From contig NZ_CP137892.1 of NCBI RefSeq assembly GCF_033547155.1, forward strand, positions 868,001-932,000: a stretch of DNA of 64,000 bases, in the 5' to 3' direction. The translations under genes were made by a program, and so were the position numbers. The stretch is from Pseudomonas benzenivorans. GTDB taxonomy: Bacteria > Pseudomonadota > Gammaproteobacteria > Pseudomonadales > Pseudomonadaceae. Shown in pieces: positions 1-64,000 of this stretch (position 1 is the first letter of the stretch; each line of letters starts with the position of its first letter). Below the pieces are notes generated by a model that had not been told where the DNA came from, ran no database searches, and saw only the letters and a list, made by a program, of their open reading frames with translations.

Positions 1-147
1 CAGGGGGACGAAGTCGAAGTGCTCGCCGAGCACCTGGCTGCACAGACGCGATTCCTTGTGCCCGCCGTTGAAGCGCACTTCGGCGCCCAGCAGGCAGGCG
101 CTGATGCCGAGCTTGGGTTTGTGCTGGGGGGCTTGGATGGTGGGCAT
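1..147 (-). CDS. DUF523 (YbgA-type) protein, N-terminal part only
   Basis: Partial gene cut by the window edge; 49 N-terminal residues are visible, beginning MPTIQAPQHKPKLGISACLLG. The KLGISACLLG start and the following R-x-N-G-G-H-K segment are typical of DUF523 proteins, which in Pseudomonas are often fused to DUF1722 (YbgA). Function is not firmly known; family members often lie beside photolyase and light-responsive MerR regulators. The ATG at 145-147 follows a strong AGGAGG ribosome-binding site. The promoter just upstream overlaps TGTACA-type operators, which suggests light/B12-dependent control. Confidence 0.8.
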   Translation of the reverse strand, partial: MPTIQAPQHKPKLGISACLLGAEVRFNGGHKESRLCSQVLGEHFDFVPL

Positions 148-168
148 GGGCAACCTCCTGCGAATACC

Positions 169-192
169 TGTACAGATATATTTTTCTGTACA
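169..192. promoter_or_regulatory. Probable LitR/PplR operator, TGTACA-N12-TGTACA
   Basis: Two perfect TGTACA hexamers (169-174 and 187-192) are separated by exactly 12 bases. This equals the operator form T(G/A)TACA-N12-TGTA(C/T)A reported, as I recall, for class II LitR (PplR) MerR-family photosensor regulators of Pseudomonas putida. It lies between the predicted -10 box and the start codon of the DUF523 gene, a position suited to repression. Confidence 0.65.
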
Positions 193-202
193 GCTTTCGT
201 TC

Positions 203-243
203 AGCATAGGCGCGCGAGGTTTCTTGTACAAGTATTTTGTACA
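203..243 (-). promoter_or_regulatory. Promoter of the DUF523 gene with overlapping TGTACA sites
   Basis: On the minus strand a -35 TTGTAC (231-226) and a -10 TATGCT (208-203) have an ideal 17-base spacer. The -35 box is part of the palindrome CTTGTACAAG (223-232), and a further TTGTACAA lies at 237-244. With the TGTACA pair at 169-192 the promoter is bracketed by four TGTACA hexamers, a layout expected of a repressor-controlled promoter. Confidence 0.55.
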
Positions 244-245
244 AT

Positions 246-413
246 TTACGTATAGGTATTAGGGGCTGGCGCTGACTGTGTAGGCGGCAGCTCGACGGCT
301 ACGACCTCATCCTGTTCGTCGCGCACGAGCTCGATGACCGGGAAGGGCTTCTCGCGATTGTGCGGCTGTCGCGCCGTCCACTTGGATGGCAGCGGTGTGC
401 GCGGGTTGATGCG
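246..413 (-). pseudogene. TIGR02450-like Trp-rich small protein, start missing and C-terminus altered
   Basis: Reading the minus strand from 413 to the stop TAA at 248-246 gives 55 residues with RINPRTPLPSKWTA near the start, then NREKPFPVIELVRDE. This matches what I know of the conserved Pseudomonas family TIGR02450 (R-I-N-P-x-x-L-L-x-S-K-W-T-A, then N-R-E-K-x-F). The frame is open back to the stop codon of the renalase gene but has no ATG, GTG or TTG. An ATG overlapping that stop (466-464) lies in another frame, so one base of frame shift would be needed. The family's usual C-terminal half (VELEAVL and onward, to about 70 residues) is absent after residue 45. I read it as a decayed copy, though a sequencing slip or a non-canonical start is possible. 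It lies in the same putative light-regulated group. Confidence 0.5.
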
Positions 414-464
414 CTGGCGGGGGCGTGGTCCGGAGGCGGCCGCGCAGTGTCGCGCGGCCGGGGT

Positions 465-1460
<996 letters not shown>

Positions 1461-1504
1461 CTACCTCGTGTGCTAGAGCGGCAGGCTGCGCTTTAGACAA
1501 AAGC

Positions 1505-1528
1505 TATACGATATTGTAGTTATGTATA
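1505..1528. promoter_or_regulatory. LitR-like operator upstream of renalase, one mismatch
   Basis: On the minus strand TATACA is followed after 12 bases by CGTATA (1528 to 1505). This fits T(G/A)TACA-N12-TGTA(C/T)A except at one position. It lies 48 bases upstream of the renalase start codon in the shared divergent region 1458-1657. The same pattern with no mismatch lies before the neighbouring DUF523 gene, which strengthens both calls. Confidence 0.45.
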
Positions 1529-1657
1529 AAGTATGCGCAGTTCTTTTCTCGTCTCTCTATTATTTAGGACAACCTGCCTCGGGATAAAAGGCACGTGCCA
1601 GCGCTATAAATCAGACTAGGGCGATAACCCGGTGTTACGCCATGCGAGGAAGATGCC

Positions 1658-2563
1658 ATGCACATATTGCTGACAGGCGGTACTGGCCTGATGGGTCGCG
1701 CCCTGTGCCGTTACTGGCTGACCCAGGGCCATCGGCTGACGGTGTGGAGCCGCAGCCCGCAGCGGGTGTCGAGCCTGTGTGGCGCCGAGGTGCGCGGCAT
1801 CGGCCGCCTCGAGGAGCTGGGCGAGGAGCCGCTGGATGCGGTGATCAACCTGGCGGGCGCGCCGATCGCCGATCGGCCCTGGACGCGCAAGCGCAAGACC
1901 CTGTTGTGGGCCAGCCGGATCGGTCTCACCGAGCAGTTGCTGGCCTGGCTGGGGCGGCGCGAGCAGAAGCCCCGGGTGCTGGTGTCCGGCTCCGCGGTGG
2001 GCTGGTACGGCGACGGCGGCGAGCGCGAGCTGCATGAGGATACGCCGCAGGTTACCGATGATTTCGCCGCCCAGCTGTGCGGTGCCTGGGAGGAAACCGC
2101 GCAGCGCGCCGAGGCCCTGGGGCTCCGCGTGGTGCTGGTGCGTACCGGCCTGGTGCTGGCGCGGGACGGTGGCATGCTCAAGCGCCTGTTGCTGCCGTTC
2201 AAGCTGGGCCTCGGCGGCCCCCTGGGCGACGGCCGACAGTGGATGCCCTGGATCCACCTGGCCGACCAAATCGCCCTGATCGATTTTCTTATGCTCCAGC
2301 AACAGGCCAGTGGTCCCTATAATGCCTGCGCCCCGCAGCCGGTGCGCAACGCCGAGTTCGCCAGCGCCCTGGGCCGCGCCCTGCACCGTCCGGCCATCCT
2401 GCCGGCGCCGGCCTTCGTCTTGCGCGTCACCCTGGGCGAGCTGTCCGGCCTGCTGCTGGGTGGCCAGCGGGCGCTGCCGGTGCGCCTGGGCGAGGCGGGC
2501 TTCCGATTTCGCTTTACCGATCTGGATGCGGCCCTCGAGGACATTCTGGCCGACCACCATTGA
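1658..2563 (+). CDS. TIGR01777 family NAD(P)-binding epimerase-like protein
   Basis: 301 residues of the extended short-chain dehydrogenase fold. It opens with M-H-I-L-L-T-G-G-T-G-L-M-G (Gly-rich NAD(P) loop, residues 6-12), has V-S-G-S-A-V-G-W-Y-G (about 108-117) around the catalytic Ser/Tyr region and a PWIHLAD segment (about 205-211), and ends in the family's DUF1731-type C-terminal region (LLGGQRALP). These proteins (YfcH/SDR39U1-like) have no settled substrate. Start chosen at ATG 1658 after GAGGAAG. The hemH start follows 12 bases after the stop, so the two are probably cotranscribed. Confidence 0.85.
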   Translation: MHILLTGGTGLMGRALCRYWLTQGHRLTVWSRSPQRVSSLCGAEVRGIGRLEELGEEPLDAVINLAGAPIADRPWTRKRKTLLWASRIGLTEQLLAWLGRREQKPRVLVSGSAVGWYGDGGERELHEDTPQVTDDFAAQLCGAWEETAQRAEALGLRVVLVRTGLVLARDGGMLKRLLLPFKLGLGGPLGDGRQWMPWIHLADQIALIDFLMLQQQASGPYNACAPQPVRNAEFASALGRALHRPAILPAPAFVLRVTLGELSGLLLGGQRALPVRLGEAGFRFRFTDLDAALEDILADHH

Positions 2564-2575
2564 ATAGGACTGTTT

Positions 2576-3598
2576 ATGACCGATCACGCCTTGTTGCTGG
2601 TCAACTTGGGTTCTCCGGCCTCGACCGACGTGGCCGATGTGCGTCGTTACCTCAATCAATTCCTCATGGACCCCTATGTGGTCGACCTGCCCTGGCCGCT
2701 GCGCCGCCTGCTGGTGTCGCTGATCCTGCTCAGGCGTCCGGCGCAGTCGGCCCATGCCTATGCCTCGATTTGGTGGGACGAGGGCTCGCCGCTGATCGTG
2801 CTGAGCCGGCGCCTGCAGCAGGCGATGGAGGAGCACTGGCCCCACGGCCCGGTCGAGCTGGCGATGCGCTACGGCGAGCCGTCGATCGAGTCGGTGCTGA
2901 CTCGCCTGGCCGCCCGGGGCATCCGCCGGGTGACCCTGGCGCCGCTCTATCCGCAGTTCGCCGACAGCACCGTGACCACCGTGGTCGAGGAGGTCAAGCG
3001 GGTGCTGCGTGACCAGGGCCTGAAGCTGCAGCTGTCGATCCTGCCGCCGTTCTACGACCAGCCGGAGTACCTCGACGCCCTGGTCGACAGCGCCAGGCCC
3101 CATCTGCAGCAGGGCTTCGACCACCTGCTGCTGAGCTTCCACGGCCTGCCGGAGCGTCACCTGCACAAGCTCGACCCCAGCGGCCACTGCCTGAAGGGCG
3201 CCGACTGCTGCCGCACGGCCTCGCCGGAGGTGCTCGCCGGCTGCTACCGCGCCCAGTGCCTGCGCAGCGCCGAGGCCTTCGCTGCGCGCCTGGGCCTCAA
3301 GCCCGAGCAGTGGTCGGTGGCCTTCCAGTCGCGCCTGGGCAAGGCCAAGTGGATCGAGCCCTACACCGAGACCCGCCTGGACGAGTTGGCCGGGCAGGGG
3401 GTGAAGAAGCTGCTGGTGATGTGCCCGGCCTTCGTCGCCGACTGCATCGAGACCCTGGAGGAGATCGGCGACCGCGGCCGCGAGCAGTTCCAGGCGGCCG
3501 GCGGCGAGAGCCTGGAGCTGGTGCCCTGCCTCAACGCTCACCCGAGCTGGGTGGCCGCCCTCGCGCGGCTGTGCGAGCGCGCCCCGATGATGCTCTAG
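2576..3598 (+). CDS. hemH: Ferrochelatase
   Basis: 340 residues, full length. It inserts Fe2+ into protoporphyrin IX to make protoheme, the last step of heme synthesis, at the inner face of the cytoplasmic membrane. The N-terminus [10 protein letters not shown] and the active-site block [12 protein letters not shown] with catalytic His189 are present, followed by the Y-x-x-Q-C and S-R-L-G-x-x-K-W-I-x-P-Y-T segments that line the porphyrin pocket. It directly follows the TIGR01777 gene; a perfect 10-bp hairpin lies 19 bases after the stop codon. Confidence 0.95.
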
Positions 3599-3617
3599 GC
3601 CCGGCGTCATCAGTCTG

Positions 3618-3644
3618 CAGTCAGGCGTTTTATTCGCCTGACTG
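3618..3644 (+). terminator. Hairpin after hemH
   Basis: A perfect 10-bp inverted repeat, CAGTCAGGCG / CGCCTGACTG, with a 7-base T-rich loop. No U-run follows the right arm, so factor-independent termination is uncertain; it may instead stabilise the transcript 3' end. Confidence 0.45.
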
Positions 3645-3744
3645 ATAAGAGGGGGCGAGCATACTCAATGCGGCCTATATCAACCTAAGCTGGCGCGACC
3701 TTCAACCATCGCGCATCGCCGCAGCGGTGCCGAGGAGAGCGTCC

Positions 3745-5076
3745 GTGCATAACAACAATAACGGCTACCCCTCCAGCGCCCGTGCCTGGGCCACCGTCGC
3801 CATCCTCATGGTGGCCTACGTGCTGTCCTTCATCGACCGGCAGATCCTCAACCTGCTGGTCGGACCGATCCGCCGCGACCTGTTGATCAGCGACACCCAG
3901 ATGAGCCTGCTGATGGGTCTGTCCTTCGCCCTGTTCTACACCGTCTGCGGCATTCCTCTGGGACGCCTGGCCGATACCCGCAGCCGGCGCGGGCTGATCG
4001 CCCTCGGCGTGCTGTTCTGGAGCGCCGCCACCGCCGCCTGCGGCATGGCCAGGCTGTACTGGCAGTTCCTGCTGTGCCGCATCGGCGTCGGTGTCGGCGA
4101 AGCGGCCCTGTCGCCGGCGGCCTATTCGCTGATCGCCGACAGCTTCCCCGCCGAGCGCCGGGCCACCGCCATCAGCGTCTACTCCATGGGCGTCTACCTG
4201 GGCTCGGGGCTGGCCTTCCTGCTCGGTGGCCTGGTGATCAAGCTGGCTTCGGCCCAGGGCGACGTGCTGTTGCCGGTGCTCGGCGAGGTGCGCCCCTGGC
4301 AGCTGATCTTCCTGGCGCTGGGCGCCGCCGGGGTGCTGTTCAGCCTGCTGCTGCTGGCGGTCCGCGAGCCGGCGCGCCGTGGCGTCGGGGCCGGGGTGGC
4401 GGTGCCGCTGGCCGATGTCGGCCGCTATATCCGCGCCAACCGACGCACCGTGCTGTGTCACAACTTCGGCTTCGCCGGCCTGTCGTTCGCCGGCTACGGC
4501 AGCGCCGCCTGGGTGCCGACCTTCTTTATCCGCACCCATGGCTGGGATGCCGGCCAGGTGGGCATCGTCTACGGCGGCATCGTGGCGCTGTTCGGCTGCC
4601 TGGGCATCGTCTTCGGCGGGCGCCTGGCCGACTGGATGGCCCGGCACGGGCGCAGCGACGCCAACATGCGCGTCGGCCTGTATGCCGCGATCGCCGCGGT
4701 GCCCTGCGTGCTGAGCTTCCCGCTGGTGGACAGCGGCGTGTGGGCCGCCGTGCTGATGGCGCCGACCGTGTTCTGCCTGAGCATGCCGTTCGGCGTGGCC
4801 CCGGCGGCGATCCAGGAGATCATGCCCAACACCATGCGCGGCCAGGCCTCGGCCATCTACCTGTTCGTCATCACCCTGATCGGCCTGGGCCTGGGACCCA
4901 CGGCGGTGGCGCTGGTCACCGACTACGGCTTCGGCGACGACCAGGCGCTGCGCTACTCGCTGCTGCTGGTCAGCGCGCTGGCGGTATTCTCCTCGATCCT
5001 GCTGCTCGCCCAGGGCCTCAAGCCCTACCGGGAGAGCGTGGTGCGCCTGCAGCAGTGGGCGGCGGAGCCGGCCTGA
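3745..5076 (+). CDS. MFS transporter, spinster-like
   Basis: 443 residues from the GTG at 3745, chosen because AGGAG lies 7 bases upstream; an in-frame GTG at 3727 is poorly placed. The protein has about 12 hydrophobic segments, the first with Y-V-L-S-F-I-D-R-Q-I-L-N (TM1 pattern of spinster-type carriers), and the MFS loop motif G-R-L-A-D-T-R-S-R-R between TM2 and TM3. A second G-R-L-A-D-W-M-A-R motif marks the C-terminal half. Inner-membrane secondary transporter; substrate unknown, since this subfamily includes organic-acid and lipid-like carriers. It stands alone between hemH and a bidirectional terminator. Confidence 0.8.
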   Translation: MHNNNNGYPSSARAWATVAILMVAYVLSFIDRQILNLLVGPIRRDLLISDTQMSLLMGLSFALFYTVCGIPLGRLADTRSRRGLIALGVLFWSAATAACGMARLYWQFLLCRIGVGVGEAALSPAAYSLIADSFPAERRATAISVYSMGVYLGSGLAFLLGGLVIKLASAQGDVLLPVLGEVRPWQLIFLALGAAGVLFSLLLLAVREPARRGVGAGVAVPLADVGRYIRANRRTVLCHNFGFAGLSFAGYGSAAWVPTFFIRTHGWDAGQVGIVYGGIVALFGCLGIVFGGRLADWMARHGRSDANMRVGLYAAIAAVPCVLSFPLVDSGVWAAVLMAPTVFCLSMPFGVAPAAIQEIMPNTMRGQASAIYLFVITLIGLGLGPTAVALVTDYGFGDDQALRYSLLLVSALAVFSSILLLAQGLKPYRESVVRLQQWAAEPA

Positions 5077-5090
5077 GTACCGCCGCGACA

Positions 5091-5124
5091 ATAAGAAAGC
5101 CCCGCTTTGGCGGGGCTTTCTTAT
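5091..5124. terminator. Bidirectional terminator between MFS gene and uraA
   Basis: A perfect 15-bp inverted repeat (ATAAGAAAGCCCCGC and its complement) with a 4-base loop. The A-rich left arm and T-rich right arm give U-rich 3' ends in both directions, as expected between the convergent genes at 5076 and 5133. Confidence 0.9.
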
Positions 5125-5132
5125 GGCTGGGA

Positions 5133-6398
5133 TCAGCCCTGCTCGTCGCTCAGCGCCTTGCTGCGCCAGCCCTGGCCGCCGGGCAGCAGCAGGTTGAGCA
5201 GGATGGCGATGATGCCGCACAGGGAGATGCCCTTGAGGCTGACGTCGCCGGCGCCTATGACCATGCCGCCGATGCCGAACACCAGGGTCACCGCCACTAT
5301 CACCAGGTTGCGTGCCTCGGACAGGTCGACCTGGTGGCGGATCAGGGTATTCAGGCCGACCACCGCGATGGAGCCGAACAGCAGGCAGAGGATGCCGCCC
5401 ATCACCGGCACCGGGATGCTCTGCAGCGCCGCGCCGAACTTGCCGATGAAGGCCAGGGCCATGGCGATCAGCGCGGCCCAGACCATCACCCTGGGGTTGA
5501 AGTTCTTGGTCAGCATCACCGCGCCGGTGACTTCCGAGTAGGTGGTGTTGGGCGGGCCGCCGAGCAGGCCGGCGGCCGAGGTGGCCAGGCCGTCGCCCAG
5601 CAGGGTGCGGTGCAGGCCGGGCTTCTTCAGGTAGTTCTTGCCGGTCACCGTACCGATCGCCAGCACGTCGCCGATGTGCTCGATGGCCGGGGCGATGGCC
5701 ACCGGCAGGATGAACAGGATCGCTCCCCAGTGCAGCTCCGGGGTGACGAAGTTGGGCATGGCCAGCCAGGGCGCGGCGGCCACGCCGCTGAACTCGACCA
5801 CGCCCAGCAGCACCGCCAGGGCGTAGCCCACGGCGACGCCGCAGAGGATCGGGATCAGGCGGAACAGGCCGCGGCCGACCACCGCGACTATCAGGGTGGT
5901 GATCAGCGCCGGCAGCGAGATCATCAGCGCCGTGTCGTAGGGCACCAGCTGCACGCTGGCGTCGCCGGCCTTGCCCATCGCCATGTTGGCGGCGACCGGC
6001 GCCAGGCCCAGGCCGATGGCCATGATCACCGGACCTATCACCACTGGCGGCAGCAGGCGGTCGATGAAGCCGGTGCCCTTCAGGCGCACCGCTCCGGCCA
6101 GCAGCATGTACATGCCGCCGGCGGCCACCAGGCCGCCGAGGGTCGCCGGCAGGCCGAAGTCGCTTTTCGCCGCCAGGATGGGGGCGATGAAGGCGAAGCT
6201 GGAGGCGAGGAACACCGGCACCTGGTTCTTGGTCACCAACTGGAAGATCAGGGTGCCCAGGCCCGCGGTGAACAGTGCGACGTTGGGGTCCAGGCCGGTG
6301 ATCAGCGGCATCAGCACCAAAGCGCCGAAGGCGACGAAGAGCATCTGCGAGCCGGCCAGGGCCTGGCGCCAGGTGGGGTCCTGCATGTGCTCCTGCAT
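5133..6398 (-). CDS. uraA: Uracil permease (NCS2 family)
   Basis: 421 residues with about 14 membrane segments. The nucleobase-cation-symport-2 signatures are present: A-I-A-P-A-I-E-H-I-G-D in TM8 and L-G-G-P-P-N-T-T-Y-S-E in TM10, whose glutamates contact uracil and the coupling proton in E. coli UraA. It imports uracil with protons. The start lies 2 bases after the stop of upp, so the two form an operon that takes up uracil and traps it as UMP. Family membership is certain from sequence; uracil rather than xanthine specificity is inferred mainly from the upp linkage. Confidence 0.92.
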   Translation of the reverse strand: MQEHMQDPTWRQALAGSQMLFVAFGALVLMPLITGLDPNVALFTAGLGTLIFQLVTKNQVPVFLASSFAFIAPILAAKSDFGLPATLGGLVAAGGMYMLLAGAVRLKGTGFIDRLLPPVVIGPVIMAIGLGLAPVAANMAMGKAGDASVQLVPYDTALMISLPALITTLIVAVVGRGLFRLIPILCGVAVGYALAVLLGVVEFSGVAAAPWLAMPNFVTPELHWGAILFILPVAIAPAIEHIGDVLAIGTVTGKNYLKKPGLHRTLLGDGLATSAAGLLGGPPNTTYSEVTGAVMLTKNFNPRVMVWAALIAMALAFIGKFGAALQSIPVPVMGGILCLLFGSIAVVGLNTLIRHQVDLSEARNLVIVAVTLVFGIGGMVIGAGDVSLKGISLCGIIAILLNLLLPGGQGWRSKALSDEQG

Positions 6399-6400
6399 GC

Positions 6401-7039
6401 TCAGGCGTCCTTCTGCTTGGTGCCGAAGATCTTGTCGCCGGCATCGCCCAGGCCGGGAATGATGTAGCCGTGCTCGTTGAGGCGTTCGTCGATCGAGGCG
6501 GTGAAGATAGTCACGTCCGGGTGGGCATCGCCCACCGCCTTGATGCCTTCGGGGGCGGCGACCAGCACCATGGCGCGAATTTCCTTGCAGCCGGCCTTCT
6601 TCAACAGGTCGATGGTGGCGACCATGGAGCCGCCGGTGGCGAGCATCGGGTCGATGATCAGCGCCAGGCGCTCGTCGATCTCCGGCGCCAGCTTCTCCAG
6701 GTAGGTGTGCGCCTGCAGGGTCTGTTCGTTGCGCGCCACGCCGACGGCGCTGACCTTGGCCCCGGGAATCAGGCTGAGCACGCCGTCGAGCATGCCGATG
6801 CCGGCGCGCAGGATCGGCACCACGGTGATCTTCTTGCCGGCGATCTTCTCCACCTGCACGGTGCCGGCCCAGCCCTGGATCTCGTAGTTTTCCAGGGGCA
6901 GGTCCTTGGTCGCCTCGTAGGTCAGCAGGGCGCCGACTTCCTGGGCCAGTTCGCGGAAGTTCTTCGTGCTGATATCGGCGCGGCGCATCAGGCCGAGCTT
7001 GTGACGGATCAGCGGGTGGCGGATCTCGAGGATGGACAT
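6401..7039 (-). CDS. upp: Uracil phosphoribosyltransferase
   Basis: 212 residues, the normal length. It makes UMP from uracil and PRPP in the cytosol. The PRPP-binding loop [13 protein letters not shown] (127-139) is intact, as are PILRAGIGM (75-83) and the C-terminal uracil-binding [11 protein letters not shown]. The ATG is at 7037-7039. It heads the upp-uraA operon and is divergent from hpt across a 258-base region, giving a small cluster for salvage of both pyrimidine and purine bases. Confidence 0.97.
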
Positions 7040-7297
7040 GCGGGCTCTCCGGCGGGACGGGCGAAAATGGCGCTAGATTAAAGCATTGCGCCGGGCAAGT
7101 GGGGCGCGCCGTGCCGAGTATTGCCGGGGGATAGCGGTTAATATCCCCCGTTTCGCCGAGATAAGCGCCGGGTGGCCGCGTTTGTCCGCCGGGGCTTGCC
7201 CCGCGGCGGCCGGATGCGTACCTTTGCCGACTTTTATTTTGACGACCCGATCAGCTTCCCTGCCGCGCGCAGGGCCACTCACTCAAGAGGACGCACC

Positions 7298-7855
7298 ATG
7301 CCCGCCGATCTCGCGCACATTCGCCAAGTCATGGCGGAAGCCGACTGCCTGTACACCGAAGCCGAAGTCGAGGCGGCCATCGACCGGGTCGCCGCGGCGA
7401 TCAACGACCAGCTGGCCGAGCGCAACCCGGTGGTGTTCTGCGTGATGAACGGCGGCCTGATCTTCTCCGGCAAGCTGCTGCCCAAGCTCGACTTCCCCCT
7501 GGAGCTGTCCTACCTGCACGCCAGCCGCTACCGCAACGAAACCAGCGGCGGCGAGCTGTTCTGGAAGGCCAAGCCGGAAATCTCCTTTATCGACCGCGAC
7601 GTGCTGATCATCGACGACATCCTCGACGAGGGCCACACCCTCGGCGCCATCATCGACTTCTGCCGCCACGCCGGCGCGGCGGCGGTGCACACCGCGGTGC
7701 TGATCGACAAGGAGCACGACCGCAAGGCGCGCCCGGACCTCAAGGCCGATTACGTCGGCCTGCCGTGCATCGACCGCTACATCTTCGGCTACGGCATGGA
7801 CTACAAGGGCTACTGGCGCAACGCCGCCGGCATCTACGCGGTCAAGGGGCTGTAA
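7298..7855 (+). CDS. hpt: Hypoxanthine-guanine phosphoribosyltransferase
   Basis: 185 residues from ATG 7298, chosen over an upstream in-frame start because AAGAGG lies 7 bases before it and the product then has family length. It converts hypoxanthine (and guanine) plus PRPP to IMP/GMP. The PRPP motif VLIIDDILDEGHTLG spans 102-116; the flexible loop with Ser73-Tyr in the LSYLHASRYRN block (70-80) and the C-terminal YGMDYKGYWRN base-recognition segment are visible. The cupin gene starts 5 bases after its stop. Confidence 0.93.
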   Translation: MPADLAHIRQVMAEADCLYTEAEVEAAIDRVAAAINDQLAERNPVVFCVMNGGLIFSGKLLPKLDFPLELSYLHASRYRNETSGGELFWKAKPEISFIDRDVLIIDDILDEGHTLGAIIDFCRHAGAAAVHTAVLIDKEHDRKARPDLKADYVGLPCIDRYIFGYGMDYKGYWRNAAGIYAVKGL

Positions 7856-7859
7856 CGTC

Positions 7860-8333
7860 ATGAGCGCGCCACGTCTGCTCGACCAGCGTCTGTTCAGCGA
7901 ACTGGCCGCGCAGGCGGCGGCCAACCCGCGCCAGCGCCAGCACCACAACTTCCATGCGATGGAGGAGCCCTGCCACCGCATGGCCGTGGGCCTGCAGCCG
8001 GACACCTATATTCCGCCGCACCGCCACCTCTCGGCGGACAAGGCCGAGGCCCTGCTGGTGCTCAAGGGCCGCCTGGGGCTGCTGATCTTCGACGAGGCCG
8101 GCGCGCTGCAGGGCAAGCGCGTGCTGGAGGCCGGCGGCGACTGCGTCGGCGTCGACCTGCCGCCCGGGGTGTTCCACGCCCTGGTGGTGCTGCAGGCCGA
8201 CAGCATCCTGTTCGAGTGCAAGGCCGGGCCCTACCGGCCGGTCGGCGAGGGCGAGCGCGCGCCCTGGGCGCCGCAGGAGGGCGAGGCCGGTGTGGCCGCG
8301 TACCTGGCCTGGATGCGCGGACAGTTCGCCTGA
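7860..8333 (+). CDS. WbuC-family cupin metalloprotein
   Basis: 157 residues. A small beta-barrel cupin with Y-I-P-P-H-R-H (about 50-56), whose two histidines start a metal-binding cupin motif, followed by G-V-D-L-P-P-G-V-F-H-A-L (about 98-109), the second motif with its histidine. The ALLVLKGRLGLLIFDE core is typical of WbuC-like proteins found near O-antigen and salvage genes; the reaction is unknown. It starts 5 bases after hpt, so it is probably translated from the same transcript; no good ribosome-binding site of its own is visible. Confidence 0.75.
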   Translation: MSAPRLLDQRLFSELAAQAAANPRQRQHHNFHAMEEPCHRMAVGLQPDTYIPPHRHLSADKAEALLVLKGRLGLLIFDEAGALQGKRVLEAGGDCVGVDLPPGVFHALVVLQADSILFECKAGPYRPVGEGERAPWAPQEGEAGVAAYLAWMRGQFA

Positions 8334-8434
8334 GTGCGGCTGTGCCGAATTCGTCGGTTGCGCAGGCTAAACGGCTCAAGCCGCTCCCGCTTCGAGGCGC
8401 CACGCTAGCCGTTGGTTAGCAGAGGAGCCGCACC

Positions 8435-9445
8435 GTGATTCGATTGACCCTGGAACAAGCCCGCGAACTGGCGCAGGACATCCTGCGCCGCAATGGCTTC
8501 AGCGAGCCCCACGTGCAGGCGGTGAGCGCCACGGTGCTGGCCGGCGAGCGCGACGGTTGCGCTTCCCACGGCCTGTACCGGCTGCTCGGCTGCGTGCGCT
8601 CGCTCAAGGCCGGCAAGGTGGTCGCCGACGCCGTGCCCGAGGTGTTCGACCAGGCGCCGGCGATCGTCCGCGTCGATGCCCGGGGCGGTTTCTCCCAGCT
8701 GGCCTTCCAGGCCGGCCTGCCGGCGCTGCTGGCCAAGACCCGCGACTGCGGCATCGCCGCCCTGGCGATCAACCACTGCGTGCATTTCTCCGCCCTGTGG
8801 GTGGAGATCGAGGCCCTGACCGCGGCCGGCCTGGTGGCCCTGGCCTGCACCCCCAGCCATGCCTGGGTGGCGCCGGCCGGCGGCAGCCAGCCGGTGTTCG
8901 GCACCAACCCGATCGCCTTCGGCTGGCCCCGGGTCGGGCACGACCCGTTCATCTTCGACTTCGCCACCAGCGTCATCGCCCGCGGCGACATCGAGCTGCA
9001 CCGCCGCGCCGGCAAGCCGATCCCCGAGGGCTGGGGCGTCGATGAGCAGGGCCGGCCCAGCACCGATGCGGCGGCGGTGCTGCGCGGCGCCATGCAGACC
9101 TTCGGCGGGCACAAGGGCTCGGCCCTGGCGGCGATGGTCGAACTGATCGCCGGGCCCTTGATCGGCGACCTGACCAGCGCCGAGTCCAAGGCCTTTGACG
9201 CTGGCGGCGACAGCTCGCCCTATCACGGCGAGCTGATCATCGCCCTCGACCCGCGGCGCTTCCTCGGCGACGCGGCCGCACAGCACCTGGCGCGGGCCGA
9301 AGCCCTGTTCGAGAGCATCCAGGGCCAGGGCGCGCGCCTGCCGTCGCAGCGCCGCTATGAGGCACGGGCACGCAGCGCCGAACAGGGCGTGCAGATTCCC
9401 CGGGCGCTCTACGACGACCTCCAGGCATTGCTTGTCGCCGGCTGA
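8435..9445 (+). CDS. Ldh2/DpkA-family imino-acid reductase (probable delta1-pyrroline-2-carboxylate reductase)
   Basis: 336 residues of the malate/L-lactate/ureidoglycolate dehydrogenase family, which lacks a Rossmann fold. Features are the N-terminal L-x-x-N-G-F-S-E helix region, the R-D-G-x-x-S-H-G-L-Y-R motif carrying the catalytic His (about 42-53), the F-G-T-N-P-I-A-F-G nucleotide segment and F-D-F-A-T-S. The subfamily includes Pseudomonas DpkA, which reduces cyclic imines such as delta1-piperideine- and delta1-pyrroline-2-carboxylate to pipecolate or proline. Here it abuts the hydroxyproline cluster, which makes delta1-pyrroline-2-carboxylate from 3-hydroxyproline through aconitase X, so that substrate is inferred. 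GTG start with AGAGGAG 8 bases upstream. It is convergent with the cluster. Confidence 0.8.
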   Translation: MIRLTLEQARELAQDILRRNGFSEPHVQAVSATVLAGERDGCASHGLYRLLGCVRSLKAGKVVADAVPEVFDQAPAIVRVDARGGFSQLAFQAGLPALLAKTRDCGIAALAINHCVHFSALWVEIEALTAAGLVALACTPSHAWVAPAGGSQPVFGTNPIAFGWPRVGHDPFIFDFATSVIARGDIELHRRAGKPIPEGWGVDEQGRPSTDAAAVLRGAMQTFGGHKGSALAAMVELIAGPLIGDLTSAESKAFDAGGDSSPYHGELIIALDPRRFLGDAAAQHLARAEALFESIQGQGARLPSQRRYEARARSAEQGVQIPRALYDDLQALLVAG

Positions 9446-9459
9446 CGGGCTGAGCGGAT

Positions 9460-9488
9460 AAAAAAGCCCCGGCTCGATGAGCCGGGGC
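9460..9488 (-). terminator. Terminator of the semialdehyde dehydrogenase operon
   Basis: A perfect 10-bp stem GCCCCGGCTC / GAGCCGGGGC with a 3-base loop. On the minus strand it is followed by a run of U (AAAAAA on the plus strand at 9460-9465), so it ends the minus-strand operon. Confidence 0.85.
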
Positions 9489-9521
9489 AAGACGGCAACC
9501 CTGGGACCTGGCCGACAGCTT

Positions 9522-11105
9522 TCAGGGCAGGGCTTGCCGCGTGGTCTCACCGTCCACCAGGCGGGCGATGCCCAGGGGGTTGGCGTTCTGCAGGGCGGCC
9601 GGCAGCAGCGCGTCCGGGCAGTTCTGGTAGCAGACCGGGCGCAGGAAGCGCTCGATCGCCAGGCTGCCGACCGAGGTGCCGCGGGCATCGGAGGTGGCCG
9701 GGTAGGGGCCGCCATGGACCATGGCGTCGCCCACCTCGACCCCGGTCGGGTAGCCGTTGAGCAGCAGGCGCCCGGCCTTCTGTTCCAGCAGCGCCAGCAG
9801 TGGCGCACAGTGGTCCAGGTCCGCCGGATCGGCGATCAGGGTGGCGGTCAGCTGCCCGTGCAGGCCGTGCAGGGCCTGGGTCAACTCGGCCATGTCGGCC
9901 ACCTCGACCACGATGCTGGTCGGGCCGAACACCTCTTCCTGCAGCAGCTCGTCGCCCTCGCGCAGCAGCCGGGCGTCGGCCTGGAACAGCTGGGGCTGGG
10001 CCTGCTTGCCGGCCTGTGCGCGACCCGCCAGATGGCGCACGCCCGGATGACCCTGCAGCGCCGCCACGCCTCGTTCGTAGCTACGCAGGGTGCCGGCGTT
10101 GAGCATGGTCTGGGCCGGTTGCTCGGCCATCCGGGCGGCCAGGTCCTGCACGAAGGCGCCGAACTCGGTCGAACGAATGCCGATCAGCAGGCCGGGATTG
10201 GTGCAGAACTGGCCGCAACCCAGCACCACCGAGGCGCTCAGCTCGGCGGCGATCTGCGCGCCGCGCTGCTTCAGGGCTGCGGGCAGCAGCAGCACCGGGT
10301 TGATCGAACTCATCTCGGCGAACACCGGGATCGGCTGCGGCCGCGCCGCGGCCAGGTCGTACAGCGCGCGGCCGCCCTTGAGCGAGCCGGTGAAGCCGAC
10401 CGCCTGGATCGCCGGGTGCTTGACCAGGTCGGCGCCGACGCCGTTGCCGTAGATCATGTTAAACACCCCGGCCGGCATGCCGGTGCGTGCGGCCGCGCGG
10501 ACGATGGCATCGGCCACGCACTCGGTAGTGGCCATATGCCCGCTATGGGCCTTGAACACCACCGGACAGCCGGCGGCCAACGCCGCGGCTGTGTCGCCGC
10601 CGGCGGTGGAGAAGGCCAGGGGGAAGTTGCTGGCGCCGAACACCGCCACCGGGCCGAGGCCGATGCGGTACTGGCGCAGGTCCGGACGCGGCAGCGGCTG
10701 GCGCTCGGGCAGCGCGCGGTCGATGCGCACGCCATGGAAATCGCCCCGCCGCAGCACCCGGGCGAACAGGCGCAGCTGGTTGCTGGTGCGGCCGCGTTCG
10801 CCCTGGATGCGTGCGGCGGGCAGGGCGGTCTCGCGGCACACCAGCTCGACGAAGTCGTCGCCCAGGGCGTCGATCTCGGCGGCGATAGCCTCGAGGAACT
10901 GGGCGCGGCGCTCCGGGCTCAACTGGCGGTAGGCCGGGTAGGCGGCGGCCGCAGCGCGGGCGGCGGCATCCACCTCGGCCTCGGTGGCCTGGTGGAAGCT
11001 GTAGGGCAGCGCCTCGCCGGTCGTGGCGTCGAGGCTCTGCAGGATGACCTCACCGGCGGCGCTGCGGCCGCCGGCGATGAAGTTGTGGCCGATGGTGGCG
11101 GGCAT
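9522..11105 (-). CDS. Alpha-ketoglutarate semialdehyde dehydrogenase (hydroxyproline pathway)
   Basis: 527 residues. An aldehyde dehydrogenase fold with substrate-stabilising Asn160 (VFGASNFPLAF), general-base Glu264 (VFAEMSSINP) and nucleophile Cys301 (GCGQFCTNPG). The GCGQFCTNPG form and the length fit the type of ketoglutarate semialdehyde dehydrogenase induced by hydroxyproline in Pseudomonas. It oxidises 2,5-dioxopentanoate to 2-oxoglutarate with NAD(P)+, the last step of the pathway. The ATG at 11105 follows AGGAG; earlier in-frame starts lack a site. It lies 111 bases after lhpC, which makes its substrate, and is followed by a clear terminator. Confidence 0.9.
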   Translation of the reverse strand: MPATIGHNFIAGGRSAAGEVILQSLDATTGEALPYSFHQATEAEVDAAARAAAAAYPAYRQLSPERRAQFLEAIAAEIDALGDDFVELVCRETALPAARIQGERGRTSNQLRLFARVLRRGDFHGVRIDRALPERQPLPRPDLRQYRIGLGPVAVFGASNFPLAFSTAGGDTAAALAAGCPVVFKAHSGHMATTECVADAIVRAAARTGMPAGVFNMIYGNGVGADLVKHPAIQAVGFTGSLKGGRALYDLAAARPQPIPVFAEMSSINPVLLLPAALKQRGAQIAAELSASVVLGCGQFCTNPGLLIGIRSTEFGAFVQDLAARMAEQPAQTMLNAGTLRSYERGVAALQGHPGVRHLAGRAQAGKQAQPQLFQADARLLREGDELLQEEVFGPTSIVVEVADMAELTQALHGLHGQLTATLIADPADLDHCAPLLALLEQKAGRLLLNGYPTGVEVGDAMVHGGPYPATSDARGTSVGSLAIERFLRPVCYQNCPDALLPAALQNANPLGIARLVDGETTRQALP

Positions 11106-11216
11106 TGCTAGCTCCTGTTGGGGGCCTATGAACAGGTACGGAATGTTCGGTTGAACTCGGCTATTGCAGGCCAGGTCGGACGGACTCGCTGGAAGCACCC
11201 GGCCGAAGCACGGCTA

Positions 11217-12164
11217 TCAGGCGAGGTTCTGTTCGGCCGACCAGTTGGCGTACCACTGGCGGAACAGCTTGTACTGGGTCTCGGCGTAGTGACGTTGGGC
11301 GGCGCTGAGCGCATCGGTTGCGTTGAAGTGCAGGGCGTATTCCTGGTCGCCGCCCAGCACCATCAGGTGTTTGTAGTAGAGAACCAGGTCGGTGCCTTCG
11401 TCGAACGACGACAGCACGTTCAGCGCCTCGGACAGCTCCAGGGCGCGGCGGCGGGCGACGGCGTCGCCCTTGGCCGCCTGCTTGCTCAGCTCGACCAGCT
11501 GCAGCACTTCGCGCGGCAAGACGTTGCCGATACCGGTGATGGCGCCGGTTGCGCCGCAATTGACGAAGCCATGCATCACCTGGGTATCGACGCCGGCCAT
11601 GAGAATCACCTGGTCATCCTGGGAGGTGATGTGCTCGGCGGCGTAGCGCATGTCGGCGGCGCCGCCGAATTCCTTGAAGCCGATCAGATTGGGGTACTGG
11701 CGACGCAGCTTGAAAAACAGTTCGGCACGGGTTGCAAAGCCGTAGTAGGGGCTGTTGTAGATCACCGCCGGCAGCTGCGGCGCCGCTTCGAGAATGGCGG
11801 AGAAATGCGCTTGCTGGGCCGCCGGCGAAGCGCCGCGGGACAGAACGCGGGGGATGACCATCAGGCCATGGGCGCCGACTTTGGCGGCGTGGGCGGCGTG
11901 GGATACTGCTTCGCGACTGTTCACCGCGCCGGTGCCGACGATAGTCGGGATGCCGGCGGCGACCAGGCGCGCCACCCCTTCCTGGCGTTCGGCCTCGGTG
12001 AGCAACGGCCAGTCGCCCATGGAGCCGCAGTAGACCACCGCGCTCATGCCGGCTTCGATCATTTCGCGGCCCTTGCGCACCAAGGCGTCGAAGTCCGGCT
12101 TGCGCTCGGCGGTGCAGGGGGTCATCAGGGCGGGGATGGTGCCGGTGAAGATGGTGCTGTTCAT
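11217..12164 (-). CDS. lhpC: Delta1-pyrroline-4-hydroxy-2-carboxylate deaminase (DapA family)
   Basis: 315 residues of the dihydrodipicolinate synthase/N-acetylneuraminate lyase superfamily. The Schiff-base lysine is Lys164 in L-I-G-F-K-E-F-G-G, with the partner tyrosine in Y-N-S-P-Y-Y (136-141). It deaminates and rearranges delta1-pyrroline-4-hydroxy-2-carboxylate to 2-oxoglutarate semialdehyde. Assignment rests on family plus position directly before the semialdehyde dehydrogenase within a complete hydroxyproline cluster. AGGAGG precedes the ATG. A perfect 14-bp palindrome lies 30-43 bases upstream of the start, where it would overlap the promoter. Confidence 0.88.
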   Translation of the reverse strand: MNSTIFTGTIPALMTPCTAERKPDFDALVRKGREMIEAGMSAVVYCGSMGDWPLLTEAERQEGVARLVAAGIPTIVGTGAVNSREAVSHAAHAAKVGAHGLMVIPRVLSRGASPAAQQAHFSAILEAAPQLPAVIYNSPYYGFATRAELFFKLRRQYPNLIGFKEFGGAADMRYAAEHITSQDDQVILMAGVDTQVMHGFVNCGATGAITGIGNVLPREVLQLVELSKQAAKGDAVARRRALELSEALNVLSSFDEGTDLVLYYKHLMVLGGDQEYALHFNATDALSAAQRHYAETQYKLFRQWYANWSAEQNLA

Positions 12165-12193
12165 GCTGTTGCCTCCTGGGCAGATTAAAAGTA

Positions 12194-12207
12194 TTTCGTA
12201 TACGAAA
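12194..12207. promoter_or_regulatory. Palindromic operator upstream of lhpC
   Basis: Perfect palindrome TTTCGTATACGAAA. Its length and A/T-flanked GTATAC core are typical of FadR-subfamily GntR operators. A near-identical site (core TCGTATACGA) lies upstream of the binding-protein gene of the same cluster, and a related TTGTATACGA lies in the promoter of the GntR gene at 35 kb. Confidence 0.6.
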
Positions 12208-12312
12208 ATAAATGGCCGTTATAAACCCTTGTTGCCATTGGTTGGGCCTAGGTTCGGTTCATGGCGCCGGCGAGGCGGCGGTTTTCAACTCTTCAAAAAG
12301 CAGGGTTTAGCG

Positions 12313-13344
12313 CTACAGCTCGACCGGCCAGGTATCCGAGAGGCGGTAACCGGTCGGCCAGGGATCGCTCGGGTCGAGCAGGTGCTGGTGGGTGCCGGTG
12401 ATCCAGGCCCGGCCGGACAGGCAGGGGATGATCGCCGGGCGCCCGGCCAGCTCAGTGAGGCCGTCGATGCGGCAGTGGAACTCGGAGCCGATGATCGAGC
12501 GGCCGATAAAGCGCTCGCCCACCGCCAACTGGCCCCTGGCATGCAGCACCGCCATGCGCGCCGAGCAGCCGGTGCCGGTGGGCGAACGGTCGACCTTGCC
12601 GGGGCGGATCACCACCGCATTGGCGGCGCTCAGCACGCCCTGCTGCCGCTGCAGCGGGCCGGCCAGCTGGCAGAAGGAGATATGCGCCCAGTCGGGGTTC
12701 AGCGGGTGGACGAAACCCAGCTGCTCATTGGCCGCGCGGGTGATCTTCAGGCCCATGGCGGCCAGGTCGGCGGCCTCGTCGGCGCCCAGGGCAAAGCCCA
12801 GGGCCTGGGCGTCGGCGATCACGAAGCTGTCGCCGCCGTAGGCGGTGTCCACCTGCAGCGAGCCGATGCCTTCCACCTCGATCCAGGCGTCCAGGCGGTC
12901 GGCGAAGGAGGGCAGGTTCTTCACCTCGACCCGCTCGACCTTGCCGTCGCGGCATTGGGCCAGCGCCTCGATCAGGCCGCCGGGGGCCTCCAGCACCAGG
13001 CGGGTTTCCGGCTCGGTCATCGGCAGGATGCCGCTCTCCAGCAGCACGGTGGCCACGCACAGCGAGTTGGAGCCGGACATCGGCGGGGTGTCGGCCGGCT
13101 CCATGATGATCCAGGCCATCTGCGCCCGCGGGTCCTTGGCCGGCAGCAGCAGGTTGACGTGGCGGAACACCCCGCCGCGCGGTTCGTTCAGCATGAAGTT
13201 GCGCAGCCACTGGTCCTCGGCGATCCAGCGCGACTGCGCCCAGAGCGTGTCGCCGGGTGGCGGCGCCACACCGCCGACTATCACGTCACCCACCTCGCCC
13301 TCGGCATGGCAGCTGACCACATGGATGATCTTCGATGAACGCAT
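12313..13344 (-). CDS. Proline-racemase superfamily protein with Ser/Thr in place of both catalytic Cys
   Basis: 343 residues. The fold and spacing match proline racemase/hydroxyproline epimerase, but the first catalytic position is Ser90 ([10 protein letters not shown]) instead of the Cys in M-C-G-H-G, and the second is Thr256 (R-S-P-T-G-T-G-C) instead of Cys in S-P-C-G-T-G-T. The usual His after the first Cys is also Ser. Known trans-3-hydroxyproline dehydratases keep the first Cys and have Thr at the second, so this Ser/Thr form need not be either activity. It begins the minus-strand block with the ABC transporter and aconitase X, or ends it in the transcription sense. AGGAGG precedes the ATG. 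Likely acts on a hydroxyproline or cyclic imine; reaction unknown. Confidence 0.7.
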
Positions 13345-13353
13345 CCTGGCCTC

Positions 13354-14076
13354 CTAGAGCACGGACTTGAGGAAGTCGGCGGTTTCCGCGCGCTGGGGAT
13401 TGTTCAGCACCTGCTCGGGCGTGCCGATCTCGTGCACCAGGCCGTTGCGGAAGAACGCCACGCGGTCGGACACCTCGCGGGCGAAGCTGATCTCGTGGGT
13501 CACCAGGACCATGGTCATGCCTTCCTCGGCGAGCAGGCGCATGGTGTCCAGCACCTCGCCGACTAGCTGTGGGTCCAGCGCGCTGGTGGCCTCGTCGAAC
13601 AGCATGTAGTCCGGCGACATGGCCAGGGCGCGGGCGATGGCCATGCGCTGCTGCTGGCCGCCGGAGAGCTTGCCGGGGAACACCCTGAGCTTGTCGCCCA
13701 GGCCGACGTGGGTGAGCTGCCTGACCGCCATTTCCTCGGCCTGCTCGTGACTCTGGCCGAGCACCTTGCGCGGCGCCAGCATGACGTTTTCCAGCACGGT
13801 CAGGTGGGGGAAGGCGTTCCACTGCTGGAACACGATGCCGATCTTCTGCCGCAGCTTGTTGAGGTCGGTGCTCTTGGCGTGGACCTCGGTGCCGTCGACG
13901 CGGATGCTGCCCTGCTTGATCGATTCCAGGCCGTTGATGCACATCAACAGGGTCGACTTGCCCGAACCCGAGCCGCCGATGATGGACACCACCTCGCCCT
14001 TGTCCACGGTCAGGCTGACGCCCTTGATCACGTCCAGGTCGCCGAAGGATTTGTGTACGTTGTCGATCTCAATCAT
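13354..14076 (-). CDS. Polar amino-acid ABC transporter, ATP-binding subunit
   Basis: 240 residues. All ABC motifs are present: Walker [10 protein letters not shown] (34-42), Q-loop V-F-Q-Q (82-85), signature L-S-G-G-Q (137-141), Walker B M-L-F-D-E (158-162) and the switch histidine in L-V-T-H-E. It powers the importer formed with the two following permeases and the binding protein at 17244; context says hydroxyproline or proline uptake. It overlaps the adjacent permease gene by 8 bases, showing translational coupling. Confidence 0.92.
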
Positions 14077-14725
14077 TTTCCTGCCACCTTTTCTCCAGTT
14101 GGTTACCCAGGCGAGCCACCACCAGGCTGATGAAGTAGTAGATGAGCCCGGCGATGCACAGCACCAGCAGCGGCTCCTGTATGCGCGTGACGATGGTCTG
14201 GGAGGCGCGCAGCAGCTCGATGATGCCGATCCACATGACCAGGGCGGTGTCCTTCATCACCGACAGGCTCAGGTTCAGCCAGCCGGGAAAGGCCACCCGG
14301 GTGGCCATGGGCAGGACGATATGGCGCAGGTCCTGCCAGTAGCTCATGCCGAGCGAACGGGCGGCGCGGCGCACGTTGGGCGACACCGCCAGTACGCCGC
14401 TGCGCACGATCTCGGTGCAGTAGGCCGCGGCATACACGCCGAGCACCCCGCAGGCGACGGAAAAGGCGCTCCAGTCGAGGCCGGCGATGCTCTTGAGCGA
14501 GTTGAACAGGACGAACTGGATCAGCAGCGGCACGCTGCGAAACACATCCAGCAGCCAGGCCAGCGGCAGGCTGGCGCGCGGCAGGGTGGCCCGCAGCAGG
14601 CCGCAGAGCACGCCGCCGAGGGTGCCCAGGAGCATGGCGCCGAGGGTCAGCAGGATGGTGGTCCAGGCGCCCTGCAGGAGGAACAGCAGGTCGGTCGAGG
14701 TGAGGCTGGTAGCGAACATGGCCAT
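14069..14725 (-). CDS. Polar amino-acid ABC transporter permease
   Basis: 218 residues with about five membrane segments and the EAA-type loop R-R-A-A-R-S-L-G-M-S-Y-W-Q-D that docks on the ATPase. It belongs to the HisMQ subfamily. Its 3' end overlaps the ATPase gene by 8 bases, and it begins 7 bases after the other permease gene; the two would form the heterodimeric channel. Confidence 0.9.
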   Translation of the reverse strand: MAMFATSLTSTDLLFLLQGAWTTILLTLGAMLLGTLGGVLCGLLRATLPRASLPLAWLLDVFRSVPLLIQFVLFNSLKSIAGLDWSAFSVACGVLGVYAAAYCTEIVRSGVLAVSPNVRRAARSLGMSYWQDLRHIVLPMATRVAFPGWLNLSLSVMKDTALVMWIGIIELLRASQTIVTRIQEPLLVLCIAGLIYYFISLVVARLGNQLEKRWQEND

Positions 14726-14732
14726 GGCCCTC

Positions 14733-15398
14733 TCAGTAGCGGAACAGGCGCCAGCCGACCAGGCGGGCGGCCAGTACGATGGCTTTGGCGATCAGGTAAT
14801 AGAGCACCGCCGCCAGGGCGAAGTACTCGAAGGTGCGGAAGGTCTTCACGTTGTAGTCCTGGGTGACCCCGGTGAGGTCGTTGTTCAGGCCGACGATGAC
14901 CCCCAGGGAGGTCATCAGCACCGCCCAGACCATCTGGTTGGTCAGCGGGTAGAAGACGATGCGCAAGAGCTGCGGCACGACGATCAGGCGGTAGGCCTTG
15001 AATGCGCTCATGCCGAGGGAGCGGGCCGCGCGCATCTGCGTCTCCGGCACGGCCTTGAGGCCGCCGCGGAAGTTCTCCGCCAGGTAGCCGGCGTTATTGA
15101 AGGTGATCCCGGCCAGCAGCGCGGCCCAGGAGCTGATATGCAGGCCGAAGGAACCGAGGCCGAAATACAGCAGGTAGATCTGGAACAGCGACGGCGTGTT
15201 GCGCGCCACCGACACCCAGGCCTCGGCGAAGCCGCGGGTCAGCGGGTTCTTCATCTGCCGCATCAGGCACAGGCACAGGGCGATCAACACGCCGAAGATC
15301 ATCGACAGGGCGGCGGTCTCGAAGGTGACCCAGGCGCCGCCGAGCATGTCGGGCAGCGCCTTGAAGGCAGAGCGCCAGTGAAAGCTGTAGTCGAACAT
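14733..15398 (-). CDS. Polar amino-acid ABC transporter permease
   Basis: 221 residues, HisMQ-type inner-membrane permease with the coupling-loop motif R-A-A-R-S-L-G-M-S-A-F-K-A. The N-terminal F-D-Y-S-F-H-W followed by a long first membrane segment is usual in this subfamily. It lies 3 bases after the aconitase-X gene and 7 bases before the second permease, in one operon. Confidence 0.9.
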   Translation of the reverse strand: MFDYSFHWRSAFKALPDMLGGAWVTFETAALSMIFGVLIALCLCLMRQMKNPLTRGFAEAWVSVARNTPSLFQIYLLYFGLGSFGLHISSWAALLAGITFNNAGYLAENFRGGLKAVPETQMRAARSLGMSAFKAYRLIVVPQLLRIVFYPLTNQMVWAVLMTSLGVIVGLNNDLTGVTQDYNVKTFRTFEYFALAAVLYYLIAKAIVLAARLVGWRLFRY

Positions 15399-15401
15399 GG
15401 C

Positions 15402-17171
15402 TCAAGCGGCTCCTTGGCTGGGGGTGACCGGGTTCAGCCAGGCCGGCAGTGCGCCGTTGGCCTGGCCGCTGCAGGCGGCCTCGACGCAGGCCGCCAGGCC
15501 GGCGAAATGCACCTTGCGGCCGACCAGGCCCGGGGCGTAGTGGGCGTACTTGGCGGAGTTGGTCATCAGGGTCGTGGCCGTCACCGGCAGCAGCGGCTCG
15601 CCGAGCATGCACCAGCAGGTGTCGGTGACGAACTGCGCGCCGAAGGCCTCCAGCGTGGCGACATGGCCGGCCGCGCAGGCCTGTTCATGCACCTGGCGGC
15701 CGAGGGTGATCACCAGGGCCACGTCCGGGTGCTTGCGGCGGCCCGCGCAGAGGCCGGCCAGCCTGGCGCATTCGCTCAAGGAGAAGTGCGGATTGCCCAG
15801 GGACACCAGGCCCAGCCCGGGGCTTTCGGCGCTGTTCAGCTCGCGCCAGCTGGCGAGCAGGTCCTCGCGGCCGAGGCGCAGGGCCCGCTGCGGCGGCATA
15901 CCGCCCAGGGCCTGTTCGGCGCTCGCGGCCTCCGGGGTCACCCCGGCGATGTGGAACATCGGCGCGGCCGAGGTGGTGGCGAAGGCGGCGCCGAATGCCT
16001 TGAGGTCGTCCAGGCTCGGCGCGGCCTGTTCCAGGCCGCAGACCACGGGGATCTGGCTGCCGGCCAGGGCGCCGAGGTGATAGCCCAGCAGCGGATAGAA
16101 GGCATCGTCCAGCTGCTCCGGCAGCCTCACCTCGACCAGCAGGCTGGCCAGACGGCCTTCCTCCAGGTGGCAACCGCTCAGCGGCGCGCGGCCGGTCAGG
16201 GCGATGCAGATATCCAGGTAGTCGGGGTACTTCTGGGTGCGCGCGCCCAGCACGCTGTTGGCGTAGACCACCGCGTTGGACTCGGCCCAGACCAGCTGCT
16301 CGCCGGCCTTGGGCGCGCTGTCCAGCAGGTAGGGGGCGCAGGTGAAGCTCAGCTGTGCGCCCATTGCCATGTAGACGTCGCCCAGGGCGCTGGCCGGCTC
16401 GCCGAAGGCCGGGTCGATGCCCTGGGCGCGCCAGCGGCGCTGGTCCACGGAGATGGCGTTGAGGGTGGTCGGCACCCGCACCGCGGCGCCCCAGTCCAGC
16501 AGCTGGCGGGCGAAGCGCAGGCTGGCCGGGCCGGTGTAGATGCAGCCGTCGATATGCGCCTGGGCGATATCGATCAGCTCGCGGGCGCCTTGCAGTTCGG
16601 CCATGCGCAGGACGATCTGCATGGCCACCTGGGCGGCCTTGCCGTGCCTGCCGTCGAGCAGGGCCCTGTCCGTATCGGAGAGGGCGACACTGCTGCTGGC
16701 CGGCGGCGAGCCGGGCGCCGCTGCCGGGGGCTGCCAGTGGTCCTGTGGGGCAGCGGCATAAGCACTGACCTGGCCGTCCTCGACCCGCACAAAGCGGTGG
16801 CCGCGCAGGCTGGCGAAGGCCTCCTCGCCGACGCAGACCACCGGCAGGCCGCGGTCGAACAGGCTCCGGGCGACCAGCACGCCCAGGCTGAGAATTTCCT
16901 CGGGACGCGCCACCAGCAGGGCGGCGGGCCCGTGACCGTTGAGAATCAGTTCCAGCAGCACGCTGCTGCCGGTGCAGGAGCCGCGGCCGCTGGGCAGCGC
17001 CAGCACGCGCCCGGCGATGACCTGGCCGCTCAGGGGGTGATGGCGGTCGATCACCTCGCCGCTGAAGGGGGCGACCCCGCCCCAGAAACTCAGGCCGACG
17101 TCGGCATACAGCAATTCGCCTTGCGCGGCGCCGGCAACCAGGCTGCGCGCTCGTATCGACAGATCAGGCAT
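15402..17171 (-). CDS. Aconitase X, probable cis-3-hydroxy-L-proline dehydratase
   Basis: 589 residues, with the small swivel (AcnX small, former DUF126) domain fused at the N-terminus (about 1-140, with P-S-G-R-G-S-C-T-G-S) to the large DUF521 domain (about 180-589, with D-G-C-I-Y-T-G and G-N-P-H-F-S). This fused type is the one shown in Pseudomonas and Agrobacterium to dehydrate cis-3-hydroxy-L-proline to delta1-pyrroline-2-carboxylate (LhpI). The product would feed the Ldh-family reductase at 8435. It lies between the binding protein and the permeases in the transport operon. Functional assignment rests on family plus context. Confidence 0.85.
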   Translation of the reverse strand: MPDLSIRARSLVAGAAQGELLYADVGLSFWGGVAPFSGEVIDRHHPLSGQVIAGRVLALPSGRGSCTGSSVLLELILNGHGPAALLVARPEEILSLGVLVARSLFDRGLPVVCVGEEAFASLRGHRFVRVEDGQVSAYAAAPQDHWQPPAAAPGSPPASSSVALSDTDRALLDGRHGKAAQVAMQIVLRMAELQGARELIDIAQAHIDGCIYTGPASLRFARQLLDWGAAVRVPTTLNAISVDQRRWRAQGIDPAFGEPASALGDVYMAMGAQLSFTCAPYLLDSAPKAGEQLVWAESNAVVYANSVLGARTQKYPDYLDICIALTGRAPLSGCHLEEGRLASLLVEVRLPEQLDDAFYPLLGYHLGALAGSQIPVVCGLEQAAPSLDDLKAFGAAFATTSAAPMFHIAGVTPEAASAEQALGGMPPQRALRLGREDLLASWRELNSAESPGLGLVSLGNPHFSLSECARLAGLCAGRRKHPDVALVITLGRQVHEQACAAGHVATLEAFGAQFVTDTCWCMLGEPLLPVTATTLMTNSAKYAHYAPGLVGRKVHFAGLAACVEAACSGQANGALPAWLNPVTPSQGAA

Positions 17172-17243
17172 CTGTAGCTCCCGTGCGGCCCGCGGGCCGC
17201 ACGTCGATTGGTAGGTGTGGGTTCAGCGCGTGCGGCGCGTGGC

Positions 17244-18062
17244 TCAGTAGTAGACGCCGGGCACGGCCAGGTTGACCGGGGCGATCTGCTCGCCGACCCA
17301 CTTGTTCCACAGCTCCTGGTAGCGGCCGGTGCGCACCTGCTGATTGACGAACAGGTTCATGTAGTTGAGCAGGCCGTACTCGCTGCGCTTGGCCGCCAGG
17401 GACACGTAGTCGATGGTGTAGGGCGCGTCGCCGGCGATCTTCAGACCCTTGTACTTGCCGGACTTGAGGGTCGAGGCGGCGACGGTATTGGTCACCACCG
17501 TGGCGTCGATATGCCCCTGGGCCACGGCGAGGATGGTGTCGTTGAGGCTCTGGTAGACGCGGAAGCTGCCGCCGCCCCAGCCCTTCACGTCCTTCTCCAG
17601 GGCGATGGCCTCGTAGGTGCCGCTGGTATTGCCGACCGGGCGGCCCTTGAGGTCCTGGTAGCTGCCGATGCCGCTGTCCTCGCGGGTCAGCACCACCATC
17701 TGGAAGGCGAAGTAGGGCACGGTCATGCCGACCGTCTTGGCCCGCTCCAGGGTGTCGGAGGTGGATGCGACTATGACGTCGGCGCGGCCGGAGATCAGCG
17801 CCGGGATGCGGTCCGGGAAGGGAGTTTCCACCACCTCCGGGGTCACGCCCAGGACCTTGGCCAGGTCGGCGCAGTAGTCCACGTCGAAGCCGGCCGGGTT
17901 GTTGCCTTCATCGCGAAAGCCCATGGGCGGGAAGTCCAGGGTCACGGCGCAACGCAGCTTGCCGGATTCGATGATGTCGTCGAGTTTGTCGGCCTGGGCC
18001 AGGCCGGTGACGCAGGTGCTCAGGACGGCGGTGAGGGCTACGGCGATTGTTGGAGTTTTCAT
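17244..18062 (-). CDS. Periplasmic amino-acid-binding protein of the hydroxyproline importer
   Basis: 272 residues with a signal peptide (positive K3, hydrophobic core, cleavage after A-Q-A near residue 24). The mature part begins with the family-3 solute-binding pattern D-K-L-D-D-I-I-E-S-G-K-L-R-C-A-V and contains F-P-P-M-G-F-R-D-E and the G-F-D-V-D-Y-C-A-D-L-A motif. It delivers substrate to the two permeases encoded downstream. First gene of the transport operon; a TTTCGTATACGATA operator lies 59 bases upstream of its start. Confidence 0.9.
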   Translation of the reverse strand: MKTPTIAVALTAVLSTCVTGLAQADKLDDIIESGKLRCAVTLDFPPMGFRDEGNNPAGFDVDYCADLAKVLGVTPEVVETPFPDRIPALISGRADVIVASTSDTLERAKTVGMTVPYFAFQMVVLTREDSGIGSYQDLKGRPVGNTSGTYEAIALEKDVKGWGGGSFRVYQSLNDTILAVAQGHIDATVVTNTVAASTLKSGKYKGLKIAGDAPYTIDYVSLAAKRSEYGLLNYMNLFVNQQVRTGRYQELWNKWVGEQIAPVNLAVPGVYY

Positions 18063-18106
18063 AGGGGCCTCGTTTCGGTTGGGGAGCGTTGTCTGGGTAT
18101 CGCGTC

Positions 18107-18134
18107 TTTCGTATTGATGATTTCGTATACGATA
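18107..18134. promoter_or_regulatory. Operator upstream of the transport operon
   Basis: The palindrome TCGTATACGA (18123-18132, within TTTCGTATACGATA) repeats the site upstream of lhpC. A half-site TTTCGTAT lies 14 bases before it (18107-18114), so two dimers or an extended site are possible. It is 60-73 bases upstream of the binding-protein start. Confidence 0.55.
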
Positions 18135-18412
18135 TTAAATATGCACTCGCTGTGCCAAGAGCCGATCTCGGCTTCCTGGGCGTGTCGCCGGATGCTGCTC
18201 GTCGGGCTGCAGCCCGCCATCCATGGGTGTCGCCGGGGGCAACGAGGAGGTCGGGCAAGCCAGCGCTGGAGCCGCTAGCGATGGCCAAGGCGGTGCAGAA
18301 GGGGGCGGAGATGTCACAGAAGGAAGCAGGGCGGCTCGCACTGCACCCTTAGGTGACACCTAGGGGTAACAGCCACTCGGCGAGGCGGGCCCGCAATGCG
18401 GGCAGTGGCGTG
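18135..18412. other. Non-coding region between the transport operon and the AraC gene
   Basis: About 280 bases. No plausible gene was found; short open frames lack ribosome-binding sites. An imperfect inverted repeat CCTTAGGTG/ACACCTAGGGG lies at 18348-18368 close to the end of the AraC gene and may act in 3'-end formation. The AT-rich part 18128-18150 probably carries the promoter of the transport operon. Confidence 0.4.
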
Positions 18413-19174
18413 TTAAAGGTTGCGCTGACGCTCGCGGTATTGGCTGGGGGACAGCCCGGTGAGGGCCTTGAACTGGCGGCTGAAGGCGCTGTGGTCGGTG
18501 TAGCCGCAGCGCAGGGCGATCTCGGTGATCGGCAGCGCGCCGGCCAGCAACTCGGAGGCGGAGCCCAGGCGCGCCTGGTGAATCATCTGCCTGGGGGTGA
18601 GCTGGAAGATGCGCTTGCACAGGCGCTCCAGCTGGGCGATGGACAGCCCGGCGATGGCCGCCAGGTCCTTGACCGCGATGGGCTGGGCGTAGTGCTGGCG
18701 GATGTGCGCGTCCACCGCCGCCAGCTTCTGGTAGGCCGGGTGGCTGGCCTGGGGCGCCTGCAGGTCGTAGGAGATGCCGGCCATGCCGATGATGGCGCCC
18801 TGGCGGTCGCGCAGGGCCAGCTTGTGGGTCAGGCACCAGCCCGGTTCGCGGCCGGGGTAGAGGTGCAGTTCGAGCTGGTCGGCGAGCGGCGCGCCGCCCT
18901 GCAGCACCCGGCGATCCTGCTCGGTATAGCGCGGGCCGAAGCGCGAGGGAAACACCTGCTCGGCGGTCATGCCGAGCAGCGCGTCACGCTCCTTGAGGGC
19001 GCAGCGCTGCACCAGGGTCTGGTTGGCCAGCACGTAGCGGGCCTGGGTGTCCTTGATGAAGAACACCACGCCGGGCATGGCGTCGAGCAGCGGCAGGATC
19101 AGTTGCAGGCTGCCGAGCAGTTCGTCGAGGTCGCAGGGCGGGGGCAGCAGGTGTTCGGGGGGCGGGGGCAGCAT
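18413..19174 (-). CDS. AraC-family regulator with N-terminal PAS domain (probable hydroxyproline regulator)
   Basis: 253 residues from ATG 19174. The N-terminal half (about 25-135) is PAS-like: V-V-F-F-I-K-D-T-Q-A-R-Y-V-L-A-N-Q and later G-M-A-G-I-S-Y-D-L. The C-terminal 100 residues hold the two AraC helix-turn-helices: A-A-I-A-G-L-S-I-A-Q-L and I-A-L-R-C-G-Y-T-D-H-S-A-F-S-R-Q-F. An AraC activator at this place (PA1261/LhpR) controls hydroxyproline genes in P. aeruginosa, so the same role is inferred. It lies 80 bases after the dehydrogenase operon on the same strand. Confidence 0.85.
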   Translation of the reverse strand: MLPPPPEHLLPPPCDLDELLGSLQLILPLLDAMPGVVFFIKDTQARYVLANQTLVQRCALKERDALLGMTAEQVFPSRFGPRYTEQDRRVLQGGAPLADQLELHLYPGREPGWCLTHKLALRDRQGAIIGMAGISYDLQAPQASHPAYQKLAAVDAHIRQHYAQPIAVKDLAAIAGLSIAQLERLCKRIFQLTPRQMIHQARLGSASELLAGALPITEIALRCGYTDHSAFSRQFKALTGLSPSQYRERQRNL

Positions 19175-19254
19175 CGGGGGCAGAGGGTCCAGGCAGGCTG
19201 AGTGGGGCGCTCGCCTGGGCGAGGGCGGCCCTACTCTAAGATGCGCCGGCGGTA

Positions 19255-20526
19255 TCAGGGAAGCGCAGCGTCCGTTGCCGAGGGCTCGGCCAGCTGCACC
19301 AGGCTGTCGATGCGCGCCGGCGACAGCGGCGTGCGCGGTGCCGGCGCCGGCCAGTCGAACAGGAACTGGCTGGCGCCGCCACAGATGCGTCCCTGGCAGG
19401 CGCCCATGCCGCAACGGCTGTGCAGCTTGGCCTCGACCCAGCCGCTGCGCCCGGCAACTTCGCCATAGGGTACGTCCTCGCAGCGGCACAGCAGGGTGTC
19501 GGCGTCGGCCAGGCGCTTGAGTCGCGGGTCGAGGGCGAAGCGCCGGCCGAGCTGGGCGGCGAAGGCCTGCCAACGGCGCCGTTGTGGCCACAGGGCGCGG
19601 GCTTCGGCCTGTTGGCCAACCGCGGCGTGGCCGGCGATGGCGCCCTCGACCAGGGCCAGCTCGCTGCCGCCGAAGCCGGTGCACTCGCCGGCGGCGTAGT
19701 GGCCGTCCAGGCTGCAGGCCTGCCAGGCATCCACGGCGATGGCCCGGTCGCTCAGGGCGCAGCCCAGGGCCTGGCCGAGCTGGGTGTTGGGGACCAGACC
19801 GAAGCCGCAGGCCAGACGCTCGCAGGCCATCTCCACTACCTTGCCGTTTTGCCACAGGCGCACGCCCTCCAGGCGCTCGCGGCCGAGGGCGGCCAGCACG
19901 TAACTGCCGCTGCGGTAGTGGTGGTCGAACAGCCGGGCGGCCTGCAGCAGCTTGCCGGGCCAGCGCGGCAGCTGCGCGGCGAAGGCCGCCAGCGCGCTGA
20001 GGGGCGCCTGTTCGGCGATGCGCAGCAGCTGCGCGCCGGCCTGCTTGGCGGTGGCGGCGCTGGCCAGCAGCAGCGGGCCGCTGCCGGCGACCACCAGGCG
20101 CTCGCCGGCGACCGGCACGCCGCCCTTGATCAGCGCCTGCAGGCCGCCGGCGCCGGTGACCCCGGGCAGGGTCCAGCCGGGGAAGGGCAGCAGCAGCTCG
20201 CGGGCGCCGGTGCAGAGGATCAGCTTGGCGTAGCGCGCCTGCCAGGCGCTGCGGTCGTCCTCCAGCAGCAGCCGGCGTGGGCCGGCGCTGGCCAGCACCC
20301 GGGTGGACGCGAACAGCTGGATGTTGCCCGCCGCCGCCAGCGCCTCGCGATGGCGCCGGGCGCTGGCCGGCAGCCGGGCCTGCACGCCGTCGCGCCAGAT
20401 CTGCCCGCCCGGCGCCGGGTTGTCGTCGATAACGCCGATGCGCGCGCCACTGGGCGCCGCGGCCAGGGCGGCGGCCATGCCGGCGGGGCCGGCGCCGATG
20501 ATCAGCAGGTCGAAGTCGCGGGTCAT
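19255..20526 (-). CDS. D-hydroxyproline dehydrogenase, FAD/NAD(P)-type subunit with [2Fe-2S] tail
   Basis: 423 residues from ATG 20526. The N-terminus L-L-I-I-G-A-G-P-A-G-M-A-A-A binds FAD; a second G-S-G-P-L-L-L-A segment occurs near 130. The C-terminal region has C-R-C-E-D-V and C-G-M-G-A-C-Q-G-R-I-C, a BFD-like [2Fe-2S] ligand set. This is the pattern of the alpha subunit of heterotrimeric opine/hydroxyproline oxidases. With the two following-upstream genes it would oxidise cis-4-hydroxy-D-proline to delta1-pyrroline-4-hydroxy-2-carboxylate and pass electrons to the respiratory chain. ATGA overlap with the small subunit gene. Confidence 0.85.
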   Translation of the reverse strand: MTRDFDLLIIGAGPAGMAAALAAAPSGARIGVIDDNPAPGGQIWRDGVQARLPASARRHREALAAAGNIQLFASTRVLASAGPRRLLLEDDRSAWQARYAKLILCTGARELLLPFPGWTLPGVTGAGGLQALIKGGVPVAGERLVVAGSGPLLLASAATAKQAGAQLLRIAEQAPLSALAAFAAQLPRWPGKLLQAARLFDHHYRSGSYVLAALGRERLEGVRLWQNGKVVEMACERLACGFGLVPNTQLGQALGCALSDRAIAVDAWQACSLDGHYAAGECTGFGGSELALVEGAIAGHAAVGQQAEARALWPQRRRWQAFAAQLGRRFALDPRLKRLADADTLLCRCEDVPYGEVAGRSGWVEAKLHSRCGMGACQGRICGGASQFLFDWPAPAPRTPLSPARIDSLVQLAEPSATDAALP

Positions 20527-20759
20527 GGCCGGGTCTCCACCCGCATGCCGGGCTGGCACAGGGTCTGGCAGGCCAGGCGGCGCCGGCCGTCGATGCTCAC
20601 CCGGCACTCCTGGCACACGCCCATGCCGCACAGCGGCGCGCGGCGCCGGCCGCTGACCGAGGTGCGGCTGCTGCCGTCGCCACCGAGGCAGAGGGCGGCC
20701 GCCACCGTGCAGCCGGTGGGTACTTGCAGGGCTTGGCCATCCAGGCTGAGTTCGATCAT
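20523..20759 (-). CDS. D-hydroxyproline dehydrogenase, small [2Fe-2S] subunit
   Basis: 78 residues. Cys44, Cys49, Cys52 and Cys64 have the spacing C-x4-C-x2-C-x11-C (C-G-M-G-V-C-Q-E-C) of plant-type ferredoxin domains in the small subunits of opine and sarcosine-like oxidases. It overlaps both neighbouring subunit genes by four bases (ATGA), as expected of subunits made in equal amounts. Role: electron transfer between the flavin subunits. Confidence 0.85.
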   Translation of the reverse strand: MIELSLDGQALQVPTGCTVAAALCLGGDGSSRTSVSGRRRAPLCGMGVCQECRVSIDGRRRLACQTLCQPGMRVETRP

Positions 20760-21877
20760 GGGGTTGGCTCCAGGGCGGTGGGGTGTTGAGCGAAGCGTTC
20801 GGGCCGGTAGGGCGCGGGGTCGATGGCCGGGCGCTCGCCGCACAGCTGGGCGGCGAGCAGTCGGGCGCTGCCCGGCGCGGTGGTGACGCCCAGGCCCTCG
20901 TGGCCGACGGCCAGCCACAGGCCGGCTTGCTGCGGATGCGGGCCGAGCAGCGGCAGGCCGTCCGGGCTGGCGGCGCGAAAGCCGGTCCAGCTGCGGATGG
21001 CGTTCATGCTCGCCAGCCCCGGCAGGTAGTCGAGGGCGCGCGCCAGCATGCGCGCCAGCACCGGGCCCTCGACGGCGGGGTCGAGGCTGTCGAACTGCCG
21101 CGAGGAGCCGAGCAGGATCTGCCCGGTCGGCCGCGGCTGGGCATTGAAGGCCACCGAGCTGCCGCTGCTGGCATGGGCGCTGGCGGCATAGCCGAGTTCC
21201 ACCAGCTGATGCCGGATGCGCCCGGGGTAGCGGTCGGTGATCAGCAGGTGACCCTTCTTCGGCCGGATCGGCAGCTGCGGGCACAACTCGCTGGCATGGA
21301 TGCCGCCCGCCAGCACCACCGCCTCGGCGGTGAGCCACTGGCCGCCGACCAGGCGCACGCGCTTGCCGTCGATTTCGCTGACCTGGGCGCACTGCTGGCG
21401 GATGCGCCCGCCGCCCTGTTCGAGCAGCCAGCGCGCGGCATTGGGCGCGTAGAGGATGGCGTCGCCGGCGACCTCCAGCGCCCCGGCCAGGTCCTGGCGC
21501 AGCATCGGCTCGGCCTCGCGCAGGGCGTCGGCGTCGAGCAGCTGGCAGGCGATGCCCGCCTCGCGCAGGGCCTGGCCCTTGTGTTCGGCGGCATCCAGCT
21601 CCTCGCGGCTGGCCGCCAGCCACAGGGTGCCGCAGCCGTGGTAGGCGCAGTCGGCCGGCAGATGCGGCGCCCACTGGCGCCACAGCTCGAGGGAGTAGCG
21701 GCTCAGGGCCAGCTCCGCCGGGTTGTCGTCCATCGCCACCAGGTGGCCCATGCCCGCCGCCGTGGCGCCGCCGCGCCGGCTGTCGAGCACCAGCACGTCC
21801 AGGCCACGGCGGGCGAGTTCATGGGCGCAGGCGCTGCCGACTATGCCGGCGCCGATGACGATGGCCTCGGCATTCAT
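20756..21877 (-). CDS. D-hydroxyproline dehydrogenase, D-amino-acid-oxidase-type FAD subunit
   Basis: 373 residues of the glycine/D-amino-acid oxidase (DAO) family. The N-terminal [20 protein letters not shown] binds the FAD dinucleotide, with [10 protein letters not shown] near 40-50. The C-terminal half has the DAO pattern [13 protein letters not shown] and [13 protein letters not shown]. This is the subunit expected to bind D-hydroxyproline. ATGA overlaps link it to the small subunit gene after it and to the epimerase gene before it. Confidence 0.88.
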
Positions 21878-22809
21878 CCGCGGATACCCCAGGCGAAGGG
21901 GTCGTCGTCCTCCAGCAGCAGGGTGGCCTCGGCGCTGAGATGGGCGCGGCCGCGAATGGTCGGGACGATGTGGCGCGCGTCCTGTCGCTCATAGCTGGCC
22001 TCGAACTGGCTGCCGATCACGCTGGCCTGGCGCCACAGGGCGCCGGGCGCCAGCTTGCCGTCGGCGGCCAGGCAGGCCAGCTTGGCGCTGGTGCCGGTGC
22101 CGCAGGGCGAGCGGTCGTAGGCCTTGCCCGGACAGAGCACGAAGTTGCGGCTGTCGGCGGTGTCGTCGTCGGCGAACAGCTCGATATGGTCGATCGGCCC
22201 GCCATCCTCTCCGCGCAGACCCTGATCCTCCAGGGCCTGCTGCACGGCCACCGAGTAGGCGGTCAGCGCCTCCAGGTTGTCGCCGGCCACGCGCTGACTG
22301 TGCTCGGCGATCAGGAAGAACCAGTTGCCGCCCCAGGCGATATCGCCGGTGACCTTGCCGTGCCCCGGCACTTCCAGGGACACCGCCTGGCGGTAGCGGT
22401 AGGCGGGCACGTTGCGCACGCTGACCGAACGGTCCTCGTGCAGGGTCGCCTCGACGGTGCCGACCGGGGTCTCGATGCGGTGCAGGCCCGGCTGGATGCG
22501 CCCCAGGTGGGCCAGGGAGGCCACCAGGCCGATGGTGCCGTGGCCGCACATGCCGAGATAACCGCTGTTGTTGAAGAAGATCACCCCGGCGCTGGAGCTG
22601 GGGTCTACAGGCTCGCACAGCAGTGCGCCGACCAGCACGTCGTTGCCGCGTGGCTCCAGCACGCTGGCCGCCCGCCAGTGGTCATGCTGTTCGGCCAGAC
22701 GCTGGCGGCGCTCGCCCATGCTGCCCTGGCCCAGGTCGGGGAAACCGTCGAGCACCAGGCGGGTAGGCTCGCCGCCGGTGTGTGAGTCGATGACGTGGAT
22801 GCGTTTCAT
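21874..22809 (-). CDS. lhpA: 4-hydroxyproline 2-epimerase
   Basis: 311 residues, proline racemase superfamily with both catalytic cysteines: Cys88 in G-M-C-G-H-G-T-I-G and Cys236 in D-R-S-P-C-G-T-G-T. These match the residue numbers of characterised Pseudomonas 4-hydroxyproline epimerases. It converts trans-4-hydroxy-L-proline to cis-4-hydroxy-D-proline, the first pathway step. First gene of a four-gene operon whose members are joined by ATGA overlaps with the dehydrogenase subunits. The 111 bases upstream to the next gene have no clear operator like the two in the rest of the cluster. Confidence 0.95.
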
Positions 22810-22920
22810 GACGCCGGCACCTGTGCAGTAAAGGTACCGTTAAGCCTGGCGCTTCAGGGCGGCGCCGGCTTGATGGGAATCGTGCGAGGTGATGACGAAA
22901 TCGGCACAGCGTGGGGTTCT

Positions 22921-23134
22921 AGGCGCGGCGTAGGCCCTGGCCGGCAATCTCGTCCCGGATCAGCTGCAGCTGGGCGGCGTCCTGGTTCATGCGCTGGATC
23001 ACGTTGAATAGCTGCTGCTTGAGCAGCTCGTCGCCGAGGCGCTCGGCGGCGCGCATCACCACTATGGTGGCGGCCTCGTTGTTGGCGGCCACCAGGTCCA
23101 GTGTCTTGCAGATGTGTCGGGTTGCTCGGCTCAC
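22921..23134 (-). CDS. Conserved small hypothetical protein
   Basis: 71 residues from GTG 23134, with AAGGA about 8 bases upstream. The sequence looks like an all-helical soluble protein, with no membrane segment or metal motif; features are A-A-N-N-E-A-A-T-I-V-V-M-R-A-A-E-R-L-G and an L-x-x-I-R-D-E-I-A end. Codon use fits the surrounding genome, and the reading frame has good third-position GC. I do not recognise a function. It is divergent from the CHAD gene. Confidence 0.6.
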
Positions 23135-23270
23135 GTGCTTCGTCCTTGGGAAAGCGTGTCGGCACTCTAGAGCCGCCTCGTTGCCGTTTTATGGCAGCGC
23201 CGCTGCCGATACTCGGGCGTGCTTATGTGGCTATGCTTGCGCTGAATGACAGCCGAGGAACGAGGTTGCG

Positions 23271-24068
23271 ATGTCCCTGGTCGACGCCGTGGTTGCCCAT
23301 GTTCTGCGTATCGAGGTGAGCCTCTACCACGCCCGTGCCCGCCTGGAAGCCGGCACCGACGGCGAAGCCCTGCACGACCTGCGCATCGGCCTGCGACGTC
23401 TGCGCAGCCTGCTCAAGCCGCTGCGCGACCGGGACGGGGTGAGCGTGCTGGAGACCGCCGCTGCCGCCGTCGGCACCCTGACCTCGGCGGCGCGGGATCT
23501 TGAGGTGCTGGCTGTCGAGCTACGCCGGCGCGGTCTGCATGCAGCGGCCGGACGCCGTGAGGCCCGGTTGGCGGGGCAGTATGACGAGATCCTGGGCAGC
23601 CCGGAGCTGGAGCGGCTGTTCGCCGGTCTGGATGCCTGGCCGGCGGACTTTCGCCGGGCCGAGCGCGACGGCGAGTTGCGCCGGTTGGACAGGCTGCTCG
23701 ACAGGCGCCTGGACAAGCAGCGACGGCGCCTGCAGGACGCCCTGGCCAGCCTGCAGCATGACCCCCATCGCATCCGCCTGCTGGTCAAACGCAACCGATA
23801 CGCCGCCGAGGCCTACCCACACCATGCGCCCATCTCGACCGGGGCCAAGGCCGCGCTGAAGGCCGTGCAGTCGGCCCTGGGCGCCTGGCACGACCGGTAC
23901 CAGTGGTGTCTCAGGGCCAGCCGGGAGCCCGACCTGCGCGCGCTGCGCCAGCCCTGGCAGGACGAGGCCGTGCTGGCGTTGCAGCGCGCCGAGAGCCTGA
24001 TGCTGGTGTTGCAGCGGACACTGGCCGGCGAGCCCAGGGCCGACAGCCTGTCGAGGACGCGCCTGTGA
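23271..24068 (+). CDS. CHAD domain protein
   Basis: 265 residues. An Arg- and Leu-rich helical protein with the CHAD (conserved histidine alpha-helical domain) signature H-D-L-R-I-G-L-R-R-L-R-S-L-L-K-P-L-R near residues 37-54, and W-H-D-R-Y in the second half. CHAD domains bind inorganic polyphosphate and localise to polyphosphate granules; no CYTH domain is fused here. Start ATG 23271 after GAGG. It stands alone, followed by inverted-repeat sequence (24130-24180) and the FKBP gene. Confidence 0.8.
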   Translation: MSLVDAVVAHVLRIEVSLYHARARLEAGTDGEALHDLRIGLRRLRSLLKPLRDRDGVSVLETAAAAVGTLTSAARDLEVLAVELRRRGLHAAAGRREARLAGQYDEILGSPELERLFAGLDAWPADFRRAERDGELRRLDRLLDRRLDKQRRRLQDALASLQHDPHRIRLLVKRNRYAAEAYPHHAPISTGAKAALKAVQSALGAWHDRYQWCLRASREPDLRALRQPWQDEAVLALQRAESLMLVLQRTLAGEPRADSLSRTRL

Positions 24069-24201
24069 ATAGGCCGCTCCGCCGTTTGCCGGGGGCCCTG
24101 CGCCCGGTGTTTCCGCCCAGGTCTCTTGCCAGGCGGGCGGTTTCCTGCGAAAACCCGCCCGGTTAGCCGGCCGCGGGCCGGCCCCTGAACGAGAGTGGGC
24201 G

Positions 24202-24543
24202 ATGAGCAGCGAATTGCAGGTGCTAGACATTCAAGTGGGCGAGGGCAAGGCCGTGGTCAAGGGCGCCCTGATCACCACCCAGTACCGTGGTTTTCTCGAG
24301 GACGGCACCCCGTTCGACTCCTCCTACGAGCGCGGCAAGCCCTTCCAGTGCGTGATCGGCACCGGGCGGGTGATCAAGGGCTGGGACCAGGGCCTGATGG
24401 GCATGCGCGTCGGCGGCAAGCGCAAGCTCCTGGTACCGGCCCACCTGGCCTACGGAGAGCGCAAGATCGGCGAACACATCCCGGCCAATTCCAACCTGAT
24501 CTTCGAGATCGAGCTGCTGGAAGTGCTGACCCGGGATGACTGA
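24202..24543 (+). CDS. FKBP-type peptidyl-prolyl isomerase
   Basis: 113 residues, a single FKBP domain: T-Q-Y-R-G-F-L-E-D-G-T-P-F-D-S-S-Y (27-43), V-I-G-T-G-R-V-I-K-G-W-D-Q-G-L-M-G-M (51-68), the Y-G-E-R segment and I-P-A-N-S-N-L-I-F-E-I-E-L-L. No signal peptide, so cytosolic. It speeds cis-trans isomerisation of Xaa-Pro bonds in folding proteins. It is the last ordinary-composition gene before the AT-rich island. Confidence 0.92.
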   Translation: MSSELQVLDIQVGEGKAVVKGALITTQYRGFLEDGTPFDSSYERGKPFQCVIGTGRVIKGWDQGLMGMRVGGKRKLLVPAHLAYGERKIGEHIPANSNLIFEIELLEVLTRDD

Positions 24544-25000
24544 GCGTCGGGCCGGGCGTCTTGCTCAGGTCGGCCAGGGGAAGTAACAGCAGATTAATTT
24601 CGTCGGTGCTTTTTTGTGTGGTAAAGGGGACGTGTGGAAAAGGGGACGGATTTATTTATTGGGCAGACTGGCCGCTTTTGGTCGGCCCCAGACGGTCTGG
24701 TGACAGGCAGAAACCGGCCAGTTCCTGCCGTTCGATAAGTGGCGTTTCCGAGACACACCGACCCGCCGCAGAAATTAGTTGGCAAGCAATGTTGGCCACA
24801 CAATCCCTTCAAATCCGCGCAACTAGGCCAGCCAACCCGTGAAAAGTTGTGGATAGTTTATGCCAGTGACAGCCCGAACAACCTCGCCAGTCTACTTCCT
24901 AAGAGTGGATATGCTCGACGGAAGTGAACAAACAAAGAAAGGCAAAATAATTAGCGAAAGTTAAGTACATTGACAAGCAAGCTCAAAATTAATTGAATTT
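24544..25000. other. Left flank of the AT-rich island, non-coding with repeat remnants
   Basis: About 450 bases without a gene. It begins GC-rich and turns AT-rich after about 24740. The 10-mer AAAGGGGACG occurs twice 16 bases apart (24623-24632 and 24639-24648), followed by GATTTATTTATT, a pattern often seen beside REP-associated transposase remnants. Small hairpins follow, such as CCAGACGGTCTGG (24688-24700). No transposase frame remains. The AT-rich end (24830-25000) has no ribosome-binding site or credible frame. Confidence 0.45.
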
Positions 25001-25043
25001 GTGAGCGGCGATCTAGTCTTTTCGATCACAATCGCCGCCTCAC
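25001..25043 (-). terminator. Putative terminator of the island operon
   Basis: GTGAGCGGCGAT (25001-25012) pairs with ATCGCCGCCTCAC (25031-25043) apart from one bulged C, with an 18-base loop. It lies 24 bases after the stop of the 839-aa gene on the minus strand and is followed there by A/U-rich sequence without a clean U-run. Confidence 0.5.
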
Positions 25044-25066
25044 GATTGACGAAAAACAGACTCCTG

Positions 25067-27586
25067 CTAATCCTGCTTTAACTTCCTGACATACTTCATT
25101 CGGAGTGCGTATTTGTATAGTCCGCCAGCTCGCCACTGGCCGGGGAATCCAAGCCGCTCTTCGAATATCCCCATGTCCTTCATTTTTCGCATGGAGGTTT
25201 TTATATTCTCAATATTGACAGACTTATTGAGTCTTTCGTAGATGGTTTTGCATATTGATTCAAACGAGAAGGGTGTGGATAGCTCTTCAAGTGCAGCCAC
25301 AAGATTGGTGACTCTCTCGGTGTTATCTGTTTGATTTCCACTTAGATTTAGAGAGTAACTTAACTCTTGTGTTACTTCGCCCATAAATTCTTTTGCTGCG
25401 ACTTCATGCGCTTCAAAAAGTAATGACTGGGATACCTTTCTGTCGCTATCAAGTGCTTCCGCACTGCGCTCTCTGGCTGATGTACAGATGTTGTTTAGAA
25501 ACTTAATGTAGAGCCTTGGGTAAAAAGAAGCTTTTGAGTTTGTCTCGACACCAGCGTCCGAGAAATAGGTATTGAAAAATGTAAGCGTGCGGATATTACT
25601 GCGCCGGAGTTGGCTTGGGAATATTTGCAGCAATATTTCAAGGCACTTATCAAGGCCGACCTGCCCACGAGTTAGCTCGGGACGTAGTCTGTCGATTTCA
25701 GCGCATGGCGCTTCGAACTTTTCCCTAAACCAATTTAGATGACTAATTCCGATAAGGACAAAATTAAATATTGACTCCCTATCCCATTTTACCTCAATTT
25801 TCCTATTGTGCGTTTGCTGCTCTATATTTTGAAAAGCAGAGCTTACCAAGTCACTGCGAATAAATAATATAACGGATATTTTTTGCGAGATTTCTGGATC
25901 ATTTTGAACCGTAGAAAGCATGCGAAGCAGAGCTTCCGTACACTCTGAAAGCTTTGAGCTTCCAACAACTGTTTCCACGCCGTCAATTAAAAACGTCTTT
26001 CGACCTTGCAATCTAGAGCAAAGATCTATTGTCTGCTTCGCGCTACCGCTCACAGCATCTGTGATGCCTAGGGTGTTGATTAATCCCTTGTTTAGCACTG
26101 TCCACCAAAAATCTTGATAGTTTTCACCGCAAGATCTTATTAGTTCAATCGTCTCTGCACTGTGACTGGTTAGGCCGCGACTATTACTATCTGCAGCTGA
26201 AAACAAAGGATCGGCCAGTCCTACCTCTACCATCTCCTTGAAGATTCTTGTTTTTCCAGTCCCCTTTCTTCCTAGAACGTAGTTAATTCCATTGTTAGCT
26301 TGGAATAGTCTAGCTATATGAGGTGTTTCGATGAATGGCAGAGATGACTTCGCTCCGCTTTCGTGCAGGCTCTCAGAAAACACATTTAAATGCTCAGCAG
26401 AACGATCTCTTATTGGTTTGGGTGCGGAGCTTTCCAAGCCAAGTATTTCTCTGAGTTGGTAGATGGCATCTTGGTTCTTCTGGCTTAACTTCTCAAAGTC
26501 TGGACAGGTGGTTCCCAAATACGCAGGGTCAAAGGTCCAGCTAATCCAGTACCTGGTTAGCACGCTAATATCGATAACTTCTTCTTCTTCGTTATCCTTC
26601 TCAAGTTGCGCGCCAAGTATATCCAAGAAGAAATCTTGGCTCTTTGCCTCTCGGGTGGTGTCCTGCTCGGAGGGGGAGAATGAAAAGCTGACAAACGCTC
26701 CAGGATTTCCTGGATTTGTCTCAAATAACTTGGAGATATAGCTGGATGCCTGCATTGAAAGATCGTCATTTCTGATACTGACTATTACTGGCCCCGGCCA
26801 TGCCTGGGTAATTGGTACGATAGCGCTTGATAGCCCGGTCCGATGGTCGAATATGACTATGTCATGGTCTAAGGTTTTTTCTTCCAGAAGCTTTAATAGC
26901 CTCTCTGCTGCCTTTGAGTTTGATGCTGTATCTATAGTGCTTTTTAAAGTGAAGGCGGCATAGTCCAAGTCATACAATGGAATGTCTGGTCTTGTTGGTA
27001 GTATGTCGATACGACCCTCTGGATTGCGTCCACTGTATGCTGTTAAGGGAACAGTTTCTCCTGTCCAACCATACAGGCCCATCAAGGTTCTCTCTGGGGT
27101 TGATGCCGAGACGCTGAAAATCTGGCTAATGGATGGTGCCTCAATATCGGCATCCACCACCAGTACTCTATATCCATCATTTGCCAGATTTTTAGCAAGA
27201 CTTGTTAGTACGGAGGTTCTTGCCTGGCCTCCTTTATATCCATAAAAGTGGATTGACTGCGCCAATGGCTTTCTTCTTCTTGTTTTCGTTGAAGCGAAAA
27301 GCTCAAGCCAATGCATTGGCACAGAGTTCTTGTCTAATGCAAATTGGTACTCACTCAATTCGCCCTCATGGATTGCTTCAACGCAAGCAAGTGTTGCTGC
27401 CTCCAGACGGAGTATCTCTTGAGTAGTCACTCCGCATTTTTCTTGAATGTACTCTAGCTTCTCTTCCCTGCCTTTTCCTTTAAACGCATCGTCAATACAG
27501 ATTATGTAGAGACTGGGGTGGTAGTAACCTATCTTGTACTTGAGGATTGGAGATATCTTATCAATAAGGTTTTTGATTGTGCTCAC
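25067..27586 (-). CDS. Double P-loop protein: ParA/MinD-like ATPase fused to AAA/STAND-like ATPase
   Basis: 839 residues from GTG 27586. Residues 1-110: an unrecognised helical region. Residues 113-300: a MinD/ParA/ArsA-type domain with a deviant Walker A F-Y-G-Y-K-G-G-Q-A-R-T-S (114-125), V-V-D-A-D-I-E-A-P-S (143-152) and D-I-V-I-F-D-H-R-T-G (242-251). Residues 415-620: a second P-loop ATPase with Walker A G-R-K-G-T-G-K-T (439-446), Walker B T-F-L-I-D-G-V-E (531-538) and V-I-L-F-I-R-S-D-L (572-580), resembling the Sll1717/STAND-like ATPases common in defence loci. The last 80 residues look like a winged helix. No signal or membrane segment. The gene is AT-rich, unlike its surroundings, so it was acquired by transfer. 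It overlaps the upstream small gene by four bases (GTGA). Function unknown; an anti-phage role is inferred from architecture and context only. Confidence 0.75.
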   Translation of the reverse strand: MSTIKNLIDKISPILKYKIGYYHPSLYIICIDDAFKGKGREEKLEYIQEKCGVTTQEILRLEAATLACVEAIHEGELSEYQFALDKNSVPMHWLELFASTKTRRRKPLAQSIHFYGYKGGQARTSVLTSLAKNLANDGYRVLVVDADIEAPSISQIFSVSASTPERTLMGLYGWTGETVPLTAYSGRNPEGRIDILPTRPDIPLYDLDYAAFTLKSTIDTASNSKAAERLLKLLEEKTLDHDIVIFDHRTGLSSAIVPITQAWPGPVIVSIRNDDLSMQASSYISKLFETNPGNPGAFVSFSFSPSEQDTTREAKSQDFFLDILGAQLEKDNEEEEVIDISVLTRYWISWTFDPAYLGTTCPDFEKLSQKNQDAIYQLREILGLESSAPKPIRDRSAEHLNVFSESLHESGAKSSLPFIETPHIARLFQANNGINYVLGRKGTGKTRIFKEMVEVGLADPLFSAADSNSRGLTSHSAETIELIRSCGENYQDFWWTVLNKGLINTLGITDAVSGSAKQTIDLCSRLQGRKTFLIDGVETVVGSSKLSECTEALLRMLSTVQNDPEISQKISVILFIRSDLVSSAFQNIEQQTHNRKIEVKWDRESIFNFVLIGISHLNWFREKFEAPCAEIDRLRPELTRGQVGLDKCLEILLQIFPSQLRRSNIRTLTFFNTYFSDAGVETNSKASFYPRLYIKFLNNICTSARERSAEALDSDRKVSQSLLFEAHEVAAKEFMGEVTQELSYSLNLSGNQTDNTERVTNLVAALEELSTPFSFESICKTIYERLNKSVNIENIKTSMRKMKDMGIFEERLGFPGQWRAGGLYKYALRMKYVRKLKQD

Positions 27587-28002
27587 GACAAGTTTCTCTT
27601 TATGATGTTTGCTATATAATCGACTGCGCCTTCCAAGTCGGTTAGATCTTGATCGGAAACACTTTCCAAGCTTCCAGGATGATCGTTGACATGGCGAATG
27701 TAGCGAATGTTTGGGTAGTTCTGTGAGTCAACACTTAGAGCGCTGCCATCCCTCCCGTAGCACCAAAGGCTCCCAAGCGCAGTCTTGAGCCTTGCACTGC
27801 CTGAAGAGCTCCACGCCCTAATGTGACTAGGCTTTCGTGCACAGGCTCTATTTAGTGCGGTTAAAATATCGTGGCTAAAGTCGTGCTGTTTTATGGGGTA
27901 GAGAATTTCTTTGAGCTCTAGCTCTATCTTAATTAGCTTTTGATAAATTATGGATAGCTTGTTGTTATTTTGAAAAGCATCCTTGTTGTAGGAAAGCCTC
28001 AT
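27583..28002 (-). CDS. Unknown 139-aa protein, first gene of the island operon
   Basis: 139 residues, AT-rich coding sequence. The first 45 residues are lysine-rich and probably helical (Q-K-L-I-K-I-E-L-E-L-K-E-I-L); the middle has R-A-C-A-R-K-P-S-H-I-R-A-W and G-S-L-W-C-Y-G-R-D-G; the end is acidic then basic (D-L-T-D-L-E-G-A-V-D-Y-I-A-N-I-I-K-R). I recognise no family. The ATG (28000-28002) has GGGAG 8 bases upstream, but that site lies inside the arm of a long inverted repeat. Its stop overlaps the GTG start of the 839-aa gene, so the two are translationally coupled and probably act together, for example as sensor or effector with an ATPase partner. Confidence 0.7.
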   Translation of the reverse strand: MRLSYNKDAFQNNNKLSIIYQKLIKIELELKEILYPIKQHDFSHDILTALNRACARKPSHIRAWSSSGSARLKTALGSLWCYGRDGSALSVDSQNYPNIRYIRHVNDHPGSLESVSDQDLTDLEGAVDYIANIIKRNLS

Positions 28003-28006
28003 ATGT

Positions 28007-28062
28007 TACTCCCTGTTTTTTGTCAGAGCCATCGTAAGCGTTCTGACAAAAAAATGGGAGTA
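28007..28062. repeat. 21-bp inverted repeat over the leader of the island operon
   Basis: Arms 28007-28027 and 28042-28062 are complementary at 19 of 21 positions, with mismatches only at the eighth and ninth bases; the loop is 14 bases (28028-28041). Each arm holds T/A-runs next to GTCAGA and TACTCCC. On the minus strand the second arm contains the GGGAGTA ribosome-binding site of the 139-aa gene, so if transcription starts upstream of the repeat the hairpin would hide that site. It could also be an operator or the end of the mobile unit. Confidence 0.7.
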
Positions 28063-28375
28063 GACGGCTAGCAAGACCTCGGAAGGGGTTAATTTTTCAC
28101 ATATCAGCAAAGGTCACCTGAGAGCTGGTGCGCATCTACTTAATCCTGCTTCGGGAGGCCTGCCGATCATTGCCGGCCGCGAGAAGGGGTGTCCAAAGCG
28201 CGGATTACCTTGGCGAAGAGCTGAAAGGGGAGCGGGGTTATCTGAGATTGTCCGCTCCTGGCCGAATGCGGACATTGACCTGTCACGACCTCCGACCGCA
28301 CGAAGCGCGGCATCTAATTTGGCCAGCGCCAGTTTGCAGACACCTTCGAGCCGTCTTCGAGCCACGCGGGCGCAG
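28063..28375. other. Right flank of the island, non-coding
   Basis: About 310 bases with no convincing gene. AT-rich to about 28140, then abruptly GC-rich. TAATCCTGCTT (28141-28151), at the switch, repeats a copy at the 3' end of the island operon (25068-25078). TGTCCGC/GCGGACA (28249-28255 and 28268-28274) forms a hairpin typical of dispersed intergenic repeats. The promoter of the island operon is expected between 28063 and 28110, but no strong -35/-10 pair was found. Confidence 0.4.
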
Positions 28376-28774
28376 CTAGAGCAGAACGCTGCCCCAGACT
28401 GCGACGATGGATAGCAGGGCCACCAGCTGCGCGGCGCTGCCCATGTCCTTGGCCTGTTTGGACAGCGGGTGCAGCTCCAGGGAAATACGGTCTATCGCCG
28501 CCTCGATGGCCGAGTTGATCAGTTCGACGATCAGCGCGAGCAGCAGCACCAGAATCAACAGCGCGCGCTCGCTGCCACTGACATTCAGGACCGAGGCCAC
28601 GGGAATCAGCAGCGCGTTGAGCAACACCAGTTGCCGGAAGGCCGCTTCACCGCGCAAGGCCGCGCGCAAACCGGCCAGGGAATAGCCCAAGGCGCGCCCT
28701 ATGCGCGCCAGCCCCTTCTGCCCTTTGAGTGCTTGAGCATCCCGGGGACATTCTGTCTGTCCGCTGACGCTCAT
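28376..28774 (-). CDS. dgkA: Diacylglycerol kinase
   Basis: 132 residues from ATG 28774. A three-helix integral membrane kinase that recycles diacylglycerol to phosphatidic acid. Family signatures: R-A-A-L-R-G-E-A-A-F-R-Q with the catalytic-zone Glu, and E-L-I-N-S-A-I-E-A-A-I-D-R in the second half, followed by D-M-G-S-A-A-Q-L-V-A. An N-terminal extension of about 25 residues precedes the usual start region. It overlaps inaA by four bases (ATGA) and is the last gene of the methyltransferase-inaA-dgkA unit, fitting ColR control of envelope lipid genes. Confidence 0.92.
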   Translation of the reverse strand: MSVSGQTECPRDAQALKGQKGLARIGRALGYSLAGLRAALRGEAAFRQLVLLNALLIPVASVLNVSGSERALLILVLLLALIVELINSAIEAAIDRISLELHPLSKQAKDMGSAAQLVALLSIVAVWGSVLL

Positions 28775-29496
28775 GGCTGCAAGGTCCCCGACGGGGTGGC
28801 CAGGGCCCGAGCATAGACCTGCTGTAGATAGACCAGGTCGGCCTCGGGTATTTGGCCGCGATGGCGCCACAGCTGACGCCAGTCGTGGCGAGAGGCGTCC
28901 CGGGTGCGCCAGCGGCGGCGACTCTTCTCCAGATCGAGCATGGCCGTCTCGATCAGCGGCGCGCTGTCCGCCTGGGGCGTGACCTTGACGAACAGGTGCT
29001 TGGGGTAGCAGCAGCCGTGCTGCCATCCGGCCAGGTGCAGGTGCGCGAGCATGGCGGCCAGCTGTTCCAGCATCGCCGTGGTCGGCGGGTTGTCCTGGCC
29101 CCGGGCCGGCGCGGCGTACCACTGCTCCAGGCTGACGAAGCCCGGCAAGGCCTCGGTCACCAGCAGCGCCTGCCACCGCCCCTCATGCTGGCGGGCGGCG
29201 CCATACACCAGGCGCGGCACGCGCACGCCCAGGCGCGCAAACGCACGGTAGGCCCGCAGCTCGCGCAGCACGGTCGGCCGGCCGAAAGGGTGCAGCAGGC
29301 TGCGGTAGGTATGCCCGCTCTGTCGCTTGCAATAGAGCAATGGCCGTCCGGGGTCGCGGGGCTGCAACAGTTGCACGCCGCTTTCGCCGCCACGTCGCTG
29401 GTTCGCCGGTTCGACCCAGGCGCCCGAACTCCGCCACCAGCGCTCGAAGGTGGTGCTGCGGGGCATCGGCGCCGCAGGGCTGGTCAATATGCCCAT
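28771..29496 (-). CDS. inaA: InaA-like lipopolysaccharide kinase-family protein
   Basis: 241 residues of the Kdo/WaaP-type protein-kinase-like fold. Visible are V-L-R-E-L-R-A-Y-R-A-F-A-R-L-G-V, A-L-L-V-T-E-A-L-P-G-F, and the catalytic-loop region L-A-G-W-Q-H-G-C-C-Y-P-K-H-L-F-V followed by A-M-L-D-L-E-K-S-R-R-R. InaA proteins are linked to weak-acid or membrane-stress responses, and in Pseudomonas the gene sits beside colRS. Likely phosphorylates a lipid-A/core sugar, which is inferred from fold. It lies 3 bases after the methyltransferase gene. Confidence 0.85.
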   Translation of the reverse strand: MGILTSPAAPMPRSTTFERWWRSSGAWVEPANQRRGGESGVQLLQPRDPGRPLLYCKRQSGHTYRSLLHPFGRPTVLRELRAYRAFARLGVRVPRLVYGAARQHEGRWQALLVTEALPGFVSLEQWYAAPARGQDNPPTTAMLEQLAAMLAHLHLAGWQHGCCYPKHLFVKVTPQADSAPLIETAMLDLEKSRRRWRTRDASRHDWRQLWRHRGQIPEADLVYLQQVYARALATPSGTLQP

Positions 29497-29499
29497 GCC

Positions 29500-30192
29500 T
29501 CAGGCCTCCCGCTTGCGCAGCACATAGGTACGCCACATGGCGTAGCCCGGCAGGAAGTCCCGGTGCCCGAGGATCTCGAAGCCCACCTGCCTGAACTGGG
29601 CCTCGATCACCTCGCGCCGGACCACGAAGCGGTTCTGGTTCTGCCCGGCTTTGCCCGCCGCCGCCCGACGCCGCTCGAGGCGGCGACGCTTCCAGGCCTT
29701 GTAGTTGCCATCCACCCACAGCGAAAGGATGACGCTGTCGCGGCTGACCCGATGGAATTCGCGCAGGATGGCCAGGCGATGCGCGGCGGATTCGATGTGA
29801 TGGAGCAGGCGAATGCAGAAGATGCAGTCGACCGCGTTGGCCCCCAGATCGATGGCGAAGGCCGAGGTCTGGAAGGTCTTGATCCGCGCGACCACCTCGG
29901 CGGGCTGTGCGGCGCGGGCCGTGGCCAGCATGTCGGCCGAATTGTCGGCCGCCAGAATCACCCGATTCGGGTTCTGTGCCAGCAGCGGCCAGAAACGTCC
30001 TGCACCGCAGGGCAGGTCGAGCAGCAGATTGGGCTCGCCGGCGAGTTTCAGCGCCTGTCGGGCGACCTGCACATCGCGCCAATGGGACAGGCGACGGGCC
30101 AGGCCGTCCCGATGCTTGTGCAGGTACTGGATGGAATGCTGGTGATCGTACTTGCGCGAGAATTCGAGCTCGACGGGACGGGGTTGGGACAT
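29500..30192 (-). CDS. Class I SAM-dependent methyltransferase
   Basis: 230 residues from ATG 30192, chosen because AGGAGG lies 9 bases upstream; an in-frame ATG 33 bases earlier lacks one. Motif I is N-L-L-L-D-L-P-C-G-A-G-R-F (about 58-70), followed by the acidic A-A-D-N-S-A-D-M-L and the motif IV region A-V-D-C-I-F-C-I-R-L-L-H-H-I. Substrate unknown; it lies between colS and inaA. The order colR-colS-methyltransferase-inaA is the known Pseudomonas arrangement, and a ColR-type box lies 71-86 bases upstream. Confidence 0.85.
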   Translation of the reverse strand: MSQPRPVELEFSRKYDHQHSIQYLHKHRDGLARRLSHWRDVQVARQALKLAGEPNLLLDLPCGAGRFWPLLAQNPNRVILAADNSADMLATARAAQPAEVVARIKTFQTSAFAIDLGANAVDCIFCIRLLHHIESAAHRLAILREFHRVSRDSVILSLWVDGNYKAWKRRRLERRRAAAGKAGQNQNRFVVRREVIEAQFRQVGFEILGHRDFLPGYAMWRTYVLRKREA

Positions 30193-30262
30193 GGCGTGGC
30201 ATCCTCCTCGGGGAATGCTCGCCACACTAGAGACGAGGCCATGATGGCCCCGTCAAAAGAAC

Positions 30263-30278
30263 GTGAAAAATACGTCAA
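30263..30278 (-). promoter_or_regulatory. ColR box upstream of the methyltransferase-inaA-dgkA unit
   Basis: On the minus strand TTGACGTATTTTTCAC matches the ColR consensus that I recall from P. putida, YYNASNNYTTTTTSAC, at 15 of 16 positions. It lies over the stop codon of colS, placing it correctly for a promoter of the next gene. In P. putida ColR is reported to bind upstream of this same downstream operon. Confidence 0.6.
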
Positions 30279-31546
30279 ACGCCGCCGTGCAAGACCACCT
30301 TGAAGCAACTGCCGCTGGGCTCGAGGTCTTGAATGCTGATGCTCCAGCCTTGATCCGCACAGATCCGCTTGACCAGCGAAAGCCCCAGCCCCAGGCCCTC
30401 GCCGCGCGACTGCTCGCCGCGCACGAAGGGCTGGAAGATCTGTTCGTGCTGCTCCCGGGGAATGCCCGAGCCACTGTCCTCCACCCGGAAACCGCCGGCC
30501 TCGACCACCAGCCGCACCTGCCCGGAATCGGTGTAGTGCCAGGCGTTGCGCAGCAGGTTGGCCAGCACCGTGCGCAACAGGGTCGGGTTATACATGCCCG
30601 AGTCCTGGCCGGCGTTCTCCAACTGGAAGGCCAGGCCCTTGTCGCGCATCTGCGGTCGCCAATGCTCGACCTGCTCATCGACCACCTGCTGCAGGCTGCA
30701 ACTGGCGACGAAGGCCGTGGCGTTGCTCTTGCTCCTGGCCAGCTGCAGGAAGGTCTGCACCAGATCGCGCATGTCCTCGCTGGCCCGCCCGATGCGCGCC
30801 AGCTGCTCACGCTGGCGCGGCTCGAGCGGCGCCTGCTCGAGCAGCTCGCAGGAGCTGGCGATCACCATCAGCGGGGTACGCAGCTCGTGACTGACATCGC
30901 TGGTGAACAGCCGCTCGCGCTCCAGTGAGTGACGCAGCTGACCCAGGGTGCTGTCGAAGGCCGCGGCCAGCTGTCCGACTTCATCGTCGGCGTACTCGGG
31001 GGCCAGGGGCGGGGCCAGCGGATGCAGCTGGTCGCGATGACGCACCTGCTGGGCCAGCCGGCTGACCGGTGTCATGACCTTCCTGGCCATGAGCCAACCC
31101 AGCCCCCAGGCACTCACCACCGACAGCAGAAAGCCGGCCAGCACGACGCTGAACAGGGCCTTCTCGCGGGCCTCGAATTCGTGCTGTTCCTGCACCAGCA
31201 GGTAGCGCTCGCCATTGATCAGCTGGGTGTAGACATAGAAGGCCTGGTCGCCATCGACGACCTCGGCGAAGCCCTCGGCCAACCCGGCGTACTCCTCGGG
31301 AATCGCATACGCGGCGCTGCTGGAGGCATAGAAACGCGTGCTGGAATCCAGGCGCGGCGCCTGGTTGTTTCTCAGGTCTTCGCGCAGCACCTCCTGCAGC
31401 TCGCGGTGCATCTCCTCCGAGACCAGGTGCTCCTCGAGCAGGTGCACGATGGCCACGATGCTCAGGGCGAACAGGCCGCTGACCAGGGTGGTCATCAGCA
31501 CGAAGGCGACGACGATGCGCCGCATCAGGGGTTGCTTAGCGCGCAT
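30275..31546 (-). CDS. colS: Sensor histidine kinase ColS
   Basis: 423 residues from ATG 31546, which overlaps colR by 11 bases. Layout: TM1 (about 11-36), a short periplasmic domain (about 37-130) with several Glu residues, TM2 (131-152), HAMP (about 152-206), dimerisation helix with phosphorylated His220 in S-D-V-S-H-E-L-R-T-P, N-box L-L-R-N-A-W-H-Y and G-boxes V-E-D-S-G-S-G-I and G-L-G-L-G-L-S-L-V-K. ColS senses excess zinc or iron and polymyxin-type envelope stress and phosphorylates ColR. The genus-conserved position and partners support the symbol. Confidence 0.9.
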   Translation of the reverse strand: MRAKQPLMRRIVVAFVLMTTLVSGLFALSIVAIVHLLEEHLVSEEMHRELQEVLREDLRNNQAPRLDSSTRFYASSSAAYAIPEEYAGLAEGFAEVVDGDQAFYVYTQLINGERYLLVQEQHEFEAREKALFSVVLAGFLLSVVSAWGLGWLMARKVMTPVSRLAQQVRHRDQLHPLAPPLAPEYADDEVGQLAAAFDSTLGQLRHSLERERLFTSDVSHELRTPLMVIASSCELLEQAPLEPRQREQLARIGRASEDMRDLVQTFLQLARSKSNATAFVASCSLQQVVDEQVEHWRPQMRDKGLAFQLENAGQDSGMYNPTLLRTVLANLLRNAWHYTDSGQVRLVVEAGGFRVEDSGSGIPREQHEQIFQPFVRGEQSRGEGLGLGLSLVKRICADQGWSISIQDLEPSGSCFKVVLHGGV

Positions 31547-32219
31547 CGTCGTCCTCCGCGAGGCGGTAGCCGACGCCATGCTGGGTATGCAGCAGGGCGC
31601 GCGGGAACGGCTTGTCGAGTACCTGGCGCAACTGGTGGACATGGCTGCGCAGGCTGTCGCTGTCCGGACAGTCCTCGCCCCACAGGGCTTCCTCGAGCAC
31701 CTCGCGGCGCACCACCGCCGGGCTTTTCTGCATCAGGATCGCCAGCAGCTTCATCCCCAGGGGGTTGAGCTTGAGCGGCCTGCCGGCCCGGCTGATGTGC
31801 AGGGTGTCGAGGTCATAGACCAGGTCGGCCACCTGCAGCAGGCGCCGGCGGTTGCCCTGGACCCGGCGCAGGATGGCCTCGATGCGGGCGACCAATTCGG
31901 ACAGGGCGAAGGGCTTGACCAGGTAGTCGTCGGCGCCGGAGCGCAGGCCCTGCAGGCGATCGTCCAGGGCGTCCCGGGCGGTCAGCATGAGAATCGGAAT
32001 CTCGCTGCGCGCCTCCTCGCGCAGGCGGCGGCACAACTGGTAGCCATCGATGCCGGGCAACATGATGTCCAGCACGATCAGGTCGAAGTGCTGGCTGGTC
32101 GCCAGGTGCAGGCCGGTGAGGCCGTCCTGGGCGCAGTCCACACCGAAGCCCTTGAGCTGCAGGTAGTCCAGGACATTGGCCAGGATGTCGCGGTTGTCTT
32201 CGATGACCAGAATTCGCAT
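31536..32219 (-). CDS. colR: Response regulator ColR
   Basis: 227 residues from ATG 32219. OmpR/PhoB type: a receiver domain with phospho-acceptor Asp51 (L-I-V-L-D-I-M-L-P-G), acidic pocket E7-D8, and Lys102 (D-D-Y-L-V-K-P-F), followed by a winged-helix DNA-binding domain with R-S-H-V-H-Q-L-R and G-V-G-Y-R-L. It directs expression of envelope genes for lipid A modification and metal tolerance. A perfect ColR-type box lies 23-38 bases upstream of its start, in the region shared with the divergent sulfatase gene, so it may control itself, its neighbour, or both. Confidence 0.92.
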   Translation of the reverse strand: MRILVIEDNRDILANVLDYLQLKGFGVDCAQDGLTGLHLATSQHFDLIVLDIMLPGIDGYQLCRRLREEARSEIPILMLTARDALDDRLQGLRSGADDYLVKPFALSELVARIEAILRRVQGNRRRLLQVADLVYDLDTLHISRAGRPLKLNPLGMKLLAILMQKSPAVVRREVLEEALWGEDCPDSDSLRSHVHQLRQVLDKPFPRALLHTQHGVGYRLAEDDDAR

Positions 32220-32241
32220 CGGCTGTTTCTCTTCACTTGAA

Positions 32242-32257
32242 TTGACGCTTTTTTCAC
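32242..32257 (+). promoter_or_regulatory. ColR box between colR and the LTA-synthase-type gene
   Basis: TTGACGCTTTTTTCAC matches YYNASNNYTTTTTSAC at all 16 positions. It lies 70-85 bases before the plus-strand sulfatase start and 23-38 bases from the minus-strand colR start. Orientation is plus, favouring the sulfatase gene as the regulated one. Confidence 0.65.
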
Positions 32258-32326
32258 ATCCCGTTGACGAACGCCTCACGTAGGCGCCGACAGACTGCGG
32301 CCCGTTCATCCCACCAGGATCATACG

Positions 32327-34282
32327 ATGCCACAGCTCCGTTACGCCCAACCGAGATATCTGAGCCTGCTCCTGCTGAGTTGGTTGCTGCTGTTCTGCCT
32401 CACCCGCAGCGTTCTGCTGCTGAGCCATCTGGCCGATGCCGATGCCGGCCCGCTCGACCTGCTGCGCCTGTACGGCATCGGCCTGGTCTACGACCTCGGC
32501 TTCCTGCTGTACGCGGCGGTGCCGCTGGCCCTGTACCTGCTGCTGTGCCCCGGGCGCCTGTGGCGCAGCCGCGGCCACAGGTTGTTTCTCTATGGCCTGA
32601 CCAGCGTCAGCCTGTTCGCCATGCTGTTCACCGCCGTGGCGGAGTGGCTGTTCTGGGACGAGTTCGGCGTGCGCTTCAACTTCATCGCCGTGGACTACCT
32701 GGTCTACTCGGAGGAGGTGATCAACAACATCCTCGAGTCCTACCCCATCTACCCGTTGCTGGCCCTGCTGGCGGTGCTGGCGATTGGCGCCACGGCGCTG
32801 CTGAGACGTCCGCTGGCCGCCGCCCTGGATGCGCCGTTGCTGCCCAAGTCCAGCGGCCTGCTGCTGCTCGGGGGGCTGGTACTGGTCGCCTGTGTCGACA
32901 GCAGCACCATCGGCCAGGATTTTCCGCTGGGCCTGGGCGGCAATGTCTATCAGCGCGAGTTGGCCAGCAACGGGCCGTTCCAGTTTTTCGCCGCCTTCCG
33001 CAATAACGAGTTGGACTACCGGCGCTTCTACGCGACCCTGCCGGACAGGCGCGCAGCCGAACTGCTGCGCGCCGAGCTGAGCGAGGCCAACGCCCGCTTC
33101 GTCGGCCAGGACCCGCTGGACATTCGCCGGGCCATCGACAATCCCGGGCAGGAACTGCGGCGCAACCTGGTACTGGTCACCATCGAGAGCCTCAGCGCCA
33201 AGTACCTGGGCAGCTTCGGCGACCCGCGCAACCTCACCCCCAACCTGGACGAACTGCGCCGCACCAGCCTGTTCTTCAACAACTTCTATGCCACCGGCAC
33301 GCGCACCGATCGCGGCCTGGAGGCCATCACCCTGTCGATTCCGCCGACCCCGGGACGCTCCATCGTCAAGCGCATCGGCCGCGAATCCGGCTATGCGAGC
33401 CTCGGTCAGCAACTCAAGGCCAAGGGCTACGACAGCGTGTTCCTCTACGGCGGGCGCGGCTATTTCGACAACATGAATGCCTTCTTCGGCGGCAACGGCT
33501 ACCGCATCGTCGACCAGAGCAGCGTGGCCGAGGAAGACATGCAGTTCCAGAACGCCTGGGGCATGGCCGATGAAGACCTCTACGCCCAGGCGCTGAAGAT
33601 CGCGGACCAGGACCATGGCGCCGGCAAGCCGTTCTTCCTGCAGCTGATGACCACCTCCAACCACAGGCCCTACACCTACCCCGACGGCCGCATCGACATT
33701 CCCTCGGGCGAGGGACGCGAAGGCGCGGTGAAGTACACCGACTACGCCATCGGCCAGTTCCTCGCCCAGGCGCGGAAAAAGCCCTGGTTCGACCAGACGC
33801 TGTTCGTCTTCGTCGCTGACCACACCGCCGGCAGCGCCGGCAAGGAAGACCTGCCGGTGGCCAACTACCACATCCCGCTGTTCATCCTGGCGCCCGGCCT
33901 GGTGACGCCGCGCGAGGTGGCGACCCTGAGCAGCCAGATCGACCTGGCGCCGACCCTGCTGGGGCTGCTCAACATGGACTACGTCTCGACCTTCTTCGGG
34001 CGCAACGTGCTGGCCGATGAGCACCGTCCGGGCCGCGCCCTGATCGGCAACTACCAGCACCTGGGCCTGTTCGACGGCCGCGACCTGGCCATCCTCAGCC
34101 CCCGCCAAGGCATGCGCCGCCACGACGACGCGCTGGGCCTGAGCCATGAACGCCAGGCCGACAGCCAGGACCCCCTGCTGAGCCGCAACATCGCCTATTA
34201 CCAGGGCGCCAGCCACGCCTTCGCCAAGCAGCTGATCGCCTGGCGGCCACAACCGGCCCCAACCCGCATCGGCCAGCGTTAG
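32327..34282 (+). CDS. LTA synthase-family membrane sulfatase (phospholipid-head-group transferase type)
   Basis: 651 residues from ATG 32327. Five N-terminal membrane segments (to about residue 200) precede a large periplasmic sulfatase-like domain: V-T-I-E-S-L-S-A-K-Y-L with the metal-binding Glu, the nucleophile region F-Y-A-T-G-T-R-T (Thr), L-M-T-T-S-N-H-R-P-Y and the metal ligands V-A-D-H-T-A. LTA-synthase-type proteins move phosphoglycerol or phosphoethanolamine from phospholipids to an acceptor; in Gram-negatives they decorate glucans or lipid A. Divergent from colR with a perfect ColR box between them, suggesting a ColRS-induced envelope modification enzyme. Confidence 0.85.
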   Translation: MPQLRYAQPRYLSLLLLSWLLLFCLTRSVLLLSHLADADAGPLDLLRLYGIGLVYDLGFLLYAAVPLALYLLLCPGRLWRSRGHRLFLYGLTSVSLFAMLFTAVAEWLFWDEFGVRFNFIAVDYLVYSEEVINNILESYPIYPLLALLAVLAIGATALLRRPLAAALDAPLLPKSSGLLLLGGLVLVACVDSSTIGQDFPLGLGGNVYQRELASNGPFQFFAAFRNNELDYRRFYATLPDRRAAELLRAELSEANARFVGQDPLDIRRAIDNPGQELRRNLVLVTIESLSAKYLGSFGDPRNLTPNLDELRRTSLFFNNFYATGTRTDRGLEAITLSIPPTPGRSIVKRIGRESGYASLGQQLKAKGYDSVFLYGGRGYFDNMNAFFGGNGYRIVDQSSVAEEDMQFQNAWGMADEDLYAQALKIADQDHGAGKPFFLQLMTTSNHRPYTYPDGRIDIPSGEGREGAVKYTDYAIGQFLAQARKKPWFDQTLFVFVADHTAGSAGKEDLPVANYHIPLFILAPGLVTPREVATLSSQIDLAPTLLGLLNMDYVSTFFGRNVLADEHRPGRALIGNYQHLGLFDGRDLAILSPRQGMRRHDDALGLSHERQADSQDPLLSRNIAYYQGASHAFAKQLIAWRPQPAPTRIGQR

Positions 34283-34336
34283 CCCTTTCTAACCATCGCG
34301 GCGCTGCCGATCACAGCGCCGTCGCGGAGCCCGCTC

Positions 34337-35056
34337 ATGGATTCTCGACCGTTCAACTTCTCACTGGCCCTGGGCGTCCCCATTGCGTTCATGGCGCTTC
34401 TGCTGCTGATCGACCCGGCGCCAGTGGATTTCGCCCTGGCGCGCCTGTTCTACGTGCCGGGTCAGGGTTTCATCGGCCAGCACAGCTTCTGGCTGGAGGA
34501 CATCCTGCATGACCGCGCCAAGCAGGCGGTAATCCTCCTCGGCCTGCTGGCCATCCTGGGCTTCGGGCTCAGCCTCTTGCCCACGCCCTTGCGCGGCCGA
34601 CGGCGCCAGCTGGGCTACCTGGTGCTCGCCCTGGGGCTTTCCACCAGCATCGTCACGCCGCTCAAGGCCCTGACCGCCGTGCATTGCCCCTGGAGCCTGA
34701 GCGAGTTCGGCGGCCAGGAGCGCTTCACGCCGCTGCTCGCCGCCCGGGCGCCCAGCGCCGAACCCGGCCGTTGCTGGCCGGGCGGGCATGCCTCGGCGGG
34801 TTTCTCCCTGCTGGCCTTCTTCTTCGCCCTGCGCGACAGGCGCCCGCGCCTCGCCCGGGCGGCCCTGGCGACGGCGCTGGCATTGGGCAGCATCTTCTCC
34901 ATGGGGCGGATGCTGCAGGGGGCGCACTTCCTGTCGCACAACCTGTGGACCCTGCTGTTCGACTGGGTGATCTGCCTGCTGTGCTATCGCCTGGTGCTGT
35001 ACCGTGCCCCGGTGCGGGAGGCGATCGAACAGCCCGCGGGCCTGCTGGCCCGGTGA
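34337..35056 (+). CDS. PAP2-family membrane phosphatase
   Basis: 239 residues with about five or six membrane segments. The acid-phosphatase motifs are P-L-K-A-L-T-A-V-H-C-P-W (first), C-W-P-G-G-H-A-S-A-G-F (second, usual P-S-G-H with Gly for Ser) and S-M-G-R-M-L-Q-G-A-H-F-L-S-H-N (third, with Arg and the catalytic His). The usual final Asp is Asn here. Related proteins dephosphorylate undecaprenyl pyrophosphate or phosphatidylglycerophosphate, or transfer phosphate to lipid A. It is 54 bases after the sulfatase gene on the same strand, so probably cotranscribed and part of the same envelope response. Confidence 0.85.
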   Translation: MDSRPFNFSLALGVPIAFMALLLLIDPAPVDFALARLFYVPGQGFIGQHSFWLEDILHDRAKQAVILLGLLAILGFGLSLLPTPLRGRRRQLGYLVLALGLSTSIVTPLKALTAVHCPWSLSEFGGQERFTPLLAARAPSAEPGRCWPGGHASAGFSLLAFFFALRDRRPRLARAALATALALGSIFSMGRMLQGAHFLSHNLWTLLFDWVICLLCYRLVLYRAPVREAIEQPAGLLAR

Positions 35057-35087
35057 GAGGCGTCCGTTCGCGGCATGCCCGGTTCGC

Positions 35088-35768
35088 TCAGCTCGGCGTC
35101 GGCCGGTTCGGCAGGTGCTCGTAGAGGGTGCGGCAGACGCCGATGATGTGCTGCTCGATCAGTTCGGCGGCCTTGTCGGCATCGCCGGCGCGGCAGGCGG
35201 CGAGGATCTCGCGATGTTCGTGGTCGGCGCGGTCCTTGCCTGCGGACAGGCTCATCTGCATGCGCAGGTAGCGCTCGACCTTGTCGTGGATGGAACGGAT
35301 CAGGTTGACCAGGAAGGGCCGCTGCGCCGGTTCGTACAGGCAGGCGTGCAGGGCCCAGTTGAGTTCGGCCCAGCGGCCGATGTCGGTCTCGCCGATGAAC
35401 TCCTGGCAGATGCCTTCGGCGCGAGCGAAGGTCTCTTCGGTCATGTTCGGCACCGCCAGGCGGATCGCCTGCACCTCCAGCAGCACCCGCACCTCGAAGA
35501 TCTGCGCCAGCTCCGGTTCGGAAATCTTGGTCACCACCGCGCCCTTGTTGCGCTGGAAGACCACCAGCCCTTCGGCCTCCAGGCGCTTGAGCGCCTCGCG
35601 CACGGGGATCTTGCTGACGTTGAACAGGCGGGCGACGTCGTCCTGGCGGATCGGCTCGTCCTCGGCGAAGTGGCCGCCGATGATCGCCTCGCGCAGGTGC
35701 TTGGTAATGACTTCCGAGGCGGTCGGGGTAACCCCGAGGTTGGGGGCGTTGAAGCTGGGCAGTGGCAA
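35088..35768 (-). CDS. GntR-family (FadR/FCD) transcriptional regulator
   Basis: 226 residues from a TTG at 35768 with AGAGGGG 8 bases upstream; no ATG or GTG fits in frame. The N-terminal winged helix has the GntR signature E-D-E-P-I-R-Q-D-D-V-A-R-L-F-N-V-S-K-I-P-V-R-E-A-L (about 36-60), and the C-terminal all-helical FCD domain has R-x-x-L-E-V-Q-A-I-R-L-A and paired histidines near H-E-H-R-E-I-L for metal or ligand binding. FCD regulators respond to organic acids or amino acids. Its promoter has a TTGTATACGA site resembling the palindromes in the hydroxyproline cluster, so self-regulation and control of that cluster are inferred. Confidence 0.85.
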   Translation of the reverse strand: MPLPSFNAPNLGVTPTASEVITKHLREAIIGGHFAEDEPIRQDDVARLFNVSKIPVREALKRLEAEGLVVFQRNKGAVVTKISEPELAQIFEVRVLLEVQAIRLAVPNMTEETFARAEGICQEFIGETDIGRWAELNWALHACLYEPAQRPFLVNLIRSIHDKVERYLRMQMSLSAGKDRADHEHREILAACRAGDADKAAELIEQHIIGVCRTLYEHLPNRPTPS

Positions 35769-35803
35769 GGCGTGGCCCCTCTGTCGGGCGAATGATGAAG
35801 ATA

Positions 35804-35813
35804 TTGTATACGA
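35804..35813. promoter_or_regulatory. Probable autoregulatory operator of the GntR gene
   Basis: TTGTATACGA lies 36-45 bases upstream of the TTG start. It differs at one base from TCGTATACGA, the core of the two operators in the hydroxyproline cluster. GTATAC sites are rare in this window, which supports the link. Confidence 0.5.
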
Positions 35814-35903
35814 GGCCTTGTCGGTTACGCGCCTGCGTTGAGCAGCGGGGCATGGCGGGGGTACACTGCCGGCCCCGTGTGGCCTGGTGAGCTGGAGTGA
35901 ACG

Positions 35904-36191
35904 ATGCGCAAAGACAAGAAGCAGGTGATTGGCGAAGAGATCGGCGACGAGTCGATCAAGCTGTTCCTCGAGGTGGAACCGGCCGATGCCACGCCGCCGT
36001 CGCTGCACAAGCTGATCAAGGCCTATCGCGGCCTGCGCATCGACGACTTCGAACGCTTCCTCGGCTTCTTCGTCGAGGCCGGTTACGACCTCGACGCCAA
36101 GGACGCGCAGGGTAACGACTTCGTCGCCCTGATCCAGGACCAGCGCCAGGCCGAGCCCTATATCGAGGCGATCAAGGCGGCCCGCCGCTGA
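35904..36191 (+). CDS. PA4642-family conserved hypothetical protein
   Basis: 95 residues. Acidic-basic, soluble and helical: starts M-R-K-D-K-K-Q-V-I-G-E-E-I-G, with Y-R-G-L-R-I-D-D-F-E-R-F-L-G-F-F in the middle and A-A-R-R at the end. It matches my memory of the PA4642 family, a small protein conserved across Pseudomonas without known function. Ribosome-binding GGAG precedes the ATG, and a strong terminator follows, so it is a single-gene unit. Confidence 0.75.
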   Translation: MRKDKKQVIGEEIGDESIKLFLEVEPADATPPSLHKLIKAYRGLRIDDFERFLGFFVEAGYDLDAKDAQGNDFVALIQDQRQAEPYIEAIKAARR

Positions 36192-36206
36192 TTCGAAGCC
36201 TGACGT

Positions 36207-36236
36207 AAAAGCCCGCTCTCATCGCGGGCTTTTTTC
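36207..36236 (+). terminator. Terminator of the PA4642-like gene
   Basis: Perfect 10-bp stem AAAAGCCCGC / GCGGGCTTTT with a 7-base loop, followed by more T residues to 36235. The A-rich left arm also allows it to serve the convergent DUF58 operon. Confidence 0.9.
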
Positions 36237-36251
36237 TGCGAGCCTGGCGAC

Positions 36252-37583
36252 CTACAGCACCCCGGCCTTCTTCCACGCCAGGTAGCGGCTGACCAGCTGC
36301 GGTCCCAGCTCGCCGGGACGGGCGTCCAGCACCGGCACGTTGTGGGCGGCCAGGCGCTCGTGCAGGCCGGCGCGGGCGTTGAGGTAGTCCACCGTGCCGC
36401 AGTAGGCCAGTGCCCCCTCGAAGTCCTGCACCGGTGTCTGCCGCAGGCTGTCGAGCACCTCCTCGCGCAGGCTGGCGACCAGCACCCGGTGCTGGCGGCC
36501 CAGGCGCCTGACCGCGGCGAGCAGCTCCTCGTCGTCCTCGTCGCGCAGGTTGCTCACCAGCACCACCAGGGCGCGGCGCCGCTGACGGCCGAGCAGGGTG
36601 TTGGCGGCTGCGGCGAAGTCGACCGGCTGGCCGGTGGTCTGCAGGTCGTACACGGCATTGAGCAGCACATTGAGCTGGGCGGCACCCTTGACCGGGGCGA
36701 GGAAACGCTCGTGCTCGCCGGCGAAGGTTGCCAGGCCCACCGCATCGCCCTGGCGCAGGGCCACGTAGCTGAGCAGCAGGCAGGCGTTGAGGGCGTGGTC
36801 GAAGTGCGCCAGCTCGCCATCCTGGCTGCGCATGCGCCGGCCGCAGTCGAGCAGGAAGACGATCTGCTGGTCGCGCTCGTCCTGGTATTCGCGGGCGATC
36901 GGCGCACCCTTGCGTGCGGTGGCCTTCCAGTCGATCTGGCGCAGGCTGTCGCCGTCGCGGAATTCGCGCAGCTGGTGGAACTCCAGGCCCAGGCCGCGGC
37001 GCGGGCGCTGGCGCACGCCGAGCTGGCTGAGCCAGTCGTCCACCGCCATCAGCTGGGCGCCGTAGAGGCGGGCGAAGTCGGGGTAGACGCGGGTTTCCCC
37101 GGGCAGCTCCAGGTAGCGTCGGGCCTGCCACAACCCCAAGGGGCTGGGCAGGCCGATCTCGCAGCGCGGGAAGTGGAAGTGGCCACGTTGCAGCGGGCGC
37201 ACCCGGTAGCTGCAGCGGGTCAGCTGGCCCGGGCGCAGCGCCACCGCCAGCGGCAGCTGCTCGCAGGCCATGCCGTCCGGCACATGGTCGAACAGCTCCA
37301 GCTGCAGCGGGCGGGGATAATCGTGGTGCAGGCACAGGTGCACCTCGTGCCAGCGCCCCAGCGGCAGGTTGCCGGGCAGCTGGCGTTCCAGCCGCGGCGA
37401 GGGTAGGCGGCGCAGGCGCAGGGCGTCGACCAGTGCCGCGCCGAGCAGGGCCAGCAGCAGGCCCCACCAGAGCGCGGACAGGCTAGACGGCAGCGCGATC
37501 GTCAGGGCGTGCAGGGTGCCGAGCAGCAGGGCCAGGCCGAGCAGCACGGCGATCGAGCCCAGCAGCAGGCGCGACGGCTTCAT
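36252..37583 (-). CDS. DUF58 domain protein
   Basis: 443 residues. Two N-terminal membrane segments (about 5-55) are followed by a large cytosolic or periplasmic region carrying the DUF58 signature R-E-F-R-D-G-D-S-L-R-Q-I-D-W-K-A-T-A-R (about 206-224) and then a von Willebrand-A-like part (V-F-L-L-D-C-G-R-R-M). DUF58 proteins are always linked to MoxR ATPases and are thought to be substrate adaptors or chaperone targets in envelope assembly. Last gene of the six-gene operon, 22 bases after the MoxR gene. Confidence 0.85.
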   Translation of the reverse strand: MKPSRLLLGSIAVLLGLALLLGTLHALTIALPSSLSALWWGLLLALLGAALVDALRLRRLPSPRLERQLPGNLPLGRWHEVHLCLHHDYPRPLQLELFDHVPDGMACEQLPLAVALRPGQLTRCSYRVRPLQRGHFHFPRCEIGLPSPLGLWQARRYLELPGETRVYPDFARLYGAQLMAVDDWLSQLGVRQRPRRGLGLEFHQLREFRDGDSLRQIDWKATARKGAPIAREYQDERDQQIVFLLDCGRRMRSQDGELAHFDHALNACLLLSYVALRQGDAVGLATFAGEHERFLAPVKGAAQLNVLLNAVYDLQTTGQPVDFAAAANTLLGRQRRRALVVLVSNLRDEDDEELLAAVRRLGRQHRVLVASLREEVLDSLRQTPVQDFEGALAYCGTVDYLNARAGLHERLAAHNVPVLDARPGELGPQLVSRYLAWKKAGVL

Positions 37584-37605
37584 GGCTCACCCAGGGTCGA
37601 GTCGC

Positions 37606-38661
37606 TCATAGGCGCGGCGCCGACACCTGGTCGAGCAGCTGGCGCAGCACCTGGTCCACCGACAGGCCTTCGATATCCAGTTCCGGCGCCAGGCGCACGC
37701 GATGGCGCAGCACCGCCAGGGCGCAGCCCTTGATGTCGTCGGGCAGGACGAAGTCGCCACCGCGCAGCAGGGCACGGGCGCGACCGCCGCGTACCAGGGC
37801 GATCGAGGCCCGTGGCCCGGCGCCGATGGCCAGGCCGGGCCAGCTGCGGGTGGCGCGCGCCAGGCGCACGGCGTAGTCGAGCACCTGGTCGTCGATCGGC
37901 AGGTCGCTGGCGATCTTCTGGATGGCCAGCACGTCCTTGGCCTGCAGCAGGGTGCGCAGCGCGGTGACCTCGAGCATGTCGGCCTTGGTCGAGCGGGCGA
38001 CCTGGCGCACCATGCGCAGCTCCTCGTCCTGCTCCGGGTAGTCCATGCGCAGCTTGAGCATGAAGCGATCCAGCTCGGCCTCGGGCAGCGGGTAGGTGCC
38101 TTCCTGCTCGATGGGATTCTGGGTGGCCAGCACCATGAACGGCAGCGGCACCGCCAGGGCGCGGCCCTCCAGGGTGACCTGGCGTTCCTGCATGACCTCC
38201 AGCAGCGCCGCCTGGGTCTTGGCCGGGGCGCGGTTGATCTCGTCGGCCAGCAGCAGGTGGGTGAACACCGGGCCCTTGCGCAGCTTGAACTGTTCGCTGG
38301 CCAGGTCGTACACGGCGTGGCCGGTGACGTCGCTGGGCATCAGGTCCGGGGTGAACTGGATGCGCGCGAACTCGCCGCCGAAGCAACGGGCCAGGGCGCG
38401 CACCAGCAGGGTCTTGCCCAAGCCCGGCACGCCCTCGACCAGTACGTGGCCGCCGGCGAACAGGGCGGTGAGCACGTCGTCGATCACCTCGGTCTGGCCG
38501 ATCAGCGCCTTCTGCAGCTCCAGGCGCAGGGCCTGGGCCAGCTGGCTGGCGCGCTGGCGCTGCTGCGCCGGGTTGGCCGGCGCGGCAGTGGGGGCGGGCG
38601 CAGGGGGCGGAGTGGCCGTGGCGACCGGGCTGCTCGGTTGTTCGGGGCTGTTTTCGCTCAT
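37606..38661 (-). CDS. MoxR-family AAA+ ATPase
   Basis: 351 residues from ATG 38661. A Pro/Ala-rich disordered N-terminus (to about residue 35) precedes the AAA+ core: Walker A G-V-P-G-L-G-K-T (77-84), Walker B L-L-L-A-D-E-I-N-R (136-144), sensor 1 L-A-T-Q-N-P and arginine-containing A-E-L-D-R-F. MoxR ATPases act as chaperones that mature protein complexes together with DUF58/VWA partners encoded beside them. Its start overlaps the DUF4350 stop by four bases. Confidence 0.92.
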   Translation of the reverse strand: MSENSPEQPSSPVATATPPPAPAPTAAPANPAQQRQRASQLAQALRLELQKALIGQTEVIDDVLTALFAGGHVLVEGVPGLGKTLLVRALARCFGGEFARIQFTPDLMPSDVTGHAVYDLASEQFKLRKGPVFTHLLLADEINRAPAKTQAALLEVMQERQVTLEGRALAVPLPFMVLATQNPIEQEGTYPLPEAELDRFMLKLRMDYPEQDEELRMVRQVARSTKADMLEVTALRTLLQAKDVLAIQKIASDLPIDDQVLDYAVRLARATRSWPGLAIGAGPRASIALVRGGRARALLRGGDFVLPDDIKGCALAVLRHRVRLAPELDIEGLSVDQVLRQLLDQVSAPRL

Positions 38662-39854
38662 AGGGCATTCCTGAGGGCTTGCAGGTGGGCGACCTGGCGG
38701 GTGAAGTCGGCGGCGGCCAGGCGCTGCTTGGGCAGCGGCCGCATGGCTTGGCTGATGGCCTTGGGCGGCTGGCGGGTCAGGCGGCTGAGCACCTGCCACT
38801 GTTCGGCCACGCCGAGGCGTTCGAATCCGGGGTGACGCTGCCGTGCGCGGCGCTGGATGTCCTGCTGCAGACCCTGCAGCAGGCTGTGCTGGCCGCTGCG
38901 CCGCAGGAGGAAGTCGGCGCAGCCGCGCAGGTGTTCGCGCAACTGCCGGCGGCTCGGGCTGGACGGCTGCTGCAGCGGGCCCTGGCGCAGGCCGACATGC
39001 CACAGGCCGAGGGCGAGCAGCAGGCCGAGGGCGACCAGGGCCTGGGGGAAGTGGCGCAGCAGCAGGGTCATCAGGCCGTCGCGGTCGGCGCGGTAGAGCA
39101 GGGTCACGGCGCTGTCCTGGGCCAGGTACCAGAGCAGCCAGGCGTTGTCGTAGTCGGCGATCCGCTCGTTGCGCCAGATCCAGGCGTCGCTCAGTACGGT
39201 GATCAGGCCGTCGCCATGGTAGAGCTGCAGCATGTGGGTGGCCGCAGCGCTGTTGGCCCAGGCATGGGCGCGGTTCTGCGCGTCGTACAGGTGGAAGTCG
39301 GTGTCGAAGTCGATATAGGCCGGCTCCTCCTCGTTCTCCAGGTACAGCTGGGTCAGCTCCGGGTAGCGATTGGGCTCCTCCAGGGGCTCGAGCTGCGCAT
39401 CCTCTGCCTCGGCTTCGCTGTCGGCGTCGTCGAGCTGGCCGCTCTGGTACTGCTGGATGCCCAGGCGGTCGAACAACAGGTCGCCGCTGGCCTGCTCGTC
39501 CTCGTCCCACAGGCGCTCGGCGACGAACAGCAGGTGCCCGCCCTGGGCGGCCCAGTCCAGCAGGCGTTCGGCCTGGGCCGGGCTCATGTGCTGGCGGTCG
39601 CCGAGCAGCAGCAGGGTCTGGCCGGCGCTGGGCAGTTCGGCCAGCGGCTGCAGGTCGTCGGCACGCTGCACCGGCAGGCCCCGGCGGCGCAGGAAGTGCT
39701 CGGCGGCCAGGTAGGGGTTGGCTCTGGCCTCGGGGGCCGGGCCGTGCTCGAGGGTCTCCTGATAGGGTTCCAGGCGACCCAGCAGATAGAGACCGAGCAG
39801 GCCGGCGGCCAGGGTCAGGGCCGCGCCGAGGAGGAACTGGCGACGCCGGCTCAT
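38658..39854 (-). CDS. DUF4350 domain protein
   Basis: 398 residues from ATG 39854. One membrane anchor near the N-terminus (residues 7-26), then a periplasmic-facing DUF4350 region with S-A-G-Q-T-L-L-L-L-G-D and A-Q-G-G-H-L-L-F-V-A-E, resembling the glutamine-amidotransferase-like fold of the BldKB/GldG group, and a second membrane segment near 265-285. A highly acidic stretch lies near 140-165 (many D/E). Function unknown; always found with MoxR and DUF58 genes. ATGA overlaps on both sides. Confidence 0.8.
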   Translation of the reverse strand: MSRRRQFLLGAALTLAAGLLGLYLLGRLEPYQETLEHGPAPEARANPYLAAEHFLRRRGLPVQRADDLQPLAELPSAGQTLLLLGDRQHMSPAQAERLLDWAAQGGHLLFVAERLWDEDEQASGDLLFDRLGIQQYQSGQLDDADSEAEAEDAQLEPLEEPNRYPELTQLYLENEEEPAYIDFDTDFHLYDAQNRAHAWANSAAATHMLQLYHGDGLITVLSDAWIWRNERIADYDNAWLLWYLAQDSAVTLLYRADRDGLMTLLLRHFPQALVALGLLLALGLWHVGLRQGPLQQPSSPSRRQLREHLRGCADFLLRRSGQHSLLQGLQQDIQRRARQRHPGFERLGVAEQWQVLSRLTRQPPKAISQAMRPLPKQRLAAADFTRQVAHLQALRNAL

Positions 39855-41419
39855 GCCTGCCCCCCGCTGGCGAACAGGCCGCGCCAGCCGTCGCACAGCT
39901 CGGCCTTGAGGGGCTCGGGCGGCAGGCGGTGGCCGTAGGCGAGGTTCTGCCAGTGACGGGTCAAGGTCTGGCTGAAGCGGTCCAGTTCGTCCCGTTGCAG
40001 GGCCTGGACCAGGCGCAGCACCTCGGCTTCGGTGTGAGCGCCTTTGAGCGGCAGTCGATAGTCATGCAACAGGCGGCTGAGCAGGGCGCGGTAGAGCAGG
40101 CCGAGGGCCGCGCGCGGCTGTTCGGCCCAGAGTCGTTCGGCTTCGCCGGCGACGTCCGCCGGCAGGCTCTGTGGGGCGACTTCCAGGCCGAACAACTGCT
40201 GCGGTGGCGCCTGGACGGGACGGCGCCCGGGCAGGCCGCGACCGGCGAAGGCGGCGAGCCAGTCCCGGTAGCGCCAGAGCAGCACCGCCAGTAGCGCGAA
40301 CAGACCGGCCCAGAGCAGCACCTCGAAGAACAGCGCGACAGTGTCGAGATGCTTCCAGAACTCCAGGAGTTTGAGGAATTTCTTCACCAGCGCCTCGACG
40401 TCCAGTTCGCTCGGCTGCTCGGCGGCGTCCGGGTCGGCGAAGCGCCAGCGGGTGACGGTTTCCCGGTGCTCGAAGGGCGGCGCGTCGAGGAGCTGGGCGA
40501 TGCTCTGTTGCGCGGCCTGGCTGGTCAGGGGCTGCTTGAGCAGGCGGGGCGCCTCGGGGCCGTGCGGGTCCTCCTGGGGCAGCGGACAGCTGCTGTCGGC
40601 CGCCAGTGCCGGGCTCGGTGGCTGCAGCAGGGTCAGGCTCAGGCCCAGCAGCAGGGCATAGGCCAGCTTGCCCAGGCGCTGGCGCAGTTGGCGGAATACC
40701 AGTTCGATGTCCCAGGCTTCCAGGGCCGTGCGCCGGTTCAGGTAGAGGCTGAAGCCGCAGGCGACATAGACCGGCTCCCAGAGGATCAGCACCAGGGCGT
40801 AGAGCAGGTTGGACAGGTGCTCCAGCCACAGCCAGTCGCCGCTGCCGGACTGGATCAGGCTCTGCCAGCTCCAGTCCTCGGTGAGCTGTTGCGGCAGCAG
40901 CAGATAGAAGAGGCTGATCAGCCCCAGCCACAGGGCCAGCTCCAGGTGCACGCCGACCAGGGTCAGCCAGGTCGCCGTCGCCGTGTCGCGCTGGCCCAGC
41001 ACCCCCAGGCGCTCGCTGCGCGCCTGGCCGGACAGGCCTTCGAGCTGCAGCACCGGCAGGTCGAAGCTGCGTGTGGGGCTCAGGCGGCGCCAGGTCAGGC
41101 TGGCCAGCAGCTGCGGCCCGAGCAGGCCGGGCAGGGCCTTGAGCGCCTGGCCGAGGGTCGGTGTGTCGCCGAACAGGGCGCGGCCGAGGATATGCAGCGG
41201 CAGGCGCTCGAAGGCCGGCTTGAGCCACCAGAAGGCGAGGATCGCCCAGCCGGGATGGTCCCACAGCAGCAGGCAGAGCAGGGCGAACACCGGCAGGCTG
41301 ACCAGGGCCCAGCTGGTCATCAACAGGCCGGCGTGCCGGCGCGCCAGCAGAGTGCCGAGGTCCAGCGCCTCCCAGGCGCTGCGCGGGCGGATCGCCACGC
41401 TGGCGTCAGTCAGGCGCAT
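39851..41419 (-). CDS. DUF4129 domain membrane protein
   Basis: 522 residues. Several membrane segments (about 30-75, 170-195, 210-230, 245-270 and 365-385) surround soluble parts; the C-terminal domain (A-L-G-L-L-Y-R-A-L-L-S-R-L, T-E-A-E-V-L-R-L-V, W-Q-N-L-A-Y-G) is DUF4129, frequently found with transglutaminase and MoxR/DUF58 systems. No catalytic triad is evident. It overlaps the SpoIIM-like gene by 14 bases, showing translational coupling. Confidence 0.8.
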   Translation of the reverse strand: MRLTDASVAIRPRSAWEALDLGTLLARRHAGLLMTSWALVSLPVFALLCLLLWDHPGWAILAFWWLKPAFERLPLHILGRALFGDTPTLGQALKALPGLLGPQLLASLTWRRLSPTRSFDLPVLQLEGLSGQARSERLGVLGQRDTATATWLTLVGVHLELALWLGLISLFYLLLPQQLTEDWSWQSLIQSGSGDWLWLEHLSNLLYALVLILWEPVYVACGFSLYLNRRTALEAWDIELVFRQLRQRLGKLAYALLLGLSLTLLQPPSPALAADSSCPLPQEDPHGPEAPRLLKQPLTSQAAQQSIAQLLDAPPFEHRETVTRWRFADPDAAEQPSELDVEALVKKFLKLLEFWKHLDTVALFFEVLLWAGLFALLAVLLWRYRDWLAAFAGRGLPGRRPVQAPPQQLFGLEVAPQSLPADVAGEAERLWAEQPRAALGLLYRALLSRLLHDYRLPLKGAHTEAEVLRLVQALQRDELDRFSQTLTRHWQNLAYGHRLPPEPLKAELCDGWRGLFASGGQA

Positions 41420-42386
41420 GCTGACCTCGTCCGGCCAGTGTCAGGTAGGCCAGCACCAGTAGCCAGAGCCCGGCGCCGACGCCGTACTTGACGCTGGCGC
41501 TGGCCAGGGTCATCGACGACCAGTAGGCCTCGACGAAGGCCGCCAGCACCAGCAGCAGGATCACCCCGCCGACCAGCCGCACGCTGCGCGCGGCGGCCAG
41601 GCGCAGGGCTTCGCCGCGCGGCAGGCGGCCCGGGGCCAGCAGCGCCCAGCCGAGCTTGAGGCCGGCGGCGCCGGCCAGGGCGATGGCGGTCAGCTCGAAG
41701 GCGCCGTGGCCGATGACGAAGGACCAGAAGGTCTGGCCGTAGCCGATCTGGGTCAGGTGGCCGGCCACCGCGCCGATCATCAGGCCGTTGAACAGCAGGA
41801 AGAACAGGCTGCCCAGGCCCAGCAGCAGGCCGCTGGCGAAGGTCTGAAAGGCGATCCCTATGTTGTTCATGATGTAGAAGCCGAACATCAGCCAGTCGTC
41901 GCCCGAGTCGCGCTCGCTGAAACGGCCGAGGCGGCGGGCGTCTGGGTCGTACATCTGCTCCATGCTGCTGACCTGCTCGGGGTCCATGAGGCTGTAGACC
42001 AGCTCGGGGAACAGGTAGACCAGCAGGCCCATGCCCAGCAGGCTGCCGAAGAACAGCAGGCTGGCGGCCAGCACGCAGCGCCATTCGGCCCGCACCAGGC
42101 GCGGGAAGCCGCCGAGGAGGAAACCGAGCAGTTGCGCGCCGAGCGGACTGCGGTGGCGATAGAACTGCTGATGGCCGCGTAGCGCCAGTTGCTGCAGCTG
42201 TTCGACCAGGTGGTTGCTGTAGCCCCGCGCCTGGGCCAGCGCCAGCTGCTGGCACAGGCGCCGGTAGGCGGCGGCGAAGCCCGTGCACTGGGCCACGTCG
42301 GCCTTGCCGCGCTCGAGTGCCTCGAGCTGGGCGGCGAAGGCCTGCCAGTCGGCCTGATGACGGCTCTCGAACAGGCTCTGCTTCAT
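41406..42386 (-). CDS. Stage II sporulation protein M-like membrane protein
   Basis: 326 residues. An N-terminal soluble region (about 1-100, R-L-C-Q-Q-L-A-L-A-Q-A-R-G-Y-S) is followed by five to six membrane segments with the SpoIIM pattern F-Y-I-M-N-N-I-G-I-A-F-Q-T-F-A-S-G and F-V-I-G-H-G-A-F-E-L-T-A-I. In Bacillus SpoIIM serves septal peptidoglycan remodelling; Pseudomonas does not sporulate, so the role here is unknown but probably in the cell envelope. Its ATG overlaps the RDD gene stop by four bases. Confidence 0.85.
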   Translation of the reverse strand: MKQSLFESRHQADWQAFAAQLEALERGKADVAQCTGFAAAYRRLCQQLALAQARGYSNHLVEQLQQLALRGHQQFYRHRSPLGAQLLGFLLGGFPRLVRAEWRCVLAASLLFFGSLLGMGLLVYLFPELVYSLMDPEQVSSMEQMYDPDARRLGRFSERDSGDDWLMFGFYIMNNIGIAFQTFASGLLLGLGSLFFLLFNGLMIGAVAGHLTQIGYGQTFWSFVIGHGAFELTAIALAGAAGLKLGWALLAPGRLPRGEALRLAAARSVRLVGGVILLLVLAAFVEAYWSSMTLASASVKYGVGAGLWLLVLAYLTLAGRGQHAPD

Positions 42387-43105
42387 GTCGGCCCCAGCAG
42401 GCCGCGGGCGATGCCGTGGAGCCGTTGTTCCGCCTGCTCCGCCGGGACCTGCAGCGGCTCGGCGAGAATCGCCGCCAGCTCGCCGCGGCGGGAGCTGGAC
42501 AGGTTCTGTGTGCGCTCGGCGAAGCCGAGCAAGGCGCGCTGCTCGCCCAGGCTGAGGGCGAAAGGCGGCGGCACGGGGTCGGCCTCGGGCAAGCTGGGGG
42601 GCGTCGCCGGCGTGTCGCGGTAGACCACCAGGGTGCCGGCGGCGAGATCGCCGAGGCGCTTGAAGGCCGGGTGGTTGAGGCAGCTGAGGATGCCCAGGGT
42701 ATAGGCGAACGGCAGAATATCGACGAAGCGCAGCAGGTTGCGGGTCAGCGAAGCGGCCCAGCCGACCGGCGTGCCGTCATCGTGGACCACGCGCAGGCCG
42801 AGCAGCTGCTTGCCCGGCGAGCGGCCCTGGTTGAGTACCTCGAACAGCACCATGTACCACCAGGTCACCAGGAACAGCGCGATGGTCGCCAGGCCCATGC
42901 CGAACTGGCCGAGCAGGCCGAGGACGATAAACAGCGCGGCCAGCAGCAGGCCGCGGATCGCCAGGTCGATGGCGAAGGCCAGGGCCCGGGGCACCAGACC
43001 GGCGGGGCGCAGGATCAGGTCGATGCCTTCCGGGGTTTCCACCCGATGGCGGGTATCCAGCGGTGGGCTGTGGGCGCAAGGCGGCGAGGTTGGAGAGGGC
43101 GACAT
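42383..43105 (-). CDS. RDD-family membrane protein
   Basis: 240 residues, first gene of the six-gene operon. The RDD signature is G-L-V-P-R-A-L-A-F-A-I-D-L-A-I (about 34-48) at the start of the first membrane segment, followed by N-Q-G-R-S-P-G-K-Q-L-L-G-L-R-V-V and the segment N-L-L-R-F-V-D-I-L-P. About three membrane segments with a soluble C-terminal tail. Some RDD proteins aid ion or solute transport; none is assigned here. Confidence 0.85.
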   Translation of the reverse strand: MSPSPTSPPCAHSPPLDTRHRVETPEGIDLILRPAGLVPRALAFAIDLAIRGLLLAALFIVLGLLGQFGMGLATIALFLVTWWYMVLFEVLNQGRSPGKQLLGLRVVHDDGTPVGWAASLTRNLLRFVDILPFAYTLGILSCLNHPAFKRLGDLAAGTLVVYRDTPATPPSLPEADPVPPPFALSLGEQRALLGFAERTQNLSSSRRGELAAILAEPLQVPAEQAEQRLHGIARGLLGPT

Positions 43106-43200
43106 CGGCAGACTGCGTCGAAGAAAGCCCGATGCTAGCCAGCGGCGGGCGGGGAAGCAACCGGGCCCGGCGACGGGCCCGGTGCAGGCAGGGTATCCGC

Positions 43201-43959
43201 TTACTGGGCCGGCGGCAGCACGCCGAAGATGGTGCGATAGAGCACGCCCATGGCGATGACGAACAGCGGAATGCTCCAGACCAGGCCGATGCCCAGGGGA
43301 ATCATGCTGATCAGGGTGATCAGGCCGAGCAGCAGGAACAGACCGAAGACCTTGAACCAGTGCTGGGTGATGGCCTTGCGCGAGGTTTCCAGGGCCTGCC
43401 AGGGCGACAGACCGCGCTCCACCACCAGCGGAATCGCCAGCATATAGGCCACGCCGAGGTAGAGGCCGGGGAGGATCAGCAGGAGCATGCCGGCATACAC
43501 CAGCAGCGTCATGATCACCGCGGTGATCACCAGCGGCAGGGTGCGGCCGAAGTGGCTGAAGATCTCGTTGAAGCTGATCGGCTGGCCGGCGGCACGGCGG
43601 ATACCGACCATGTTGATGCCGGCCATGAAGGGGTAGGCCAGGGCCGAGGCCAGCATGCCGACGAGCAGTTCGCCGATGAGGGCGCCGGCCGAGCCCTCGC
43701 TGACCACGCCGAGGATGCCGAATACGCCGCCCAGGACCAGGGAGGCGACCAGCATCACCACATAGAACACCAGGAAACCGCCGACGATGATGCCTTTGGT
43801 GCCCTTGACCAGCTGCCAGGACTCGCCGAGCAGATCGCCGATGCGAAAGTCGTAGCCGCGACTCAGGGCCTGTTCGATGCTGGGCACCTGCCCGTCGTTG
43901 CGGGCGTCCTGGAGGTCGCTGGTCGGCGCGGCGTAGGGGTTGGTGGTGGCGTCAGTCAT
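43201..43959 (-). CDS. Multi-spanning membrane protein (BPSS1780/DUF975-like)
   Basis: 252 residues from ATG 43959. The N-terminus reads T-N-P-Y-A-A-P-T-S-D-L, a proline-rich start common in this group, followed by about six hydrophobic segments. The central R-R-A-A-G-Q-P-I-S-F-N-E-I-F motif and L-E-T-S-R-K-A-I-T-Q-H-W are typical of small BPSS1780/YciC-like membrane proteins. Function unknown. A 95-base gap separates it from the RDD gene; it is divergent from sbcB. Confidence 0.7.
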   Translation of the reverse strand: MTDATTNPYAAPTSDLQDARNDGQVPSIEQALSRGYDFRIGDLLGESWQLVKGTKGIIVGGFLVFYVVMLVASLVLGGVFGILGVVSEGSAGALIGELLVGMLASALAYPFMAGINMVGIRRAAGQPISFNEIFSHFGRTLPLVITAVIMTLLVYAGMLLLILPGLYLGVAYMLAIPLVVERGLSPWQALETSRKAITQHWFKVFGLFLLLGLITLISMIPLGIGLVWSIPLFVIAMGVLYRTIFGVLPPAQ

Positions 43960-44128
43960 GGGACATCCTTGTGCGCGAGGGTTGATCGAGAGCTTCACTG
44001 TAGCCGCGCCAGGCCGCAGCCGACAAGGCGCCGTCCGGCCTGGACGTGCGCTGGCGCAAGGTTCTGCAGCGATAAGCCCGGGGCGCACGGATGCTAGACT
44101 GCCGCGGCCATCGACTCAGGACCGCCCC

Positions 44129-45556
44129 GTGACCTCCATCTTCTGGTACGACTACGAAACCACCGGCATCGATCCGCGACGCGACCGTCCCCTGCAGGTC
44201 GCCGGCATTCGCACCGACGAAAACCTGCGGGAAATCGGCGAGCCGCTGAACATCTACTGCCAGCCCAGCGACGACATCCTGCCGCACCCGGCCGCCTGTC
44301 TGGTCACCGGCATCACCCCCGGTCGCCTGGCGGAGCGGGGGCTGAGCGAGGCCGAGTTCATGACCCGGGTGCACGCCGAACTGGCCCAGCCCGGCACCTG
44401 CGGCGCCGGCTACAACAGCCTGCGCTTCGACGACGAGGTCACCCGCTACAGCCTCTACCGCAACTTCTTCGACCCCTATGCCCGCGAGTGGCAGGGCGGC
44501 AACAGCCGCTGGGACCTGATCGACCTGGTGCGCACCGCCTACGCCCTGCGCCCGGAAGGCATCGTTTGGCCGCAGGAGGAGGGCCGCGTCAGCCTTAAGC
44601 TGGAGCGCCTGACCCAGGCCAATGGCATCGACCACGGCCAGGCCCACGACGCCCTGTCCGACGTGCGCGCGACCATCGCCCTGGCGCGCCTGCTGCGCGA
44701 CAAGCAGCCGAAGCTGTACGACTACCTCTATCGGCTGCGCAGCAAGCAGCGAGTGCTCGATCAGGTTCGCCTGCTGCAGCCGCTGGTGCATGTCTCCGGC
44801 CGCTTCGCCGGCGCGCGGCATTATCTGGCGTTGGTGCTGCCGCTGGCCTGGCATCCGCGCAACCGCAACGCCCTGATCGTCTGCGACCTGCAGGCTGATC
44901 CCGCGCCCTTGCTCGCCGAAGACGGGGAGACCTTGCGCCAGCGCCTCTATACCCGCCGCGAGCAGCTGGCCGAAGGCGAGTTGCCGGTGCCCTTGAAGCT
45001 GCTGCATATCAACCGGTGCCCAGTGGTGGCGCCGCTGAAGGTATTGCGCAGCGACGATATCCAGCGCCTGCAGCTGGATATGGCGACCTGCCAGGCCCGG
45101 GCGAAATTGCTGGCGGAGACGCAAATGCAATGGCAGGACAAACTTACCCAGGTCTATGGCGAGGAAGATTTCGCCGCCAGCGAGGACCCGGAACAGCAGT
45201 TGTATGACGGTTTTATCGGCGATCGCGATCGGCGTTTGTGCGAGCAAGTGCGTAACGCCGAGCCACAACTCTTGGCCAAGCAAAGCTGGCCATTCGACGA
45301 TGCGCGGCTGCCGGAATTGTTGTTTCGTTATCGCGCGAGGAATTTCTTCCCCAGTCTGAGTGCCGCCGAACAACAGCGCTGGCACGAATTCTGTCGACAA
45401 CGCTTAAACCGGATCGAGTGTGGCGCCCCGAATACCCTGGCAAGTTTCGAGGCCGCGCTGGCCGAAGTATTCGCTTCGGCGCCACTGGCGCAGCAGGCGG
45501 TATTGAACGAATGGCGGGACTACGCGCAGCGGTTGCGGGCGCGTTATGGCCTTTAA
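44129..45556 (+). CDS. sbcB: Exodeoxyribonuclease I
   Basis: 475 residues from GTG 44129, with AGGA 7 bases upstream. It degrades single-stranded DNA 3' to 5' in recombination and mismatch repair. The DEDDh exonuclease motif I is F-W-Y-D-Y-E-T-T-G (Asp8, Glu10), motif II G-Y-N-S-L-R-F-D-D-E, and motif III A-H-D-A-L-S-D-V with the catalytic His and Asp. The C-terminal SH3-like and helical ExoI domains follow at full length. Third-position GC falls in the last 500 bases relative to the first part of the gene. Confidence 0.95.
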   Translation: MTSIFWYDYETTGIDPRRDRPLQVAGIRTDENLREIGEPLNIYCQPSDDILPHPAACLVTGITPGRLAERGLSEAEFMTRVHAELAQPGTCGAGYNSLRFDDEVTRYSLYRNFFDPYAREWQGGNSRWDLIDLVRTAYALRPEGIVWPQEEGRVSLKLERLTQANGIDHGQAHDALSDVRATIALARLLRDKQPKLYDYLYRLRSKQRVLDQVRLLQPLVHVSGRFAGARHYLALVLPLAWHPRNRNALIVCDLQADPAPLLAEDGETLRQRLYTRREQLAEGELPVPLKLLHINRCPVVAPLKVLRSDDIQRLQLDMATCQARAKLLAETQMQWQDKLTQVYGEEDFAASEDPEQQLYDGFIGDRDRRLCEQVRNAEPQLLAKQSWPFDDARLPELLFRYRARNFFPSLSAAEQQRWHEFCRQRLNRIECGAPNTLASFEAALAEVFASAPLAQQAVLNEWRDYAQRLRARYGL

Positions 45557-45659
45557 CAGGCTTCTGGCGGCACAGTTGCAGGACCCGGCGTATGGCCGTG
45601 AGCCGTTTAATCGTCTGACGCACTCGTGGATCTCGAGTTTATCGGTGAGCCAGGGTTAA
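45546..45659 (+). CDS. Short open frame overlapping the end of sbcB
   Basis: 37 residues, M-A-F-N-R-L-L-A-A-Q-L-Q-D-P-A-Y-G-R onward, starting inside the sbcB stop region (11-base overlap) and ending at TAA 45657-45659. Natural-looking amino-acid usage, but no independent ribosome-binding site beyond translational coupling. Could be a small protein or the 5' remnant of a lost gene. Confidence 0.25.
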   Translation: MAFNRLLAAQLQDPAYGREPFNRLTHSWISSLSVSQG

Positions 45660-45960
45660 TTGAGTGGGCACTGCGGCAGTTCGGCGGCTTCTTTCAGCCT
45701 TTTTAATCGGGCAGATGACGGTGTGGCGACGGCCTGGTGTTAACTGGCGTTAGGCGGTTTTCCACCGGCTTTCTGAAAGGGGCTAAGAGAGGCCGTTTCG
45801 AAAAGACAGTCCGGTAACCTTGTAACTTGTAGGGCCATGGCCGGACGTGGGGAGGCTTTTGCCGGGGCATCCGCACAGGCGGGTGTGCTCTTGAGTACGA
45901 GACGAGGTCTATTGGTTTTTCCCGGCGCATCGGTCGTTGCGTCAGGGCAATAGGGGCGGC
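45660..45960. other. Non-coding region between sbcB and mvaT
   Basis: About 300 bases. No frame with coding-like composition on either strand. It has the less GC-rich composition seen around mvaT. No tRNA- or known sRNA-like fold was recognised; an unannotated small RNA cannot be excluded. Confidence 0.4.
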
Positions 45961-45993
45961 ATAAAAAACGCCAGCAAGGCTGGCGTTTTTTAT
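45961..45993. terminator. Strong bidirectional terminator after mvaT
   Basis: Perfect 15-bp inverted repeat ATAAAAAACGCCAGC and its complement with a 3-base loop; U-rich ends in both directions. It terminates mvaT on the minus strand and any readthrough from sbcB. Confidence 0.92.
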
Positions 45994-46020
45994 GCACTGA
46001 ACAACCGAAAGGCGTGGGGC

Positions 46021-46395
46021 TTAGCCCAGCAGGGTGGCCCAGCTTTCTACGACGTCGGCGCCCCACTTGGCTTTCCACTCTTTCAGGGTCTTGTGGTTGC
46101 CGCCTTTGGTTTCGATCACTTCGCCGGTATTGGGGTTCTTGTACTGCTTCACCTTGCGCGCGCGCTTGGTGCCGGCCGGCTTGGCGGCGCGAGCGGGCTT
46201 GCTGACTTTGGCTTCCGGGTCGAGCAGGGCGATGATGTCGCGCAGGGACTTCTGGTATTCGCCCATCAGTGCGCGCAGCTTGCCTTCGAACTCTAGCTCT
46301 TTCTTCAGTTTGTCGTCTTGCGACAGATTCTTCAGGCGTTCCTGCAGTTCTTTGATGGCTTCTTCGGTAGCGCGGTATTCGTTGATCAGCGACAT
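46021..46395 (-). CDS. mvaT: H-NS-like nucleoid protein MvaT
   Basis: 124 residues, the usual length. The N-terminal half is a coiled coil for dimer and oligomer formation (M-S-L-I-N-E-Y-R-A-T-E-E-A-I-K-E-L-Q); the C-terminal DNA-binding part has K-Y-K-N-P-type K-Q-Y-K-N-P-N-T-G-E-V-I-E-T-K-G-G-N-H-K-T-L and W-K-A-K-W-G, the AT-pincer region of MvaT/MvaU proteins. It silences AT-rich, horizontally acquired DNA and tunes virulence, biofilm and prophage genes in Pseudomonas. A good promoter and a strong terminator make it a single-gene unit. Confidence 0.95.
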   Translation of the reverse strand: MSLINEYRATEEAIKELQERLKNLSQDDKLKKELEFEGKLRALMGEYQKSLRDIIALLDPEAKVSKPARAAKPAGTKRARKVKQYKNPNTGEVIETKGGNHKTLKEWKAKWGADVVESWATLLG

Positions 46396-46438
46396 GAAAT
46401 TACCTTGAGTCGTAAGGGGAGATGGCTAAGTGTCAGTA

Positions 46439-46467
46439 ATAATAGTCAGGCACTTTTCACAAGTAAA
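46439..46467 (-). promoter_or_regulatory. mvaT promoter
   Basis: On the minus strand a -35 TTTACT (46467-46462), a 17-base spacer and a -10 TATTAT (46444-46439) predict a start near 46432, giving a leader of about 37 bases. AAGGTAA serves as ribosome-binding site. Confidence 0.55.
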
Positions 46468-46739
46468 CCGCTTTGTTAGGGCTGGCCGCCAATGTACATC
46501 TTTAGTTGCACATTGGCCCGGCTACTGGCCGCGTGTGGCTGGTAAGTCAGGTTAGATGTATCGCTCGGTCGTGCGTCGGTATTCGAGAACGGCGTCTCGG
46601 TACGGCAGTTGAGCTGCGACTTCGACAGGGGAGAATCGGCTTTATCCACTCCAGGGTATCGGACACAACTGCAGGGCTACTGCAGTTTTTCCGCACTGTG
46701 GCTAGAATGGCCGACTTTGCGAAACTCTGGAGTCTTCCC
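46468..46739. other. Divergent non-coding region before purU
   Basis: About 270 bases upstream of purU. An imperfect inverted pair CCAATGTACATC/GTTGCACATTGG spans 46491-46515. Short open frames here lack coding signs. Regulatory or leader sequence for purU is likely; nothing else was recognised. Confidence 0.35.
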
Positions 46740-47591
46740 ATGCGTACTTTTCGCCTGGTCATCGCCTGCCCGGACCGTGTCGGTATCGTGTCCAAGGTCA
46801 GTAACTTTCTGGCGACCTATAACGGCTGGATTACCGAGGCGAGTCACCACTCGGACGCCCAGAGCGGTTGGTTCTTTATGCGTCATGAGATTCGCGCCGA
46901 CTCTCTGCCATTCGATATAGAAGGCTTGCGCCAGGCTTTTGCGCCGATCGCCCGGGAGTTTTCCATGGAGTGGCGTATTACCGATTCGGCACAGAAGAAA
47001 CGAGTGGTGTTGATGGCCAGTCGCGAGTCCCATTGCCTGGCGGATCTGCTGCATCGCTGGCACAGCGATGAACTCGATTGCGATATTCCCTGCGTCATTT
47101 CCAATCACAATGATTTGCGCGGCATGGTCGAGTGGCACGGTATTCCCTTCTGCCATGTGCCGGTCGACGCGCAGGACAAGCAGCCGGCTTTCGCCGAAGT
47201 GGAGCGGCTGGTCAAGGTGCATGAGGCCGATGTCATAGTCCTGGCCCGCTACATGCAAATTCTGCCGCCGCAACTGTGCGCCGAGTTCTCCCAACGGGTG
47301 ATCAATATCCATCACAGCTTCCTGCCGTCCTTCGTCGGCGCCAGGCCCTACCATCAGGCATCGCTGCGGGGCGTGAAGCTGATCGGTGCGACTTCTCACT
47401 ACGTCACCGAGGAGCTGGATGCCGGCCCGATCATCGAGCAGGACGTGGTGCGGGTGAGCCACCGCGACAGCGTCGAGGAAATGGTGCGCCTGGGTAAGGA
47501 TGTGGAGAAGATGGTGCTGTCCCGTGGACTACGCTATCACTTGGAAGACCGGGTGCTGGTGCACGACAACAAGACGGTGGTGTTCGACTGA
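46740..47591 (+). CDS. purU: Formyltetrahydrofolate deformylase
   Basis: 283 residues from ATG 46740 with TGGAG 7 bases before it. It hydrolyses 10-formyl-tetrahydrofolate to formate and tetrahydrofolate, balancing the one-carbon pool. The N-terminal ACT domain (1-85) begins F-R-L-V-I-A-C-P-D-R-V-G-I-V; the formyltransferase-like catalytic domain has N-I-H-H-S-F-L-P-S-F-V-G-A with the catalytic His and D-A-G-P-I-I-E-Q-D-V. In Pseudomonas PurU also handles formyl groups from glycine betaine/sarcosine breakdown. Codon use is less GC-rich than most neighbours. Confidence 0.95.
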   Translation: MRTFRLVIACPDRVGIVSKVSNFLATYNGWITEASHHSDAQSGWFFMRHEIRADSLPFDIEGLRQAFAPIAREFSMEWRITDSAQKKRVVLMASRESHCLADLLHRWHSDELDCDIPCVISNHNDLRGMVEWHGIPFCHVPVDAQDKQPAFAEVERLVKVHEADVIVLARYMQILPPQLCAEFSQRVINIHHSFLPSFVGARPYHQASLRGVKLIGATSHYVTEELDAGPIIEQDVVRVSHRDSVEEMVRLGKDVEKMVLSRGLRYHLEDRVLVHDNKTVVFD

Positions 47592-47635
47592 GCTTGCTGC
47601 GTGTGCCGCTAGGTAGACGGCACAGGAGTTCGCTT

Positions 47636-48058
47636 ATGCTCAAGTCAATCAAGGTGCGGGACTACATGACCCGCCATCTGGTGACCTTTCGGTCCGATAC
47701 CGATCTGTTCACCGCTATCAACCGACTCCTGGAGCACCGCATTTCCGGCGCTCCGGTGGTCGATTCCCAGGGGCATCTGATCGGCTTGCTGTCGGAGGGC
47801 GATTGCCTGCGTGGCATCCTCTCCGGTGCCTACTACGAGGCCATCGGCGGTACCGTCAGCGGTTATATGGTCACCGACGTGGAGACCATCTCGCCGGAAG
47901 TCGACATCATCGAGGTTTCCCAACGCTTCCTACGTGGTCGTCTCGGCCGTATACCGGTGATCGAGAATGGACGTCTGGTCGGCCAGATCAGCCGCAGCGA
48001 CGTGCTGCGTGCGGTGAAGGAGTTCGCCCAGCACGAGCAGGGCAAGGCCGCCAGCTGA
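47636..48058 (+). CDS. CBS-domain protein
   Basis: 140 residues from ATG 47636, AGGAG 7 bases upstream. Two CBS motifs form one Bateman module: M-T-R-H-L-V-T-F (about 10-17) with G-A-P-V-V-D-S-Q-G-H-L-I-G-L-L-S (37-52), then V-E-T-I-S-P-E-V with R-I-P-V-I-E-N-G-R-L-V-G-Q-I-S. Such stand-alone pairs bind adenine nucleotides and sense energy state; the partner here is unknown. Short gap (44 bases) after purU suggests cotranscription. Confidence 0.85.
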   Translation: MLKSIKVRDYMTRHLVTFRSDTDLFTAINRLLEHRISGAPVVDSQGHLIGLLSEGDCLRGILSGAYYEAIGGTVSGYMVTDVETISPEVDIIEVSQRFLRGRLGRIPVIENGRLVGQISRSDVLRAVKEFAQHEQGKAAS

Positions 48059-48148
48059 AACCGTTGGCCGAGTGCGTGCCTGGTCGGCGTCAGCCGTAGT
48101 TGGGAACCATGTACGGCGAGTTGGGCGTCGACTACAGAGGATGACAGG

Positions 48149-48331
48149 ATGAAGGACCCACTCGAGCGCGCTACTTCCAGGCCGCCACCTACGCTCGGCG
48201 AGGGCTGTGTACGGCGCTATGACCCCGAGGCCCTGGAGGATGCCAGCGGCTGCGACTTCTCGGATGCTGCCGCGTTGTGGCAACAGCTGCAGGACGGGAA
48301 GGCCCGCGCGAAGAGGCCGCAGGCGGACTGA
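48149..48331 (+). CDS. Small hypothetical protein
   Basis: 60 residues. A-G-G-A precedes the ATG. The sequence is polar (T-L-G-E-G-C-V-R-R-Y-D-P-E-A-L, then D-A-A-A-L-W-Q-Q-L-Q) without membrane or metal motifs. A terminator hairpin begins directly after the stop, supporting a real gene. Family not recognised. Confidence 0.5.
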   Translation: MKDPLERATSRPPPTLGEGCVRRYDPEALEDASGCDFSDAAALWQQLQDGKARAKRPQAD

Positions 48332-48332
48332 A

Positions 48333-48357
48333 ACGGGGCGCTCATTGAGCGCCCCGT
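48333..48357. terminator. Terminator between the small gene and the chemoreceptor
   Basis: Perfect 11-bp stem ACGGGGCGCTC / GAGCGCCCCGT with a 3-base loop, between convergent genes. No long U-run follows, so efficiency is uncertain. Confidence 0.6.
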
Positions 48358-48378
48358 CGCTTGCCACGCCGCAGAAAT

Positions 48379-50256
48379 CTAGATGCGGAAGCTGCCCACC
48401 AGCTGCTTGAGGCGGGTGGCCTGCTGCTCCAGGTCGCCGCAGGCGCGCAGGGTGGCCTGGAGGTTTTCCACGCCTTCCTGGTTGAGGGTGTTGATCTCGA
48501 TGATGTCCATGTTCAGCGACTCGATCACCGAGGTCTGTTCCTCGGTGGCGGTGGCCACCGACTGGTTCATGCCGTCGATCTCGCCGATGCGCTGGGTCAC
48601 GCTGCTCAGGCGTTCGCCGGCCTGGTTGGCGATTTCCACGCTTTCCTCGCTGTAGCGCTGGCTCTCGGTCATGGTGGTGACCGACTCGCGGGAGCCGACC
48701 TGCAGCTCCTCGATCATCTGTTCGATTTCCTGGGCCGACTCCTGGGTGCGGTGGGCCAGGTTGCGTACCTCGTCGGCGACCACGGCAAAACCGCGGCCCG
48801 CCTCGCCGGCCCGCGCCGCTTCGATGGCGGCGTTGAGCGCCAGCAGGTTGGTCTGTTGGGAGATGCTCTTGATCACCTCGAGAATCTGACCGATGTTCAC
48901 CGTCTTGCTGTTCAGCGTCTCGATATGGCTGCAGGCGCCGCTGATCTTGCCGGACAGATCGTTCATCGCACGGATGGTCTGCTCCACCACCTGCCGGCCG
49001 TCTTCGGCCTGGCCGCGGGCTTCGGACGCCTGGGTCGAGGCGTCGGCGGCGTTACGGGCGATTTCCTGGGCGGCGGCGCCGAGCTGGTTGATCGCCGCGG
49101 CCACGCTGTTGGTGCGGCTGGCCTGCTCGTCGCTGTTGTGCAGCGAGGAGTTGGAGGCGCCCAGTACCAGCTGGGCCACCTCGTTGACCTGCAGCGTGGC
49201 GGAGGAGACCTCACGGATCGAGGCATGAATGCGCTCGACGAAGCGGTTGAAGGCCTTGGCCAGTTCGCCGAACTCGTCGTTGGACTGGATCGCCAGGCGC
49301 TTGGTCAGGTCGCCCTCGCCCTGGGCGATGTCCTGCATGGCCTTGCCCATCACGTGCAGTGGCTGCATCAGCACGCGGATCAGCATGCTCAGCAACAGGA
49401 TGATGAGTACCACCGCGGTCAGGGTGGCGACCAGGGCGGAGGCGCGGAACTCGCTGAGCAGCGCGTAGGCCTTGGCCTTGTCGATGGACAGGCCGAGGTA
49501 CCAGGTGACCGAGGGCAGGCCCTCGATCGGGGCGAAGGTGAGAATGCGGGTCTGGCCGTCCACCTCGACTTCGTCGAAGTCGCGGCCGATGCGCGGGGTG
49601 TTCTGCGGGAACACGTCCTTGAGGTTCTTCATCACCAGGCCCTTGTCCGGATGGACGAGGATCTTGCCGTCGGCGCTGACCAGGAAGGCGTAACCCATGC
49701 CGTCGAAGTCCAGCGAATTGATGATGTCGACCAGGGTGGCCAGGCTCAGGTCGCCGCCGACCACGCCCGCCGGCTTGGCCGGGGTGGCGATGGTGATGAT
49801 CAGCCCGCCGGTGGCGGCGTCCACATAGGGCTCGGTGAGGGTGGTGCCACCGGCAGTCACGGCCCCTTTGTACCAGGGCCTGACGCGCGGATCGAAATCG
49901 GCTGGCATAGGCATATCGGGCCTGATGGTGAAGGCGCCGTCTTCGCTGCCCAGGTAGGTCGTGGTAAAGGTCGAACTCAGGGCGCGCTGCTCCAGCAGGC
50001 CGGCGACATGGTCGGCGGAGGCGTCGCGGGCGATCGACTGGGCGGCGTTCTCGACCAGCAGGATGCGTCCGGACAGCCAGTTCTGGATGGTCCCGGCGGT
50101 CACCTCACCCATCTCGTGCAGGTAGTTCTCCAGATTGGCGCGGATGGCCTGGCGCTGCAGGTAATCGTTGTACAGGGTGAATAACGAGAAGGCGGCGATC
50201 ACCACCAACGAGGCGGCGAGCAGAATCTTGTGGCTGAACTTCAGATGGTTGGTCAT
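48379..50256 (-). CDS. Methyl-accepting chemotaxis protein, amino-acid dCache type
   Basis: 625 residues. TM1 about 11-30; a periplasmic double-Cache domain about 31-277; TM2 about 278-300; HAMP about 300-350; then the signalling domain with the conserved hairpin tip [18 protein letters not shown] and D-E-V-R-N-L-A-H-R. In the membrane-distal pocket D-P-R-V-R-P-W-Y (with the R-x-W-Y element), T-E-P-Y-V-D and V-V-G-G-D-L-S form the amino-acid recognition signature known from PctA/PctB/PctC, so amino acids are the likely attractants. No pentapeptide tether at the C-terminus. Divergent from the HerA-like gene. Confidence 0.9.
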
Positions 50257-50399
50257 GGCTTATGCTGTCCGTTATGGTCGGCTACCAGTCTTGGCTGGCT
50301 GGCGGGGCACGCAGAGGCGGGAGTCGAGTGCCGGGGGCACTGGACGTGCCGATTATGTCGGTATCGCTCGGGCAAATCTTTAGTCCAGGAGACAGCAAG

Positions 50400-51905
50400 A
50401 TGTCTGTATCAGACCAGTTCGTTTTCGGCGCCGACCAGGGCGGTCAGCCCGTAGGTCAGCCCCTGCGCCTGGCCAATCGCCACGGCCTGGTGGCGGGGGC
50501 CACCGGCACCGGCAAGACGGTGACCCTGCAACGCCTGATCGAGGGTTTCAGCGATGCCGGCGTGGCGGTGTTCGCCGCCGATGTGAAGGGCGATCTCTGT
50601 GGCCTGGGCGCGGCCGGAGCGCCCCAGGGCAAGGTGGCCGAGCGCATCGCCAGCATGCCGTGGCTGGCCCACCGGCCGACGGCCTATCCGTTGACGCTGT
50701 GGGACGTGCATGGCCGCAGCGGCCATCCGTTGCGCACCACCCTCAGCGAGATGGGGCCGCTGCTGCTCGGTGCCTTGCTCGAGCTCAGCGACAGCCAGCA
50801 GGCGGCGCTCTATGCCGCCTTCAAGGTGGCCGATCGCGAGGGCCTGCTGCTGCTCGACCTGAAGGATCTGAAGGCGCTGCTCGCGCACCTCAAGGCGCAC
50901 CCGCAGGTGCTCGGCGATGACGGCGCGCTGTTCACCCAGGCCTCGGCGCAGGCCCTGCTGCGGCGCCTGGCGAGCCTGGAGCAGCAAGGGGGCGAGGCGC
51001 TGTTCGGCGAGCCGGCCCTGCAGCTGGAGGACCTGCTGCATCCTGATCGCGACGGTCGCGGGCGCATTCACCTGCTCGATGCCAGTCGCCTGGTGCATGA
51101 GGCGCCCAAGGTCTATGCGACCTTCCTGCTGTGGCTGCTGGCCGAGCTGTTCGAACAGCTGCCCGAGCGCGGCGATGCCGACAAGCCGGTGTTGGCGCTG
51201 TTCTTCGACGAGGCGCACCTGCTCTTCGCCGATACCCCCAAGGCCTTGCAGGAGCGTCTGGAGCAGGTGGTGCGGCTGATCCGCTCGAAAGGCGTCGGGG
51301 TGTACTTCGTCACCCAGTCGCCCGGCGACCTGCCGGACGACGTGCTGGCCCAGCTCGGCCTGCGCATCCAGCATGGCCTGCGCGCCTTCACCGCCCGGGA
51401 GCAGAAGGCCCTGCGCGCGGTAGCCGATGGTTTCCGGCCCAACCCGGCGTTCGACACCCTGAGCCTGCTGACCGAGCTGGGCATCGGCGAGGCCCTGGTC
51501 GGCACCCTGGAGGACAAGGGCACCCCGGCCATGGTCCGGCGGGTGGCCATTGCGCCGCCGCAGTCGCGGATCGGGCCGCTGAGCGAGGCCGAGCGCGCGG
51601 CCCTGGTGCGCCACTCGTCCCTGGCCGGCCGTTATGACCAGGCCATCGACCGCGAATCCGCCTACGAACTGCTCAGTGCGCGCGCCGCTGCCGCCAGTGC
51701 CGAGGCCGAGCGGGCCGCGCAGGCCAAGGCCGGAGCCTCTACCGCCGGGGCGCCGGCCGCCGGCATCGGCAGTATGGCGGGCGATCTGCTCGGCAGCCTG
51801 GCCAGCCAGGCCATGAAGAGCGCAGTGCGCCAGGTCGCCAACCAGATAGGTCGGCAGCTGGTGCGGGGGCTGATGGGCTCGTTGCTGGGCGGCAAGCGTC
51901 GCTGA
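50400..51905 (+). CDS. HerA-like ATPase of the DUF853/YjgR family
   Basis: 501 residues from ATG 50400 with AGGAG 9 bases upstream. Walker A G-A-T-G-T-G-K-T (33-40) and Walker B L-A-L-F-F-D-E-A-H-L-L-F, with V-T-Q-S-P as sensor, place it in the FtsK/HerA superfamily. The R-I-Q-H-G-L-R-A-F-T-A-R-E-Q-K-A segment and the Ala-rich linker plus A-M-K-S-A-V-R-Q-V-A-N-Q-I-G-R-Q tail are usual for DUF853. Function unsettled; no NurA nuclease is nearby. A GC-rich hairpin follows the gene. Confidence 0.85.
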   Translation: MSVSDQFVFGADQGGQPVGQPLRLANRHGLVAGATGTGKTVTLQRLIEGFSDAGVAVFAADVKGDLCGLGAAGAPQGKVAERIASMPWLAHRPTAYPLTLWDVHGRSGHPLRTTLSEMGPLLLGALLELSDSQQAALYAAFKVADREGLLLLDLKDLKALLAHLKAHPQVLGDDGALFTQASAQALLRRLASLEQQGGEALFGEPALQLEDLLHPDRDGRGRIHLLDASRLVHEAPKVYATFLLWLLAELFEQLPERGDADKPVLALFFDEAHLLFADTPKALQERLEQVVRLIRSKGVGVYFVTQSPGDLPDDVLAQLGLRIQHGLRAFTAREQKALRAVADGFRPNPAFDTLSLLTELGIGEALVGTLEDKGTPAMVRRVAIAPPQSRIGPLSEAERAALVRHSSLAGRYDQAIDRESAYELLSARAAAASAEAERAAQAKAGASTAGAPAAGIGSMAGDLLGSLASQAMKSAVRQVANQIGRQLVRGLMGSLLGGKRR

Positions 51906-51913
51906 GCGAATGA

Positions 51914-51949
51914 CCGCGCGTCCCGGGGCGAGGACCGGGAGGCGCGGTT
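51914..51949 (+). terminator. Hairpin after the HerA-like gene
   Basis: CCGCGCGTCCCGG pairs with CCGGGAGGCGCGG except for one opposed G pair, followed by TTT. A likely terminator for the plus-strand gene. Confidence 0.55.
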
Positions 51950-51986
51950 TGCTACCGATTCATCGGCTAAGAGTAAGGCGGCGCCG

Positions 51987-52211
51987 TCAGTCGTCAGGCT
52001 TGTCGGCTTTGTCGTGCAACTCTTTTTCGATCTTTTCCAGTTCTTTCTCGAATGCTTGATCGAGAAGATTGGCCTTCTTACGCCAGGGTTTGCGCTCGGG
52101 GTCCGGTTGAGCGGCGTAGGTGGTGACTTCCCCGCCGTATACATCCTTGTAACGCTGCGCCTGGCGCTCGAGTTCGGCGCGCAGTTCGTCTTTCGTCACG
52201 TGGTTACCCAT
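51987..52211 (-). CDS. Small conserved hypothetical protein
   Basis: 74 residues. Highly charged and helical: [20 protein letters not shown] at the start and [15 protein letters not shown] at the end, with proline-rich D-P-E-R-K-P-W-R-K between them. No domain recognised. The ATG at 52211 has no strong ribosome-binding site (AAAGTTCC upstream). Convergent with the HerA-like gene. Confidence 0.6.
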
Positions 52212-52792
52212 GGTCTGGAACTTTTAAGGTGACAACGCAAGGCTGCCTGCCTCGCTGCTACGGTCACCGCGTTCGCTGCGGCCTGAGCCGCTGTTTGGTT
52301 GTTGGAAGATGTTTCTGTTTGTAATTTGTTATTTTAATTCTAATTAAAACAAACGCTTATCTGTTTAAGCCGTTTCTTTTCACGGTCGGCAGATCCGCGT
52401 GGCAGTAATTATGGCGAACACCCGTTAAAAGTCTAGCGCCGATTGAATCCTAGTTAAGAACAGGGCATGCACGCTGTCACGGATTTTCTTCATGGTCGCG
52501 CGAGCGAATATTAGGAAGGGCGTGAATAAGTCGCGCGAAGTGTGGGGTATGACTGGTTGGTCACATATTCGGAGGCCGTCTCTAGCGCGACGGTGCGACT
52601 TTCATGTTGCGAACAGGGCGAAGGTCTTTGGTTGTCCGGAAACTCCGCGGGCCTTGCGCCGCCGGCGCGCCGGGCGCCTGAAAAAAGGGCCTCAAGTTTG
52701 GGCCGGACATTATTTTCCTGCCGATGTCGAATCCGTGCGCCGGCAGACGACTATCGATAGCCACCGCGAAAACAACCGAGAGGGAGAACGCC
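52212..52792. other. Long non-coding region with an AT-rich core
   Basis: About 580 bases without a convincing gene. The segment 52300-52380 is strongly AT-rich (runs such as TTATTTTAATTCTAATTAAAAC) in a GC-rich genome, a likely MvaT-binding or promoter region. A GC palindrome-rich stretch with a following A-run (52660-52690) could act as a terminator. The ribosome-binding GAGGGAG of the YciI gene ends the region. Confidence 0.4.
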
Positions 52793-53149
52793 ATGAAATA
52801 CCTGTGCCTGGTCTACAGCGACGAGCGCGTGCTGCACGACTCGCCCGACAGCCCGCGCGACGAGGAATGTTTCGCCTACGCCGAGACGGTGCAGCAGAGC
52901 GGCCGCATGCTCGCCGCCGAGGCCCTGCAGCCGGTGCACACGGCCACCACGGTGCGCATGCGCGGCGGCCAGCTGGCGATCACCGACGGCCCCTTCGCCG
53001 AGACCAAGGAGCAGCTCGCCGGCTTCTACCTGGTCGAGGCCCGTGACCTCAACGAGGCCATTCAGATCGCCGGGAAGATTCCCGCCGCCCGGGTCGGCTC
53101 GGTGGAGGTGCGGCCGGTGCGCCAGCTGGATGTAGCACCGGCCGGCTGA
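52793..53149 (+). CDS. YciI-family (DGPF) protein
   Basis: 118 residues from ATG 52793. It opens M-K-Y-L-C-L-V-Y and carries the family hallmark D-G-P-F-A-E-T-K-E-Q-L-A-G-F-Y (about 63-77), followed by the Asp/Arg end region A-R-V-G-S-V-E-V-R-P. Such proteins are usually encoded beside an ECF sigma factor, which is absent here. They form a ferredoxin-like dimer; biochemical role unknown. The SnoaL-like gene follows 52 bases later. Confidence 0.85.
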   Translation: MKYLCLVYSDERVLHDSPDSPRDEECFAYAETVQQSGRMLAAEALQPVHTATTVRMRGGQLAITDGPFAETKEQLAGFYLVEARDLNEAIQIAGKIPAARVGSVEVRPVRQLDVAPAG

Positions 53150-53201
53150 CCCGGCGCCCGCTACGCGCGCCATTCGACGACCATTACAGAGGAGCACCAC
53201 C

Positions 53202-53648
53202 ATGAGCACCGCAAACCGTCTACAAGACCCGCGCAGCCAGGTCCAGTCTTTGCTGGACAGCTGGGTGCAGGCCGTACAGGCCAAGGACGTCGCGCGCATC
53301 GTCGGTCACTATGCAACGGACGTCGTCGCTTACGACGCCATTCTCCAGCTGCAGTTCAAGGGCCGCGAGGCCTACGGCGCGCACTGGCAGGCCTGCATGG
53401 AGATGTGTGCGGGGCCGGGCTTCTTCGAGGTCCATGAGCCGACCCTGCTGGTCGGCGACGACCTGGCCCTGGGTTTCTACCTGTGCCACTGCGGCGGCAG
53501 CGACGACAAGGGCCAGGAGCAGGCGTCCTGGATGCGCGTGAGCCAGGGCTACCAGAAGCGCGACGGCCGCTGGCTGATCGTGCACGAGCACTTTTCCGCG
53601 CCGTTCGACATGCAGAGCGGCAAGGCGCTGTTCGATCTCAAACCTTGA
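53202..53648 (+). CDS. SnoaL-like/DUF4440 family protein
   Basis: 148 residues with GAGGAG before the ATG. An NTF2-fold sequence: S-W-V-Q-A-V-Q-A-K-D-V-A-R-I-V-G-H-Y-A at the start, F-K-G-R-E-A-Y in the middle, and the C-terminal W-M-R-V-S-Q-G-Y-Q-K-R-D-G-R-W-L-I-V-H-E-H-F-S typical of SgcJ/SnoaL-like proteins. Probably a small-molecule-binding or isomerase-like enzyme; substrate unknown. Cotranscribed with the YciI gene. Confidence 0.85.
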   Translation: MSTANRLQDPRSQVQSLLDSWVQAVQAKDVARIVGHYATDVVAYDAILQLQFKGREAYGAHWQACMEMCAGPGFFEVHEPTLLVGDDLALGFYLCHCGGSDDKGQEQASWMRVSQGYQKRDGRWLIVHEHFSAPFDMQSGKALFDLKP

Positions 53649-53721
53649 GCGCTATCCGCGCCCCGGCCGCGGGGCGTCATTAACATCCGCAGGCCGCGGT
53701 CGCGGCCGCTGAGGAACCTTC

Positions 53722-54282
53722 ATGAGCAGGAGAACAACCAGCATGCTCGGTTACGCCCTTATTGCCCTCGCTTTGCTCCTCGCCCTGTTGCTGACGCTGG
53801 TGGCCCGGCAGCCGGATGGCTTTAGTGTCGAGCGCTCGGTCAGCGTGGCGGCGCCGCCGGAGGCGGTGTTCGCCCAGGTCAACGATCTGCGCAACTGGGA
53901 GCGTTGGTCGCCCTGGGCCAAGCGTGACCCGGCCATGCAGAAGTCCTACGAGGGCCCCCCTGCCGGCGTCGGCGCGGTCTACCGCTGGGCCGGCAACAAG
54001 GAGGTCGGCGAAGGCAGCATGACCCTGGTCGAGAGCCGGCCGAACCAGTCGATCCGCATCCGACTGGTGTTCCTCAAGCCTTTTCAGGCCAGCAACGAGG
54101 CACAGTTCCAGTTCGCGCCTGAGGGCGAAGGCACCCGGGTGACCTGGAGCATGAGCGGCTCGAACAACTTCATGGCCAAGGCGATGCACCTGGTGATGGA
54201 CATGGACAAGATGGTCGGCGGCGACTTCGAGCAGGGCCTCGCGCAGCTGCGGACGCTGGTGGAGGAGGGCGAGGGCGGCTGA
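53722..54282 (+). CDS. SRPBCC-family protein with N-terminal membrane anchor
   Basis: 186 residues. A hydrophobic helix (about 8-24, L-I-A-L-A-L-L-L-A-L-L-L) anchors the protein, followed by a START/polyketide-cyclase-like fold: V-E-R-S-V-S-V-A-A-P-P-E-A-V-F-A-Q-V, L-R-N-W-E-R-W-S-P-W and G-E-G-T-R-V-T-W-S-M. These bind hydrophobic ligands; role unknown. It probably belongs with the YciI and SnoaL-like genes before it. Confidence 0.85.
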   Translation: MSRRTTSMLGYALIALALLLALLLTLVARQPDGFSVERSVSVAAPPEAVFAQVNDLRNWERWSPWAKRDPAMQKSYEGPPAGVGAVYRWAGNKEVGEGSMTLVESRPNQSIRIRLVFLKPFQASNEAQFQFAPEGEGTRVTWSMSGSNNFMAKAMHLVMDMDKMVGGDFEQGLAQLRTLVEEGEGG

Positions 54283-54403
54283 GCCGCGAACCCTTTGTCC
54301 CATCCGGCGTTTTCACGGGGCTCGGGAACTGCGATCCTCGCGCCAATCGTCCAATCCACTGACCAGGTCAGGCATGACCGGGTCGCGCACGCCCGAGGCC
54401 CCC

Positions 54404-55531
54404 ATGCAGATCAGCTCCGACTTCGACAGCGGCAATATCGAGGTGCTCGATGCCGGCAACCCGCAGCGAGTGCTGCTGGCCATACGTCCGGACCTCAATA
54501 GCCATCACTTCCAATGGTTTCACTTCAAGGTCGAGGGCCTGCTGCCCGGCCAGCGCTATGGTTTCAGCCTGAGCAACGCCGGCGAGTCGGCCTATAACCA
54601 GGCCTGGAGCGGTTACCACGCCGTCGCCTCCTACGACCAGCGCGACTGGTTTCGCGTGCCCAGTCGCTTCGAGGACGGCGCGCTGCAGTTCGAGCTGGAG
54701 CCGCGCGAGGCGCAGGTCTGGTTCGCCTACTTCGAGCCCTACAGCCGTGCACGGCACGACGGCTTGATCGCCCAGGCCCTGGAGCGGGCCGGCGCGGAGC
54801 TCTTCGCCTGCGGCCAGAGCGTCGAGGGGCGGGCCATCCAGCTATTGCGGGTCAGCCGCAACCGACAGGCGCCGCGCAAGCTCTGGATCATCGCCCAGCA
54901 GCACCCCGGCGAGCACATGGCCGAATGGTTTATGGAGGGGCTGATCGAGCGCCTGCAGCGCGATGACGCCGAGCTGGATGCCCTGCTGCAGCAGGCCGAT
55001 CTCTACCTGGTGCCGAACATGAACCCCGACGGCGCCTTCCGCGGCCATCTGCGCACCAACGCCGCCGGCAAGGACCTCAACCGCGCCTGGCAGTCGGCCG
55101 ATGCCAGGGAGACGCCCGAGGTGTATTTCGTCCAGCAGCAGATGCGCCGGGTCGGCGTCGACCTGTTCCTCGACATTCATGGCGACGAGGAAATCCCCCA
55201 GGTGTTCACCGTCGGCTGCGCGGGCAACCCCGGTTACAGCCCACGCCTGGCGGCCCTGGAGACGGAGTTCAGGCGCCGGCTGCTGGCCAGTGGCGCCGAA
55301 TACCAGACCGCCCGCGGCTACCCGCTCGATGCGCCGGGCCAGGCCAACCTGACCCTGGCCTGCAACGCCGTGGGCCAGGAGTTCGATTGCCTGTCCTTCA
55401 CCCTGGAGATGCCGTTCAAGGACCACGACGACCGGCCCGAGCCGAGCACCGGCTGGAACGGCGCGCGCTCCAAGCAGCTGGCCGAGAAGGTGCTCGGTGT
55501 GGTGGCGGCGATGGTCGACCAGCTGCGCTGA
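54404..55531 (+). CDS. M14-family zinc carboxypeptidase
   Basis: 375 residues from ATG 54404; an in-frame ATG 30 bases earlier is less likely. An N-terminal beta domain (about 1-115, N-S-H-H-F-Q-W-F-H-F-K-V) precedes the peptidase domain with zinc ligands in Q-Q-H-P-G-E-H (His and Glu), N-M-N-P-D-G-A-F-R-G substrate segment, third ligand in D-I-H-G-D-E-E and the catalytic Glu in T-L-E-M-P-F. This is the cytosolic-carboxypeptidase-like group (CCP/AGBL type). No signal peptide. Natural substrate unknown. Confidence 0.88.
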   Translation: MQISSDFDSGNIEVLDAGNPQRVLLAIRPDLNSHHFQWFHFKVEGLLPGQRYGFSLSNAGESAYNQAWSGYHAVASYDQRDWFRVPSRFEDGALQFELEPREAQVWFAYFEPYSRARHDGLIAQALERAGAELFACGQSVEGRAIQLLRVSRNRQAPRKLWIIAQQHPGEHMAEWFMEGLIERLQRDDAELDALLQQADLYLVPNMNPDGAFRGHLRTNAAGKDLNRAWQSADARETPEVYFVQQQMRRVGVDLFLDIHGDEEIPQVFTVGCAGNPGYSPRLAALETEFRRRLLASGAEYQTARGYPLDAPGQANLTLACNAVGQEFDCLSFTLEMPFKDHDDRPEPSTGWNGARSKQLAEKVLGVVAAMVDQLR

Positions 55532-55542
55532 GCGGCAGAAAA

Positions 55543-55564
55543 AAGGCGACCCGAGGGTCGCCTT
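55543..55564. terminator. Terminator between the carboxypeptidase gene and lipA
   Basis: AAGGCGACCC pairs with GGGTCGCCTT, preceded by an A-run and followed by CTTATC; placed between convergent genes and probably working in both directions, mainly for lipA on the minus strand. Confidence 0.75.
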
Positions 55565-55583
55565 CTTATCGACTGCGAGCCGT

Positions 55584-56561
55584 TCAGGCGATCTTCTCGC
55601 CGTGGGCCTGCTGGTCGGCGTGGTAGGAGGAACGCACCAGGGGACCGGCGGCGACGTTCTTGAAGCCCATCCGGGCGCCTTGCTCGGCGAACCAGGCGAA
55701 GCTGTCCGGATGGATGAAGCGCTGCACCGGCAGATGACTGCGCGAGGGCTGCAGGTACTGGCCGAGGGTCAGCATGTCGATGTCGTGCTCGCGCATGCGC
55801 TGCATCACCTCGATCACCTCCTCGTCGGTCTCGCCCAGGCCGAGCATCAGCCCGGACTTGGTCGGCACCTGCGGCACCCGTTGCTTGAATTGCTGCAGCA
55901 GGTCCAGCGACCACTCGAAGTCCGAGCCCGGGCGCGCCGCCTTGTACAGGCGCGGCACGGTTTCCAGGTTGTGGTTGAACACATCCGGCGGCTCGGTCGC
56001 GGTGATCGCCAGGGCCACGTCCATGCGCCCGCGGTAGTCCGGCACCAGGGTCTCCAGCTGGATGGCCGGGCTCAGCGCGCGGATCTCCCGCAGGCAGTCG
56101 GCGAAGTGCTGGGCGCCGCCGTCGCGCAGGTCGTCGCGGTCCACCGAGGTGATCACCACGTATTTCAGGCGCAGGTCGGCGATGGCCACCGCCAGGTTCT
56201 TCGGCTCGTCCACATCCAGCGGCTTGGGCCGGCCGTGGCCGACGTCGCAGAAGGGGCAACGACGGGTGCAGATGTCGCCCATGATCATGAAGGTGGCGGT
56301 GCCGCCGGAGAAGCACTCGCCCAGGTTCGGGCAGCTGGCCTCTTCGCAGACGCTGTGCAGCTTGTGCTTGCGCAGCAGTTGCTTGATCCGCGCCACCTCG
56401 GGCGATGCGGCGATCTCCACCCGTATCCAGTCGGGCTTGCGCGGCAGTTGCTCAGTGGGAATGATCTTCACCGGAATGCGCGCCACCTTCTCGGCGCCGC
56501 GCAGCTTGACGCCCGCCTCGACCTTGGCCGGCTTGCCGGCGCTGTCCACAACAGTGCTCAT
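55584..56561 (-). CDS. lipA: Lipoyl synthase
   Basis: 325 residues from ATG 56561. A radical-SAM enzyme inserting two sulfurs into protein-bound octanoate to make lipoate. The auxiliary cluster ligands are Cys72, Cys77 and Cys83 (C-x4-C-x5-C) and the SAM cluster C98-x3-C102-x2-C105 (I-C-T-R-R-C-P-F-C), with the final R-S-S-Y serine ligand near the end. Usual partners lipB/dacA are not beside it; instead it follows gcvT, fitting the need for lipoate on GcvH. A second lipA elsewhere in the genome is possible. Confidence 0.95.
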
Positions 56562-56643
56562 GTTCGGTTTCCACTGAGAGCCGGTGCATCGCACCGGCAA
56601 GGGTTCAGGTGGAGGGGCAGGCCAGGCGCCGCCCCGAGTCGGC

Positions 56644-57768
56644 TCAGCCGCGGTAGTAGCGCTGCGGCACGAAGGGCGTCTTGGCCACTTTCATGGCCAC
56701 GCGCTTGCCGCGCACCATCGCCCAGACTTCGCTGTCCAGCGCCACGTGGCTGCTCTGCACGTAGCCCATGGCCACCGGTGCACCGAGGGTCGGGCCGAAG
56801 CCGCCGCTGGTGACGGCGCCGATCACATTGCCCTCGGCGTCGACGATTTCCGCGCCTTCACGTACCGGCACCCGCTCCTGGGGCAACAGGCCGACGCGCT
56901 TGCTGGCCACGCCGCTCTGCTGTTGGGCGAAGATGCGCTCGGCGCCGGGGAAGCCGCCGGCCCGCGCGCCGTCGGCGCGGCGGGGCTTGGACATGGCCCA
57001 CAGCAGGCTGGCCTCGATCGGCGTGGTGCTGGTGCTCATGTCGTGGCCGTACAGGCACAGACCGGCTTCCAGGCGCAGCGAGTCGCGCGCGCCGAGGCCG
57101 ATGGCCGCGACCTCCGGCTCGGCCAGCAGGCTGCGCGCCAGGGTCTCGGCGTGTTCGTTGGGCATGGAGATCTCGTAGCCGTCTTCGCCGGTGTAGCCGG
57201 AGCGGCTGACGAAGCAGTCGACGCCCAGCAGGCGCACGCTGGCGAACTGCATAAAGGTCATCTGCGCCACTTCCGGGGCCAGGCGTGCCAGTACGTCCGC
57301 GGCCTTCGGGCCTTGCAGGGCGATCAGCGCGCGCGACTCGAACAGGCTTTCGATCTCGCAGCGGCCGCCGATCTGGCTGCGCAGGTGGGCCAGGTCCTGG
57401 TCCTTGCAGGCGGCGTTGACCACCAGGAACAGGCAGTCGTCGGCAAGCCGGGCGACCATCAGGTCGTCGAGGATGCCGCCATTGGCGTCGGTGAACATGG
57501 CATAGCGCTGCATGCCCATCGGCAGGTCGAGGATGTCCACCGGCACCAGGCTCTCGAGGGCGGCGGCGGCGTCGGCGCCGCGCAGGACGATCTGGCCCAT
57601 GTGCGAGACGTCGAACAGGCCGGCGGCGTCGCGGGTGTGCAGGTGCTCTTTCATCACGCCCAGGGGGTACTGCACCGGCATGTCGTAGCCGGCGAAGGGC
57701 ACCATGCGGGCGCCGAGTTCCAGGTGCAGGCTGTGCAGCGGGGTTTTCGCCAGGTTTTCGCTGGTCAT
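56644..57768 (-). CDS. gcvT: Aminomethyltransferase, T protein of glycine cleavage
   Basis: 374 residues. It releases ammonia from the aminomethyl group carried on GcvH and hands the methylene to tetrahydrofolate. Typical segments: [21 protein letters not shown], and the folate-site G-Y-T-G-E-D-G-Y-E with the catalytic Asp in N-G-G-I-L-D-D-L. Start ATG 57768 after GGAGACTC. It lies after the serine ammonia-lyase gene in the glycine/serine operon. Confidence 0.95.
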
Positions 57769-57858
57769 GCGGAGTCTCCAGTAGGGTGCGCCGGGCGCAC
57801 CTTGTCGTGGTCTATGGGTGGGTCGGGTAGGGCAGGCGCGCGTGGCGCCCGCCGCTCG

Positions 57859-59235
<1,377 letters not shown>

Positions 59236-59309
59236 GATGGACTCCGGCTTCTTGCGCTGCCCATGGCGCGCGCCCGTCAGGCGCGCGTCGGGCTAAGCAA
59301 CCTAGTTAT

Positions 59310-60563
59310 CTATTCAGCGTAGACCGGGAAGCTGGCGCACAGGCCCGCGACCTGACCACGGACCCGTTCGATGACGCTGGGGTTGTCCAGGTCGGCGAGG
59401 ATGTCGCAGATCCAGCCGGCCAGCTCACGGCACTCGCCTTCCTTGAGGCCGCGGGTGGTGACCGCCGGGGTGCCGATGCGCAGGCCGGAGGTGACGAACG
59501 GCGACTGCGGGTCGTTCGGTACGGCGTTCTTGTTCACCGTGATGTGCGCGGCGCCCAGCGCCGCATCGGCGGCCTTGCCGGTCAGCCCCTGCTTGATCAG
59601 GCTGAGCAGGAACAGGTGGTTGTCGGTGCCGCCGGAGACCACCTCGAAGCCGCGGCCGACGAAGACTTCCGCCATGGCCTGGGCGTTCTTGATCACCTGG
59701 GCCTGGTAGTCCTTGAAGCCCGGCTCCAGGGCCTCCTTGAAGCACACCGCCTTGGCCGCGATCACGTGCATCAGCGGGCCGCCCTGGGCGCCGGGGAAGA
59801 CCGCGGCGTTGAGCTTCTTCTCGATCTCCGGGTTGGCCTTGGCCAGGATCAGGCCGCCGCGCGGGCCGCGCAGGGTCTTGTGGGTGGTGGTGGTGACCAC
59901 GTCGGCGAACGGAATCGGGTTCGGGTACAGGCCGGCGGCGACCAGGCCGGCGACGTGGGCCATGTCGACGAACAGCAGCGCACCGACCTTGTCGGCGATG
60001 GCGCGGAAGCGCGGGAAGTCCAGGGTCTTGGAGTAGGCGCTGAAGCCGGCGACGATCATCTTCGGCTGGTGCTCGACGGCAAGGCGCTCGACCTCGTCGT
60101 AGTCGATCAGGCCGTCGGCGTCGATGCCGTACTGCACGGCGTTGTACAGCTTGCCCGAGGAGCTGACCTTGGCGCCGTGGGTCAGGTGGCCGCCGTGGGC
60201 CAGGCTCATGCCCAGCAGGGTGTCGCCGGCGTTGAGCAGGGCCAGGTAGACGGCGCCGTTGGCCGAGGAGCCGGAGTGCGGCTGGACGTTGGCGTAGTCG
60301 GCGCCGAACAGCTGCTTGGCGCGGTCGATGGCCAGCTGCTCGACCAGGTCGACGTGCTCGCAACCGCCGTAGTAGCGCTTGCCCGGGTAGCCTTCGGCGT
60401 ACTTGTTGGTCAGGCCGGTGCCCTGGGCCTGCATCACAGCGGGGCTGGTGTAGTTTTCCGAGGCGATCAGCTCGATATGGTCTTCCTGGCGGCGCTCTTC
60501 GGCGGCGATGGCGTGGGCCAGGGCCGGATCGTAGTGGTCCAGGGTCAGGCTTTTATAGAACAT
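59310..60563 (-). CDS. glyA: Serine hydroxymethyltransferase
   Basis: 417 residues, full length. PLP enzyme interconverting serine and glycine with tetrahydrofolate. The lysine motif [14 protein letters not shown], the N-terminal [10 protein letters not shown] and [13 protein letters not shown] are all present. In the glycine-cleavage setting it uses methylene-tetrahydrofolate made by GcvP-GcvT to turn a second glycine into serine. Other glyA copies are usual in Pseudomonas; this would be the catabolic one. Confidence 0.96.
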
Positions 60564-60615
60564 CGGATAAGTCCTGTACTAAGGGCGCGACCGCCTCGCG
60601 GTCGCGCCTGGGGGG

Positions 60616-61992
60616 TTAGCGTTGTACGGGGGCGCCGCCGGCCACACGGCCGTCGCGGGCGAAGTGGTCCTTGGTCAGCTTGACCACCACGGGGCTGAGC
60701 AGCAGCAGCGACAGCAGGTTGGGCAGCGCCATCAGGCCGTTGAGGGTGTCGGCGACCAGCCAGGCGAAGTCCAGCTGGGCGATGGCGCCGAAGGGCACGG
60801 CCAGGACCCAGAGGATGCGGAACGGCATGATCGACTGGGTGCCGACCAGGTACTCCCAGCATTTCTCGCCGAAGTAGCTCCAGCCGAGGATGGTGGTGAA
60901 GGCGAAGACCACCAGGGCGATGCTGAGGATGGCGCCGCCGAAGCCGGGCATGGCCGACTCGAAGGCCGCCGCCGACAGGCCGGCGCCGCTGGCACCGCTG
61001 GTCCAGACGCCCGAGGCGATGATCGCCAGGCCGGTCAGGGTGCAGATGATGATGGTGTCGATGAAGGTCCCGAGCATGCCGATCATCCCCGAGCGCACCG
61101 CGCTGGTGGTGGTGCCGGCCGCCTGGGCGATGCCGGCGGTGCCCAGGCCCGCCTCGTTGGAGAAGATGCCGCGGGCCACGCCGAAGCGGATGGCCGCCAT
61201 CACCGCCGCGCCGGCGAAGCCACCGGTGGCGGCCACCGGGGTGAAGGCATGGGTGAAGATCAGCGAGAAGGCACCGGGGATGGCGTCGGCATTGACGATC
61301 AGCACCACGATGGCGGCGGCGACGTAGGTCACGCACATGGCCGGCACCAGGGTCGCGGCGACCTTGCCGATGCGCTTGATGCCGCCGAGGATCACCAGGC
61401 CGACGAAGGCCATGGCGACCAGGCCGGTGATCCAGGCCGGTACGCCGAAGGTGTCGGTCAGGGCGTGGGCCATGGAGTTGACCTGGACCATGTTGCCGAT
61501 GCCGAAGCCGGCCAGGCCGCCGAAGATGGCGAAGGCGCTACCGAGCCACAGCCACTTCTTGCCCAGACCGTTCTTGATCGCATACATCGGCCCGCCGACG
61601 TGCTCCTTGCGCGCGTCGGTCTCGCGGTAATGTACCGCCAGCACCACTTCGCAGTACTTGGTGGCCATGCCGACCAGGGCGGTGCACCACATCCAGAACA
61701 GCGCGCCGGGGCCGCCGAGGAAGATCGCGGTGGCCACGCCGGCGATGTTGCCGGTGCCGACCGTGGCGGCCAGACAGGTCATCAGCGCCTGGAAGGGGCT
61801 GATCTCGCCACTGGCCTCGTCGCCTTTCTTGCGGCCCTGCCACATCAGGGCAAAGCCGGCGCCGATCTTGCTCAGGGGCATGAATTTCAGGCGCAGCATG
61901 AGGAACAGCCCGGTGCCGAGGATCGCCACCAGCATGGGCGGGCCCCAGACCAGGCCGTTGATTTGATTGGTAAGGGTGTTGATGAATTCCAT
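60616..61992 (-). CDS. Alanine/glycine:cation symporter
   Basis: 458 residues from ATG 61992 with AGAGG 8 bases upstream; an in-frame GTG nine bases earlier is less well placed. About 11 membrane segments with AGCS signatures G-P-G-A-L-F-W-M-W, G-G-P-M-Y-A-I-K-N-G and S-N-E-A-G-L-G-T-A-G. A sodium- (or proton-) coupled inner-membrane importer of alanine or glycine. Its place between gcvP and glyA, 52 bases before glyA, argues for glycine as main substrate. Confidence 0.92.
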   Translation of the reverse strand: MEFINTLTNQINGLVWGPPMLVAILGTGLFLMLRLKFMPLSKIGAGFALMWQGRKKGDEASGEISPFQALMTCLAATVGTGNIAGVATAIFLGGPGALFWMWCTALVGMATKYCEVVLAVHYRETDARKEHVGGPMYAIKNGLGKKWLWLGSAFAIFGGLAGFGIGNMVQVNSMAHALTDTFGVPAWITGLVAMAFVGLVILGGIKRIGKVAATLVPAMCVTYVAAAIVVLIVNADAIPGAFSLIFTHAFTPVAATGGFAGAAVMAAIRFGVARGIFSNEAGLGTAGIAQAAGTTTSAVRSGMIGMLGTFIDTIIICTLTGLAIIASGVWTSGASGAGLSAAAFESAMPGFGGAILSIALVVFAFTTILGWSYFGEKCWEYLVGTQSIMPFRILWVLAVPFGAIAQLDFAWLVADTLNGLMALPNLLSLLLLSPVVVKLTKDHFARDGRVAGGAPVQR

Positions 61993-62254
61993 GTAGAGCA
62001 CCTCTTTCTTGTTGTAAGCGCGGGTTTACCCGCGTCGGATAGGGGCTTTCGTGCGGTTGTGCCGCAATGGGAATCGCTGGTGTGCAGGGTTGCCGCCGGT
62101 AGGCAGCGACCGTTGCGGGGAGGCGCGGCGAGCACCCTGGGTTTGCCGACACAAGCGGCGCGCCGCACCCCCCGCAAGGGGGCTGACCGCCGTCACAGCG
62201 GGCGGTCAGGTGCGGCCGCCGGGATGCCGGGGCATCCGTTCGGCCGCACTACTC
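61993..62254 (-). other. Hairpin-rich leader between gcvP and the symporter gene
   Basis: About 260 bases with four clear stems: CGCGGGT/ACCCGCG (62019-62034), CCCCC/GGGGG with a GCAA loop (62169-62182), CTGACCGCC/GGCGGTCAG (62183-62209), and a nested TGCGGCCG-GGATGCC/GGCATCC-CGGCCGCA (62211-62248). The nested one directly follows gcvP and may end or attenuate its transcript. No U-run follows any stem. I do not see the glycine riboswitch core. Confidence 0.5.

Positions 62255-64000
<1,746 letters not shown>

Follow-up and report, generated by a model that had tools for sequence, protein, structure and literature searches.

A Candidate Two-Gene Conflict Module in Pseudomonas benzenivorans Pairing a Putatively HEPN-like Protein with a Tandem ATPase

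Introduction

The pairing of a HEPN protein with a ParA/Soj ATPase was predicted in 2013 by Anantharaman et al., who, in the part of their paper dealing with the MAE_18760 dyad, proposed a toxin with an ATPase regulator (PMC3710099). The other close antecedent is PDC-M28, a candidate system in PADLOC-DB; in one section of a paper using PADLOC most PDCs are described as being without experimental validation (PMC12988326). Literature searches for PDC-M28 and for Sll1717 found none, and a search for KGGVGR combined with "defense" gave a match concerning lectins only, texts with KGGVGR alone being liable to escape such a search.

Here we describe an operon of Pseudomonas benzenivorans in which a small gene (gene 1) precedes the gene of a large tandem ATPase (gene 2), within a 64-kb stretch of DNA (64,000 nucleotides) that was analyzed as a whole and is referred to below as the window. 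A sequence-only reading of this DNA had not recognized the pairing as a named system. PDC-M28 and the 2013 prediction, to the extent that its source sets it out (PMC3710099), precede it, and because the operon plan is shared with both it is not categorically new. The notion that the pair has no known relative was likewise rejected, as PDC-M28 shares gene order and domain types. Our main reading, to which we assign a probability of about 0.55, is that of a two-gene conflict module, probably of the anti-phage abortive-infection type, in which a HEPN-like effector would be paired with a nucleotide-gated ATPase acting as sensor or switch.

Results and Discussion

The two open reading frames that the sequence-only reading had proposed were confirmed at their coordinates on the minus strand (Table 1), with the small gene first and with 4 nt shared between the two at GTGA. 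The AT-rich, foreign character claimed for the operon is borne out as well: its GC content is 44.0% versus 66.8% for the 64-kb window and lies below that of every equal-length stretch of the window on a 250-nt grid, and GC3 is 0.44 and 0.49 in the operon genes versus 0.86–0.88 in three flanking genes. Measured in 500-nt windows, GC is 0.42–0.48 across about 24750–28250, 0.51–0.62 at the operon borders and 0.62–0.79 outside them within 18000–35000. The operon is thus foreign in composition, and the module looks horizontally acquired.

Table 1. Coordinates of the operon, its domains and motifs, and nearby repeats in the window
Feature	Position	Strand	Basis or remark
Gene 1, 139-aa ORF, ATG start	27583-28002	-	ORF list; proposed HEPN-like effector
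E27 and K31 (E-L-x-L-K), codons 27-31 of gene 1	27910-27924	-	both residues in 100/100 rows
H44, codon 44 of gene 1	27871-27873	-	100/100 rows
YPxxRYxRHxxD, codons 96-107 of gene 1	27682-27717	-	R100 and Y101 in 100/100 rows; D107 in 97; H104 in only 39
Gene 2, 839-aa ORF, GTG start	25067-27586	-	ORF list; tandem ATPase
MinD/ParA-type (SIMIBI) ATPase domain, codons 108-391 of gene 2	26414-27265	-	
FYGYKGGQARTS, KGG Walker A variant, Arg replacing second Lys, codons 114-125 of gene 2	27212-27247	-	conservation
Sll1717/STAND-like AAA+ ATPase domain, codons 418-745 of gene 2, limits approximate	25352-26335	-	NF047389, Foldseek, conservation
Canonical Walker A GRKGTGKTR of gene 2 domain 2	26246-26272	-	
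Winged-helix-like C-terminus (predicted), codons 752-834 of gene 2	25085-25333	-	helix-helix-helix-strand-strand in model
Inverted repeat before gene 1	28007-28062	-	21-nt arms, 90% complementary
Two tandem 16-nt repeats, downstream of operon	24616-24647	.	repeat scan

Repeat-rich flanks had also been held to support mobility, a claim that proved weak: the notable flank repeats are two, the 16-nt tandem duplication and the 21-nt palindrome before gene 1, and mobility from them is not demonstrated. We rejected the repeats as proof of mobility, given that a 23-mer overlapping the 16-nt repeats, found once exactly in the genome, recurs only twice, with 3 mismatches each time, and that no empty insertion site was found, the two flanking blocks being nonadjacent in the congeners compared. 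At the DNA level both the DGK-side block and the FKBP-side block are matched, though not always at the same gene, in 59 of 59 genomes of the genus (this one counted), and their best matches lie, by eye, at least 350 kb apart in six single-contig genomes (G003, G005, G010, G012, G014 and G041); in two genomes where methyltransferase, kinase and DGK have stayed together, the DNA examined contains no FKBP. The operon itself sits at a synteny breakpoint (borders 24201–28376), the FKBP-side and DGK-side blocks being far apart in the congeners compared. No tRNA genes were found within the 64-kb window.

Upstream of the operon, the inverted repeat ends 4 nt ahead of the gene 1 ATG, and its RNA form pairs over a Shine-Dalgarno-like GGGAGUA (−32.9 kcal/mol, z −6.1, 0/200 shuffles). 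A conserved leader hairpin was considered and rejected, the structure being confined to this copy within the set examined: it was not seen in the leaders of 19 relatives, with a best z of −3.46 (L012, whose upstream stem resembles a terminator) and the other 18 at −1.4 or above, and the exact palindrome pattern occurs at 4 of 128 loci, all of them this genome's own DNA. Since it is private to this copy, the hairpin may serve local control of a toxic product, act as an operator or be chance insertion debris. An Rfam search found nothing, and a promoter and terminator scan gave no more than in shuffles.

The assignment of the 839-aa protein as a tandem ATPase, made at the outset from the sequence, stood with its domain types as guessed: NCBIfam matches, the AlphaFold2 model (mean pLDDT 90), Foldseek and fold alignment agree. 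Domain 1 combines a SIMIBI fold with the KGG-x-x-R loop of a KGGVGR-variant MinD/ParA ATPase, in which G119, G120, Q121 and R123 are invariant and K118 is present in at least 90% of 89 gene 2 sequences, and is nearest in fold to MinD/ParA/Soj (VIA-align, residues 106–386 covered). Domain 2 carries, besides its canonical Walker A, a Walker B-like DGVET. The NF047389 match (E 1.4e-15, residues 527–827) scores 57.4 bits versus a cut-off of 75 and the NF047398 match 74.8 bits versus a cut-off of 90, and Foldseek matches of the model to 2fna and 1fnn were taken as belonging to the AAA+ domain. The C-terminus gives a weak FadR-type match (E 0.15), and Pfam and NCBIfam scans recognized no effector domain in the gene 2 product.

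The 139-aa protein, previously left without assignment, now appears weakly HEPN-like, with profile scores above every control used and no match to a HEPN family in a Pfam scan. Its AlphaFold2 model (mean pLDDT 96) is a helical bundle with a beta hairpin. In the default local profile alignment, E27 and K31 match the E and K of HEPN E-K-x-L-K and H44-D45 is paired with the HD of the HEPN HDL motif, while R100-Y101 is brought onto the HEPN RY only when the alignment is extended in full, and the columns there have low confidence. The small family scores 23.3 against the HEPN profile, versus at most 19.75 for 100 column shuffles and 10.05–15.14 with one side reversed; hhalign returns a weak match (E 0.0043, probability 8%), and the HEPN HMM at E<1 finds 6 of 100 small-family members and 0/100 of both the reversed and the shuffled sequences. 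PF18737 (HEPN_MAE_28990), which we take to cover MAE_18760 as well, matched neither gene 1 of the window nor the M28A genes in 16 genomes. A PDB sequence search with the gene 1 product gave no useful match, and a Foldseek search with its model nothing informative.

The gene 1 product lacks the HEPN catalytic R-x4-6-H: R100 is invariant, H104 is present in 39/100 with 3 residues between, and D107 in 97/100. Several HEPN-T members are, in one passage on these domains, noted to carry D instead of H (PMC3710099). The nonconservation of the classical catalytic His would suit ATPase-driven defense or exclusion, with gene 1 encoding, instead of an enzyme, an adaptor or a regulator that binds nucleotides or RNA, and with the ATPase as the effector, for instance through DNA binding by the winged helix; the winged-helix-like C-terminus predicted by the model and the inactive HEPN domains described in part of the same source (PMC3710099) point the same way. 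Against this, E27, K31, H44, R100 and Y101, each found in 100/100 sequences, fit an active or binding site, and an effector domain in the ATPase is recognized by neither Pfam nor NCBIfam, and we regard this explanation as quite improbable.

We then turn to relatives of the pair. A search with gene 2, in which the 7998 candidates with most words in common were scored, returned at least 248 proteins with E no higher than 0.001, and 24 loci were taken, 23 from public genomes and one from a viral contig. Two of these (L004 and L025) end too close upstream, and the adjacency count covers the other 22, in all of which the small gene, or in one case what is left of it, lies directly upstream of the ATPase on the same strand, as judged with an HMM built without locus rows (the rows used instead were collected by a search that started from locus rows). 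Among 19 codon-checked locus pairs the overlap is 4 nt in 12, as in the window, and 1 nt in 3. Distances among the small and among the large proteins (21 + 21) correlate at r = 0.84 (0.79 once the closest pair is removed), and in neither case did any of 2000 permutations reach the observed value; taken at the level of protein distances, this correlation shows co-inheritance without partner swapping and says nothing on contact. Gene 1 and gene 2 are a real, conserved unit, and the coupling of the pair and its rare, scattered distribution support the sequence-only reading.

Some copies are altered. At L024 the small gene is a C-terminal remnant (last two-fifths) next to an internally deleted ATPase (2202–3894), at L006 the small gene starts in another frame (717–1577), and at L016 the ATPase is frameshifted (1763–4358).

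Neighbors of the pair were scanned as 152 of 153 selected proteins from 20 of the 24 loci, with pooled tallies (L012 taken as L041; left out, a partner gene). A hand-picked, nonrandom subset of 40 was scanned singly, 10 with a match and 30 without; single assignments come from this subset, and further pooled matches carry no locus. Strong defense assignments occur at 4 of 20 loci, a raw count with no background rate alongside. A Type I R-M trio lies near the pair at L018, at L019 the pair is flanked by a helicase-type run of genes and, on the other side, by the methylase of a Type III R-M system, AriAB lies nearby at L003 together with a weaker RT-protease match, and L015 has a PDC-M28 copy near the pair; a CARF-type match at L017 is weaker. 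R-M, AriAB and PDC-M28 genes thus stand beside some relatives, in support of the sequence-only reading, and the link to defense is suggestive only.

In the window itself the neighbors of the operon form, by eye, no evident defense island, which, together with the nearness of domain 1 to MinD/ParA/Soj in fold, would be in keeping with a nondefense accessory function, for instance in the control of cell division or partition, borne on a passing genomic island. The distribution of the family is however unlike that of a core division gene: of 398 phylum genomes only the present one has it, and of 194 related genomes two do, the present one among them, the one further same-genus copy being 36% identical. 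A search of 72,556 plasmid and 50,697 phage records gave no family match, which also counts against such a function, as does the copy inside the Type III R-M gene run, and we consider it very improbable. IMG/VR holds one relative, L025; L012 comes from P. putida 31303.

A simpler scheme than phage defense is a chromosomal toxin-antitoxin pair without dedicated phage sensing, gene 1 being the toxin and gene 2 the antitoxin, kept for stability or stress response. It follows the logic of the 2013 MAE_18760 HEPN plus ParA/Soj proposal, as far as that source develops it (PMC3710099), and fits a HEPN-like small gene that comes first and is tightly coupled. An antitoxin as large as 839 aa, built of two ATPase domains plus a winged helix, would however go far beyond the needs of neutralization, and some relatives lie within or beside defense operons; toxin-antitoxin and defense functions can coexist, and on balance we find the toxin-antitoxin scheme unlikely.

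Under our preferred reading as a conflict module, the gene 1 product would act on RNA, conceivably as an RNase, or otherwise halt growth, and the gene 2 product, with its MinD/ParA-type ATPase, Sll1717/STAND-like AAA+ domain and winged helix, would be the sensor or switch. GTGA-coupled translation would keep both products in step, and the KGG-x-x-R Walker A variant perhaps makes a nucleotide-holding dimer switch. In the resting state the ATPase would bind the effector directly and restrain it; when the gene 2 product senses a cue linked to infection, its nucleotide state would change, upon which the effector would be released or activated. An anti-phage role of the operon, a candidate module, is plausible. 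If true, this reading joins in one testable idea PDC-M28, the KGGVGR/Sll1717 ATPase families and the HEPN plus ParA-type dyad predicted in 2013; it names residues for mutation and raises the question of how a MinD-like switch controls a toxin.

Comparison with Known Systems

In the PADLOC check of both proteins, the window ATPase matches M28B, the KGGVGR ATPase (E 8.7e-15, residues 82–253), and is thereby kin to PDC-M28. The small protein gave no M28A match at E up to 1, nor did six relatives at E up to 10; the profile–profile score of the small family against M28A, 17.4, lies within the shuffle range, and HMM scans of the two gave nothing beyond controls. The M28C model found no match in the window ATPase and matches three relatives (8e-6, 1.3e-4 and 3.1e-4). 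The A-B-C gene order with overlapping starts is present in the window operon, with the same order, a 4-nt overlap and B and C fused.

M28A was found in 22 of 398 phylum genomes, and 16 of 24 M28A places were taken for a gene-order survey. A KGGVGR ATPase gene comes right after the small gene in 12 of these 16, nine of which continue with a 473–494-aa protein; at L109, the sole fusion among the 12, both ATPases are replaced by a single 915-aa protein bearing the KGGVGR motif. The other four places have weak M28A scores and no KGGVGR gene nearby. At L112 and L113, the remaining two of the 12, the third gene encodes 1691 and 1328 aa, against about 480 aa elsewhere, which suggests a PDC-M28 subtype with a much larger third protein.

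The M28C model was, among PDC-M28 third genes, run on the fusion at Dolichospermum L015, where a member of the window subtype and a fused PDC-M28-type pair are separated by about 3.4 kb and oriented oppositely, on different strands (9261–12214 and 15657–18778). That PDC-M28 pair consists of a 135-aa M28A match (4.5e-5) followed by a 915-aa match to M28B (5e-42) and M28C (2e-29).

M28A and HEPN profiles align with each other at E 0.00059 and a probability of 29%. Small proteins at L068 and L069 match both M28A and PF05168; their neighbors (L116, L117) include no KGG ATPase and have other large genes, of 667 and 1253 aa in L116, which shows overlap of profiles and not membership of a system.

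By sequence comparison, the window operon is a fused and far-diverged form of the candidate PDC-M28 plan. It might further represent a distinct immune type, a proposal that we hold only tentatively, in which a deviant-Walker MinD switch fused to a STAND-like sensor would gate a HEPN-like effector whose site reads R-Y-x5-D, not R-x4-6-H; PDC-M28 would be the split form, and both would fall into a single superfamily that combines HEPN with a double ATPase.

Set beside the described systems, the operon has in common with PDC-M28 the order of a first gene of about 140 aa, a KGGVGR ATPase and a Sll1717-type ATPase, and differs from it in that the ATPases are mostly separate there and form one chain here, in its KGGQ(A/G)R motif in place of KGGVGR, and in a first gene that is not recognizably M28A. 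NF047398 and NF047389 describe both domain types, which gene 2 joins in one chain, matching each below its curated cut-off. Gene 1 resembles HEPN (PF05168) in its predicted helical bundle and in E-x3-K, HD and RY positions that align, and it departs in having no Pfam match, a beta hairpin in the model and D107, not H, after R100. With the MAE_18760 dyad, as outlined in its source (PMC3710099), the operon has in common a gene of putative HEPN type that neighbors a ParA-type ATPase of the SIMIBI class; gene 1 of the window has no PF18737 match, and gene 2 adds a second, AAA+ domain.
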